Of a DNA stretch of 64,000 bases, positions 1-64,000 are shown piece by piece. The notes beneath the pieces are model-generated. The model ran no database searches. It was not told where the DNA came from and saw nothing but the letters and a program-made list of their open reading frames with translations. Location: the NCBI GenBank assembly GCA_025435555.1, contig JAIWWG010000024.1:62001-126000 (forward strand). Direction: 5' to 3'. Origin of the DNA: Chytriomyces cf. hyalinus JEL632. Taxonomy: Eukaryota > Chytridiomycota > Chytridiomycetes > Chytridiales > Chytriomycetaceae. The translations under genes and the position numbers were made by a program. Position 1 is the first letter of the stretch. Every line of letters starts with the position of its first letter.

Positions 1-265
1 CGATGCGTGTTGTTGCAAAATATTTACACCCACAAATTTACATTTATTTACGCCGTGTAAATGTAAAAAGCAAACCACACCTTCTGCAGTTCCCTATTCA
101 TATTTTCCCCATCTTTTCTGTCTCTTTTATTTTCCTTTCTCATTCTTTCAACTTGTCTTATTTCATTTATTTATTTAGCCTTCGACGCGCGTGAGATGGT
201 TGGTCACTAAAACTATGGATTTATTGCAACAGAGAGAATCACGCTGAAGAAAAGGCCGGCCCCAA

Positions 266-2006
266 TCACGCCTCGCTCGGTGCTTTATACGATGGCAATC
301 CAGAAAGAGACTTCAGTTCCGAAATCGCTCTCTCCAAACACTCCCGCGTTTCAGCATCAGCGACCTTCAAAATAAACTCCAAGTCGTGGTTGGACATGAG
401 CAACACCGACTGCCCGTCAATTTCATTTTCTAAGTGTTTGGAGAAAGCGGCGTGAGTTTGAAAATGGGTCATACAATTATCAACGAACGTCTTACCCTTC
501 ATCAGAGCAACTGTGGCCCCGTCTCCGTGTCCGTGCTCTTTGATCCAAGACGCTGCTTCGTTAACAGACCATTCCTTTGCATCCGCGCTTCTCTCGATTT
601 GAGACAGCGACTCAAAGTATGAAACTTCTGGGATAGCCCTCGATTGGTTCAAGTCATCGAACTCTCGAAAGAGTCGACTATGCTTTTCTCCGTATGTGCG
701 TTGGTTATTCGAAAACAATGCATTGAAGTCGGACTGATTTGCATACGCGGTAACATAGGCTTTTTGCGTACGGCCGGCCGCGTCAGATGGCTGCGCGGGG
801 TGGTATTGTCGAGTTTGCGGAAGAGATTCAGCTGGTTCATTCTCCCAATATGGTGGCGCTGCTGTATCATTGCGGACCTGAAGATCGTGTGGGTTGGTGG
901 TTGTACCGCCATCAAGCGTCGAAAACTGAGACGGCTCCAGCAGCAGCGGCTGATACACTTCCGCTTGAAAGCCTTCCTGAGAATCTTGAACTGGAATGGC
1001 GGCTTCAACAGCTTTGTTCTGAGTCGCCTTTGATAGACCTGCCCTGTGAATAGAATTTAGAAGGGGTTATTTTCATGTGGCCAGACACGTACAGAGTGGG
1101 GAAGTCCGCGTCGCTTGAAGCTTGCAAGAATGAAGAAGATGAAGAGAGCATGTCCTCTCGATCACTGTCCCGTGATTTTGGCCTGGTAATCCGCCAGACA
1201 GTCACTGCAGCGATGAGAAGTGCCACCACAGCAGCAACGACTGCCCCAACGATGACTGCCACGTTTGCGCCGCTGTCTTCAGCATTCGATGGGAGGTCAC
1301 CAAGGTTCGAGATGACTGGGTTACTTGGACGATTCGGTAGTAAGGTTGGGACTGCACCTTTCGAAGTGGCAGTTAAAATTGCGTCGCTTGATTTGGAATT
1401 GATGGAACTGCGGCTTGTGACCGCGCTATCGAGACTAAGGAAAGTACTTGCGACACGAGCATCAACAGTCTCACGCGCTGGGTCAGAGGGAGCAGGGCTC
1501 AAAGGTTGTTGCAACGAGGCAGATGTCAGTGTCTGAGATGGGGCTGGGGATTGGGACGATTGTGCAGGCAGTTGGGGTAACTGCTATGATGTCCGAGGTG
1601 CCGGCTGTGGTATTTTCGGAAAATTCCCCGCATCATTGAAAGTCGTTGGATTGACAGGCGGAGGGGGTGGCGAAGGGGCTGGCGAAGGGGCTGGCGAAGG
1701 GGAAGGGGGGACAGGTTGGAATGTTTCAGTGACCCACGATGGTTGCGTTGATTGCGTAGGCTCAATCAGCGTGGGTTGATCGCGTGTCGGCTCGGCCGTC
1801 AGTGGTTCATCTACAGTCCTTTTCCCGCTTGTAAAACCGAAAGTTAGCTGAGCAGGGTGCAAAAATAGGAAGTCTAACCTGCTCATTTGTGTCTGCAGAT
1901 GTACCACGCATCCATTGCGACAGTCTCGGTTCTTATACCCGTTGTTGAAACATGTAAAATTTTGGTTCCGCATTTCGTGAGTTGTGACACCGACGAGAAT
2001 TTTCAC
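266..2006 (-). CDS. SAM-domain single-pass membrane protein with Pro-rich ectodomain
   Basis: Three reading segments on the minus strand join into one protein. The N-terminal part (about 2006-1656) has a short Cys-containing stretch and then a Pro/Ser-rich run made of repeated PSPAPSPAP units. The middle part (about 1580-1093) ends in a hydrophobic segment rich in V, A and I (start NVAVIVGAVV) followed by basic residues RPKSR, so it should cross the membrane once with the C-terminus inside. A clear 49-nt intron (1044-1092) restores frame to the last exon, which carries a sterile alpha motif domain: WSVNEAASWI near its start and a final helix around LERAISEL. A second intron near 1581-1655 is needed to bypass an in-frame stop, but its donor is weak. 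The true start is uncertain: only GTG is available at 2006, and no clear signal peptide is visible, so an upstream exon may be missing. Layout suggests a surface receptor or adaptor; no named family recognised. Confidence 0.55.
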
Positions 2007-2237
2007 TCCTCAGACGCAAAACCAATCAAAAATTTTCTTAAGTAAGTTTTGGACTCCGGTTTTTCCGAAAGTCTTCACTTTTGTGGTCTTCGTATTTCTC
2101 CATTTTGCCAAAGCACATGTCCTTGTTTTTTGTCACATCACTCTCGCAAAACAGAGATACACAAGGCAATGAATAAATACGGCGTTTTTTTGATCTAAGA
2201 CGGAGCAAAAAAGTTCCCCACTCGCAATTACGACGAC

Positions 2238-3578
2238 TTACAATAACCCACTATCCATCAACCCCTTTGACAAATCCTTCTTTTTCAATGGCTTCTGCTC
2301 CTTCCCTCGCGCATATGATATGGAGTGCGCACTTTTAGAACGACTAACCATCCGCCCTCCAGACATTCGGTTCTCATTTGTGGGTGAAGTTGCTGAAGCC
2401 TGACGAGGGCTAGACCCGCTGTGAGCACTTGGCGATCGCTGACCACCGTACATGTGTGGCTGCATCAATGAGTTCCACGAGTCTTGTTGCGGCAGAAGGA
2501 CAGGTGGAGGGCGTTGGGATGGGTATTGCGGTTTTACAATGGGTACCAAATTTTGGAGAGTTTGTTGAGTTAGCATGTCGCGATTGGATCTAGCTTGGTC
2601 GGCTGTGGCCTGGTCAATACAAATTTTTTTAGAGGAACAGTTCTTTTCAATCTGTTCAAATTGAGTGCCTGTATACCTGCTTCGCCGCATCAATCTGACC
2701 CCTCAATGAATGCATCTCTGCGACATTACTTCCGTACGTTTGCGGGATGGCAGGAACTCCAGGATCGCGCCTACGTGATGAAGCAGACATGGACGATGTG
2801 CGCTGACTCCCGACACTCTGCTGTGAGGATGACCCGCGCCTGCGTGGGTCCAGCTGGGTATTGTCTGCATAATTAACACCGACACTGACTGGAACTTGTG
2901 GAAGATCTTTGCGTCGACGCAAGTGTTCCAGTGGTTGAATCTAAACACTTCGTCAGCCTTTCACAAATTTTTTTTTTTTTTTTTTTGACAGTAACCAAAC
3001 AATCAAAAAGCTGGGGGACTCACATTCTTGCTTTCATCCATGATTTGGCGCTGAAACTTTGTATCCACCGATGCCTTGCGAGGGGCCCCGTACGACAAAC
3101 TCCGGTTCATTGAAATGGGAGACAATTGCTCCACAACACTGGACGAGTCATCCTTGAGCGAGTCAGATCCTGCAAAACTGCGCGCATAGTCTTCGATACG
3201 GTTGTTCGGACTACTCGTTGCCGCTGCCATGGATGAAGCCGTCTCGGAAATGTTGTCGGCCGTGTCGTCGGGATCAGCAGCATCGTCATTGTACATGTCG
3301 AGGAGATCGTCGGCTGCGCGAGAGTTGGAGGAGATTTGCTTTTGTTGTTGCTGCATGTATGACTTGCGTAGCGTTGCGTATCCGCCGAGGACATCTTCGT
3401 AGGTTTCATCATCGTCTGGCATGCGTATGCGAGTCAGATGGGTATCAACGGGGAATGGGTGGGATGGATGGGGGGATGGGATAATACCTTGCTGGTCCAT
3501 GAACTCATTGACGGAGGAGTCGAGCTGGCTGAGCAGGTTGTCGAGGTTGTTGTTGTGTGTGGCTGGTGGACGGGCCAT
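2238..3578 (-). CDS. LD-motif coiled-coil protein, paralogue 1 of tandem array
   Basis: Four exons (3578-3488, 3415-3024, 2940-2677, 2609-2238) give a 372-residue protein, and the summed exon length is divisible by three. It starts with an amphipathic helix NLDNLLSQLDSSVNEF, which fits the LD-motif pattern of paxillin (LDxLLxxL). Exon 2 opens with an acidic box containing DETYEDVLGGYA. Exon 3 ends in a short heptad-like helix SLRGQIDAAKQ. The C-terminal exon is Ser-rich and basic with a SRSKS patch and a KKK cluster. The first intron is 72 nt, a multiple of three, so the unspliced frame reads through it. No enzyme domain is visible. The two neighbours upstream on the same strand share the helix, the acidic box, the coil and all three intron positions. 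Function unknown; an adaptor binding role is inferred from the LD-like helix only. Confidence 0.75.
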
Positions 3579-3859
3579 GTGCGGACTCAAGTGGGAAAGT
3601 GAGGGTCGTAATAGTTTTTCTTTTTTCCTCCCTTTCTGAATTTTTTTTTGCATGTGTCAAAGAGATGAGATTGGTAAATCTCAAGTGACACCCGGCTTTG
3701 ATGAGAAAACAACTGACTTTATTGGGTATTTACAGAGCGCGCTGTCCGAATCCATCGATGCTTCTATTCGGACATCTATTCGGACATCCATCCAGACATC
3801 CAGACACATTCATCCAGACACTTCCATCCAGGCTACTGCGGCGTCATATGCATATATAT

Positions 3860-4914
3860 TCATATTCCAGCTGCCCCAAGCTGCATCCGCAACAGCGCTG
3901 CATTCTTGGACTTTTTCTTGCCCACACTCGCCCCAGACGCCGTACTCTTGGACCGACCCACACTCGACATCCCAACACCCGTGGATTTCGTGTCACTCGT
4001 GGCTGACGTCATACTCCCAATGCTCTGCCGCGATCCCAATGGACTCGATGATTTGGGTGGTAGTATAGAAAGGGATGGCAGTGAAGTTGATTCGGTGGTG
4101 GTGGGTGTGTTGGGTGAGGATTGACTGCCAAATGGCAGGGGCGGCTGTTGCGCTGCTGCGTTCAAGTTGTATCGAGCAAACGATGCTGCTTCTTGCTGTT
4201 TAAGCATAAGTCTGTTCGCATTCTGCTGATGGCTCAGTTCCTATCGTTCCAAGAAAAAAGTGTGGCATTGTCAGCACCAAGCCATCGTCGGAACTAAAAA
4301 CCGGTCACCTTTTTAGCATTCTCCAACTGTACCCGCAACGAATGCAGCTCCGGCGACACAATGGGTGCATACGCATACCGAGTTCGAGACTCCGGCGCTG
4401 GCGATGATGCGGACGAGATTCGATTGGTGGAATTGGAGATTTCAAATTGTTTATCGGACTTGTCCCACGTTCCAGCGGTTGAGTTTCGAGTAAGAAGTGG
4501 CTGTGACAGAAGGTCTGTCAGGGGAGAAAACTTCAAGAGAGAGGGAAAGAATACTCACAGACTTGCTCTGCTGCATTTGCTGGTGCAGTAGGCTCACGGT
4601 GGCTTGAATGGTTTGGTCGTGATGCTGGGAAGTGGGCTGTGATACGATAGAGATGGAGTCCCTGACTGAGTGAGAAGTGGCAGTATCTGAGTGGGGAGGA
4701 TCGGTGGCATAGTCGTTGAGCAGGTCGTCGTAGGAGTCGTCGACTGTGAGATGGATGTATGGCGTCAGACAGGAGACAGACAGACATCAACGGACTCACC
4801 TTCTTCTTGCACTTGAGACAAGGACGGGGCAAAGGCCGTCAGTGTCTCGTCCAACTGCTCAAGAAGCTCGTTCAGTTTGCTGCTGTCACGCTTGTTGATG
4901 TTGCTGTGGCTCAT
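3860..4914 (-). CDS. LD-motif coiled-coil protein, paralogue 2 of tandem array
   Basis: Four exons (4914-4800, 4743-4559, 4500-4309, 4240-3860) encode 290 residues. The first exon carries the LD-like helix KLNELLEQLDETLTAF. After a phase-1 intron the acidic box reads DDSYDDLLNDYAT, closely matching paralogue 1. Exon 2 ends in a Gln-rich helix (LLHQQMQQSKS) at a phase-0 GTGAGT donor. Exon 3 ends in the coil HSLRVQLENAKK, again at a phase-0 junction. The last exon has a basic Ser-rich tail (GRSKS, GKKKSK) ending RMQLGAAGI. The ATG at 4914 is chosen because the LD helix follows directly and the exon ends in the same phase as in its paralogues. It lies 281 bp upstream of the paralogue 1 start. 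Nothing recognisable beyond the shared modules; function unknown. Confidence 0.75.
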
Positions 4915-5137
4915 TTCCCAAAATGGATTTGATTTTAATCTTCGAAATTGTTTGTTTATTTTATTTACCTTCTTCTTCTTTTTATTTATCTCTAGTTTAT
5001 TTACCTTCTTTTTATTTATCTTCTTCTATTTATTTATTTATCCAGTCTAGTTTCTTTTATTCAAACAACACAATACAAGAGAGAGAGGATCCGGCCTCAG
5101 TCGACAGACACACGCTCTCAACAAAACAATCCCTATT

Positions 5138-6425
5138 CTAAAACATATCCATATCAAATGTACCAGCTCCTTGAAGCATCAGCTTATGCGTACTCTTCTT
5201 TTTCTTCATCTCCACTGGCGTCGTCGGTGTCGTCGGAGTCGCGGAATGCACAGACCCAGGCTTCTTGGAATCCTTACTTTGACTCTTGGACCGACTCATG
5301 AACCATCCGCTACTCGTGGATTTACCAGATTTCTGCGATGAAACGGATTGCGTGTCGCTCTTGTCCTTGATCGATTCGTTTGAAGGCCCGGGCGTGACGG
5401 GTGATGATACGGAGACGGGGGTGAGAGGAGGTTGCTGGTGGGATGCTGGCTTGGACTGGTGTTGTGAAACAAGGACTTTGTTCATGTACATTTGATCTTG
5501 CAGATCCTGGCACACCCCAATGTTGAGTTACAACCGGCAAAATAAAAAACTTGTTGTTAAAAAACCTGTTTCGCGCGTTCAAGTTGTTCCCGAAGAGCGG
5601 CCACTTCGTCATCCGCTGCAGATTTCGATGTCATGGACAGCGTGTCATCGAATCCGGACGAGTTGACGGACGTTGCAGTTGAGATTCTTCTAAAGTCATC
5701 ATTCGCAGGCATTGGCATTTGCATGTGCTGTTGCTGTTGCTGTGTGTGCATGTACTGCTGTGGCTGCTGTTGTTGTTGCTGCTGCTGGTTCGGGTGTGGG
5801 ACATGGACGTGTGTTGGAAATTTCGATGGAGGCGCTTGATAAGCGGCGTATTCACGGGGCACCGGCTGAGTTGCTGGTTGTTGGTGGTTCTGTTGTCTCA
5901 TCAAGTGTTGCATAGAAACGGGCGGCTCAAACTGAGTCAGTGTAGGTGTCACTTTGGGGATGATTGGGGCTGGCACAACAAGTGGGGCGACTGGGGCGAT
6001 CTCGACCTGTTGGGGGAGTTTCAATGCTTGAGAATGGGCGTTCGAGACAAGCGCATGCGATATACTCAACTGCTGCAGGCTCTGGCTTGTCTGAAACGGG
6101 ATCTGTTTCATCCCCGTAATCATCGAGAAAATCATAGGCATCTGCTGCTGCATCTTCTGCCTGTTCTTCCTTTGCGAGCGAGTTCAAGAGCGTGCTGGAT
6201 GTTGTTGCAGGCAGTGCTGGGACTGGGGGCACGTCTGTCGTTTGGATGTTGGGGGTGGGGGGTGAGATCACAAGACACCAACTGAGAAACACACACTTGG
6301 GACTAACCAGCACCAGCACCAGCACCAGCACCAGCACCAGCACCAGCACCACTGGCAAGATCCGACTCAAACTCGTTCAGAGTCAGATCCAGGTCCTTCA
6401 GCAGCATGCTCATTCTGGAAGCCAT
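5138..6425 (-). CDS. LD-motif coiled-coil protein, paralogue 3 of tandem array
   Basis: Four exons (6425-6308, 6234-6071, 6006-5566, 5506-5138) encode about 363 residues. Exon 1 has the LD-like helix MLLKDLDLTLNEFESDL, then a Gly-Ala repeat encoded by a hexanucleotide repeat that runs up to the splice donor. Exon 2 contains the acidic box AYDFLDDYGDETD. Exon 3 is Gln/Pro/His-rich with a run of about eight glutamines and ends in the coil VAALREQLERAKQ at a phase-0 intron, as in both paralogues. The last exon has SRSKSQSKDSKK, a KKKK cluster and the ending LQGAGTFDMDMF, similar to the ending of paralogue 2. The exon 1 donor could alternatively be one of the GGTGCT units inside the repeat, which would shorten the Gly-Ala tract. 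Function unknown. Confidence 0.72.
6308..6350 (-). repeat. Hexanucleotide (GGTGCT)n repeat at a splice donor
   Basis: About seven perfect copies of GGTGCT on the coding strand encode alternating Gly and Ala at the end of exon 1 of paralogue 3. The proposed donor GTTAGT lies immediately after the last unit. Each unit contains a GT and could act as a weak alternative donor, so repeat length and splice choice are linked here. Confidence 0.8.
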
Positions 6426-7084
6426 GTTTGCTGTTTGTTTTTGTTTCGAGTTGTTTTCTTGTTTCACGTTTTTGGAATGTTTATTTTTAGTCGCAAGTTG
6501 TGGGCTTGGCTTGGTCCGGTGATTAAAAGTGTCTTCTTGCTGGGACAAAGAGTAACCGGCACTGGCGCTGTCTGGTTATTGTTACCAGAGATTGGCAAAC
6601 TGCTACTTATGGATGTAACCAGAGTTGATGCACTGTAACCAGAGATGGTGGGAAGTGGATTTGTGTTTTATTATCAACAATGCTGATAGATCACAGACAA
6701 GGCTGCATGATATGAGATGGTGTGTATTGTGGGACTGGTATATGCGGCTTCTATTGACTTGGTCCCAATAGCCTTGTGAATTGTTTTGGACTTCTCTGTG
6801 TGGCCAGACAGGGTATTGCTCCGATAAAAAACATGCGCGTAACTTCCAGAGTGCGCGAGGACCACCAGATAAATGAGAGGACGACAAGTAGTTCGGTCAG
6901 TGACGCCACGTCAAGAGCAGGTCCAGTTCGCATGTCTCACTCAGTTAATATGAAATGGCAAAGACGGACACACAGTCATTCCAATGACATCTTTCCCAGC
7001 ATTAATTAAGTTGGCTGGATGCGCGAGAGATTCATTTTTCAAGTTTTTTTGTTTGAAGGAGGGCTGTTCTTTATTTTTTATCGA
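6426..7084. other. Divergent intergenic region with short direct repeats
   Basis: This 659-bp gap separates the divergently transcribed LD paralogue 3 and the DED1-like helicase. Small open frames here start at non-ATG codons or lack recognisable content and I do not accept them. Three copies of TTACCAGAG or TAACCAGAG occur between about 6578 and 6650, and a related TAACCGG near 6552. These may be protein-binding sites, but nothing else supports that. Confidence 0.35.
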
Positions 7085-9121
7085 ATGAGCAACGACTGGA
7101 ATAACAACAACGACGTGGACGAATGGGCCGTGCAACCTGAAGTCCAATACGAAAACGCGCAAGAAACGCCGCGTGAATCGAATGCGCATTCATCGCACAG
7201 AAGATATCTATCATCGGGGCAGGGGCGTGGCAGGGGGAGAGGTAGAGGCGACTCGCGCAGGTCGGGCTCAGGAGGTGGCTGGGGTAGCGCACATTGGGAT
7301 AATCAGTCAAAGCAGGAGAGAAGATCCTCCGCGGGTTGGGGCGTCGATCGCGGGGGCGGTGAGTGCCTTGTTCGTATGACGGTCATTCAAAACTGTGACT
7401 CGAGGAAATCAGCAGATCAAACCGTGGGAAGCGATGGCTACGCGGTCCAGGAACCCGACCCAGCCGATTCACTGCCAAAGACGAAAGCGGTGGATGCTCC
7501 CCAAAAAGATCCATCGGACGAGTTTTACGACAACCCGAACGTGAAAGCGCGTGACCCCAGACTGGAAAACAAGTTGTTTGGCGCTTCACAGACCAGCGGA
7601 ATCAACTTTGATAAGTACAACTCCATCGCTGTGGAAGTTGAGGGTGATGCGGCCCCACCTCCAATTTCCTCATTTGATGATCCGCTCCTGCATCCACTCT
7701 TGCGTAGCAATATTCGTATTGCTGGATACGATAAACCTACCCCTATTCAACGCCATTCTATTGCGATTGTGAATGCAGGCCGTGATCTCATTGCATGTGC
7801 ACAAACTGGGTCTGGTAACATCATCTATTTATCAACTCGAAACCTCTTACTCACTCATTCAACTCATCTACCCAAACTTCCCCCACCCCCAAAACAGGAA
7901 AAACTGCCGCATTTTTATTCCCGATAATCTCAAAAAACTTTCATGATGGACCTTCTGAAATTCACGCGCCTGAATACGAGGACCAAGTTCATGTATCCTT
8001 TCCAACCACCTTAATCTTGGCGCCGACTCGTGAATTGGCGATCCAAATCCATGACGAAGCCGCCAAATTTTCTTATCGCTCATGGATAAAGACGGCGGTG
8101 GTTTATGGAGGACAGCCTATTGAAATCCAAACGAAACGTCTAGCGAAAGGCTGTGATCTTCTTGTAGCGACTCCGGGCCGCCTTGTTGATTTGATTGATC
8201 GTGGAAGCGTCAATGTGAAAAATATCAAGTATCTTATTTTGGATGAGGCTGACCGTATGGTTTGCAAAACATTTTTTTTTTTTTCAAACAAGCTGTACAA
8301 GCTGCTTTTGTTTTTGTAAAAACTTGGCTGATCTCGGTTGATCCAGTTGGATATGGGAATGGGTTATCAAGTTCGACGAATCCTGGGCGAAGAAGACATG
8401 CATTTAAATCGGCAAACACTCTTGTTTTCGGCTACTTTTCCAAAAGTGATTGAAAATCTGGGTGAGAGGCCAATTCAGGATTCCTTTTATTTTTTTTCCT
8501 TTTTCCTCTCGTGTTTTCTGATTTTTCCCCACTCGATCAGCAATTCTTTTCATGAACAACTACCTATACCTGACCATTGGCCGGGTCGGCTCCACGTCAA
8601 CAAACATTACGCAAGAAATCATCCAACTCGACTCTCTTGCAGACAAACGCTCCCACCTTCTCGACATTTTGGAAACCATATCCACATCTCAAGAAGAATC
8701 CAAAAAACATGAGCTAACATTGATTTTCGTCCGTTCAAAGAAAAACGCCGATGAACTTGCCCTATACATTACAAACAACGGTCTCGCAGCCAATAGCCTG
8801 CACGGCGGACGTCTTCAACAGGAACGTGAGCAAGCGCTTTCAGAATTTCGAAAAGGCACAACTCGGATTCTAGTTGCCACGGATATTGCTTCGCGTGGGT
8901 TAGATGTGCCAAATGTGAATTTAGTCATCAACTTTGATTTGCCAAGCGAGATTGACGACTATGTGCATAGAATTGGAAGGACGGGGAGGGCCGGGCATCA
9001 AGGAAAAGCAGTGAGTTATTTCACGCAAAGGTTTGATGACGGGATTGTGGGGAAGTTGGTTGTGGTTTTGATGGAGGCTGGTCAAGCTGTGCCTCCGTTT
9101 TTTGTCTCAGACGTGAAATAG
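7085..9121 (+). CDS. DED1: DEAD-box RNA helicase, DED1/DDX3 type
   Basis: Five exons (7085-7358, 7413-7814, 7898-8259, 8347-8461, 8541-9121) join in frame to 577 residues. ATP-dependent RNA helicase acting in translation initiation, cytosolic by family knowledge. An N-terminal RGRGRGRG and Gly/Trp-rich low-complexity tail precedes the core. Motifs in order: Q motif GYDKPTPIQ, motif I AQTGSGKT (split by an intron after the first Gly of SGK), Ia APTREL, Ib [37 protein letters not shown] and [12 protein letters not shown]. The phrase [15 protein letters not shown] between domains is typical of the DED1/DDX3 group. The first intron (54 nt) is a multiple of three and lacks an in-frame stop, so an unspliced isoform would stay open. 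The short C-terminus lacks the usual long RGG/SR tail. The ATG at 7085 precedes the expected acidic Asn/Trp-rich start. Confidence 0.93.
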
Positions 9122-9375
9122 TCTGCGTTTGTGTGATGTGAAAGTGTTTTGTGGTTGCATTTTTTTATTGCTTAGATTGCAGCATATTCGAAATAAACAA
9201 CTCATGTATATCGAGCGAGTGCCAAAATCGCAGTGCAAGATTCCTGTCAACCTTCTGAAAAAAATACCAAAAAAACCGACTGTATTTATGCTCAAGCATC
9301 ACCGCCTCCGGCAAACCTTGGAAAATGTCAAAAATGAGAAATGTGCATAAAAAAAAAAAATTGAGAAAGCGTTTT

Positions 9376-11983
9376 TCAAACTCCAAGAAACAAATCCACA
9401 GTCGCCTGCTTCATCTTATTTTGGAAATTGTCCGCGTAAAGTCTGGTAACACTGTTGAGCCCATCATTCAACATGCCTTTCACATTCCGAACACCCGTTC
9501 TCGTAAAGTCCGCTTTTAAAGCGCCCGTGCCCGTGTACGCTGTACTCAACGCGTCCCCATTGTCTGCCCACATGTTTTTAAATTGCGATTCAAAGCTCGG
9601 GGATAGCGTGGGAGTGTCTGGGTCCAGCAGTGGAAGACCCAGTTTGACGAGCATTTTCGTGAGCATGTGTCTTGCAAACAGTGATTGGACAACGTTTGTT
9701 CGGTCCAGGCAGTCCATGCAGTTTGTGCGCAGGATGCCGGATTGGGACATCATTGCGTCTGAATCTACTGACCAAAAGTGCCTTTAAAAAAAAAAAAAAC
9801 AAGATAAAAGTTTAAGAAAACACATTGTGGAGTGATTTCACAGGAAAAAACAAACGCGCTATGGTACTCACTTCATGCCATCGATTTCGGTTTCCAAGTT
9901 TGTTAGGAGTGTCTTGACGTTATCGTAGTTCAATCCTTTCGTCTGAACGTGGAAATCATAGTCATGGTAAAATAAGGTGGAATCATGCCCTTTTGCTTTA
10001 AGTGCATCCACGCTGGACTTGAAACGCGTTCCAAGCGGTTCCTCTCGGCCTTCTTGTCCGACCAGATCGACTGTATAAGTGTGATGATGTCAATTGAATT
10101 TCGTCATTCCGAAAAGTTTACTGCGTACCAATAACGATGGATTTATAAAGCCTTTCCAGTTCAGAAACATGAAGTTCCATAGCAGCAAGGTTTTCCTCGT
10201 CTGATTTTTCCAAGATGGGTGTTGGATTAAGTGTTTTTGTAGATGCAATTTGTTGCCAGTACAGAGGAATGGAACCACTGAGATCGGTGGGCATGGGAGA
10301 TGAGTATCCACAAAGCCTTTGAGAATCAAAAGTTCAAAATTACCGAATTTGCAAGAACGATCCAACATGCACACGATCTTCCACCTTTGCAAAAACAATC
10401 ATTTCAGTTTCGACGAAATTGGCAACACGACCTTGCGCATCGACACCCCGCCGCTCGTACCGCAACCCCGCACGATGCTTGTTTCTGCGACTGATGAGCG
10501 CAACATCGAACCCAGCCTGACCCGCCCGACCTTCTGCAGAACACACTTCGACAAATCCTTGAATCATGGGGCGAATCAGGTTTTTGGACTCTTTGAGTTC
10601 CAGGAACGGCTTCATTGCGTGGAAATTCCAAAAGAAACGCTCGTCTGGTTCAGTTGCTGTTTTTTGAGCTTCTGCGGTGCGCGTAATATCCCAGGGGCCT
10701 TCGCTGTAGAAAAACGTGTCCAATTCGAGCAGAGCTTTAATATCAGGCGCCTGAACGTGATCTTGTGTGACATCATTTGGCTGCATGACTTGATTTGGAA
10801 GCAAACTGTTGAGCGTGGGGAGAGTACTGAGCATCGTGCCTCGTGCTTGTTTCGGAGTGAGAGCAGGGGACGGCGGTTCTGACGCAGAAGTTGACAGGTG
10901 AGACCCATCGTCTTTTGCAGAAGCAGCCAAAACGTTTGCGGCTCCGGATGATGCAGGAGCAGTTTTGAATGGATTCAGAGCAGACAGTAAAGTTGACGGT
11001 TTAGCGTTGGCCGCCGCTTTCGAAGAGGGATCATTAATCAATGTGGACACTTCAGAAGACGCCCTTTCGGACACGGGGCTCGGAGTTGGGCTCCTGTTTG
11101 AAGACTCAGAGAGGCCTTCTGACTGACTTGGTCCATCAGCTTGGTTGACAATTTTTAGTGGCGCGGGCTTGAAAGGGTTCAACGCGGCCAGCAGCTTCGA
11201 AGAAGTGGTTGCGGATCTAAGTTCCTCGCCGCTGGTTCTTGGAGAAGCGGTGGGATCTTCTGAAACAGCCTCCTTTGCAGATGTTCCCCCAACAGTCGAT
11301 GAGATGGCGTTGAGTGTAGTTGAGACTGCGCCTAGACCCATTCCCAGCCCTGCTTTGACAGTTTCGACAGATCGTGTCCGAGTGTGAGTGAGTATCCCGT
11401 GGGAGTCGTTCGCAGCCGCAAGCGCGTCCGAAAGAGCAATCACTGCCTTGTCGTAGTTGAGCGGGATGACAACCACATGGGACACGCCGCACAATCCCAA
11501 CTCAGGCATCTTCGAATCAACTGATCCAGTTCTGGCATCAACAGCCACATGACCCAGTCGCTGTCTCTTTGCCACCAAAACAATGTTCGACTTCACAACA
11601 CCGATCAAGGCTGGCACTACAAAGCATCTCGGTGCATTCCCATCCGAACTGTGCAGATCTGCCGCAAGATTCGAAGCCATGGACGCAACAGCACTGAACG
11701 ACTTGGCCACATTGAACGCGAGCGTGTTTCCACGTCCTTCCAAGTGCAACTGCAGCGCTTGCTCGCGGGCCTTGTGCGCAACTGATAAACAGTCGGGTTC
11801 GCTTGTGACTTGGAACGACTCGTGCTTCTCATGTGCTTGACTAAAGTCGATGCGCACGCCCTCGTAGTCTGTCCCGGGCAAGGGTTCGGTCTCGAGGTCG
11901 ACGGCTGTGATGGCGTCCACGTCCATGGATGGAAGCGATCGCAGCAGAACGAACGACGCTGTCACGCACACCCACACTCCCAT
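9376..11983 (-). CDS. SAC1: SAC-domain phosphoinositide phosphatase
   Basis: Removes phosphates from phosphoinositides. The first exon (11983 to about 10340) has the N-terminal SAC half with FFYSEGPWDIT, FFWNFHAM, GFVEVC, LISRRNKHRAGLRYERRG and VANFVETE. Middle exons (10340-9790) include GSIPLYWQQ and the HDYDFHVQTKGLNYDN region. The last exon holds the catalytic CX5R(T/S) loop as RTNCMDCLDRTNVVQ. Between the N-terminal SAC strands and the FFYSEGPW motif lies an unusual low-complexity insertion of roughly 200 residues that contains two copies of LLxALNPFKxAP, each with an NPF tripeptide of the type bound by EH domains. The C-terminus ends LFLGV shortly after the SAC domain, and no C-terminal membrane anchor is seen, unlike ER SAC1. 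The closest role could therefore be SAC1-like or a soluble endocytic SAC protein. The gene runs tail to tail with DED1. Confidence 0.85.
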
Positions 11984-12164
11984 TTTAATGCGAAATATAA
12001 AAGTTGGTGCTGCCAAATTGGGCGGTGTCTCCCACAACAAAAATCGACGAGTCCCGTGGGTCAATCAATAACGGCAACAACGTCAAAGGATGTTTATTTA
12101 TTTATTTTTTCATACTGCCACGATATATCAATGAGATGAAGAGATGAGATGCGCAAATACTGTT

Positions 12165-13759
12165 TTAAAAGAAGGTCATCATGAGGGCCGCAACAAACCC
12201 AAGCATGCCAGCACTCGCCAAGTGAGCCGCTGACTTGGAGCTCGTGGTGGTGGTTGAAACAACGGACGCAACGGCGGAGGTGGTTGGTGCCGCACTTGTC
12301 GCAACAGCAGTGCTGGTAGCACTCGAAGTCTTTGAAGCAGGAGTCGCCCATCGCATGTAACCGGCGCTGTCAACTGCATCAACCACTCCTTTGAAGGCTG
12401 TTGCCACGGCAGTGTTGTTTAAGACGCGGAAATCGGTGAAAAACTCCTCTTGCTTGGCAACTTCGAAAATGTATGCCGCACGGCAGAGAGGAAATGCGGC
12501 AAAAAAGCTTGGGTTCAGAATACCAGCCCAGAATGATCGCTGCAGCTCAGCTTGTGTGACATTGTCGATGGTTGCGTTGAAGGTAGCGCCTGTAATTGGG
12601 CTGCGTCCAGGTCCTTGCTCCCATGCTCCCGATGCCTCGGAGATCTAAATATCCCACAGTTCATTAACTCACACTGAAGCAGCATTCTAGGAAGGTCCAA
12701 AGTAAAACTCACAATGAACGGCAAGTTGTTGGCCTTTGCGTAAGTGTTGTAGACATTGGCAATTTCACTCGCGACGTAGTCAACAGCGATCGCTGAATTG
12801 TAGCCGAATCCTTTCCAGTAAGTTGATGTTCCAACAATGTCAACGTACTCGACACCAGGCCTGTTGAGTGCAGCAAAGCATTTGAGATTTACATTGGATT
12901 TACAACAAGCAATATTCAGGAAATAATCACCAGTAAGAGCGGTCCGCAACAGGCAAGTCAAAGTTTGGGCTCCACACAATCTGCACCTTTGGTGCCAGTC
13001 TCTTAAAAATAGCATGCATCCGCCTCCATGTCTCGACATATTGCTGGGGCTGCTTTCCGTACAGCATCCATTCTCCGTTCATCTCTGGCAGCCTGATCAG
13101 CGATTTAAAAACGATACAGTCAATCCAGCTGTGGTTTTCCTTTGAAAACAGAGAGATAATACCAGCGCATGTAGACATCACGACCAGTGCTCCGGTACGA
13201 ATCCAATCTTGTTGCCAACCGAGTAATTGCCACATCGGAAACAAATTCAAGACCACGGCTTCCATTGGGCGCGAGGTAGTCGGCGTCTACATGAACGATT
13301 CACACCCACGTTACAAACGCAGATCTGGGGTACACAGCCACAGAACACACAACTCACAAATGGTCATGAAAACTGAAGCGTTTGTAGAATCATCCCACGA
13401 TGAAGGTACGTTGTCCAACCGTTGCGCAGCCAAAACCTGATTCTCCTGCTCTTCTGGCCCATGAATGACCTGACCACGCAGCGAGTGAGGACCGCATTTC
13501 AATGGAAACAGGCCACATAGGATCTTACCTTGCCATTCTCAACGCCATAAGGAATGCTCTGTGCTGCTTGGAACGAGGCAAAGTTGCGTCCAAACTCCTT
13601 GTTGAAGGAGGCAGGAGTCCCGTAGTCAGCAAACCAGATGCCCAGCTCGAACTTGAAGCCAGCTGGGGGTGTTGCGCCTGGAGTGAGGAGACCCTGCGCA
13701 TGCACGAGCGATGCCAGGATCCAGACAGTTGGAAGGGCAAGGAGTGCTGAGTTGAACAT
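12165..13759 (-). CDS. Secreted GH26-like glycoside hydrolase with GPI-type C-terminus
   Basis: The protein starts with a signal peptide (LLALPTVWILASLVHAQG). Several short introns separate exons that rejoin well, for example YMRW to LPEMNGEWMLYG across an intron. The motif PEMNGEW matches the acid/base region of family GH26 (EMNGxW), followed by IVWSPNFD and VEYVDIVGTSTYW, also typical of GH26. A later exon begins after NLPFI with ISEASGAWE, whose Glu is the likely nucleophile position. GH26 enzymes are mostly beta-mannanases, but the substrate here cannot be told from sequence. The C-terminus is a Ser/Thr/Ala-rich stalk with a final hydrophobic segment ending ALMMTFF, consistent with a GPI anchor at the plasma membrane or wall. 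The ATG at 13759 directly precedes the signal peptide. Confidence 0.72.
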
Positions 13760-13857
13760 GATTTATTTTCGGGTCGTTCCGTTCGTATTAATTCCCTGTT
13801 TAGAGTGTCGTTTAAAATTGCATTGTTGGGACTGACAAAATGGGGGGACACTGCACC

Positions 13858-13912
13858 CATGCATGCATGCATGCATGCATCCCATCCCATCACATCCCAT
13901 GCATCACATCCC
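13858..13912. repeat. Tandem ATGC and CCCAT simple repeats
   Basis: A tract of about five ATGC units is followed by irregular CCCAT/CACAT units. The ATGC part is perfectly self-complementary. It lies about 100 bp upstream of the GH26-like start, in the gap before the NDUFA7-like gene. Confidence 0.85.
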
Positions 13913-14012
13913 TCAGTCAAGCAGCTACTTGCGAGCAGTTACCCAGGATGCCAGCCAGAACGCACAATGCAGTTGAATAAAAGAAGAGTCAACTTTTTAT
14001 TAGGCAGCTCGC

Positions 14013-14839
14013 TCACTTGACACCACGAATGTGCAAGTCCGGATTCAAGTCGGAAGGTCCCAAATGCGGCAGCGCGCTTTCGTACACGTGTTTAATTCCC
14101 GGGGCTGCAGGAGGAAGTGCGTTGATGGAAACGCTGCTGTCTGGAAAACCACCTCCGATTCTGCAAAACAACAAAAATTTGAAGGATTCAGAAAGAAGAT
14201 GGCCATGATTTTCGAGCGACAAGGGGATTGTTTGCGTGTCCAAAAAAATCCAGCAATTCTCAACCCCACCCCATCAAAATAAGGAGTTTTCGCACATACA
14301 CACCTTGCCTGCGATGCACCCACAATTTTTGCAATGTCCTCAGTGGAATAGACGGCCGTGGCTGGGTATGCTCTGCGCACATCGCGAGTGTAGTAGTAGT
14401 TTTTGTTGATCTTATCAACGTTGGGGCGAGCGAACGCTGGTTGTGATCTGAGGATGGATTGAAGAGTTTTGTGATGTTTTCAAGTTGGATAATTGGTGTT
14501 CGAAAGTTTAGAGCGTTGTTTCGAATACGAATATTTGACATTGATTCAGAGATTGCAAAAGTACCCAGGAGACACGGTTCGGTATTCGTGGGCCTATGAA
14601 CATAACACAAACAGGCATCAGATGAAATCCGTAATTTGAGAAACAAGAATGCAACTCTACCGCAGGGACAATGGCTGGGTCAGAAGGACGCTGAATGGGT
14701 GAAGAGACCGAGTTGAAATCGAGAAATCTGCGCAGAACGTCCAGATACTAAAACTTACGACACGGTAGATCCATTCGAGGTCCTTGAACGATCGTGGGAC
14801 GCCGCCAAAGTGTTTCGTCATGAAGCGTTCGAAGCCCAT
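14013..14839 (-). CDS. Mitochondrial complex I accessory subunit, NDUFA7/B14.5a-like
   Basis: Five short exons join in frame: 14839-14759, 14690-14661, 14593-14565, 14447 to about 14300, and about 14160-14013. The joined protein has RPSDPAIVPAAHEYRTVSPG, then NKNYYYTRDVRRAYP and a C-terminal region with GGGFPDSSVSINALPP. The NYYxTRDxRR core is characteristic of NDUFA7 (B14.5a) and its fungal counterparts, peripheral accessory subunits of NADH:ubiquinone oxidoreductase. No membrane segment is predicted by eye. Two internal exons are only about 30 nt long, so this gene would be easy to miss with automated tools. Assignment rests on the motif and size rather than on an alignment; another small mitochondrial protein is possible. 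Confidence 0.55.
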
Positions 14840-14932
14840 TTTATTTTTAAATTTACTTTTTTACTTCAACGGTTGGTATTTAAAAAACCATGAAACGAGT
14901 CTTTATTTGCCAACACAAAAGGAACCCGCGAA

Positions 14933-16698
14933 TCATTTTCTGCACATGAAGCCATGCACGTATTTGAGGCCCCCATTTCGAAGCCCGATCGCGGCACCCA
15001 CTCCCAATGCAGTCGCAACAGTCCCATACACTGCAACTCTCCCGAAAAAGTCATACCACTGTCCGCGCTTTTTGGAAATGGACAACGCTTTGGAGTAAGG
15101 AATTCTGGAAAAGGACACCATCGTATACAGGGGAATCACTGAAGTGGGAAACAGGCGGTGAAGGAATCCTTCAAACGACTTTTTCAGTTTGTAAGAAAGC
15201 TTTGTGACGGATGACCGCATTTCAACGTAGTTGTCTATTTGGGTTTCAAAAGATTTAGAACCTTCAATCATTTCCAGGGATTCACTGCAAACTTACACAT
15301 GGCAAGGTCGCACATCGCTTCGGCATCTGCGTTACGCGTGGAAGAGTACTCTTCAAACGCTTTACCAAGGGCCTCTGAGGTTGGCTTGGTCGATGATGCA
15401 GTGCCAGGTTTTCCAATGTGTTTCGTGAGGATTTCGTCCAGAACGAGACAGTCTTCGAATCCGCAGTTCATTCCTTGGCCGTAACTGGCGAACAAAAACA
15501 TGGTGAGTTTTGATGGCAAAGTTGCGAGTCGAAGAAACGAAAAACTTACAATGGAACCATGGCGTGGGCTGCATCTCCAATAATCAAGCATGAAGACTTG
15601 TAATGGTACGGCTTACACTTAATGGACACCAACGAACCCTTGGGGTTCTTGAAGTAGTCCTTCACAAGCAACTCCCTCCCAATCAATGGAATTGAATCGG
15701 CAAACTTGTCCTCAAAGAACGCAAGCAAATCCTGTGGTGTCTTGATGGCATCGAAATTCTTCCAAGGCATAAACAGCGTCATTGTGAAGGACTTGTCAAT
15801 GTTGGGAAGAGCAATCATCATGAACGTTTGTCTAGGCCAAATGTGTAAATGGCCTGGGTCCATTTGGTACTCGCCCTTTTCGCTTGGAGGCATGTTTAGC
15901 TCGACGTAGCCGTGTTCAATGTATTCTTGGCTAAAGTTCATGCGGGTGACGCGCATGAGTTCGCGACGCACGCGGGAGTAGGAGCCGTCTGCTCCGATGA
16001 TCAGGTCGGCTTGAGCTTTGTAGACAGTTCCATCCGACCTTTTTCAAAAACACGAGGAGTAACAAGATTAGTCAGTTTTGTTTGACAGAACTGGACAGTG
16101 TGTGGCGCATACTTTTTAAAGTTGAGAATCTTCTTTTCGTAATCGATCGAAAGCAGCTCGTGCAAAAACTTGATGGTCACGTTTGGCATCTTTTGCAGCT
16201 TGTTGAGCAAATGCTCGTTGACGAGTTTTCTGTCGACAGAGTTGATGGCCTTTCGAGTGTGCAAAAAAAACGTCAGTATCGGAACAAGAAAACAAGCTTC
16301 AAAACACACAAAGAGAGAGCTCTTACCTCTCCAAAGTACCCGTAGTTTTGCGAACTCTGCTTCCCGCCAATGTGAATCATTCTTCCGGCCATCGGAATCA
16401 ATGTTTCAAAGAGTCCCGCGCCGGCATCGGCCCCTTCCAAGGCTGAGATTCCACGCTTCGAGAGAGCGAGATTGATTGAACGACCACCTGCTTGCTTCAA
16501 GGTGCGGATATCTTTGACGAGAAGGGAGGATTGAGGAAAAACGTTAAGACACGGACCACAAAAAAGATGTGTGTCACCTTCGCGAAGCTCAAACACGGTC
16601 ACGTTCCAGCCACGCGCTGCAAAGTACACGGCATTCAGTGCGCCGACAAGGCCACCGCCCACAATTGCAACAGAGAAGTCCTTGTTGGGTGCGCTCAT
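14933..16698 (-). CDS. BNA4: Kynurenine 3-monooxygenase
   Basis: FAD-dependent enzyme that hydroxylates L-kynurenine to 3-hydroxykynurenine with NADPH and oxygen, on the de novo NAD pathway; normally anchored in the mitochondrial outer membrane. The N-terminus has the Rossmann motif VAIVGGGLVGAL and VFELREG; the next exon has RSINLALSKRG, a family hallmark. LIIGADGSYSRVRR follows, then the FAD-binding [24 protein letters not shown], split by an intron after MVP. The C-terminus has a hydrophobic segment (AVYGTVATALGVGAAIGL) that fits the known membrane tail. Introns include one of about 60 nt after ELREG that is a multiple of three. The ATG at 16698 opens MSAPNKDFSVAIVGGG, matching the family start closely. 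Confidence 0.95.
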
Positions 16699-17302
16699 TT
16701 CTTTGCTGGATTTTTTACTTTGGACTTTTGGATTTATAAAAAAGATGAGTGTCCAAAAAGGTGGCGAAAACCCTCAAAGCGAGAACTGATCGGGGAGGAA
16801 ACTTGATCTTCCACTTTCCACCTCACATATCAGGGCAAGCAATTTCATTGCACAGCTGTACAGTGGCTTCAATGAAGCTGTTGTTGAGAAGCACACTTGA
16901 ACCACGTTATGATCAGCTGCAGCTTCTCCCACATGCGCGTGGTCCCAAATTGAGGAATCTGTAACCAAAATGAGTTTGGGGTGGCTTTGATTGGTGGGCA
17001 AGGGTGGCTCTGCAGATGCGGATGCTGACGAAAAATGCTAAAACCTTCGGATTTGCAAGTAAAGGTTTCCTTAACCAGTTTACATTAAGTTCTTATATTG
17101 TTGTTTTCTTACAGACAAAGAAGCAGGAACGAAAACAGTGGCGCTTTTCCAGAATGCAGCGTTCACGCGGGAATAGTGAAATAGAAAGCAAAGAAAAACG
17201 AGCCACAGAAAGAACATTGGCGTGACAACCAGTGTGTGAAACGAGAGAGAAGCGGCAGAGAGATCCACCAAACATATTGACAAGTTGGCCAGTTCGATTG
17301 AA
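16699..17302. other. Intergenic region upstream of kynurenine monooxygenase
   Basis: About 600 bp lie between the KMO start and the end of the zinc-finger gene. A TATAAAT-like stretch on the minus strand near 16733-16738 is about 35 bp above the KMO ATG and may be its TATA element. Open frames here lack ATG starts or recognisable content. I see no further gene. Confidence 0.4.
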
Positions 17303-18440
17303 TCAAAGTCGCTTTGCTGTTGCTCCCCGTCTAACCATACTTACAATATCATCTTCACTGAGGCCATAACTGCATCCATCGGCAACATTTCGACTGCGAC
17401 TGCTCACCAAATGTTTCCTGAGCGCATCCGCGCGAGCATACCGCTTCCCACATCCTTTCCCGCCAACAGGCCCAGGACATACCCATCCTTTATCCTCCTC
17501 GCTTCCGTGTACACTCGCCAAATGTCGCTCCATTTCTTGCCGCCGCCGAAATTTGGCGTAACAGATCAAATCATCCTGGTCCGCCGTTGTACGGCCATGA
17601 TCGCCGTACTTTGAGTGCTTTGCTTTGGGCTGACCGTAATGTGGGCACACGTAGCGGCGTTCCGGTTCTTTACCGGCGGGTGCTTCAGTGGGAGAGGGTA
17701 GCAAAGAGGATGATGAAGCTTGTAGCGGTCCCGTGGTCGTGATTGAGTGCGGTTCGTACAATGAGATTGAAGGGGATGGCACAGAAATGAGACTGCTGTC
17801 GCTGGATTTCCTTTTTTTCGTTGATTTGTTTGTGGTACCGTCATCTTCGTCGCAATCGCTTAAATTTCTTCTGATTGAAGCAGCAGAGCTCTTGCGATTA
17901 GAGTCGATGGGTGCCAGCAAAATGTCCCTTGGAGTGATCCAACCCTGCTCTTGCGGCGTTCGATAGTAGCTCTGGGATTGACCTTGGAGGCCAGCTTGCT
18001 GATAAAATTGGACTTGCTGCTGAGGTTGCTGACGGTACTGAAATGAGTGGGTAGTTTTGCTTCTGCTTGACAGGTTTTGTGGGTTTGAGTTTTCAATGTG
18101 TGCGGATCCATTTTGGATATGGGTCTTTGACACCTTGCTGACAGCAGGCCCCACTAACGCCAATTCCGCCAATGTGTCCAAGTTGCAGTTTGGGTCGCTG
18201 CTTTCACTACCAGCCGGTGATGGAAGAAGATGCCTTGAGAGTGGGTTGAAGGTTGTGATGTGATGGGGCGCAGGGTAGACAACAGGACTGCTTGAGGGCA
18301 CAGACCACGCGTTGAACCTGCTGCTTCCGGTGGGTGTGTTGGAGTGCCAGCGAGAGAGGGCTTCTGTAGGCACGAGCATGAGTTGGTAACCGACAGGAAC
18401 ATGGGTCACATGGGTCAAATGGCCCGGATGAAAACCCCAC

Positions 18441-18471
<31 letters not shown>

Positions 18472-18679
18472 GGTGCTCTCTCTGGGTCGTTTCTCGGAAC
18501 CCGTTCTGTCCTTCTCTGGATGCTTTGATGCTGTCTCCCCTTGTATCCGGTGTACTCTCCTTCATGGGCTGATGCTCCACCACCGCCACACTCCCGACCC
18601 TGTCAGCAGACTCGATGGAGGTCTGCACGCCAATGTCACCGCCCTCAGCACCCTCTGCCAATAGCTGGTCTATGCGCAT
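17303..18679 (-). CDS. Putative C2H2-type zinc-finger transcription factor
   Basis: A single open frame of 458 residues without introns. The first 330 residues are low complexity: a run of eleven glutamines, Ser/Pro patches and a basic KKRKSS segment that may be a nuclear signal. The C-terminal part has a finger-like array: YVCPHYGQ, then CYAKFRRRQEMERHLASVHG, then WVCPGPVGGKGCGKRYARADALRKHL. The first finger has an atypical Cys spacing with a long insertion. The second ends in HLVSSRSRNVADGC, so its last ligand would have to be Cys or is missing. This FRRRxxMxRH / RADALRKH style is familiar from fungal C2H2 factors. Target genes cannot be inferred. The ATG at 18679 opens MRIDQLL. Confidence 0.72.
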
Positions 18680-18994
18680 GTGTGATGGATGTGTTGAATG
18701 TGTTCTTGTTTAAAGAGTCGCTGATGACTTTCTCCACCCAAAAAACGCAACCCAAAATGGCACGCACGCAAGCAAGCGTGCCCCTTTCGAATGGCCACGC
18801 GCTCTGACAAAAATTTTAACACGTTTTTTTGTGCAATCAAAAAGCGCGTGCGTGCCCCCATGATTGAACACGTACAAACTGATTCAAAAGTGCCCTGTTT
18901 GAAAGCCTCCTTTTCAAGCACTCATCATCGTGCTATTTATCTTACTGCTCGTCATGCTATTTATTCCTCTCCTTCCTCATTCATCCCTTAACGT
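18680..18994. other. Intergenic region, nothing recognised
   Basis: This 315-bp stretch lies between the zinc-finger start and the 3' end of the STK32-like kinase gene on the same strand. No gene, RNA or strong promoter motif is visible. Confidence 0.4.
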
Positions 18995-21278
18995 CTACTC
19001 CCGTCTACGGGGCACCAACGGCGACGCTCGTGAAACTGTCCCATCCCCTTTCTTGGAGCTGCTCGTCCGGCTGCGCTCAAACGTACGAGCTGGAGCTGTC
19101 CCTTGCAACGGCGTCTGAGACTTCTCTCCATGCGACTGAAACGCCCGGTTCAAAGCCCCAATACTTTTACTCCGTCCCATCGACAAAAATTTCCCAACAA
19201 CTTGTCCTCCACCACTGCCCGCCTGAGCATTCGTGAGGTTGGATTCAGACTTTGCAGGCCCAGGCACACGATCCAGCGTTACCCCTCTTGCTGGCAGTTT
19301 ATTCGTCTCCCCCGCATCCGCTTTGGGCCTGCCCAAAGACCGCATACGTGGCAGACTTCCCAACCGCATCCGATCTCCGAAATCAAAACTGCCTGCCCGA
19401 ACCCGATCTCGACTTGATCTGGGATCCCCATACTCAAATACATTGCTCTCCTCATATGCCTGCAACGCGGCAACACGCTGTGCAACCTCCCAATCGAAAA
19501 GATCATAGTTTTCGTCAATGAAGTCAAGTTCCGCTTCGATTCGTTCCTTATTGGGTGCTTTCGGATCTTTGGCATTGTTTTCCACGGATTCGCGGATTTG
19601 TTGGAGGCCCAACAATTGAGTCACCTCCAGGATTTTTGGGTTCGATCCTCCTTTGCTGGGAACAGCCAAGTCACCCGTTGACCGTCGCGGAGGAATTATG
19701 GGCTGGGCTGGTTGGGCTGGCTGTTGCGCGAGAGGAGTTGCGTTCAGGAATTTCGCCAATGAAGGAGCGCCGTTGTGTCGACTGGTAGCAGGTGCTGGTG
19801 TTGGGATATTCGGAGGGATAGATGCAGCTGCCGCTGCTGCTTTCAGCTCGTTTGCAAATGCAGTTTTGTTTTGGCGAAGTTTGGGGCGGTATTGCAAGTA
19901 TTCGTCATCTTGTTTTTGTTCATCCACTTCCAGCGTTGCATCGAAATTTGCTTTGGCGCTCTGAAATTATCGTCAATTGCGAGTACAGATCTCAAAAACA
20001 ACAAAACAAAACTTTTTTCTTACATCTGGGACGTATTGTGGCCGCAGCCGTTTCTCCGCCACACCAGCCCAATCAATCCCGCGAAAGAAAGGATGATTCA
20101 TCACCTCCGAAGACCCTCCAGGTCCGCATCCAAGTCTCAAATCACGATTCACAGTCATGAGCCCCGAGAGAAGGCTTCGAAAGTCCGGGGATATATTTAC
20201 GCTTTGCTTTGTCACCAAGTTGTGTGAATGAAACACAAATTGTCCAGATTTGATGGCTTTGCCGAGTTCCGTATTGGATGCGCCGCGGAATGGTCGCTTT
20301 CCGTAGTACATTTCGTATAGGATCACGCCGACGCTCCACCAATCGATTTGCCACAGGTATCCTTTGTCGGCTAGAATATCCGGAGCTATTTTCGGACGAC
20401 TTTTTTCAGATATTTCAGATTTCGATCAATCCGGAACATGACTTTACCCATGTATGCTAAAGTTCCGCTGTGCGATTTCAGCATCCGCTTGTCGCTAAAG
20501 TTGACGGCAATATTGAAATCGGTCAAGTGCGCATGGCCAGCAGCGTCCAGAAGAACTGCGTGATACAGAAAAGCGCATTTAAAATATACGTTACAACATT
20601 GAACATTAATCGCAGTTCTACCATTATCGGGTTTGAGATCTCGGTGCAGAACATTTTTGGAATGCAGATAGTGGATTCCATACACAATCTCAGCAGCCCA
20701 CGTTCGAATCACAGGCTCCGGGAATCCGCCCGCTTTATCCAGATGGAATCGCAAATCACCTCCCTCCATCAGATCCAGCACCTAAAAAAACAAAAGTGAT
20801 CAGGAACCCTTCCTATAACATAAACCGAAGCAAAATGCCCACGCACCATGAACATGTGATAATCGTCCTGGAAGGCATATCGCAAGTTCACAATGAGGGG
20901 ATGATTGATGTCCTCTGCGCAAGAGTTGTTGGCCTTAAAAACACAAATTTCATTCGTCCCTTTGAATCGCACACTCACCCAAAATACAGCGCTCACGGAA
21001 AATGTTCTGAATGGCTCTCATACGGATGCATTGCAGCTTGTTGATGTACTTGAGAGCATAAAGCACGCCCGAGTCTTTCTTCTCAACGATCCTGACTTTA
21101 CCGAAGGCGCCCTTTCCAACGACTCTGAGCAAGTTGAAGCTGCGCAGATCGACTGTTTATGACGGGGTAAGGAGGCTGTCAGAGCGTTGCCTGGGGTGCG
21201 TAAGGGAGTGCACTGGGTTGTACCGTTGATCTCGATGGGAAGAGGCTTCCGCCGGGGAAGAGATTGGTCCGCTCCCAT
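18995..21278 (-). CDS. STK32/YANK-family serine/threonine kinase
   Basis: AGC-group protein kinase. It starts MGADQS, a good N-myristoylation signal, as in human YANK kinases. Exons give VVGKGAFGKVRIVEKKDSG (Gly-rich loop), YALKYINK (catalytic Lys), NHPLIVNLRYAFQDD, LDLMEGGDLRFHLD, LHRDLKPDN (catalytic loop) and HLTDFNIAV. The DFN instead of DFG is the signature of the STK32 family. The APE position reads APDILADKGYLWQIDWWSVGV. The kinase domain ends near HPFFRGIDWAGVAEKRLRPQYVPD. It is followed by a long Ser/Arg/Ala-rich C-terminal extension of about 300 residues with MGRSKS and GRPKAD patches. At least six introns of about 50-90 nt. The extension is unique in composition and may bind partners; substrate unknown. 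Confidence 0.88.
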
Positions 21279-21405
21279 TTTGATAAACGAGAATAATCCC
21301 AATTTGGAAACAAAAAAAACCGTTTTTACTTTATTTGTTTTTCTTAAAAGAAAGCTTATGTAAAATCTACAACTCTTGTATTTTCTGTGAGGGGACGTAC
21401 CCTCA

Positions 21406-23201
21406 CTATACGCGTGATCCAATCGCGGCAGGGACCGCCGTAATAGGGCTGGGGTCAGCGGAAGTTGGTGCTGGAGCAGTGGTCGGAGCCGACGAAGTCG
21501 GGTTTGGACGATCTACTACAGGACTTTCAGTTCCCACTGCTGACGCAGTTGGCACGTCTGATGGAAGTGGTGCGCCCGTTTCTGTAACAACAGTCGGTAC
21601 AACAATAGGACCAACTGGGTCAACACCAGTCTCAACACCGGAAGCAGTAGCCACAGTGCCAACATTGCCAGTCGTGGTTGCTGGCTGCCCATTGGGTTGC
21701 GCTGAGCTAACAGCAGGGGGTGGTGGCGGCGGCGGGCTGTCCGGCAAGGGTGGGGTTGAGTCTACAATCGTGGGGGGAGGTGGTGGTGGCGCGTCTGAGA
21801 ACACGGCCTGCAGAGCTTGCATGATGGGCTCTCCTTTGTTTTGCACGCGGTCAATCACAGCATCAATTTGGGACTTTGAGAAGGGACAGTTGATGTGAAG
21901 GTCATTGCTCAAAGTTGGAGCGAATCCAAACGGCTTCAACGCTGGGATCACGGAAGTTGCATCGTAGTGAATGGCCAACGGTCTAGTTCCGTTTTTACGG
22001 TCTGTAATTCCACAGGCAGATGCGATTTCGTTGATGGTTGGATCCGCCAGCAGGCCCAACTTGGGGTCTGGAGTGAAATCCAGGAGAAAGACCATTGTGT
22101 AGTTGATGGTTGCCTTTGCTGGGAATACTATGGCTCCATACTTTGAAGTTCCAATCACTGCGTTGAAGTCACCAGTGTAGCCTGCAGGTGGAGTTGGCGC
22201 TTTCCCAATCATGGCGACAAGAGCACCGAACGAAGTCAGAGGGGTTGTTTTAAGAGGGACACCGACGTAACTGGTGTTGACAGTGAGACGAGCCTACAGG
22301 TTAAAGTGAAAAGTTTAGTCCAGTTTCCGCAGCAGAAGTTCGATTCACCCACCAGCAGATCAATGCTCTCCACGCTCATGTCATACGAGTTTGGATTGTA
22401 CGTGCCCAGTTCCATGGACAGATTCATTCTGTACTGGAGGGTGTTGAGATCCTTCACATTTGGATCCTTGTATGTGAAGCTGTACGCTGAAGAGGACCCG
22501 ATAATGTTGGCAAAGTTGATGCTGTACACCTTGATTTGCGGGTATCGCGGGATGAACAGGTACATGATCACACCGAGAATGATGAGCACAACCGCAACAA
22601 CTCCACCGCAAATCATTCGGTGCATCTTGTTCTTGGGGCAGCAGCAGCACAGGAACCGTTCCATGTGCTGCTTCCACTGTGGCTCTTGCTCTTCCTTCAG
22701 CCACGGTTTATCTGTGGCGGCAATCGGTTTTACAGTTGGGAGACGAGACATTTCGTAGTCTTGTGCGGCATTGTTGTTGTTGTGGAACGTTGCCGGGTAA
22801 TGCGTGCTGTTGTCATTCGCATAAGTATTCTGACTAGGGAGAGGACCAGCAACGTAGTTATTGTAGTTGGAGTCATACCCGCCATATTGGGTCTGTTGCT
22901 GAGGCGGTTGGCCGTAGTACTGGTGTTGCTGTTGTTGTTGTTGCTGCTGGTGGTACTGCTGGTTGTAGGCACCGTACGTGTAGCCAGGTTGAGGCGCTTG
23001 TGGCTGCGATGGTTGTGGTTGGTATTGGTAGTTTGAGGTCTGGCTGTTCTGCTGGTCCGAGTAGGTGGCCGACTGCTCTGAATAGGCTGAAGTGGCCAGG
23101 CCGTACTGCTGCTGCTGTTGCTGTTGGGCCTGTTCGTGCTGCTGATGCCGCTGGGACGGTTGGCGTGGCTGGCGTGGCTGTGAGCGGGTCCGTTCACTCA
23201 T
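21406..23201 (-). CDS. Type II membrane protein with LEA2/NDR1-like domain
   Basis: Two exons. The N-terminal 150 residues are rich in Gln, Tyr and Asn with several polyglutamine runs (cytosolic). Then comes a Cys cluster FLCCCCPKNK, a candidate palmitoylation site, and one membrane span CGGVVAVVLIILGVIMYLF. After it, YPQIKVYSINFANI through LGTYNPNSYDMSVESIDLL resembles the LEA2/NDR1-HIN1 beta-sandwich (N-P-N near the strand turn). The second exon continues with NTSYVGVPLKTTP and N-glycosylation sequons, then a Pro-rich stretch (seven prolines twice) and a Thr/Ala/Pro-rich tail typical of an O-glycosylated wall-facing stalk. LEA2 domains bind lipids in some systems; the role here is unknown. 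The ATG at 23201 opens MSERTRSQ. Confidence 0.7.
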
Positions 23202-23286
23202 TTGCGCTAAATTGGAGACACTGACGTGATTGAAATCACCAACAACTGTTTCAAATGATTTATTGAACTTTTTCCAACTGTGACGA

Positions 23287-26200
23287 CTAAATGGTCAGAA
23301 CGTTGTTGTAGCCCATCCCGCGCATAAGATCCCCAATCTTGACATTCATCAGCGTCGGTCTGTATGCGCCGTGTTCAGCAACTGGGCCCGGAAACGCGTC
23401 GATAAAACTCACCCGCAAACAATGATGGCCGTCTGTAGAGTGTCGCTGGGGATCGACAGTGTACCATGTCGGCTCATTGTGGAGTGTGCACTGCCTGGGA
23501 ATGGAGGTTCCTCCGCCATGGCTGTTCTCGATATCGTGTTAGTAGGTCGCGTATTCGTCAGCTGCCTTCGCCGCTCCGCATCTACTGGATGAATTGGTTT
23601 CACAAATAGCTTGTACTTGAAATACAACAATGTCACTGTCGGTTGCGGGATAACTTACCGTCGTAGCGATCACTCCAGATACTCGATTTTGCTCTGGCAC
23701 CGGCGAGACTGGCAGCCCGAGATTCCTCGCTGAAACCCGTTGAATAAGGGCTCATGACCGACTTTTTCCAGAGAGGATTCGATATCTTTGGCATGGTCGC
23801 CGTAATCACTTCCGCGTTGATGGGACCCACGATGCCGTCAAACGTGTCACTTGCCTGTCCTGCAATGTATGTCACGGTCAAAGCTCCGCATGCGCGTGCT
23901 TCTAACTCTGCAATCTCTGCTCGCCCGAAAATGGACGCTTCGGTTGTGTTGCTGAATAAAAGATGGATTTGGAAGTCTGGTTTGTTTGTGACTGGGTCAC
24001 GCTTGCAGTTTCGCAGGTGGTAGTCAATAATCAGAATTATTGCAGTAACACCTGGTCGGGAGAAAAATTGCGTGTTGACGACGCCAGCTAAAAAATACCA
24101 AGGCGCGTGTTGTGTGTACCTGTTCCTCCAGCGATAAGACCCAAAACTTTCCAGTTGCCAGAGTCAGAATATGGATTTAATAAGGTTGCTCGCGGGATTG
24201 GGCCTCTCATCCTCACTGACTTTGATCTCATACTGTGCGTACACTTAGAAATCTGCTGAAAAGATGTGAGCAGCGCGCGGATGGACTTACATGTAACTCG
24301 TCATTTCTCCGTCGTACATTTTGATCATGAAGTCAATACCACCTTTCGTCACACAGTCAAGAGGGGTGTACGACCGGGTGACTAATTTCCCCGTTTTATC
24401 AGCAAATTGGAATAAATAAGAATCGCCGGGTTTGGACAGCATCTCAGCATCTTCATCTTGGAAAATGATGCGCACTTTGTAAACCGGATGCAAGGAATCC
24501 GGCGTGGTCAGAAGCTCCATGTTTCCAATCACATAAAACTTGAAGACATTCACTTGCACGGGAATTGCAGTCAAGCGCGTCATTCCCAGCTCCAGCAAAC
24601 TGTCGGATCGCTTCTTTGGCAACAGCCTGCGCTTCTCTTCCTCCACATCCGCATCCACTTGCTCCTCATCCTTCAACAGGGTGCCCATGGCATACGCTGA
24701 CAGCAAGTTATGCGCCAAGCGAGAATGGTCGTGCTTCAGCTTTTCAATTTCATCGTCAAATTTGTGCAGCTCGATTGCTTTCTTGAGTTTGAGGCCGTAC
24801 TTTTGGTCCCTGTCAAGCGTCTGTCTCTTCTTGGGGTCAAACACGAAAGCGGCATCTATTCCAATCATTTGGCAGATGGACTCTGGACCACCGGGATGCA
24901 TAATTAAATACTTTTGAACGTCGTCTGGTTTTTAGGGAGAATTGTGTGTCAGCTACCACCGGCACCTGATCTTTGCAACACTCACAAATCACATCGTCAA
25001 TAACGATCCATTTCGCTCCCAGAGACACTCGCTGGTTCACATCATCCCATCGAAACAAGGGAAGCTTGTTGAGTCCCATATCATCCTTTGATGACAGCGG
25101 CATATGCTTCAGCCGTTCTCCATACACAAACAAAGTCACTGGGAAAATGAGCGTAACAATCAAAAATGAGAGCTCTAGGTAGATTTCCGTTCCCGTTGCT
25201 GTGCTCAGTTCTCCGACGCCAAGATAACACGCTGCCAGCCCAACGAGATACGCAGCAAACCCAGAATATCGATGAAATACTCTCAAAACTGCCGCCAAAC
25301 GACTGTAGCAATGATGCTTTGCGTAAAGCCGCATTGCAAAGTAACCAAATGCGAAACTTGCAAACACCAAGACAATGACGGCCATCCCGACTTTGTAATG
25401 CAAGGAATTCGAGTTTCCAAAGGATCCAATGATGGCAGTCAGGGCAGCAACGAGTACGTTGGAAGTGACATTGTTCATGATGGTTGTGTGCAGCGAAAGC
25501 CATTTGCCCAGGTTTCGATGATACCGCGCAATGTGGATTCCCAGCGGACACAAGATTGCAAATGCAATAAACATGAAAAAGCTATGCAGAATAATAAGAC
25601 TGGACAGAGACCTGGTCGCGATGGGCGTAACACCGGCCGAGAAGAAGTTGACAATTGTGTGAACCCGGTTTGAAGGGCCGTGCCAGAGTAGCTTTGTGGA
25701 TGATGAGCAAGCGAATATGACGTCCATGTCTCCATCAATTATATCTGTGTCGAAATCATCTCCTGTTTGCAGTTGCCGCGTGAAAGTGACAACTCTCGTC
25801 GATTTGTTTTGGTAAGCAGTGACATCAAAAGTGCGCTTGACATTGCTTTTCCCGCCAAAACCAACATCCGACGATATTGGCTGGGTAAAATAGCTGGCGC
25901 TATGTTAGCTCACATTGCGTGAAAGGAGAATATTCCTGACCTGTACGAGTCTTGCACTGAGAAAGCCCCACTTCCGTCATCATTGCAGAAATAAATATCG
26001 GCTCCTTTCATGCTTGTACCAAACCCAAATCCAAACCACCCAGTGGTATTGCTTTCAAAAACAAAAGTGATGGATTGGTCCGCAAGAGAAATATTCCAGG
26101 AAAGCCGCAATTTATCCAAAACCGACACTGACGGCAACCCCTTTTCCCTTTTCACCTGCGAAGCGGGACCCACTGCAAAGTATCCAAGACTTGCATTCAA

Positions 26201-28136
26201 AGCAACAAAAGGGTCGTCGGGGAAATACTCAACGTCCGTGTTCAAAGTGATTACACGCCCAAGACTCATGGTGGCCATCTCATTTGCTTCCTCCTCAGCG
26301 AGAACGCCAGCATTTTGGTACCAGAATCTGTCACCGTCTCGGAGTCGTTGAAATTGTTCGCGAATTGAGGCTGCTGTCAAAGACCCAACAAGGCTGTTTG
26401 GCTCTTTACTTTTTTCGGCCATCGAGCCTGAGAAAATGCAGTTTAGCACACTTGCAATTGCAGTAGTTATCCCAGGTATCTTCTCCAACTGACCGACACT
26501 GGCATCAAGGTCATTTATATCGGGATAAAGCTCCGCCAGCATTTGCTGCTCATCTTCGTCGCTAGTTAAATCCTTCCACGAAGATACTGTTGGCAGATTG
26601 AATGCTTTTCTGCAGGAATTATAGTCGCACATTCCGACATCGCGGCCTCTGTTTTCGAAAACAAGTGCCTGAGTCTTTCATCGAACATAAAGCAGCAATA
26701 AGTCCAACCTCTGAATCCCAATCGCAATCAAATCATAATTAAATCCTGGATTAACTTGAAGGTTGCTCCGCACGTCGTCGTTCGCATTAGCATCAACAAC
26801 TTGATTCCGCTGCGTGATGAACCCTCGCACGAGAGAGTCGATACCAGCGAGGCTGACTTCTTCGCAGAGATTTCTAAACATGGCATCCCTCAAGTACATG
26901 TGACCTTCTTTGGATTGTTCTCCTTTATCGTCGATGCGGTACACCACCTCGTTCAGAGTGCTGTGGCCGTAGATGGACGCGACCTGGCTGAAGAACAAGT
27001 CAATCTGAGGATTTACAGACTCCTTGTAACCAAGATACGGCGGTAGTGGAGATCCAGTGAGCGCCGGAACGTACTGACCATTGAATGTCGACTGTCAGTG
27101 AAAGTAGCGGCATATCCACAAAGCGCGCTCACGTATTCTACCGACACCATTTGAATGAGGGAAATCACCCAGCGTCGGCTTCGTTGGTATATATGCTCAT
27201 CAGACCAATTCGGATTCGCGACATGCAACAGTCGTGCGCGTCGGTTATGTTCTCGAAACAGCAAAATGTACAGTGTCAGGGAGTGCTGCGCCAAGAATCG
27301 CTGTAAGCACTCCTTATTGTGTCAAAATTAAACTTACTGGTGCGCTGTTTATGCTTGGATTGGTGAACGCGAAGTATCCGTCTTTTCGACCCCCAACAAT
27401 TCGTGGTGGATACTCCCCAGTCGCTAACTTGGTGCTCTTCAGCAGTCCCCTTTTAAACAGCCGCATTGACGCAGCTTCCGTTGCCGAGTTACCGTACAGA
27501 CCACTCCCGTCAATGTAGCTGGAGAATGAGTTGCTTAGTATTCGGTAGCTGTCCTTCTCATCGATGCCCGAGTATGCCGCTCTGAACATAGGAATGATGG
27601 ATTTGTTTGCACCGAAGGGATCAAAGTCTGGGTCTCCAGCTGGCACCGGAATGTGAAACGCGTCGGCTGAACGTTTGCAAACAGTTGAGCATTCAATCCA
27701 AAAATCATCTGAAAATTAGAAGTTGTGCGCACAGGTATTCTTGGCCGCAAAGTTTGTGTCAAAGTGCAATGCGTATCCCCACGCCACCAGAAAGTCCGAT
27801 GTGCCGAGTTCATTTTGAAGAATATGTCGTCTTCCAAAGAGCTTGTTTGAAATAACGCGGGCATTGGCTCTATCGCGGCCTGAGGGAGCTGCTACCCGGT
27901 GGGGAAACCTGTCAGATCAGCAGGCGCAAGTCAAACCACTACTTGCCTTGCTGTGGCCCGTACGCTGGCTGTGTCGTCCGAAGAAACGCCTCTCCAACAG
28001 CCCCCGTCCAGGGCCGCTTCAAGTTATTCCCGTGTCCATTGTACGATTGGATCTCCATCAGCGTTGAATCATTTGAAGCGGATGCAAGCGCAACCAGTGT
28101 GACGAGAAAGACTGACAAATGCATTTTTTTGCGCAT
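23287..28136 (-). CDS. Peroxidase-DOMON-cytochrome b561-cytochrome b5-flavoreductase fusion
   Basis: Twelve exons sum to 4350 nt, a 1449-residue protein with no internal stop. Order: signal peptide (about 1-22); animal-type haem peroxidase (about 75-565) with PAGDPDFDP, DGSGLYG, FREHNRRA, proximal-His motif YGHSTLNE (His near 346) and RGRDVGMCDYN; DOMON domain (about 607-770) with GWFGFGFG; cytochrome b561 (about 765-910) with several helices and spaced His in ILH, LSLH, LHYKVG and FHRYSGF; b5-like domain with YDVQKYLIMHPGG (His near 981); FAD domain with RSYTPL (near 1155); NAD domain with IAGGTGV (near 1217) and VCGPT (near 1425). Expected topology: peroxidase and DOMON outside, b5 and reductase inside, so NAD(P)H electrons could cross the membrane to the outer haems. 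The second b5 axial His is replaced by Arg, and the distal peroxidase His is out of register. Very short introns occur. HEM2 starts 31 bp away, divergently. Confidence 0.85.
23636..23658 (-). other. Apparent 23-nt intron in the reductase part
   Basis: The frame WSDRYDG runs into a stop after RNRQ. Removing GTAAGT to CGACAG gives WSDRYDVTLLYFKYKL, a plausible reductase strand, and the total coding length stays a multiple of three. Other acceptors downstream give the wrong phase. Confidence 0.55.
27709..27732 (-). other. Apparent 24-nt intron in the peroxidase exon series
   Basis: Reading through hits a TAA after KNTCAHNF. Removing GTGCGC to TTTTCAG gives KNTYDDFWIEC and keeps the frame. A CTAAT branch-like sequence lies just before the acceptor. 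No longer alternative fits the peroxidase reading. Confidence 0.6.
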
Positions 28137-29549
<1,413 letters not shown>

Positions 29550-29874
29550 GGGAAATAAAATTGCAATTTGTTCCATCAATCGGCACCTCAGAACTTCCAA
29601 ATTTAATGCCGGTGAATGGGTGTTCGCAGAGCATACGTTGCTAAAGAACAGAACAGTCCATCCAAGGGAAGCTCTGTTATAACGCGTTCAGAACACGGCA
29701 TTTCTTCAAGGGCGATTCGACTGTAGTTCCAAATCTAAAAATATCCGATGAGGGGTGGCGTCAAAGTGCCTCCAACGCGGCCCCTTCTTTTTCTTCCAAA
29801 CCTTTTCAAACGCTTTCTTCCAAAAATAGAACAACCAAAACTCACAATGGCGCGTTTTTCTGGCCTTTCCGCCC

Positions 29875-29883
29875 TATAAAAGG
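29875..29883 (+). promoter_or_regulatory. Consensus TATA box
   Basis: TATAAAAGG, a perfect TATA consensus, sits about 70 bp upstream of the ATG of the Lys-Pro-Ala repeat gene. The rest of the 396-bp gap after HEM2 shows no gene. A strong TATA suggests high or regulated expression of the repeat protein. Confidence 0.7.
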
Positions 29884-29945
29884 GTCAAAGGAGGAAGGGG
29901 GTCCACAGCATCAAGTCTAATCTTTTCAACGTAAAACTAATTCTA

Positions 29946-31707
29946 ATGGGCCACAAGAACAACACCAAGGGAAACAACTCCACCGTCAATGCTGTCAAGC
30001 AGAACGTTCAGCAGCAGCCAGCTCAAGCCATGAAAAATGCTGCCGCTCAGAAGGTACACTCCCCGTGAATAGCTTGACCAGTCTGCCATGTTGCTGACGC
30101 GTTTTTACTGCTCACAGCCAGCTACGCCAGCCGCAAAAGCCGCCCCAGCTCCATCGAAGCCATCTTCTCCCACCAAGGCTGCCGCACCTGTTTCAAAGCC
30201 CGCTACGCCTGCCCCAGCTAAGGTTGCACCAGTTCAACAAGCGAAGCCAGCTACGCCAGCTCCACAACAACAAAAGGCGGCTGCATCAGCACCAGCAAAG
30301 ACTGCTCCAGTTCAGCAAGCGAAGCCTGCCACACCCGCTCCCAAGGCCCAAGCTCCAGCTCCAGTTCAACAGAAACTCGTCGGCCCAGTTCAGAAGCCTG
30401 CTACGCCAGCTCCTCAACCAACCAAGGCCGCTGCACCAATGAAGCCTGCTTCGCCATCCAAGGCTGCCCCAGCGCCAGTGTCCAAGCCGGCTACCCCAGC
30501 TCCAAAGGCTGCCCCAATTGCCCCAAAGCCAGTCACCCCACAGCAAAAGGTAGCCGCCCCAGTGGCCTCAAAGGTTCAACCAGCCCAAATGCAAAAGCAA
30601 GCAAGTGCCACTTCTCCTTCGAAAGGCGGAGCAGTCAAGCGAGCCAACAACAGCACCAGCGAAGTGTTCAGTCTTGCATCCATGTTCAATGAGCCGACAT
30701 CCTGGGCTACTGCTGCGCCTGTTGCGCCTAAAGTGATGAACGGCCCAGTGAAGGCATCCTCGCCGGTCAAGCCATCTTCACCATCCAAGGCCGCCCCAGC
30801 ACCAATCTCTAAACCCAGCACCCCAGCACCAAAAGCTGCCGCAGCCCCTGTTATGAAGCCAGCAACCCCGGCCCCAGCTAAAGCTGCCCCAATTGCTAAG
30901 CCTGCCACTCCGGCCCCTGCTAAGGCTGCTGCCCCAGTGTCAAAGCCAGTAACCCAAGCACCTGCTAAAGCCGCTGCCCCGGCGTCCAAGCCTGCTACCC
31001 CAGCGCCACAACCAGCCAAGGCTTCCTCGCCAACAAAGGCCGCTGCTCCAGCGTCCAAGCCAGCCACACCTGCACCTGCCAAAGTTGCTGGACCTGCATC
31101 AAAGCCGGCTACTCCAGCTCCTCAGCCAGCTAAAGCAGCGACTCCAGCTGCTAAGCCAGTTACTGCTGCTCCACTGCCAGCCAAGGCAGCTACCCCAGCC
31201 CCAGCTAAGGCCGCATTGCCAGTAAAGACTGCAGCAGCGCCAGTTTCAAAGCCGGCTACCCCAGCACCACAACCAGCAAAGGCTGCCGCACCAGCCTCTA
31301 AGCCAGCCACCCCCGCACCACAAGCGATGAAAGCAGCTTCTCCAACCAAGGCTGCTGCTCCAGTTTCCAAGCCAACCACCCCCGCGCCACAAGCGTTGAA
31401 AGCCGCAACCCCAGCCGCCAAACCTGCCACTCCCGCGCCGCAACCGGCAAAGGCTGCTGCGTCGCCCACCAAAGCTGCTTCCAAGCCAGCGACGCCAGCA
31501 CCAAAACCTTCATCGCCAACAAAGGCAGCGGCGCCAGCCCCACTCCCACAAAAGACCGCTGCGAGCCCATCCAAGGGAAGCGCTCCCTCCAGCCCAAACA
31601 AGGCAGCAGCCTCTCCATCAAAGGCGGAGCCAGTTCCCCAGCAGAAGGCGAGAGCGCCAAGTGCCAGCAAGGAGAGCGCCAAGAAGAACAAGGTCCACCG
31701 AAGATAA
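29946..31707 (+). CDS. Lys-Pro-Ala repeat protein (basic, low complexity)
   Basis: Exon 1 (29946-30053) encodes MGHKNNTKGNNSTVN and a short Gln-rich stretch. After one intron, a second exon of about 530 residues is almost entirely variants of SKPATPAPAKAAAPV and SSPTKAAAP. KPATPAP occurs more than a dozen times. About 200 residues in, a short non-repetitive island (KRANNSTSEVFSLASMFNEPTSWATAAP) interrupts it. The tail is highly basic, ending SAKKNKVHRR. The composition resembles linker-histone H1 tails (S/TPxK-like units), but no globular winged-helix is present. No signal peptide. It may be a nucleic-acid-binding or cytoskeletal-associated disordered protein; not identified. Antisense frames across it mirror the repeats and are not genes. 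Confidence 0.7.
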
Positions 31708-31869
31708 GCTGATTGGGTGTATTTTTCTTCTTTTTACGCGAGCACAGTTTGGAAGAGTGGATGTACGTTGAATAAATAACATGTTTCTCAGTCAACAAAC
31801 GTCCCACGTGAAACTGGTCCATGTGGCTGTTGCTGCAGTTTATGAAAAATAAAAACGCCAGACTCGAAA

Positions 31870-33518
31870 ATGATCCGCATCGCCAAACACATTCCACGTC
31901 TGTCTGCTCTCGCGCGGGTCTCCACACGCCCTTTCTCGTCGCTTCCTTCGCTCAACTCGCTGACGGAAGAGGAGGTTCTTCTGCGTGATGCCGGTCAGTT
32001 GCCACCTCTTCTCTCAGCTCCTACCGGGATACTTAAACTCATCTCTATCTCACAGTGCGCAAGTTTGCGAACGAGCAAATTCGTCCAAAAGTGCGGGAAA
32101 TGGACGAAGCAGAGCTGCTGGACAAGTCTGTCCTGAAGGGTGAGGAAATTCGTCAAGGTGGAAAGCTGAGTTATTAACTCTGCACTCTGGCAGCTCTATT
32201 TGACCAGGGTCTGATGGGAATTGAGGCTGATTCGAAGTACGGAGGCTCCGAATCATCTTTCATGAGTGCCATCCTGACCATCGAAGGTACATTGTGTGCA
32301 GTTTAAGGCTCCCCCCATTGCTGAAAAAGTGCCATCCATTTTAGAACTCGCCAAGGTGGACCCAAGTGTCAGTGTTGTTTGTGATGTCCAAAACACTCTC
32401 GTTGGAACCCTCTTCAACAAATATGCCACTGAAGCCCAAAAGGAAAAATACTTGACGCGACTGAACACCGACACTGTCGGATGCTTTTGTTTGTCAGAGG
32501 CTGGTTCCGGAAGTGACGCCTTTGCTCTTCAAACTCGCGCTGAAAAGAAGGGCGATTACTACACCATTTCCGGTACGTTCTGTGAACAAGCATAAAGTGC
32601 GAGTTTCTGATTGATGTTATGGGCCTCAGGATCCAAAATGTGGATTACCAACTCGTACGAAGCCGACATCTTTCTGGTCTTTGCCAACGTTGACCCATCC
32701 AAAGGATACAAGGGAATCACATGCTTCATTGTCGAACGCGAGGATGGAGTGAAAATTGCCAAGAAGGAAATCAAGGTGCAAACTCATTATTTTTCAGCAG
32801 TTTTGCGTCCGTCTTTCTCACCAATCTCTCCGCGCGTAGCTTGGTATCAGAGCCTCCTCCACATGTGGCTTGTCCTTTGACGACATCAAAGTGCCCGCCG
32901 ATCGTGTGTTGGGAGAAATCGGAAAAGGTTACAAGGTAAAACTCATGCTTTCAGAATACCAAGAATACCTTCCAAGTCCACTGACATTATTTGGGGTGCT
33001 TTCAAGTACGCAATTGAAATTTTGAACGAAGGCCGTATCGGAATTGCCGCCCAGATGATCGGACTGGCGCAAGGAGCTATGGATGAAGCCCTTCCATACA
33101 TGTTCCAGCGTAAGCAGTTTGGAACCTTCATCGGAGATTTCCAGGGAATGCAATTCCAGTATGCTCAAATTGCAACCGAAATTGAAGCGGCTCGGCTGTT
33201 GACTTACAATGCCGCCAGACTCAAGGAGGAAGGAAAGGATGTGGTAAGGGATATGTTTTGAACCTTGTGATTCTTGAGAAATAATTTTCCCATGTTTTTT
33301 AGGTTCAACAAGCTGCCATGGCCAAGCTGTACTCTTCTCAAGTGGCTGAACGCGCATCATCCAAAGCGGTGGAGTGGGTCGGAGGTGTCGGATTCACGCG
33401 AGAGTTCCCCATCGAAAAGTTTTACCGTGATTCACGCATCGGCGCAATCTATGAGGGAACCTCTAACATTCAATTGGCCACCATTGCCAAATATGTCAAA
33501 GCCCATTACGCCAAATGA
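31870..33518 (+). CDS. ACADSB: Short/branched-chain acyl-CoA dehydrogenase, mitochondrial
   Basis: FAD enzyme that oxidises 2-methyl-branched acyl-CoA in isoleucine breakdown or short acyl-CoA in beta-oxidation, passing electrons to ETF. The N-terminus [24 protein letters not shown] is a mitochondrial presequence by composition. Exons join to [131 protein letters not shown] and the C-terminal [14 protein letters not shown], where the Glu of YEGT is the catalytic base. SDAFAL is close to the SDSFAL of ACADSB, which favours that subfamily over SCAD. Eight or so short introns. Followed tail to tail by the ARID2-like gene. Confidence 0.9.
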
Positions 33519-33639
33519 TTATTTTGAACAATCATTCGACTAACGTTCAAAACTTAATAAAGCAAGGCTTCAAAAATAATTTGAATTTTATTTTTTTTTA
33601 CATTCCCTTACCGCACCGATTCCCCCCCCAAAAATCGAA

Positions 33640-36605
33640 CTATCTCAGCTCCCACAAGACCTCTGCAATCACCTTTGAATATTTGGGCCGTTCCGCCATT
33701 GCCAACGCCAAATCGTACTCAAACTCCAAAAACATTTCACGAACAATTTGTGAACGTGCCAAGTTCCGCAATATGAGAAGCGTTGTGAGCGGAATTCCGG
33801 CCAACTCAGGTCCATCAATCCCCCCACTTTTGAACGGCTTTTTAAACAAAGGCTGAGAAAATCCTCTCGTCTTTTTGGATGAATCCCCGACATGTGTGCG
33901 TACATGCTTAAAAACAGTTCCCCTTCCAGTTGGCGCTGCATGGTATGCATGGCAGCCTGACCACTGGCATCTGTAGAGTTGATTTGGTGTCGCGAAATGT
34001 TCTTCCGCCATGTGTGAGATGATTTCAGTCTCGGATGCAAACTCGAGAGGGCATTCAGATCCATCGGAAAGGGTCCAGTGACATTCAAACGATGGATCGG
34101 CAGGAATATCCTCTTCTTCAACCGGGGCGATGACTGGGTTGATCACAGGCATGCTGTTTGGCATACCGGCGTATCCAAAATTACCACCACCACCGGCGTA
34201 CTGGTCAACCTCTCTCTCCACCGGAATCGGTGTCGGTGCGGACGCGGGTGCTGGTACGGACTTGGCGCCAGCAAATTGCAGCAACAGCATTTGCTGCTTC
34301 TGTTGCAAGTTGGTGACCAGCACTGTCTTTTCAGCGTCACCCATGCTCGGATTTTGCTTCAACATTGCTGCATGCTCTTGCGTGATTTGTTGCTGCAGCT
34401 GCACCGAATATGCGTCCAATTCAGCCTTATTCTTAGGTGGACGGCCACGCTTTCTGTAGGTGATTGAAAATGGATCTTGCGGTGTGGGTGCCGTGAGGGA
34501 AGGACCCGCAGGTCCTGAAGCTGACCGTGCAGCGGGTGTAGATTGCGATGGGCCCGAGGGTACATACGACCCACCAGCTCTTCCTTCCTCCAAAACTTCA
34601 TCTTCGTCTCCATCAATATCAATATCGTCATCTTCCTTGTATGAGACAGATTTTGACGTAGTTCGATGCAGAGCGGGACTTACGGCGCTTGAGTTGACTT
34701 GGGATGGGGCTTGGCTTCGCACGGGTGTCGACGTGCCCGACTCCATCTTTGGAATTCTTTTTGATCCAAGCTTAGGCCCTCTTTTCAAAGGCTGGTTGTA
34801 GTCCATATTGACTGGCCCTGCGTTCCACATGGGTGTTCCTGGATACATGGAAGGCGGCATGAAGCCAGGAGGCCTAAAACCTGGCACATTCCCGCCCGGG
34901 GGAATATTCATTTGCTGTTGTGGGTATGGTTGAAGTGGCGGCGGCATCGGAGGTCCCATCACCATCTTGGTTTTCGCTGGTTTCACGTCCATATTGGGTC
35001 GCAGGTGCAAAAAGCTCATGAAAAGTCGCACAATATTGGATGGTGCGGCACACGCAACGACACGCGCAATTGCGTCAACGCCCAAGCATGAATACGAGTA
35101 GATGAATTCGAGGGTGAGGTAGATGAGAAAGTCATCTCCGCGAACGCGAAGCAGCTGAACGCAACGATCCAAAACTGTAGTATCCATGTCCATTAAATGA
35201 GCATGATTACCATCTGTCGCACAGAGTTTGGTAAATGATCGCAACGAGCCAAGCAGAAGGGCTTTATCATTGGTCTCGGTGAGGATTTTTCGCAAGCATG
35301 CGAGATAAAAGTCATTTCGACCTCGTAGGTTGATGGCGCCCGCTAGATTCTCAAAAATTTCCAAACTTTCGAGCTTCAGAGTGGTATAGATTGAGTAGCA
35401 TGGGAGGGCCAGCGATTTGGCGAGTACAGTGAGGAGTGGATTCTGATTGATGAAGAATTTCGCATGCGGTTCGGTGAAGGAAAAATTTCGAAGGATGTGC
35501 ATGATTTGAAGAACACGATCAAGCATAGTTGCGCATTCTTTCAGGTTGAAGAGAGTCAATTCCGAAAAATTTGGAAGCTTTGCGAGATGCTCAGGTTTGC
35601 TGAAATCCGGACTTGTTTCAAAATTGTCTGCAGCGGTGTTGAGTTTGAGCAGTGCAAAAAAGGCGTCGGTATGCGCGATGATGGCTTCGATTAACCCAGG
35701 AATGCTTCCAATGTGAAAATTCGGTGGTGTGGAGCTGCTAAGTTTGACCAATTTGTTGAACGCCCAGTCCACTTCGTTTGGTAAATCAGATTGAAGAGCC
35801 AGCAGAATTTTGTTGTGTGCGCCGCCCTGCAAATACTTGTCTGAAGAAGCATTAAATCAGCACCATTTCATGCAATGTGATTTTAACTCACCATCAGGCG
35901 CAAACTCTATGACCTTTATAGGAGCACCGTTTCCCCTCTGAGGAGCGACGTATGTTGAAGTCATGGTTACGGAGGGGACAGTAGGTTGAATCTGATTCCT
36001 TGTTTTGGTCTTTTTCGAGGACGCACCTAAAAGAGAACATGAAAACGTTCATAAGAGAATGAATGGATATGCTGATTTTCATCTAGAAACTCACCGCCGT
36101 CATCGTCCTGGAATCGTTTCGATGCGTTCTCGATAATCTTGATTTGCGAGATGGGAACGCCGTAGTCCGTGACTTGGGCGTAATTGTACAGACTCTGCTT
36201 GTAAGCCCTCTTTATCACGTACGCGCTGTTTGTGCATGTCGGCGGAAAATCGAACGGATTGGCAATCTTTTGCCAGCCATGCTCCTCCGTCACCTGAGAT
36301 ATGCACGTTTTAATTCGCATATAACGCAACCAGCACCGCCGCACCTTCTCGAACCCGCCCGCATGTTTGACGCCCAAGTAAATGCGCCTGAGATCCAGCT
36401 TCTTGCCGCCCAGAATCGGCTCCACCTGTAGAAAAGTCCTGCAGGTCCGCGTTTTTTTTTAAACAACTGAGGCAAAACCTGATGGGGTCTCCGGAAGGAC
36501 AAACCCGATAGAGTCGTGAAACTGCTGCAGCTGGGCAATGAATTCGTAGTACTCGGGTATGCGCTCGATCCCGTCGTCATCGAGGTTTTTGATGCGACCA
36601 GACAT
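33640..36605 (-). CDS. RSC9: ARID2/RSC9-type chromatin remodeller subunit
   Basis: Subunit of PBAF/RSC-type remodellers, nuclear. The N-terminal exons form an ARID DNA-binding domain: EYYEFIAQLQQFHDS, VEPILGGKKLDLRRIYLGVKHAGGFEKV, EEHGWQKIANPFDFPP and SAYVIKRAYKQSLYNYA. The large exon (up to about 35832) carries an armadillo-like helical region (IIAHTDAFFALLKLNTAAD to LEFIYSYSCLG), a Pro-rich stretch, an acidic DDDIDIDGDEDE block, an AT-hook-like YRKRGRPPK and a C2H2 finger pair (FECHWTLSDGSECPLEF and YRCQWSGCHAYH). The last exon ends ELAGIPLTTLLILRNLA and VIAEVLWELR, another ARID2 hallmark. The start at 36605 (MSGRIKNLDDDG) leads straight into the ARID domain. The first donor inferred is GTTGTT, not the consensus. 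Confidence 0.88.
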
Positions 36606-37292
36606 TTCCAAGTTCTTTTCTTGTTTATTATTTTCTCATTTTACGCTTTGGCGAACTTGAAAACGAACCGTCCTTTTTCTGCAACCGCTCTCTCGTTGTC
36701 CGGTCCTGCGCGGCCCTGTTCTCACCATCGAATAAGAGCTGACTGCATTCGAAAGGCGCGATCTGCGAATTCGCACGATAAGAGACGCTTAGTCTTCCAT
36801 ATTTCCTTTTCACCGTCGACACACAATCAACCCACCAACAGTTGCACATGTCAAGAACAAGTTGCTGCAGAATGAGCGTTGTGCTTGCGCATACTTCCCA
36901 TTGATCAAGCCTTGCCCTAGGTGGCCTCGATTTTCTCAGCCTGGAAAACGCGTTGTCGAAAATTCCCGAGAATGCCATCCAAATGGAACACATTTAAATT
37001 CCGTCTTGAGAATGAGTCGATGAAGCGCGGCTATTCTGTGTGCGCCCATCATCGCGTTGGTTTATATGATCCGCTGAAGCCTCCTTTCTCCTACCGCGAG
37101 TTCAGCAGCTTTTGGACGGCATGCCTTGGCGGATGGAGCGAGGCAGACAGCTCAAATCAAACAGCTCAGAGCAGCAATCTTGTCTTGCATTCATCAAAAT
37201 CGTGACAAACGCACGCGTTGTTGAAAATAAACCCCGACCCAGTTTGCCAAACTCAATTAAATTGGAAACATGCCCATTCAAACTCGCATAAA
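36606..37292. other. Divergent intergenic region between ARID2-like and P450 genes
   Basis: About 690 bp. A plus-strand open frame of 77 residues from an ATG near 36972 (MPSKWNTFKFRLEN) is present but has no recognisable domain or support, so I do not call it. No RNA gene or strong TATA seen. Confidence 0.35.
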
Positions 37293-39236
37293 ATGCTTTA
37301 CACCTCATTGAAAGCCGTTGCGGCTGTGGCGGCCCTGTCTGCCGTGACCTCTCTCGGCATGTACTTGGTTGCTTGCCAGAGGGCCCGTGCATTGAAACGC
37401 ATGAACCCAACCCTGACCGTGTACCCGGTCCTTATTGCGCCGTCGTCTCTTCTCAATCTGTTGAATGTACGTATGATGCTGGTTGATTTAACCTGTTGCT
37501 CATCATCGTGACACCCCAGCTGATCCCGCGCTGGATGAAAATCAGCTTTCCCAAAAACTGGACCTTTGACGGCAAATACGACAGATTCAACGAAACGTGA
37601 GCGTCATAGATGTTCCCATACGCATGCATATCAATAATTAAGCTTTTCGTATCTGTCCGCAGGAAGGACGGTGTGTTTGCAATCTGCACGGTAAACCAAA
37701 CCAATGTCCAGGTCAGTTCCGAGACTGTGTCGCAGTTACCAATCTCTTACACAAGTATGGGTTCAATTAATCTTTAGGTCGCGAATTCAGAACTATCAAA
37801 GGAAATCATGGTCAATCGATACAAGGAGTTTCTCAAACCAATCCAACTCTATGGAGTCCTCGATGTTTATGGTATGCTTTGGACTGCCGATGCACACACG
37901 TCAAGTCCGAGTTTTATATTGACGTTTTCAAATACTTACCGCAGGTAAAAACATTGTCACTGTTGAAGGCGATGAATGGAGACGCCACCGAAAGATTGCT
38001 GCCCCCACATTTTCTGAACAGAATAACGCGCTCGTCCATAAAAGCTCGATTCAAATTGCAAACCAAATGTTTGCTTCTTGGGAGAAGAACAGCATTACGG
38101 CAAAAGACGGCAAGCAAAGCTACCGCGTAAACACGTCAGATGATATGATGGAATTTGCTCTGTCCGTCATTTCATCGGCCGCATTCGGCATTGATATTCC
38201 GTGGCACACTGAGCCAGACAATTCAGAGTTTCGTCAGGGACACCAGATTTCTTTCAAGCAGTCCCTTGAAATCGTTGTCAATCGGCTGCAGTACTGGGTC
38301 ATCACTCCCAAGTTTTTGTACTTGTTCCCCATCAAGTACCTGCAGGAAACGAAGCAGGGTTTCGACGAGTTTGGGAAATACTTGGACCGCATCATCGACG
38401 ATGCCGAAGAATCCGCATCAGAAGAAAAGCCAAAGAATGTTTGTGACTATGAAATGTCTCGTATGTTCATCAAATTAATGATCCCACTTTAGCTCCTTCA
38501 AATGCTGACAAAGGCCACGATGTCCGAAAAGTCGCCAGAATCCAGACTCTCAAAGGCTGAACTGAAAGGAAACTCGTTCGTCTTCATCCTGGCTGGTATG
38601 TTTTTCTCACCACTCCTGCCTCTGCCTTTCCAAATTCCAACTGCGCATTCTCCAGGTCACGAAACTACGGCAGGTGTGCTTCAATTCGCGCTTACATTGC
38701 TCGCTCTGCACCCAGAGAAACAACACAAGCTGTTCCAAGAAATCCGACAAGTTCTCGGCGATTCGTCCATCCCAGAATACAAAGACCTGGCCAAGTTGAA
38801 GTACGTTCAGTCCATCATGAATGAATCCATGCGCATGTTCCCTCCTGTTACGGGCATCCCCAAGTACACCGCCACCCAGACACTCTCACTTGGGCCATAC
38901 GTGTTTCCACCAAAGACATTCATCAACATTAACACGGCTGGGCTCCATTACAACCCAGCTGCCTGGGGTGGAGATTCGTTCGAATTCAAGCCTGAACGAT
39001 TCATGGCATCCGATGCACCATCTCGATCTGGGTTTGCTCCCTTTTCCGAGGGTCCGCGAGGCTGCGTCGGAAAGAAGTTTGCGCAAGTGGAGTTCATGAC
39101 GCTGCTCACGCTGATTTCGTTGAATTACACGTGGACTCTTCCTGAAGATGTGGATGTTGCCCATGTGTTGGACGCAACTCAGATCATCACGCTGAAGCCA
39201 AAGACTCCCGTTGAGCTGATGTTTAAACGACGTTGA
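37293..39236 (+). CDS. Cytochrome P450 monooxygenase
   Basis: Membrane-anchored haem-thiolate monooxygenase. The N-terminal hydrophobic anchor LKAVAAVAALSAVTSLGMYLVAC is followed by a basic RARALKR stop-transfer. Later exons give WRRHRKIAAPTFSEQNN (helix C), the I-helix oxygen-binding motif AGHETT (joined across an intron within the motif at FILAG/HETT), the K-helix ESMRMFPP, FKPERF (PERF) and the haem loop FSEGPRGCVGKKFAQVE with the axial Cys. Overall length about 530 residues and the layout resemble microsomal CYP3/CYP4/CYP64-like fungal enzymes, but the family cannot be named. Eight or more introns of about 50-70 nt. Substrate unknown; no biosynthetic cluster is visible around it. Confidence 0.92.
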
Positions 39237-39405
39237 GCTTGCCCTCCGAATGAAGACCTCCCATTGTTTTCTAAAACATAAAGAACCTCTTGCGTTACGA
39301 TGGATCGTATTTTTACTTTGTTCACCTGTCTCTAGTAGTTACGCTCCGCAGTCATTAAATTCTGTGTTGCAAAATTCACGCCCTTGGGTTCTGGACATAA
39401 GGAAT

Positions 39406-39762
39406 TCATCTGGTAACAGGTCGTGATATCAGGGGCGGATCACGACTTCTTTCGGACTTTTCGGACAACTCATTATCATATACCACCAAGCACAGGTCTG
39501 CATGTCGCCGGCCATTAAGTCCATAGCATCGATAGAGTGCGCGCGAAGATGCGTTTTCTTCTTCTTCCTTGGTCGGGATGTTCGTGATGGAATAATGACA
39601 CTCAACGCTAGGCTGGATGCCACCTATGCAGCTGGCTGTGTTTTGCTGAAGTGAAACTATCTCCAGTGACTTTTTTCCCGACAAGGATAAGGAAAATCCA
39701 ACAACAAAAAGAGTCAAAAAAAGAATCCATAAAACGACTATTATTTTTCGTTTTGGTTTCAT
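39406..39762 (-). CDS. Possible small signal-anchor protein
   Basis: An open frame with ATG at 39762 encodes about 118 residues: MKPKRK, a hydrophobic segment IIVVLWILFLTLFVVGFSL, then a soluble part with four Cys (SCIGG, ECHY, RCYG, LCLVV). The start lies one base after the stop of the Ima1-like gene on the same strand. That spacing is odd for a separate eukaryotic gene; it might be an alternative 3' exon of the upstream gene or a chance frame. No family recognised. Confidence 0.35.
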   Translation of the reverse strand: MKPKRKIIVVLWILFLTLFVVGFSLSLSGKKSLEIVSLQQNTASCIGGIQPSVECHYSITNIPTKEEEENASSRALYRCYGLNGRRHADLCLVVYDNELSEKSERSRDPPLISRPVTR

Positions 39763-39763
39763 G

Positions 39764-41817
39764 CTACACAGTCGATCCAACCATAAATACTGCACCAAAA
39801 AGCCCAACGTCAGCCGCATCCAACATCCATCCGCCGAAACCGCCCAGATTCAGTTCGTATAGTTGTAGAAACTCTGCCCCTGCCCACCAGGGTAATTCAT
39901 TCGGGATTAGTTCCATGAGCTGCTGCAATCCCACCATCCCACTTCCAACAGGCATCAAAGGCAATCGCTGTTTAATGAATGGATGCATCGTTGTAGCAGC
40001 TGTTACAAGGTTCGCGCAGACCAAAAACGACTGATGGTACAGAAAGTTAATTATTTAGGCGATTTGGAAGTGTCGAAGTAACGCGTTGCTTACGAAAAAG
40101 ATCCATGAAGGAAGCCGCCCAGGTCTCGCCGAACTACCATCATCCAGCCAACGAGTCCAAAGAATCCGCCAAAGCACCAAAAGAAAGAGAAAACAAATCT
40201 TGAACGCCGGGTATATGTGATTGGCATACTCTCCAATCTGCCCATTAAGACATATTAATCCCGGTAATCGTTGCGCCACAAGAGCAGCTTTTGCAACGAA
40301 AGCCACGATGAAGCTCGCAATGACGAATTTGTGAAGACGGCAAATATTCTTGTAACGAAATTTGAATTCGGCGGCGATCGAATCAAAGTCTTGGAGCTCT
40401 GGCGTTTCGCATTTTGTAAATGATGCAGACCTTCGAAATGAAGCGATCGAGTTTCGCCTCTCGGGAGACGAAGAAATTCCAGAGTTTAAGCTGTTTGCAA
40501 ATGCAAACTCGAGATTTTCCAGACCAAACTGTGGTATCCCCCGGGAGGTTATTTCAGGTTGCTTTCGGGAAAGTTGACAGAGCAAACTCACTTCATCTTC
40601 ATCTTGTTGTATTCCACTGCAATGCGCGTCGTCAAATCCATTCTTGGAATTTGAGAGGTGAAGCCCTGAAATGCCAGAATCGCCTCTTTTCAACCTTCCG
40701 ACATTCTGAGAGTCCAAAGACGACTGCTCCATCGTGGATTGATTTGCACAATCATTTCCCGATAAGACAAAGGTCGCGTTTAGTGACCGCAAGAGACAAG
40801 CTAGCCCCTGAAAATGCCAACAAGATGCATGAAGTTATATAAACGAGCCCCGATGGCATGTCGAAAAAATCCCTCACAACTGCATTGAGTCCGAAAAGAA
40901 AAATGTTCCATTTCACAAGCGTTTTGGCGTCATCAATCGTCCGTTGCAGCAGGAAAAACATCACCATTCTCATACTGAAGAGATATGTTTGGGAAAACTA
41001 TTCGAAGGATAACATCAGGGAACCATTCACGCATTTCGAGAATTTTCATTAGAATTACCAAGTATTGCGCTTTGTGCAAGCGAATTCTGAGAATGTTTCC
41101 TCTTCGTTTCGAGATATGCACTTTCGAAAACATAACCATTGCAGTTAATCTGCGCATCCACCCGGTAGATGCCTTCTGCTTCCATGCAAGATATACGACT
41201 GTGTTGTCCCGAATCCGTTTGATGTCAGGTTGAAAGCGATCAGATTCGTCCGTAAACACGTTGTAGTTGTAAAATAGCGCCATTGGCGAATCAATGACCA
41301 AAAGTAACGGATTGAAGAATATGAAGGGTGCAGACGCAAGCACACAGACAAAAGCAGGGGTGTATAGAGTCCGGGACATGTGTTCCATGTGTGTGAAAGC
41401 TGAGATGGGACGCAAGAAAACTGCGCAGTGGCCGATCATGACAGCCAGCAGCAAGGCAACAACAGTCAGGATGCCTCCAGCCATGGTATAATAAGCTGCA
41501 GATGATTGAATGGATTTGCGGTAACTTGGCACGGTGCCTGGATGGGCATCACCCACATTCGAATCAGACCTCCTGAAGGACACCTTTTTTTCTGCAAATT
41601 TCAGAGCCAGGCGGACACTGTAAGAGCAACGGGTGCACGGAAACGGAAACAGTTTCGCGATTCGTTTTTTGTACAGGTTTCGGCACTTTTCGTCGAGTTC
41701 GGAGTCTGGGTTGGCTTCATCGCAGTCAGAATCCGAGCATTCGAAGGCGTTGATGAGCTGCGTGTATAGAGACACGTTTGTGGTGCAGGCGGGGCAGAGC
41801 TTTTGTTGTGTGCTCAT
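39764..41817 (-). CDS. Ima1/TMEM201-like nuclear membrane protein (tentative)
   Basis: Multi-pass membrane protein. The N-terminus LCPACTTNVSLYTQLI...FECSDSDC, then NPDSELDEKC and FPFPCTRCSYSV gives paired CxxC-type cysteines around an Asn-Pro-Asp turn, as in the Ima1 N-terminal domain of inner nuclear membrane proteins (yeast Ima1, animal Samp1). It is followed by hydrophobic segments: GGILTVVALLLAVMIGHCA, YTPAFVCVLASAPFIFF and, after introns, GLVYITSCILLAFSGASLSLA, FVIASFIVAFVAKAALVAQ and ICFLFLLVLWRILW, ending FGAVFMVGSTV. A Ser-rich loop (SSPERRNSIASFRRS) separates two segments. The order of Zn domain first and helices after fits Ima1, but the first Cys motif deviates from the usual CxxC-N pattern, so the call is tentative. 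Confidence 0.5.
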
Positions 41818-42154
41818 TTTAAGAATTATTTAAATAAAGGCAAGAAAATATTTTTGAACCAATTGAGGACAAACAGTGTTCTGTCCAGCAGGAACACGCA
41901 ATCTTCATTCCCACTTCTCTCCCGTCTCATGCTCAGCATATGCATGTGTGTGTATGCATGTGTGTGTGTGTGTGTGGGCGAGGAAAAGAAAGAGAAGGAG
42001 AACAAAGAAGATGAATAGAGGCGAAGACGAACAGAGACGCGAAACAGAAAATTTAAACGTGTGTCCGATATGACAAATGCGCATTTTGAAACTTGTATTT
42101 CCAGCTCACGTTTCTGATTTTAAGGCCGTCACATTTAACTGTCACAGAATAGAG
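41818..42154. other. Divergent intergenic region with TG microsatellite
   Basis: A TG/TATGCA-rich simple repeat runs from about 41938 to 41977 between the Ima1-like gene and protein kinase A. The purine-rich stretch GAAAAGAAAGAGAAGG follows it. No gene is visible. Confidence 0.5.
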
Positions 42155-45100
42155 ATGGCTGAGCGCGAGCCTGCAGCAGCACCATGCACCACCGCACCAG
42201 GAGAAGGCATGAATGGAGTCGCCGCTGAGGGAGTCACAAGAGAGAGAGAGGGCTCCATGGCCTCGCCGTCACTCAACTCCATTGCCCCACCAGCCCAGCC
42301 TGCCCTGAACGACTCGTCACTCGCTGCCGCAGCCAGGAAACCCAGTAAAGTGCTTACAAGAGATACGTACTCAAACACGGCCATGTCCTACTCTTTCCCT
42401 TCTCCATCTACCACGACACCGTCTCCGTCACCGCTTGCGAGGGATGCAAAGAAGAAGGGCACCACTGGACAGCAAGTAAAAAGCAGGATCGCTGCATTTG
42501 AAACCATTGGTCAGAAGGAGAAAGCGGCCCTGATGCCGAAGTGCGTAATTTCATTTCACATGCTGTCACCCACCCTGTTTAACCCATGCATTCATCGCCA
42601 TTGAAACTGCACCCATCTCGCAATCATCATTACATCAGACAAAGATCAACAACAAACAACCAGAAAGCTGCCGGCGCTGATATCGCTCCGAAACAACCCT
42701 ATAGAAGCCCCTATGCGTATACACCCGTGAAAGTACCAGCCGTCGCATCCCCGACCCCAAAACGCTCGTCAGATACCCCCTCAGAGAAGAATACGTCCAG
42801 CTTTCAATCAAACTCCAAAAATACCCAGGGACCATCGTACACGAGTCCGTACGCTTACAAACCAACTGGACATTCGAAGCGATTGGTCGAAGTGGACGAG
42901 CAGGGAGACCCAATCGAGCGAAGATCCTCGACTGCGTCCTCGGTTGCGTCAGGTAGTTGGTCTCGTTTAAATCCACCTGCAGTGATTCTGCAGTTCTGTA
43001 TTTAACCGCAATTATCCACTCTCAGCCAACAACAAGAACGTTGGATCGAAAAGAGGTTCAGCAGAATCATCCACTTCAGGTTCCGCGATATTTTTATTTT
43101 CGATCGTTACAAAAAAATTGCAAGCCCTGACCCACTTTCGCATCAGCTGGTCGGAAGGCAGGACATGTGCGCAAAGCCAGTCTTGTAAGTTCCACATCAA
43201 TCACCCCCTCGACAAAACCCCAATGGAAAGTAGTCGGCCCACCGCAAGTTCACTTAAGCAGCAGCACAACAACCCCCCGGGTTCTTTACAAGGCGTCCTC
43301 CAGAGGGTACACAAAGTCAATGAGCCCATCATCCCCCATCAGCTCCAGTGATGCGTTTGCGTCCAAACTCACCTCTATCACTAGTACAGCAACTGTTACA
43401 ATTGCCGCACGAAATCAGATGGCCGCTGGGCTCGGAAGTCGAGACGTGAAGCGTCCAGCTCCGTCTCCAAAACAAAAGCCTACCATGACTGCAACTACCA
43501 TTCGGCTGGCTCCTGGAATGAAGCCTTCAGATGTGAAAGCCGCTAGTCGCCTGGCTGCTGCTGCGAATGCTCCATCCGCTGAGCCTCCAAAAGCCAAAGC
43601 ACCCGTCCCAGATAAGCGGCCACAAACTCCGAAGCAGTCGCAGTCGAATGTTTCCTCCCCTAGATCGAGGACGGCAAGTCCAGCACCTGGTGCGAAATCC
43701 ATCAAAAAGACACTTTCGAACACATCAACTACACCGGCATCTCCATCCATGCTCAAAACCTCATCCAAAATTGGCTCTGGGTCTTCAAAGCTTCCCATCA
43801 CTTCGTTAAAGATTGTTACAGTGGAAGAAACACCATCCTCCCCACTTGCAACTATCCCACCAGCAGCCGCTTCAGTGATTTCTCCGATTTCTCCACCTGC
43901 AGTTACAACTGCAGTCGAAATACCGAAGATTGAGTCGACAACGACGATGCCTGAAATTGCGACCGTGGAAACTGCTCGGGTGGCAACGGCGGACCCACCA
44001 TCCCTTGCCGAGATTAGTGACGAAGCGAATGTCGTCGGCCTCGTCGTTGACTGTGCGAAAATCACCGACAAAGAAACAGCCACTTCCGAAGCAGCAGTCC
44101 CCATTGTCGAACCCGCTGCAGCGTCTACCCCATCAGACACAGCTATTCCCCCCGTCGAAGAAAAGAAGGTTGCCCGCCGATTAACCATGTTGACGGGATG
44201 GCTATTTGGCAAAAAGTCAACGACAACGCCACCCGTGAGCGAGCCGGCAGTAAGTGCGGGCGACTCGCAGGATGCTGCGAGTACTATTTCAATGTTGAAC
44301 GGCGCTGTCGAGGAGGCAATTCAGCCGGAGGTGGTTGTTGAAGAAAGCGCTGCAGGAGGTGTTGTGGCGGAAGTCGGAAAACCTGTCAGAGAAGAAAATC
44401 CTGCAGAAGAAGCAATTGCCGCAGTTCCGATAGATGTTAAATCCGAAGTGGTGGAGGCTGAGACATCAGTTCCTGTGGAAGACACCATTGAACAAAACGA
44501 TGTCTTCCCTCAAGTGGTTGAAGAAGTTTCTGCCCCCGAACCAGCTGTAACTGAAAGAAAAGTAGAGGCACCCGAAGTACCTGTCATGACGTCTGAAGTT
44601 GTCACGCAATTAGAAAACGAGGATGTTAAGATGGCCGATGCCACAGTGGCCGCTTCCACTGGAATTCCAGCTCCGATTGAACAAAATGTTGCGGAAGAAA
44701 GTCTGATTGCCGAACCTGCGGTTACTGCATCTGTAACTACTGAAGTCAAAGCTACGGAGTCGATTGTGAAAGAAACCGACCGAATGGACGTGGTACTGGA
44801 AGAGGATGAAGAAGAATGCAGTACTCCTATTGACACTGTACCGGCGTCTGAGGCATCTACGATTGTCCCTGAGGAAGTTTCAGTTCCAGCTGTTGTTGTT
44901 TCCCAGGAGCGAGATGTCCTGTCCGTTGTTCCCGAAGGGCATGAAGAGGATGAGACAACCGATATGGACGATCAAATGCATATTCCTCGTCCTGCGAACA
45001 AACTTTTCGATGACATTGACACGGATTTGTCAGAGGACGTTCCAGTCGAGAGTGTTTCTCTGCGTGATATGGTCGTGGACGAACTCAAAAATAACATTCC

Positions 45101-46552
45101 TATCCTGGCTGAGCGGATCTCTCTAGATGACCTAGAAAAGGAACAACTTGCCATTGATCAAGAAGGTCCGGTTGAGCATCCTGTGTTGAAAAATCTGCTG
45201 ACGGAGCGCCATATTCCCGTGGAGCGAGTTGCTCTGGATCAGCTTATGTTTGAAACTCGAACAGACAGTGATTCAAGTCGGTCGGGTAGTTATGGGGATA
45301 TTGATATGCTCCGGCGCCCTTCCCCACCTTCGACGCCAGAAACAATTTACGATGCCAAGCCATTCCATATTTCAGATTTCAAACTCATCAAAACTGTGGG
45401 AACTGGGTCGTTTGGTCGAGTCCATTTAGCCCTTCACACGCAAACAAACACTTACGTTGCCCTGAAAGTGCTACGTAAACACGATGTCGTCAAGTTGAAG
45501 CAGGTTGAACACACTCTCGATGAAAAGCGAATTCTCGAAGCGCTTTGCAATGGTTGTCCTTTCCTCGTGCATCTGTACGGCTCGTTTATGGATTGCGAAT
45601 ATCTCTACCTCGTCCTGGAATACATTCAGGGTGGTGAGCTTTTCACATACCTGCGAAATGTGGACAAGTTGGACAACGAGTCTGCCAAGTTCTACGCCGC
45701 GGAAGTGGTTCTTGCGTTTGAGTACTTGCACAGTGCCAACGTTGTATATCGCGATTTGAAGCCAGAAAACTTGCTGATTGACAACAGAGGACACATCCGC
45801 GTTACTGATTTTGGATTTGCAAAACATCTTGATGGTGACGAGACGCATACGCTTTGTGGAACTCCGGATTATTTGGCACCTGAAGTGGTTAGTGTACCTA
45901 ATGTTGATGGAGTTGAGTTGCTCGTTTCTTCATCGGAGTGTTTTGTAGTTTTTGTTTTGTTTTGTTTTGCCAGAAGCAACCTGGTATTGGCACTGACAAA
46001 AAACCTGTAATACTTACCCCATTTCCGTTCCAACAAATTCCCAGATTCAGGCAAAGGGCTATGGTAAAGCTGTTGACTGGTGGGCACTTGGAATCCTCAT
46101 TTACGAAATGATTGCTGGCCATCCACCCTTCTTTGATGATGATCCGTTCCGTCTGTACGAAAAAATTGTGGCATGCCGTCTTGCTTTCCCGCCTTTCATG
46201 CATCCATTGGCCAAAGACTTGATTCGTCGGCTGCTAACACCGGACTTGTCCCGGCGGTATGGAAACCTGCGAGATGGAGCCTTGGACATCAAGATGCACC
46301 CGTGGTTTCAAGGGATTGACTGGGATGCAATGTGGGAGCTTAGAATGGATGCACCGTATATTCCAGACGTTGAGGGTGACGGTGATACATCACACGTGAG
46401 TATTTAGATGCTTGTTATGTTTTCAAGAATCTCCTCGTCCGTCTGTTAAAATCCCATTCTCCACCGCACAGTTTGACGAATACGAAGAGGATTACGCTCC
46501 ATACGGCCGCAATGTTCCTGACCCATATGCCGACATATTCAAAGACTTTTAA
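42155..46552 (+). CDS. Protein kinase A catalytic subunit with very long N-terminal extension
   Basis: cAMP-dependent protein kinase-type AGC kinase. Exons 42155-42540, 42639-42952, 43026-43079, about 43152-45888, 46046-46396 and 46471-46552. The kinase core lies in the last third: [64 protein letters not shown], the activation loop [14 protein letters not shown] with the PDK1-site Thr, and [12 protein letters not shown]. The C-terminal tail [12 protein letters not shown] ends IFKDF, the FxxF motif of PKA. About 850-900 residues precede the kinase: Ser/Pro/Lys-rich, with two SPYAY units ([16 protein letters not shown]), and then strongly acidic Val/Glu-rich stretches. PKA catalytic subunits are usually near 350-400 residues with a short N-tail, so the extension is exceptional. 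A 265-residue antisense frame is a shadow. Confidence 0.9.
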
Positions 46553-47010
46553 ACATGCGCTGCGACAACCAAGTTTTTTTTTTCTCTCAATTCTTTCTTG
46601 GGCTTATTGTGTCTCTCACTATTTGCTTCCTGTAATTTTCTTTTTTCTTTCTTCTTTGCTGTTATTTCCCTTCTCTTTTCTTGTAACTTACAGTATGGTC
46701 AAATCCAGTTGTTTGGATGTGGAGAGAAATAGACTGCCTTTGCACAAACGACTCATCGTGACGTATCATTTGCACATCAGATCTCCTCCAGGGCAAATCC
46801 AACACATTCCATCTGGTGATGTGAATGCAGTTAAATGCTCGAGATCGATGGACCACATCACTGCGCAGCGTACACTACTCGGACAGGCAGGATGAGGGAA
46901 GAGTTTCCATGCCCAAGGGGAATGGCAAACACGTTTCAACACGTGCTCCTGCACACCAAGTGGTGAGTACCAAAACGCTGCAGCCGGGTAGTTCAAGACT
47001 TCGAACAAAA
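46553..47010. other. Intergenic region after protein kinase A
   Basis: Pyrimidine-rich sequence follows the stop (about 46570-46690), then mixed sequence up to the tRNA. No supported gene. Confidence 0.35.
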
Positions 47011-47083
47011 TGTTCTCGCCCGGGATCGAACCGGGGACCACAAGTGTGTTAGACTTGTGTGATAACCACTACACCACGAGAAC
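47011..47083 (-). tRNA. tRNA-Val (anticodon AAC)
   Basis: On the minus strand the acceptor arms GTTCTCG and CGAGAAC pair perfectly. The D arm holds GTGTAGTGGTTATCAC, the anticodon arm has stem CAAGT/ACTTG with loop CTAACAC, giving anticodon AAC (Val). The T arm reads CCCCGGTTCGATCCCGGGG, with GTTCGAT loop and matching box B; GTGTAGTGG provides box A. The discriminator is A. No intron. The likeness to eukaryotic tRNA-Val(AAC) is close. Confidence 0.95.
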
Positions 47084-47375
47084 TGATGCTTCGTTAAATT
47101 TTAGCTACATTATATTAGTATTTATATTGTTTGACTTTTCACCTTCCTTGACGTAAGACTCCCGTTTCAACATGCTTCTCCATGGGCGTATTTCGTGAAT
47201 TTCTTTTCAATGGTTGTCTTGACAAAATGAGCTCAGTCTTTGATATGAAACAAATTCGACGCTTTATTATCATTTTTAAAATTCACGCGACAAGCTCCTG
47301 CTCTCGATCTGACCACTTTTTCAAAGGGATCAGTGATGGATCAAACTGTGTGTAAACACGGAAATCAAGCAAATA

Positions 47376-50300
47376 TCAAAATGTCGAAAACTTGGCCAGA
47401 AAAATAAAGGTTTTCCACAAGAATGAAGTGGGGAACTCAACTATTTCTTCTTCCTTTTCGTAAACGCGCTCTCCGCTTCCGTCTACAACGATACGCGTGT
47501 TTCCCCATGAGAAATCGTCAAAATGCCAGAACGAGTAGATGGGCAGGTAAAAGCTGTAGATTGGGATAGCGAGAATGTACTGTCCATGTAGAATCAAAGA
47601 TGTTGTTAGTGTTGGTTGGTTTTTTTGTGAGTGCGATAGTTTGGAAGAAAAAGCAAGAGATGGGGGTCATACTATTATCATCCAGCCCAAATGTTGAAAT
47701 TCGCCTTTCAACATAAAGATGACCATCTGGGCACCGTAAATGGCGGCAATCATGATGAGAGAAAAGAGTGGTACTTTTTGCGAGGTGTCACTGACAGCGG
47801 AGTAGATCAAGTACCCAAAGTACATGATGGCTGAATGTGATGTTTCAGAGAGACTTACTTGACACGTCCACACCAGGCGAGAAAGATCTTACCTGAGGGC
47901 TGCGCCAAAGTCGAAAACAAATCCAAAAATACAACAACTCGCATAGAAAACATGCAGCAGCCGCACAACTGCGGAAGCAACAGCAGCTCCAACAATGTGT
48001 GTACCGTGGAATTGATCCATCTTCGTCTCTGACTCACAAAAACTCCCCACCTACTCGGAGCAATCGTCTTACATTTAGCATCCGCAGAAAACGTCAGCTT
48101 GTATCCGGGAAAATGCTTCATCATGAGAGTGGTCAAATATCGATCTTCTCCAAGGTGGAGCAGATTCTTTAAATGCAGCGTATCGACTTGGTTGATTGAG
48201 AAATCGCGAATCACGTCTTGCGAAATGAGAAACGGCGTTCGATTTGCGTTGCTTCGAATTCGGTACATTGAAAAACAGCCGCTTGAAAAGGTTTATGAGA
48301 TTCATTACATATCCAACAGAAACAACAACAAAAACTCACGGCAAGCACGTGACAGATCCAAACGTAGATTCAAACTGTTTCGATAAATGGTGCGAAATAA
48401 AGTACTCGTACACCTGGATGGCCGTCACCCAGGACTCCATCTCGTTGCCGACCATGGTCTCGCCACAAATTCCAATCACGCGAGAATCGCGGATCAAACA
48501 CGCAACAAGTCGATTGATGGAGTCCTTGAAAATCTCAGTGTCGGCGTCCACCCACAAAAGGTATTCAAACCATTGTGGGTCCAACGAAAGACGCGTTTTT
48601 AAATGCCGTACAATTTCAAGCTCCAGCGGGCTCATCTCAGCGTCCGTGTGCACGTGGCTTAGGAAACGCATAATGAGCAATTGTGTGTCACGTTTGCCTC
48701 TGTTTGGCGTTTTTAAACATGTTTTTGGCAAACATTTCAGTATTCAATTGGGGGGCCCAAGAACTACCATTTCACCTGTTGCCTGGTCTGCTATTTTCAT
48801 TCGGTGTCCCAACTTTCGCAACAACAATATACGGCATTGATTTCCCTTGAATTGCGTAATACCCTGAATAGACTTTTGCACGATTCATTTGCTTCATACC
48901 CTCCCCAAGACTTTGAAACAGCAATGACTCCACAGGTCCTTCATGATCTTCCTTCCAGCCCAACACGTCCAACACAATCTGAGGCGTTGGTCGATCGTTT
49001 CCACCACCAACAATCATTCCGTCCGAAATAACAAACAGCAGCTTCCGCTCGTCTTGGTAGGAACACATGAGAAGTGATTCAAACGTCTTTCGCAAGCTTT
49101 CTTCGCCTTCAGTGTAGCAAGGGACTTGGATCATGACGAATTTGTCGTGGTTTTCGGGATTTCGACGTCCTGCGCATTGAAGGGCCGTGATAAACTGCGA
49201 CAACGCGTTTTTTCACTTCAGTGCCAAGTCACGTTTGATAGTCATTCAAAAAAGGTACCAGCCTTCAATCCGATAATCACTGCAAGAATCGCGCTGGCTC
49301 CAAGCATGATGTAGTTTGAAATGAGACAGCGCTGGTCATTCCGACGGTCAATAACTCCCGTCAAAAATAGGCCGTTCAAGCAGCCCATGTAGTCGGCCCA
49401 TTTTTTGTTGCCTTCGAGTTGCCGGACTTGATCCAAGAATTGCGTCGCATCCACACCAGTTCCCTAAAAAAAAAAAAAGAATTCAACAATCGCGGGGAGA
49501 AACAAAAATAGAATACAAAATTAACCCCAAGCTCAGAAATAATGCGCCCAATGTTTAAGCCCAGAAAGTTCTTGTTCACTTGAGAGGTAGCATACGCGCT
49601 GACGTCATACACGTTCCCATACGCAATCAGCAGCCGGTTATTGGCAGGATCCGCACTCAGAAACTGATCAATCCAAGCCTTGTCCCTGGCAACCATCCCT
49701 TTTCGCATGTACGCCACGCTCGCAACATAGTCAATGGGTTTCCCAGTGGACGCACTGTTTCCTTGGTGGGGATACCACACTTTGATGGCATCTTTTGGGA
49801 TCGTGCGGATAATGTTGTCGAATCCGCTGGGTTGTGGGAGAGCACAGTAGTTTGGCCAGACGGTTGTTTTGTAAAACATGGCGGAAACATCGTGACCAAG
49901 TGTTGTCTGGTAAAGTACCAGTGTGTTGGCAACTCAAACTAAACAATATAACAACGTACCTGCTCCATGGCAGCAATGTTGAGATAGTCTTGGTTGGACA
50001 CGTGATCTTTGACAATGTCAGGGATCAGGTAGTATGCACCATACATTGCAACAACGGGTTTGGCCGTGGTGTTCATGCCGTCAATCTCTCCTTGCGACAG
50101 GACTTTTTGCACTGGACAGAGGATCTGACCCAGTCCAATAATGAGAAATAAAATAATGGAACAAACAACTGCTGAGATAATGCAAAGCTGAAAACGTTGT
50201 CGAAGTTAGTCTGCAAATTTCGTCAAAAAAATCACGAAACACTCACTGTGACTTTCTCCCTCCAAGCCATCTGAATATCCGGCCGCTTTAATTTACAGCA

Positions 50301-52523
50301 AATCCGCAAAGCAAGGGTCGGAATGTACCATGTCAAGCTCCATGTGAAGCAAATCCATCTCTTTCTCATTTTCGAAATCGGTTCAACAACACGGACAGTC
50401 CGCCGTGGACCTGGAGTCTCCTTCATGACATTGACACTTTCCAAACCAGCAGGTCCACCAAGTTTCTCTACAGCATCACTCCTTGTCGACTCATCTTCAT
50501 CGCCGGCCATGGATGCGGCCAATTCTGCCTCCATCATCTCAGTTTCCTGCGTCTTTATATCTTCCAGCCCCAGATGAGCCTCGAGCTCGCGCCACGCGTC
50601 TTCGACCAAGAAAATGCGCGTTTTGGCAATGACGACCTGTTCATCCGTGAACGCAAACCCAAGCGCAATTGCGGCACACGTCTTTGCAGGTTCACTGTCC
50701 TGCGACTTGACATCGTCATCAACACATGCCGCATACCGCTTGGCAAATTGAGCGTGTGAGAATGATGCTGTAAACTTGGGGCCAGCGGCGGCTGCGAGTT
50801 GGACGAGGCGCAATCGAGATATTTGTGCCGAGATGAGGGAAGGATCGAGACGTGCGGTTCCTGTGTCGACCACTGCAATCAACCACGGCGTTGTGGCTGA
50901 CAAACTGGCGGCAACATCTTGAGCAAACAGGCTTGAACTGCAAGCCGGTGCTTCGTTTTCAGGGTGTACCATATAGGATAGAATGGCGTGTACTGGGTTC
51001 TCGGCTTGAAGAGATGACGTTTCGAGAAGCTGCTTGATCATCTGCACGTCTTCGTGGCTGTCAGTCAAGGTGTGAGAATCTGAGCCCTGATTCGTCATGG
51101 TCGGCTCTTCGAAAAGCGCGTCTCTTGTTTCGACTCCCTCATCTTTCAGTAACTGAGACGCCTCGATTTGGTCTGTCACAACTTTCGAAAGCGCTCCATT
51201 CCAAATATTCAAGCTGCTTTTGGCTTCGTGATGACGGCGATTCGGCACATCGGCGTCTTCAATCGACGTTAGAACTTGTATAAAATGCGAGAATCCAATA
51301 AACTCCTGCTTGCACAGTTTCTGGTTGATGCGCATCACAGCCCACTGAACGATTGCTTCGTACAACATACAGACAAGGGCATCCCTTCGTTTCTGGGATT
51401 GTTCGGCGGTGAGAAGGACTGTGTACGCATCTCCTCCAGGTTGGTGGACGTTACGCGTAACAAGCAGTGTTTCCAGTGATTCTGGACCCATTTTGAGTAG
51501 AATCGCCAGTGAAGATACAAGAGAGGTGTCGTCTTTTAAGCGGCAGTGGATAGATGAATCGGCCTCGTGGGTTGTATCAACGAAGGAGACGTGGGTGAGC
51601 AAACATACAACTGCCAACAAGGAGTGAACAGCGTTGATGTGCCTTTGCTTGAAACCCAAGGGAACCAAAGCTTGTGACAAGTTGAACGGTTTGTTTTTCA
51701 CTGCTCGTCCATCCAGCAGCAGCTTCAACACCGCATGGTTTGCGCCGAGGATATTGCTAAAGTGGTTTGAAGCATCCGAACTGTGGGAAATAAACTGTTT
51801 CGCGTGCTGACTAATACTTTGGATCATACTGCGAGCATTGCTGTCGGCGACAGACACCACCGCCACTTTGGCACCGACAATTGCACCGTATATGTTGAAC
51901 TGGTACTCGAACGAGGCGGCAAAGAAGGAGCCGATCATACTGTGGATTGTACTGGCTACCTGCTCAATGCGGGAAGTAGTCTTGCAGGAGCGCGCTTGTG
52001 CCCGTGTTTGCTGGCTGGAAGCAGTGAATGCTTGCTGCAGGCGCAACAGATGTTGAACCACGTGGACATGCATGCTTCCTACTCGACTATGCTGGGTGTC
52101 TGTGGAGTCGGCAGAGCCTCTGTTTGACTGTTAGCTTGAGTTTCTGGAGAGTGTGGTAAGTCGTACTCACGCCATGATCAGAATGGACTGGTCTGCCCTT
52201 GCTTGCAGCAGGTGCATGTACGCACAATCCACCAAATCAAACGCATGGACAGACATTGTGGAAGGATTTGCAGAAGAAGTCACGAAGCGCTGCACCCTCT
52301 TCTCGCTTTCAGCCTCGACGCTCTCAACGCTTCTTGCCGTGTTCAAGACAACCACAGCCCTGTCTCCAATGCGAGAGTGGACATAACCGCGTGCAAGTCT
52401 GCCGCACAAGACGCGCGTAAGGGAAATCTCGTTGACGGGTTTGATGTTTGACAGGTTCTCTTCCAAAGAGTCTGGCTCTGCATCTGCTGTTGCAGCGTAG
52501 CGACCGACACGTACTTGGTGCAT
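47376..52523 (-). CDS. Chitin synthase with N-terminal myosin-motor-like domain
   Basis: Class V-type plasma-membrane chitin synthase. The N-terminal half resembles a myosin head: [53 protein letters not shown] and [17 protein letters not shown]. The P-loop position is degenerate: after SILIM the spliced frame gives ARVGSMH, with no GxGK. The synthase half has [15 protein letters not shown], a b5-like segment with [17 protein letters not shown] (substrate DxD region), [11 protein letters not shown] and QRRRWINS, the catalytic hallmark, then membrane helices and DDFSWGNTR. The C-terminus stops near [10 protein letters not shown], so the DEK_C tail found in many class V enzymes seems absent. 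About ten introns. ATG at 52523 opens [10 protein letters not shown]. Confidence 0.9.
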
Positions 52524-53334
52524 GTTTTTTTGGATGGTATTAGGTCAGCTGTGACTTCTGAGACTATTTTGTGGGAAGCACTTTCAAAGTGTGGGAAAGC
52601 GCGCCTGTTTATTTTTTGAGTGCTTTTCTAAATCAATGCCAAGTATTTATGCCAAACTGACCTGTCACTGCACAGCCGCTTGACGGGGTAGCATCGCTGA
52701 AGTTGGACGAGAGGGACCCAAGGCGGGGCCCGGAGTCGCTGGTTTTCCCAGTCCAACTCAACGAGAGCGCACTGAAGGTGCGCAGACGAGGGACGGAGGA
52801 CGCAAAAGGGGCATTGAATACCGCATTCATGGTCCTGTATCAACGCATGTGTCCAACCCATCTTTCGATGTGAACGACCCTTCGTTGGGCCAGCGCCAAA
52901 ACCCCTTTTTGGTGCTCTTGAATAAATCCCCCCAAAAAATTACAAACAACCCGCCCCAGCTATTCTGCGGCCTCTGCGAAATGATTCTTTCGCACTCTAC
53001 ATCCGCCGAGAATTATCGAATTCCCTTCGTATTTTTTGTTTTGTTTTTGCGCCTTTCACGAAGAGCTCGTGTGGTATACCCAAAGCCTTACTTTTTTTCG
53101 CTGGTTAAAGGAGCGATGAAGAATTTCTGGAGGGCAGAATAGCGATGATGAATCTGTTTTGCTGCAATGAATTGAATGCACATGCTGTTTCGATGAATGC
53201 GAGGAGTGTCCGCCTATTCTGCCAAACATTGCTCCCAAGTCCAAGTGAATTTCATCAGCAGGACAGATGGCCGCGCAGCAGCGATTGTTTGTAATCCCCA
53301 GTTCCTGTTTATTGGGGAACTGCGACGCATAATA
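52524..53334. other. Intergenic region with a possible 65-residue frame
   Basis: About 810 bp between the chitin synthase start and the end of HYPK. A minus-strand frame from an ATG at 52830 to 52633 encodes 65 residues, MNAVFNAPFASSVPRLRTF and so on, with a composition like a mitochondrial presequence. It has no recognised domain and could be an exon or chance. The rest appears empty. Confidence 0.3.
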
Positions 53335-53896
53335 TTAAGTGTCGATAAATGCCTTCAGGGCCGCATCCACGCTTCCTCCGTTTTCCCGGAGCAGCTTCTC
53401 GGCGGCGGTTTTTGACAGCTCCAGCTCAGCAACCTGCGAACAGAAGATTAAGTAACAACAAAGCTCTCAAGAAAAAGTTCAACGCACAATCAGTTCAACG
53501 TCCTCGTTTTTGACAGCAACTTTCGCCAGTTCGCGCTCTCTGAAATTAAGAAATAGAATAAGACATGTGCGCATCGTTTCATTGTCGCCTTTCGTGCCTG
53601 CTTAGTTTTGCGTTCTTCAGCTTCGCCAACTCCGTCCCTGCAAACGCAACCGCCTAATGAAATCAATGGAAATTCGCATTCAGCTGCGCCTGATATAGTA
53701 CCGGATCGATGCAGGGCATTCTTACCTTGTTGAGAGATTCGTTCCCGAGGTCCAAGTTTGCGAAAGCCGCTGGGTCGATTCCATCCGCCATACTCTGCAT
53801 GTCTTTGCTGGCCTGCCCAGCAGTGCCCGTCAGTTCCTCCTGTTTGTCCTCATCGCCGTCTTCGACCAAGTTTTCCTTATCCTCGTCCTTTGACAT
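53335..53896 (-). CDS. HYPK: HYPK-like protein (NatA regulator, UBA-type C-terminus)
   Basis: Small protein in four or five short exons. The acidic N-terminus MSKDEDKENLVEDGDEDKQ is followed by SMADGIDPAAFANLDLGNESLNK. Later exons read ELAKLKNAKL, ERELAKVAVKNEDVELIV and VAELELSKTAAEKLLRENGGSVDAALKAFIDT. The last two match the C-terminal HYPK region (KERELAKV...KKEDxELI..E.E.S...AE..L....G....AL), which folds as a UBA/NAC-type helical bundle. HYPK binds the N-terminal acetyltransferase NatA at the ribosome and aids nascent chains. Start at 53896 is the first ATG; the ERCC1 start lies 39 bp away on the other strand. Confidence 0.85.
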
Positions 53897-53935
53897 ATTA
53901 ATATTTACTGTAAATATTTTCGAGAGAGGGAGGAG

Positions 53936-54859
53936 ATGAGTGGAGCTCGAATTCTAGTCAACAGCAACCAGGTGACGGCTTCATTCATTGACTTCATTCC
54001 ATACTGACTTCTTATATTCAGCGGGGAAACAAAGTCCTCGATCTCATCAAGAGAGTGCCGTGGGAGATGGCCGATACCCAAGCGGATTACCAAGTGGGTG
54101 CCAGTGCTGGCGTTCTCTTCCTGAGGTGACCACATCTTTTTACAGACACTTTGAGGCAATGAACTCAAACCCTGGGGCTCCCCGGCGCAACACAGTCTCA
54201 AGTATCATCGCCTGAAGCCCGAATACATTTACGAGCGAATGAAGCGAATCGCGTTCAATCTGCGCATCGTTCTCTGCGTCGTGGACGTGGAAGACCACCA
54301 GCAACCAATCCGAGAACTGACTCGGGCATGCATCTTGGCTGGGTTCACTCTGTTTTGTGCGTGGTCATTGGAAGAGGCTGCAAAATACCTGGAAACGTTT
54401 AAAGCGTTCGAGCACAGACAGCCCGACTCCATCAAGGAAAAAGTGGATACGGACGCGTTTTCAAGGGTCGCTGAATGCTTGATTCAGGTCAAGAGTGTTA
54501 ATCGGACGGATGCTTTGACGCTGGTTTCGACGTTTGGGGTGATCTTTTCGAATGCTGTGTGAAGAGTTCTCGTTGAAATTTGATTCGAACATTTCTTATT
54601 CCCCGACAGACGTTTCGAAATATTGTTCATGCGAGTTCGGAGGATTTGTCTGTGCTGCCTGGGTTCGGCGATCAAAAAGTTTGCGAGCATTTTGTTCTCT
54701 TTGATTTCTTGCAGTCACTCACCTTTATTTTTTTAGGTGAGGCGGTTTCTGGATGCAGTGCATGCGCCATTTTTACTGGAGGGATCGAAGGCAGCTGCAT
54801 CAAACGACAAGAGTGCTCAAGAGGCCAACATAAATGCAAGAGCATCCTCAAACGGCTGA
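53936..54859 (+). CDS. RAD10: DNA repair endonuclease subunit ERCC1/RAD10
   Basis: Non-catalytic partner of XPF/RAD1 in nucleotide excision repair and interstrand crosslink repair. Four exons. The central domain starts almost at once: ARILVNSNQ then RGNKVLDLIKRVPWEMAD, ADYQVGASAGVLFLSLKYHRLKPEYIYERM, VLCVVDVEDHQQPIRELTRACILAGFTLFCAWSLEEAAKYLETFK. The C-terminal helix-hairpin-helix pair follows: VKSVNRTDALTLVSTFGTF and SSEDLSVLPGFGDQKVRRF, with LDAVHAPFLLEG. A disordered tail ends ARASSNG at 54859. The ATG at 53936 leaves only about 12 residues before the core, so the long N-terminus of human ERCC1 is absent unless an upstream exon exists. Confidence 0.93.
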
Positions 54860-55152
54860 GCCTCGATTCTCAAATGCACGCTCTCTTATAGTATTCGTAC
54901 TAGCTCGACCCAAATAAATGAAGTATAAATGCATGACGGCGTGAATTCGAAAATGGGGAAGTGGATGTTGTCAGTGACCGCTCTTCCTAGAACTTAAAAT
55001 CAAGAAAACACTGCCCGGATATACAGTCCACAATATACGCGTGATGTTTGGTGATCTGAGATGACAGACTCTTGTTGTACCAACATGGCGTGTGCAGGTT
55101 TCCTGTCTCCGCTTGAACATAAAATCACGTGCAACCGTGAATAAAACAAAAA

Positions 55153-56887
55153 ATGAGCAACACGATCGTGGCTGTCATTGCTGACGACGGCGAACCGAGC
55201 AGCTGCGGATACTGTAAGAGCGAGAAGCCGTCGTCGCATTCGGACGGCGTGTGGATGTACCACGTGAGCGCAGAGACGTACCAGAGGTGAATTCACTGAC
55301 GAACTTCCTTCTCCTCCGCGCTCATTGCACATATGGCCTCGTTGTAATGCTTTCTATATAAGGCTCATCGACCGTGGATGGCGGCGCAGTGGACAGTACG
55401 CGTATAAACCGCAGATGGGCGTCACTTGCTGTCCCGCTTACACAATCCGGCTTGATGCGCTTGCATTTGCTCCGTCGCACGGCAACAAGAAGGCCGTCAA
55501 GAAGCTGCGCAAACTCGTTCATGGTTCAGACTCACTGGGAGGGGTGGATGACGCAATGTCAGTCATGGAAGACTCATCTCGAAACTTGGACTCGATTGAA
55601 GCAAGCGCAGAAAATGCGTTCGTTAAACCACGACTTGAATTTGCCGTTCAAGATTTCGCATCTCTGCAGTCTCAGCATCAGTCACCAACGCCGTCAGCAA
55701 AGCGCGTCAACACGAGTGAAGTCCAAGAATCGAAGACTTCAAAAAAAGGAAAGCAGCCGTGGGTGAAGCAACCCAAACAACCCAAAAACAACGCCCCTTC
55801 AGACATTGTCGATATCATTCTGGACGCAGAAAAGGAGGCGTTGAGTTCGAAAAAATGGAGAGTCGAACTTGTGCCCGCGGTTTTTGAGCGGGAAACGTTT
55901 GATCTCTACGTCAAGTACCAAACACTGATCCACAAGGATAAACAGGAAAATCTGGAAGAATCTTGCTTTCAACGCTTTCTTGTGGATTCTCCCATAACGG
56001 TAACGTGTTTCACGGACTTTCGACGCTACCCTTGTTGATCCTGACCAAGTCACCCTTGTTTCGTGTTCCAGTTTGTACATCCCAATGAAATTCCCAACGA
56101 GAAGCGATGCTACAATATACCCAAGACACAAGCCATCATCCAGGATTTTCCTGGCTTTGGCACGTTTCATCAAAAGTACTACCTTCATGATCAGTTGATC
56201 GCCGTTTCTGTTCTGGACATTTTGCCTCACAGCGTCAGCGCTGTTTACTTCATTTACGACCCGTCTATTCCTATCGTCTGCAGCATGAGTATGGGTGTCT
56301 ACAGCGCTTTAAGGGAATGCGCCATGACGAAACAATTTGCGCAAATGATCAAGGGCTTGCAGTATTACTACATGGGGTACTATATTCACAGTTGCACCAA
56401 AATGCGCTATAAAGCGCAGTTCAAGCCGTCTGAACTGCTATGCCCAGTAAGTGCCTGACACTACTGCTTGGAACCAGCCGATTAAATGGTGATTTTGAAC
56501 AGAAAATGTATACCTGGCATCCCGTCGAGGCTTGTTCACAGTTACTCGACATTCATAAAGTGGCACGCCTATCTTACTTGTATCAAGCACCAAACGAAAC
56601 TACCATTCCACCTTTGTCTGATGACACCGTCTATGGGGCTCGCGCAATATTAACAAAATTCGTTTTCGACAAGCAATCGTTGGGAGGTCTGAAAGTGTTT
56701 CAAGAGGGAAAAGTGACACTACTAAAGGTTCGGATTTTTTTTTATTTTGTAAATTCTGAGCTTAAACTCAAAGCGCATGTTTAAGTTACTGCCAAAGGGC
56801 ATTTCAGTGGCAGTGTTAAAACAGCTGGTCAGTTTTGTGGAGTTGGTCGGGATGGATATTGCCCAGGAAATCATCTTTGTGATATAA
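55153..56887 (+). CDS. ATE1: Arginyl-tRNA-protein transferase
   Basis: Transfers arginine from Arg-tRNA to N-terminal Asp, Glu or oxidised Cys, making N-degrons. Exon 1 has SSCGYCKSEKPSSHSDGVWMY and ends YQ. The next exon continues RLIDRGWRRSGQYAYKP and VTCCPAYTIRLDA; CGYC and TCCP are the conserved cysteines of the N-terminal domain. The C-terminal GNAT-fold part has FVHPNEIPNEKRCYNIP, GTFHQKYYLHDQLIAVSVLDILP, SAVYFIYDP, YYMGYYIHSC and MRYKAQFKPSELLCP with WHP after an intron. The final exon ends GMDIAQEIIFVI. The middle linker of about 100 residues is Ser/Lys-rich. Five introns. Start at 55153 (MSNTIVAVI). Confidence 0.95.
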
Positions 56888-57885
56888 GCTGGCTTGAGCA
56901 ATAAAAAATCATTCCCAGACTTACCAGGGTCCGTGCCGTTAGCGAGTGATTCATCCCTTTCAGATGTGCGCGTTCGCTTTTATCAACACAGACCGCCGAT
57001 CCTTCACTTTTCATCAAGTTGACAATGCTGACTGCGTATCCGAGTTTTTCCAGCCTATAAACGCCGCGGTTGTCCGTGTTTCATGATTGCAGCCGCATGT
57101 GTTGTTCTGCGGAGTTGTGTCTGTCTCAAAGGGTTAAGCTGCAGCTCTGTGCTTTTTCATGTTGAGGAAGAAAATTTCAATCATGAAGGAGAGCAGAAGG
57201 CGCCGGCAGCCAAAGCTGCTTTGCAACCATTTGGACCAACCATGAAATCCCAAAGAAAGTTTTTTTTGTTTCATTTGGATTGGCGCACTTGGAAAATCTT
57301 TACTTTGCATGCAACCAACCAAGAGCGAATTCTGGCTGCAAAATCGCTCTACTTCAAGCACCACTACGACCAACACACGCCAGCCGTGCTCCGGCGGGTT
57401 TAACCATTCAACTTCCGCCAGCCATTTTTGTCTGCACTGCAGCTTGCAATTTCAAATGTATGCCCACCATGTTTTATGTTGAAATACGTGAGATACTTGA
57501 GCAAAGTCCAAACATATGAATTGACGGCTGACTGTTTTCAATAAATCGCAAGCTTAATTGAACAAATTCCCGTTTTATCTCTGGCAGTACGCAGGCAGCG
57601 GAGTGTAGAATATCCCCTCCTTTGCGATGGTCTTTGCCCTTCGGCTTCCCTCTTAACACAAGTTGTCTTGGTATGTTTTTCCTTCGCGGTTAGAGCAAGA
57701 CGTGGTAATCAGCAAAGAGAGAATAGCGGGTTGCAGCTGTGGTGAGACTGCGTTTGCGATGGGATGGATTGCATCAAATTTTCACGAATGACGTTTTTCA
57801 GGGTTTTTACCACGTGAAAGTGGTCGCTGGAATAAAATCGCTTCCCCAAAACAACCAACACGAGTGAGGACCAGGAAGGTACAGC
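56888..57885. other. Long gap, no supported gene
   Basis: About 1 kb. A plus-strand frame from an ATG at 57083 (106 residues) and an opposing frame overlap without recognisable domains. Neither shows clear intron structure or a motif. No tRNA or repeat stands out. Confidence 0.3.
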
Positions 57886-58307
57886 ATGGAAGGAATGTTA
57901 TACAGTGGTCTTTTGGCTGCTCTGTTTTCATTGTCGGCCGGGGATGTCGGGGAAAAAAAACAAGAAATTTGTTCCGAAGACATTTCAATTTTGAAACAAG
58001 GCGACACATTGCGCGTCTGCTTCCATGCATCTATCGTTCATTCAATGCACGAATACCGACACTTCTTATGGGCGACGCCCGGGATCAAACGTTTACGTTT
58101 TAAGACCCAAGGTTCGCCCGCCCATCACTCATTTCAAAACTGCAAAATTTAGGGAGCGGTTGCATCAACAACGGTTTCAACCGAATCTGCACGGACTTCT
58201 TCGCCAGAAACGAACCGTGGGACACCATCGCCCTTCGCGACCGAACGTGGTACGGTTCCAGCAAAAACCATAAAAAAAGAAATTCTCGACCAATCATTGT
58301 CCATTAA
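57886..58307 (+). CDS. Candidate small secreted protein with four cysteines
   Basis: Two exons. Exon 1 starts MEGMLYSGLLAALFSLSAG, a plausible signal peptide, and continues EEKKQEICSEDISILKQGD-like residues, RVCFHASIVHS and RLRFKTQ. A GTTCGC...TTTAG intron of about 50 nt (near 58107-58152) restores frame to GSGCINNGFNRICTDFFARNEPWDTIALRDRTWYG, ending PIIVH. Total about 125 residues with four Cys (EIC, RVC, SGC, RIC). No family recognised. The stop is three bases before the ATG of the next gene, which is unusually tight, so it could instead be a 5' part of that gene. Confidence 0.45.
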
Positions 58308-58310
58308 AAA

Positions 58311-60202
58311 ATGACAGCATCCAAGCCCACCATCGCAAACTTGGGACTCTCCGCCACGCCCATCTTCAGACCCCTCAACGAGATCATGAACAAAGCAGGT
58401 CCACGCGGTGCTCCACCAAGTTGCGCTGACCAGGTGCTTGCAAAGCTGTGTCCTATCCTGCCGGCACCACCCATACCGTCGACCTCTGCACGCCCAGCAG
58501 ACGCCCGCTATACTCCCGCCGAGTTAATTATCCAACTTCAGCCAGCTATTCAATTGTAAGTGGCTCAGATCACTCTGGGATTCCATTTGTTACCCTTTAC
58601 TGACGGATTTGTTCGAATGCAACAGATATCGATTCAGTCGCTCCCAGGAGGTCAATGCTATCATCAGATGCTTACCTCAATGCTTTCGACCAACGGAGTC
58701 GGAAGAGACGCAGATGTACGAATACCTGTTCAAGACCCTTGAAACTCAAGACGTGCGGCGGTACTACGAGTTGAAAGCGCAACAACTCCGCCGAGAAGCA
58801 TATCCAGAAAGTCTGACGGTGCTCGGTCGCAAGGCTACCCAGCGGCCTCCCAACCAGAGGTAACGTCTTCTTTTTTTTTGTTTTTTTTTTGTTTCCACTT
58901 GGTGTCCATGTGAAGTGAAGACTCATGTAGATTCTGTTATCTCTATTCGACAGTTTAAATCCGTCCTCGGTTCTATATCCGTCCCCTGTTCCAAGTCCAG
59001 GCTCATTGCCCAAGCGAGGTGCTTCGACAGCGTCATCCGCCTCGCCGATGCGACACGCACCATCGCACGCTTCTTCCCCACGCTCTGTACCCACAGCAAA
59101 TGCAGAGGACGGGGTTGACATGCCGTCTCTGCCAAAACTGAATGAGTACATTGTTAAAGAAGTTTTATCGAAAGTTCAAGACCAAAACGGAAAACGCCAG
59201 TCACGATTCACTCCACCAAACACTCCTACCAAACCCAAAGCTCGCAATTCGCAGGACAAGGCAGTGGCAGGCCGCGTGAAAAAAGAAATGAGCCGACTTC
59301 TCGCGGATGAAGGTCGCTGCCAGACAGTCAACCAGTCTGAGCGAGATTCTTCTTCAAGGGCTACTTACGTAGCGTCCGCTCCTCGCTCCTATACCATTAG
59401 CCAAATTCCGAGAAGGTCTACTTCTCTCCCCAAGACGCCGAGAAAACTTTGCAAAAACGCAAACTCATCTGGTTACCTGCAAGCGCTTCCCTTAAATCGC
59501 CAGTTTTCAACCACGTTTCTTCAAAGTCCGCTGTTAAGTCCTGCTGCATCACCACGGGCGATTGGCCATTTTTCAATCCCCTTGCGGGAAAGTCCCATGT
59601 CAAGTCCATTCTCGCAGACGCTTCCGTCGACGGGCCAATTTTCAAACACATTGCTCCAAAATCCAGCGCTTACGTTGGTCAACGATGTTTTCTCAAGTCT
59701 GGCGACTCCCCTCGACCCATTTATGCCGTTGGATGTACGGGGTTCAATGCATCATTCTTTTGGGTCGTCGCTTGACATTAACTCCGCCTTGCTGTCTGCA
59801 CCGCTTCAAGTGCCAGACATGAATCTGAACCAACCGAGCGCCGGAAATTTCATGAACGCCGACTTTGCAAATGAATACTCAATGTATTTCTACAACAAAG
59901 GCTTCGGAGACGCACAAGCATCACACGGGCTGGCCCAGAATGCATTATGGATGCACTCCCAACCACCAGCAAACATGTTCTTGGATTCTGGACCTGTTTT
60001 CATACCTCCAACCAGCACGCAAGGGGAGGATGGTTTGAGCCTCAGTGACTTGATGTCTGCGGGTACTCCCAGAATTTCGGTATACGACACGAGTAACCAT
60101 TTTCTCAACAGCAATCCTGGTGTTGCCTTGGACAAGGCGAGGTTGTCGGCTGGTGACAGGTCGCTTTCGGATATTTTGGGTCTCAGTACCTTCAATTCTT
60201 GA
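58311..60202 (+). CDS. Unrecognised protein with triple FS-SP repeat
   Basis: Three exons. Exon 1 (58311-58557) starts MTASKPTIANLGLSATP and ends LIIQLQPAIQL. Exon 2 has YRFSRSQEVNAIIRCLPQCF and YEYLFKTLETQDVRRYYELKAQQLRREAYPESL, a charged helical block. Exon 3 starts near LNPSSVLYPSPVPSPG and is Ser/Pro-rich. Around 59485-59680 it holds three copies of an about 21-residue unit: QFSTTFLQSPLLS, HFSIPLRESPMSS and QFSNTLLQNPALT. The C-terminus has LSLSDLMSAGTP and RSLSDILGLSTFN, a repeated LSDxxS motif. Length about 600 residues. No enzyme domain, signal peptide or membrane segment is visible. Possibly a disordered scaffold or transcriptional regulator; not identified. Confidence 0.65.
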
Positions 60203-61689
60203 ATCACACAGTTTAGCGCGATTTTCTGCGGGGTATCTTTTTTACTACTGCTTTCTCTCCCCCGCTTCACTTCATGGACACTTCTTTCTTTCAGATGGAT
60301 TACTTTTTTACCTTCAGTCACTTGTCTTTATTCACGGACACTTTCATACGTATTACTACTTTTCTACCCTACACGCAGCACATTTGCGATACAATAAATG
60401 AACGGCTCGATGCCTTAGACGAAACAAGTGTTGGTTGTGGTATATTTGAGTTTTCGTTGGACATGGCCAAAAGCTCGCAAACAAACACGGCGGCCGCATC
60501 GACGACAAAATGGGACAATTCCGGCGATTCATAAACCTCATAACCTTTCAGCAGAAGAACCCCCCCTGCCACAGAATGGGTGGTGGACCAGTCAGGATTT
60601 TTTTTGCTGCAACCGAAAATGGGTGGTGAGAGTCATCATAACTCAAATCAGCCATGCGTTTTTATGCTTTACTTTTTTTACTTATCAGGACTTGCAGGCG
60701 AAAAGCAGCACTCCTTCGGCCTGTGTCACGATTCTGGTGCTGTCTGGTGGAATTAAAGACTCGTTTTTCGCGAGCCACAATGACGACGTCGACGCTTCGC
60801 ATCAAATTTTGTTTGGGGTTCGCCATTTCAGCGCACGTCGACTTTCGAAATTTGCCGTGATTTCGCTTTCTGCCATCTTTCTGATTGGATGGACATATTT
60901 TGTCTTGAACTGTGCAATATCTTTTGGATGGGAGCGTGTGTAAAGAGCTTGGAGCAGAGTTCGAAGTGCAAAGTGAGTGCTGAAGTTTCAAAAAATGGAT
61001 TTTTTTTGTGAATCATCCGTTGTATGTTACCAGAGCAACCTTGATCGATTGGACCAGAACAGAGGGGAAGCCCAACTTGAAACCGTTAATGAGTGAAACT
61101 CGCAGACAGGGTTTTCAAGCAAACATAGTTTGGGGGGCATCACTGGTCATGATATATCTTTTGGTAGGTTTGTTCCGTTTCTTTTTGAGGCATTTACGGT
61201 GCAACGCAATAACGTCATATTCTATATTCATCTTTTGTTATTTTGCCTGGCCCCCGTGCCTGTTCAATGGAACACGAATAGCGAGCACACGCATATATTT
61301 TTTTTCGCGTTTAACTTAAGGATCGGTGCTCTTGTTCTCCAGAGCCACATTTGCAAATCAGTTCCAACTGTTGGAATGATCCACATGACACAAGTCAGGG
61401 TTTCAGCGAGCACTGAGAAGCGCAGCAACTCATTCCCATCTCACACCAACCATGGGATTACAGCGTATTCGAAAACACATGTGTGCAACTTTGCGTGTGT
61501 TTGAGTTACAGCCAAAATCGTTTACTGAACAATTTCTTGATTTCGAAACACGGACAGTCCCCATCTCCGCATCTCCGCATCACATCTCATGCCTGAAAAC
61601 GCAATTCATTCTGGAATTCGAAAAAATAATAATCGCTTAAGCACCCTGCCCACCATTCCAAAAACATTACAATCAAGCTCACGAAAAAT
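60203..61689. other. Long gene-poor stretch
   Basis: About 1.5 kb after the triple-repeat gene. The open frames here (for example around 60428-60943 and 61008-61319) lack recognisable domains, consistent start contexts or intron joins. The sequence is pyrimidine-rich in the first 150 bp, as expected for a 3' region. It adjoins a decayed gene and may itself be decayed sequence. Confidence 0.35.
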
Positions 61690-62350
61690 ATGTCTCAAGT
61701 CTACGCTCTCGGTAGTTAGCTTCCTGCTAACATTCTCCTTTATACGTTTTCACTGAACGCGCAGTTTTCCCTTTTCCCAAAACGCGGAGCAGGTGTCACT
61801 GAATCCCAAAAACAACTCCAATTGATTTTCCATCCCACGCAGACAAGTCGGACCAAGCGATGTACACATCTAAAGTCGAGTACTGCGGAATATGCCATTC
61901 CGATATGCACTTTTTTGCCGCCAAAAATTGGGGGCGCAAACGCAAAGCCATCTGTCCACTAGTCAATTGCTTGGCAAAAGTCCCTCAGATTGGGGATCTC
62001 AAAGTGTCCAATTTCAAGAATTGGAGATTCTGTCGGTGTTGGATGCTTTGTGGGACGCGTGTGGGGAGTGCAAGCAGTGTCAGGATTCTGCGGATCAGTT
62101 TTGCGAAAAGGGATTGCATTTCTTTCTCACAGCTTTCTTTTATTCCCTCAGAAAAAGATGGATCCCCATTAACTGATGGTACCGGGCACACCATGGGCAG
62201 ATATAGCCAGGCCATGGTGGTGGTGGACGAGGCGTTTTGTTCTGTCTGTTCCATCCAACCTTGACGCAGCTGCCGCTGCCCCTCTGCTGTGTGCCGGAAT
62301 CACCGTGCACAGCCAAATGAAGCACGACGGCGTTAAAGGCAGTTTGAATG
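61690..62350 (+). pseudogene. Decayed zinc-type alcohol dehydrogenase (CAD/YahK-like)
   Basis: Pieces of a zinc alcohol dehydrogenase lie in order but in shifting frames: MSQVYALG, GPSDVHI, KVEYCGICHSDMHF (catalytic zinc motif), KIGDSVGVGCFV-like residues, ACGECKQCQDSADQFC (structural zinc), DGTGHTMGRYSQAMVVV, and NLDAAAAAPLLCAGIT. A stop or frameshift separates almost every pair, for example a TAA right after DVHI and a shift between VGCFV and ACGEC. The sequence ends after APLLCAGIT, so the NAD-binding Rossmann half is missing. Introns do not explain the shifts inside conserved motifs. Family: cinnamyl-alcohol dehydrogenase/aldehyde reductase type, by the AGIT motif. Confidence 0.75.
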
Positions 62351-62919
62351 CGGACACTGTTGTTCAAGTTTAATTTTTCTCTTTCGGCGCATTTGTGCTT
62401 ATTTTGAGTAAAGATGGTCTCCACTTGGGCTGCAACTGGTCGAAAAGGATGTTTCGAAGGCTGAGTTTTTTCAAGAGACTGATTGGGTGAGGTGACGTGT
62501 TTTCTGGTAATTTGGAATTTGGGGATTTTATTTTGAATCATTTTATTTTCGTTTGTCTTGTCCGTTAATACTTGCTTGATCCATGTCCAGACCCAGACAG
62601 CACATCAGAGCATGTCAATCCAGCTGTCTGGTAACTACTAGGACTGCAAGTAACCATATGATGTAAAGAACGGTGTCCCTCAAACCGCCCGCATGGGGCA
62701 TAAAACGTTGTGGCGGCGGGTGGCGCCCGCCCTTGTGAGTTAAAAAATAAAAGTTTCACAATTTTTCCAAGACACGCCAGCTGTCCTCCACCCTCAAATG
62801 GAAAAATGGAAAATGGAAAGTGTCAAGTGGGGGAATGCGATGGTCCTTTTTATTCTCCCAAACTCACGTCCCTCTTCAACCAACACCAACCAACCAACCA
62901 ACAAACACTGCAACCAACA
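62351..62919. other. Intergenic region, nothing recognised
   Basis: About 570 bp between the ADH remnant and the LD-PH gene. The last 40 bp before the ATG are a CAAC/CCAA-rich leader-like sequence. No gene is visible. Confidence 0.35.
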
Positions 62920-64000
62920 ATGAGCATCAACAAAATGGAAGCTCTGCTGCGGGACCTAGACTCATCCCTCAACAACCTCACCGTCAACGAGCTGCATGGT
63001 ATGCTGCTCTACACTGTGTCAGCTTCCAACCCAACAGAAACTGATCAACTCCCCCTGCAGATGTCGCAGTTGCATCCAAAACTGTCAAAACTGTTGCCGA
63101 CTTGCTTGGTAACCTTCTCTACAGTTCATGACTGTCATGAAACTGACTCCCCTCACTTCACAGCCGACAGCAGTGCACTCTCCGGACATCTCCACTTTAT
63201 GACTTCCGAGCAGCTCTGGGAGCATCGATTCTTTGTGCTCTCATCCGAGGGCCTGTACATGTTTGCATCCTCATCTGCTACCGAGGAGTGCCAGGACAAG
63301 TTTATTCTCACTCGGTCCACGGTCCTGACAACCAACGTCCAAACTGTCGCATCGACTCCGCTTGCGTTTGAACTGCGTGTCGAGCACCGAGTATGGATGT
63401 GAGTGTCCGTTTCATTTCTCACAAGCCTCCCAGTGCAATGAGAATTTACCCCCACCTCTTTCCCCCCATAAAAAACGAATTCAGCTTGTGCGCTTCCTCA
63501 AAGACATCCAAAAACGCGTGGATCGACATGATCCAAGTCCTCATTACAAAACCAACTCTGTCTTCCAGCGCTTCAATCGATTCCTTCCAAACAAGTTCAA
63601 CCGAACTCTACAGGAACGACAGCACCGGGGACCTGCGCGGATACCCCATCTCACTGAGGAATCCTATGGGCGGAGAATACGTCGACACCCGCTATGTAAA
63701 CGATGCATCCGCACAAGCCATGATGCTCCAAACCCACCAACAACGCCAATACATGCAAGCAGGACAACGCAGCAGCCCTCGATCCCCCACCGTACCCGCT
63801 TTAGTATCTCGCATAAACAGCGTTTCTACATCCTACAGTTCGAGTCGGGATAGCACTGCCACGAGCGATTCATGGTACTTTCAAGGCTCGTCTCCACAAT
63901 CCGACTTTTACAACCCGGCTTCACCGTATGGATCCATTAGTGGATCTTCCATCTACACACATGTACGAAAGCCGTCCATGGGAGAAAGCATGAATGCAGG
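62920..64000 (+). CDS. LD-exon plus PH-domain protein (partial)
   Basis: Exon 1 (62920-62998) encodes MSINKMEALLRDLDSSLNNLTVNELH, an LD-like helix very similar to those of the three paralogues at 2238-6425, and ends in the same phase-1 position. Exon 2 (63061-63108) has SKTVKTVADLL. Exon 3 (63164 on) begins DSSALSGHLHFMTSEQLWEHRFFVL, the first strands of a pleckstrin-homology domain. After another intron the domain closes with LCASSKTSKNAWIDMIQVL, carrying the invariant C-terminal Trp. A Ser/Tyr/Pro-rich tail follows (QQRQYMQAGQRS, SSPRSPTVP) and is open at the window end. The PH domain suggests binding to phosphoinositide membranes; partner unknown. The frame stays open across 64000, so the 3' end is missing. 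Confidence 0.75.

Follow-up and report, generated by a model that had tools for sequence, protein, structure and literature searches.

Within the window, the 64,000-nucleotide stretch of Chytriomyces cf. hyalinus JEL632 DNA that was analyzed, a gene on the minus strand (23287..28124) encodes a signal peptide, an animal-type peroxidase domain, a DOMON domain, a cytochrome b561 core, a cytochrome b5-like domain and an FAD/NAD reductase, in that order. Fungal transcription-factor domains together with IFT46 point to a flagellated fungus as the source. Both the gene and this domain order are confirmed by our sequence analysis, from which it is also clear that a decayed peroxidase domain is paired with a predicted trans-membrane NAD(P)H electron chain. 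We consider it probable that the protein is a self-contained trans-plasma-membrane electron carrier with a decayed, structural peroxidase ectodomain, for which ferric or cupric chelates would be the most likely acceptors on the outside.

The gene model contains 13 exons (28124-27947, 27888-27733, 27666-27338, 27285-27133, 27073-26709, 26648-26494, 26427-25941, 25899-24986, 24924-24291, 24232-24120, 24051-23659, 23584-23413 and 23359-23287, minus strand), separated by introns of 41-74 nt of which one is GC-AG, and its spliced translation of 1373 residues has no internal stop. A preliminary description of this DNA had read the modules as a single polypeptide of 1449 residues; the one polypeptide and the order of its modules are borne out, but the intron choices differ. 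Our own first model, close to that reading (1445 residues, introns of 23-68 nt), was set aside. In the final model introns 1, 2, 3, 4 and 11 are longer and intron 6 is added, a revision guided by a paralog in the same genome and by sequence similarity to other peroxidases. After this revision the match to An_peroxidase increased from 343.7 to 365.9 bits and covers nearly the entire profile. As the older versions also keep the frame, the choice of the revised introns rests on likeness to the paralog and to other peroxidases. By eye, the end of intron 7 may lie 6 nt later, and a further in-frame ATG is present at 28133.

That all modules reside in a single polypeptide is well supported. It is hardly credible that two adjacent genes, one for a secreted peroxidase and one for a DOMON-b561-b5-reductase, were misread as one, as one exon (26427-25941), open throughout, spans the end of the peroxidase and the first part of DOMON, and the junction and its flanking introns are the same in the paralog.

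Pfam searches with the 1373-residue model identified the peroxidase, DOMON, b561, b5 and FAD/NAD domains in the order previously proposed, with b561 slightly below the cutoff (all coordinates are on the minus strand). The signal peptide (residues about 1-17, MHLSVFLVTLVALASAS; 28074..28124) was recognized by eye from the translation. The peroxidase domain (residues 26-515; 26219..28049) matches An_peroxidase with 365.9 bits (4e-109), and the DOMON domain (residues 551-671; 25710..26113) matches its profile with 68.8 bits (7e-19). The candidate heme ligands of DOMON, Met585 (26011-26009) and His681 (25682-25680, just beyond the Pfam match), are both kept in the paralog. The cytochrome b561 core (residues about 707-866; 25125..25604) comprises five hydrophobic segments and contains four candidate heme ligands, His 713, 745, 775 and 817, all four of which are kept in the paralog; these histidines and the Met/His pair of DOMON were assigned by analogy with the plant protein HYP1. 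The Cytochrom_B561 match (residues 712-838) reaches 21.6 bits (3e-4), just below the curated cutoff of 23. This assignment is backed by the four conserved histidines, the five hydrophobic segments, the positive-inside loops and the similarity to ordinary DOMON-b561 loci: in tblastn searches residues 571-871 and 530-849 match two such loci of this genome at 25% identity, with E values of 4e-13 and 6e-12. With the final model tblastn matches were found in L017, L027, L028 and L032, with significant hits confined to the DOMON-b561 part; with the earlier 1445-residue model nothing was found in L012-L025 at E 1e-3.

The cytochrome b5-like domain (residues about 892-995; 24677..25049; Cyt-b5 at 892-942, 33.5 bits, 4e-8) carries His922 in an HPGG motif and, after an insert, His977/979 in an HxHS motif, which are kept in the paralog. 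It is followed by an FAD-binding domain (residues 1077-1136; 24196..24433; FAD_binding_6, 24.2 bits, 4e-5) with the motif RSYT at 1096-1099, and an NAD(P)-binding domain from residue 1156 to the C-terminus (23290..24138; NAD_binding_1 at 1156-1249, 3e-7). The latter has the motifs GGTG (1159-1162) and CGP (1349-1351), and is interrupted by an insert, some 90-100 residues long, that shows little conservation. The best PDB matches of the reductase part are NADH-cytochrome b5 reductases.

The paralog is a second full-length gene with identical domain order, located on contig C79 of the same genome. Across 1331 aligned residues the two proteins are 44.8% identical, and identity at the three codon positions (0.559/0.666/0.337) follows the pattern of selected coding sequence; together with the shared order, this places the domain order beyond chance. 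Ten of the 12 introns of the window gene match those of the paralog in place and phase, an agreement that is partly circular, since the paralog was consulted when the window gene model was revised and the window protein had guided the modelling of the paralog. In the paralog, peroxidase, DOMON, b5 and FAD exceed their Pfam cutoffs, while b561 stays below its own (16.7 bits); NAD_binding_1 was not found by Pfam, though the NAD part of the paralog aligns. Its reductase motifs differ from those of the window copy (RSYW for RSYT, EGIG for GGTG, CGS for CGP) and, given the missing NAD_binding_1 match, an intact reductase is no rule of this two-copy family. A scan of viral contigs with the two-gene alignment revealed no relative.

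The peroxidase domain is probably neither a working peroxidase nor an electron sink. In our alignment the distal Gln, the distal His, the catalytic Arg and the proximal Asn, as well as the two heme-ester acids, are replaced in both genomic copies, and it is the loss of the distal Gln/His, the Arg and the proximal Asn that argues for inactivity. We compared the domain with PDB peroxidases and with bacterial relatives, taken as the best 80 of at least 542 confirmed loci; L112, which has a stop inside the match, was excluded, and all 79 remaining bacterial sequences keep the distal Gln/His, the Arg and the proximal His-Asn. In the distal helix (WGYALHFD, residues 96-103; 27758..27781, minus strand) the distal Gln, Asp and His of the WGQxxDHD found in MPO, LPO and PDB chain 8s6c are lost, but the calcium-ligand Asp is kept. 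The Asp, Thr/Ser, Asp, Ser set of the calcium site is retained (D103, S160, D164 and S166), and a new histidine in the distal helix, His101, is present in both copies. In the alignment the Arg/Glu motif is replaced (S216, S219) and not deleted. The catalytic Arg is counted among the typical distal residues of the superfamily in a review (PMC4420034), which also describes peroxidase families 4 and 7 as exceptions to the His-Asn pair, so that the loss of the Asn by itself proves nothing.

From the distal Gln/His, Arg and proximal His-Asn set, both copies keep only the proximal histidine (H309; 26963..26965, minus strand), which is Ser in human DUOX1. This histidine and the strong match to the peroxidase fold would fit the view of the preliminary description, in which a working extracellular peroxidase receives the electrons. 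With the other four residues replaced in both copies, and kept in 79 of 79 bacterial sequences from the best 80 of at least 542, that view lacks support and we regard it as very improbable.

The wording PAGDPDFDP and DGSGLYG had been taken to resemble DUOX, but it is not DUOX-specific: 8s6c also contains GDPFFDPF, and in phmmer searches with the peroxidase domain 8s6c (220 bits), peroxinectin A (170) and MPO (143) all outscore DUOX1 (92). In fold, length and calcium site the domain resembles the peroxidase-cyclooxygenase superfamily, with 37% identity to 8s6c, 32% to peroxinectin A and, among the 79 bacterial sequences from the best 80 of at least 542, up to 41% (L077); unlike in these relatives, the catalytic and heme-fixing residues are lost save the proximal His. 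In a tree of 27 of the 79 bacterial sequences (every third, from the best 80 of at least 542) and seven named proteins, the domain is placed weakly beside DUOX1 (86/90, with a long-branch warning), and placement with peroxinectin A is not rejected (p-AU 0.367). Common ancestry with the DUOX peroxidase domain is thus neither shown nor excluded by the sequences.

The overall plan is nevertheless DUOX-like with a different membrane core, as previously suggested: the protein has an outer peroxidase-homology domain without working heme-site residues but with the calcium-site residues, a membrane heme core and an inner FAD/NAD module, with DOMON-b561-b5 in place of the ferric-reductase core. DUOX1 lacks the proximal His but has the Arg, whereas the reverse is found here. 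Pfam searches gave no match to the ferric-reductase/NOX core, FAD_binding_8 or NAD_binding_6 up to E = 1, a limit at which the HMMER filters drop most matches above 0.1 and for which a DUOX positive control was not scanned; no EF-hand family matched between ectodomain and core up to E = 1 (Pfam). By its sequence, without NOX core and EF hand, the protein is not a DUOX. A search for the DUOXA maturation partner gave zero matches here, as it did in every control genome.

The protein might still act as an analogue of dual oxidases, forming superoxide or hydrogen peroxide from oxygen on the outer side, with the dead domain aiding the conversion of superoxide to peroxide or docking a partner. The shared plan and the loss of heme-site residues in both peroxidase domains (PMC7794343, for human DUOX1) speak for this, but the CYBDOMs described in two papers reduce metals (PMC10784544; PMC10691727), the oxygen-reducing center of NOX (Arg1087/His1148 in DUOX1) sits in the NOX core that is absent here, and Ferric_reduct genes, perhaps including NOX, are present elsewhere in the genome. 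We therefore judge oxygen reduction as the main function to be rather unlikely.

The electron carrier that we favor agrees with the anatomy of the protein. Lysines and arginines are concentrated in the predicted cytoplasmic loops of b561 (in the numbering of the 1445-residue model), and these positive-inside loops place DOMON outside and the b5-reductase inside; module order and topology together support the trans-membrane NAD(P)H electron chain that had been claimed. In the final model the outer part contains eight N-glycosylation sequons, against one in a membrane segment and one in the inner part. DOMON is joined N-terminally to b561 as in CYBDOMs (with b561 at 21.6 bits, under the curated 23), and the outer DOMON with Met/His candidates and the b561 with four His are shared with plant HYP1/CRR, human SDR2 and insect CG8399; the decayed-peroxidase ectodomain and the fused inner b5 and b5-reductase are not. 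Some CYBDOMs are described as bearing an N-terminal adhesion module, reeler (PMC10691727). No paper on a fungal CYBDOM was found among openly licensed PMC papers, as judged by title and abstract opening. The order b5, FAD_binding_6, NAD_binding_1 is that of NADH-cytochrome b5 reductase/b5 fusions, but here it is joined to the trans-membrane b561 and outer domains and the NAD domain has an insert.

A b5 reductase is the natural partner of cytochrome b5, and the fusion of both on the inner side makes NAD(P)H rather than ascorbate the likely donor. NAD(P)H, with NADH the probable form, would feed electrons into the b5 reductase-like FAD/NAD module and thence to the fused cytochrome b5, from which they may cross the membrane via two putative b561 hemes to a DOMON heme outside. 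The final acceptors would be ferric or cupric chelates first and oxygen second. The peroxidase domain could serve as a calcium-stabilized ectodomain for folding, for docking of a partner or substrate, or as a shield of the DOMON heme, by analogy with human DUOX1, whose peroxidase domain is described as similarly heme-less and thought structural (PMC7794343). We infer the identity of the acceptor from plant and animal CYBDOMs only; for plant HYP1, electrons are reported to follow a b561-DOMON path, with ferric and cupric substrates being reduced (PMC10784544).

An outer organic radical could replace the metal as acceptor, making the protein a monodehydroascorbate or quinone reductase. Regenerating ascorbate is described as an established function of certain b561 proteins (PMC10691727). 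The fused reductase, however, would make ascorbate needless as a donor, and we consider such a function improbable. A further point against it is that fungi mostly use erythroascorbate.

More tentatively, the dual-oxidase plan may have been assembled a second time in fungi, as an NAD(P)H-driven b5/b561/DOMON heme wire whose peroxidase cap decayed in parallel to that of DUOX while the calcium site was kept. In its boldest form, His309 and His101 would hold a heme that, once a peroxidase center, now acts as the outermost cytochrome, and electron exit, of a wire with five hemes. The role of the inactive DUOX peroxidase domain is called obscure in a 2015 review (PMC4420034). If the present pairing arose independently of DUOX, a second instance would indicate that the pairing itself is useful, and would allow comparison of what two unrelated cores require from one dead domain. 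The electron carrier proposed here would also be a b561 system, in a fungus, freed from ascorbate through a built-in reductase, and would offer biochemists a compact multi-heme wire. A point against the carrier reading is that the same genome contains 11 Ferric_reduct matches on 8 contigs, so that metal reduction need not depend on the protein described here.

The target gene runs on the minus strand from an ATG at 28124 to a stop codon at 23287 and comprises 13 exons that encode 1373 residues, with no internal stops. Its introns measure 41–74 nt, and intron 1 is of the GC-AG type. This model replaced a first splice version (12 exons, 1445 residues), and the intron changes brought the An_peroxidase Pfam score up to 365.9 bits, against 343.7 bits before. 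Within the final protein Pfam places An_peroxidase, DOMON, Cytochrom_B561, Cyt-b5, FAD_binding_6 and NAD_binding_1, so that all domains named in the preliminary description were recovered in the order it proposed, with the Cytochrom_B561 match (21.6 bits) below the curated cutoff of 23. Ferric_reduct, FAD_binding_8, NAD_binding_6 and EF hand are not listed up to E = 1, in line with the earlier view that DOMON-b561-b5, and not a ferric-reductase domain, forms the membrane part. An early end of intron 2 (24 nt; window 27708–27667, minus strand) would give YDFWIECSTVCKRSAD, which resembles the Cys motif of animal peroxidases and is absent from the paralog; this frame may reflect chance or alternative splicing.

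A search of the genome (37.8 Mb in 242 contigs, the window being C156:62001–126000) gave 11 An_peroxidase matches in two places only, the target gene and C79:179056–180966 (8/8 first-look candidates scored). The latter locus (L009:4469–9580) holds a full-length copy, the paralog, which encodes the same module chain in the same order and is 44.8% identical to the target over 1331 aligned residues. By rough region, identity is 0.30 in the lead, 0.49 in the peroxidase, 0.54 in the linker and DOMON, 0.38 in b561, 0.42 in b5 and 0.41 in the reductase. Ten of the 12 target introns match those of the paralog in place and phase, an agreement that is partly circular as either model was built with the other in view. 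Identity at codon positions 1, 2 and 3 is 0.559, 0.666 and 0.337, which we read as the mark of protein-level selection. Judged by these comparisons, the join of the modules is not a chance one, which supports the proposal of a single polypeptide; the shared chain and order, the intron agreement and the codon-position pattern make it very likely that the fusion is older than the duplication.

The nearest PDB matches of the target reductase part are NADH-cytochrome b5 reductases, and its motifs read RSYT, GGTG and CGP. In the paralog the flavin/NAD motifs are altered (RSYW, EGIG, CGS) and NAD_binding_1 is not found by Pfam; its reductase may therefore be failing. The target b5 domain retains His922 of HPGG and has an HxHS motif (His977/979) after an insert, and the b561 core contains His 713, 745, 775 and 817 and five hydrophobic segments. 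Met585 and His681 are candidate heme ligands of the DOMON domain, which we equate by analogy with M90 and H174, the DOMON heme ligands given for plant HYP1 (PMC10784544). The paralog is identical at all of these b5, b561 and DOMON residues. Lysines and arginines number 3, 5 and 4 in the b561 loops predicted inside and 0 in those predicted outside (1445-residue model numbering). Together with the signal peptide, these charges predict that the DOMON and peroxidase domains face outward and that the b5 and reductase domains lie within the cell. The sequons are consistent with this topology: 8 fall in the outer part, with one more in a membrane segment and one on the inner side.

Within the same genome, two loci of the ordinary DOMON-b561 kind align with target residues 571–871 (E 4e-13) and 530–849 (E 6e-12) at 25% identity, with no significant matches outside the DOMON-b561 part. 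Neighboring b561 genes occur at C212:50377–72047 (4 matches) and C2:160094–168823 (2 matches), and the loci L027 (C2) and L028 (C212) are 25% identical to the DOMON-b561 part of the target. A DOMON-b561 pair with equal scores lies on C225, oppositely oriented and separated by some 10 kb (8077–8960, minus; 18726–19609, plus); the surrounding stretches are not letter-for-letter identical, and the pair is perhaps a recent inverted duplication.

The peroxidase domain was aligned for the target, the paralog, 8s6c (a PDB peroxidase chain), peroxinectin A, MPO, LPO, human DUOX1 and 79 bacterial relatives (the best 80 of 542, minus one holding a stop), found with search patterns that leave the residues compared below uncovered. 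We compared the columns that we take, in numbering and role, to be MPO Gln91, Asp94, His95, Arg239, Glu242, His336 and Asn421. The bacterial rows from the best 80 of 542 carry these residues in 79, 78, 79, 79, 78, 79 and 79 of 79 cases, respectively. In these columns the residues are Y, H, F, S, S, H, G in the target and V, H, L, N, M, H, G in the paralog. By these residues the target is not an active animal-type peroxidase, and the domain is probably dead as a peroxidase. The preliminary description had electrons delivered to an extracellular peroxidase, a role at odds with the replacement of the distal Gln/His, Arg and Asn columns in both copies.

Human DUOX1 reads Y, L, S, R, R, S, C in the same columns. 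Its proximal His is gone and its Arg remains, whereas both copies retain the proximal His and lack the Arg; the site thus appears to have been lost in DUOX1 and in the target family through partly different residues. Peroxidase-type activity is reportedly credited to some DUOX proteins in reference titles, which counters a blanket rule. The target retains the calcium-site residues D103, S160, D164 and S166, as does human DUOX1 in the alignment. The human DUOX1 cryo-EM study describes a peroxidase domain without heme and with two cation sites (CBS2: D109, T170, D174, S176), and suggests a role in stability (PMC7794343). A review describes what the DUOX peroxidase domain does as obscure, records that the proximal His is missing there, and excepts peroxidase families 4 and 7 from the His-Asn pair (PMC4420034); loss of the Asn by itself is therefore not telling.

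In phmmer searches the target peroxidase domain scored 220 bits with 8s6c (37% identity), 170 with peroxinectin A (32%), 143 with MPO (29%) and 92 with DUOX1 (27%); the highest identity to a bacterial row, among the 79 from the best 80 of 542, is 41%. Trees built with the 1445-residue model joined the domain to DUOX1, at 0.865 in FastTree (86 rows) and, under a mixture model (34 rows), at 86/90, a placement that came with an explicit warning of long branches. Grouping with peroxinectin A was not rejected in the latter (p-AU 0.367). By its domains the target is not a DUOX, because a Pfam search up to E = 1 showed neither the NOX core nor EF hands. According to a study of NOX evolution, DUOX is a metazoan clade, and fungal NOX comprise NOXA-C together with unclassified forms in chytrids (PMC9421330).

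The target does show the sequence features tested for CYBDOM proteins (DOMON plus cytochrome b561), the b561 match being under the curated cutoff, and by analogy it most likely works like a CYBDOM carrying its own reductase. The donor of the CYBDOM HYP1 is ascorbate, whereas the target has a fused reductase, with NAD(P)H in the proposed path. The preliminary description knew of no named family with this domain order, and none appeared among the matches listed in openly licensed literature.

Electrons would pass inside the cell from NAD(P)H to FAD and the b5 heme, cross the membrane through the inner and outer b561 hemes to the DOMON heme, and there reduce an acceptor outside. Plant HYP1 uses the same b561-DOMON path, with ascorbate as its donor, to reduce ferric and cupric substrates (PMC10784544); ferric reductase activity is likewise described as known for insect CG8399 and in vitro for human SDR2 (PMC10691727). 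With these precedents, we take metals as the most likely acceptor and oxygen as the second. The peroxidase domain would serve as an ectodomain, probably calcium-stabilized. Since both copies keep the proximal His and have a new distal-helix His, it may hold a heme repurposed for carrying electrons.

A single locus for ALAD (5-aminolevulinate dehydratase, an enzyme of heme biosynthesis) was found in the genome, at window 28168–29528 on the plus strand; it and the target gene are arranged head to head, their start codons 43 nt apart. That an enzyme making heme may share its promoter with a protein of several hemes is an attractive idea. The minus strand also carries, directly downstream of the target, a Gln-rich open frame of 321 residues (22236–23201) with a hydrophobic segment seen by eye. 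Ordinary neighbors in the window are a SacI-homology domain (10343–12064, minus), a protein kinase (43167–46007, plus), a tRNA-Val (47011–47083, minus) and a myosin head (50235–52073, minus). Genome-wide profile matches, 13 to the Fungal_trans domain and 3 to IFT46 as pieces of a single locus, suggest a flagellated fungus.
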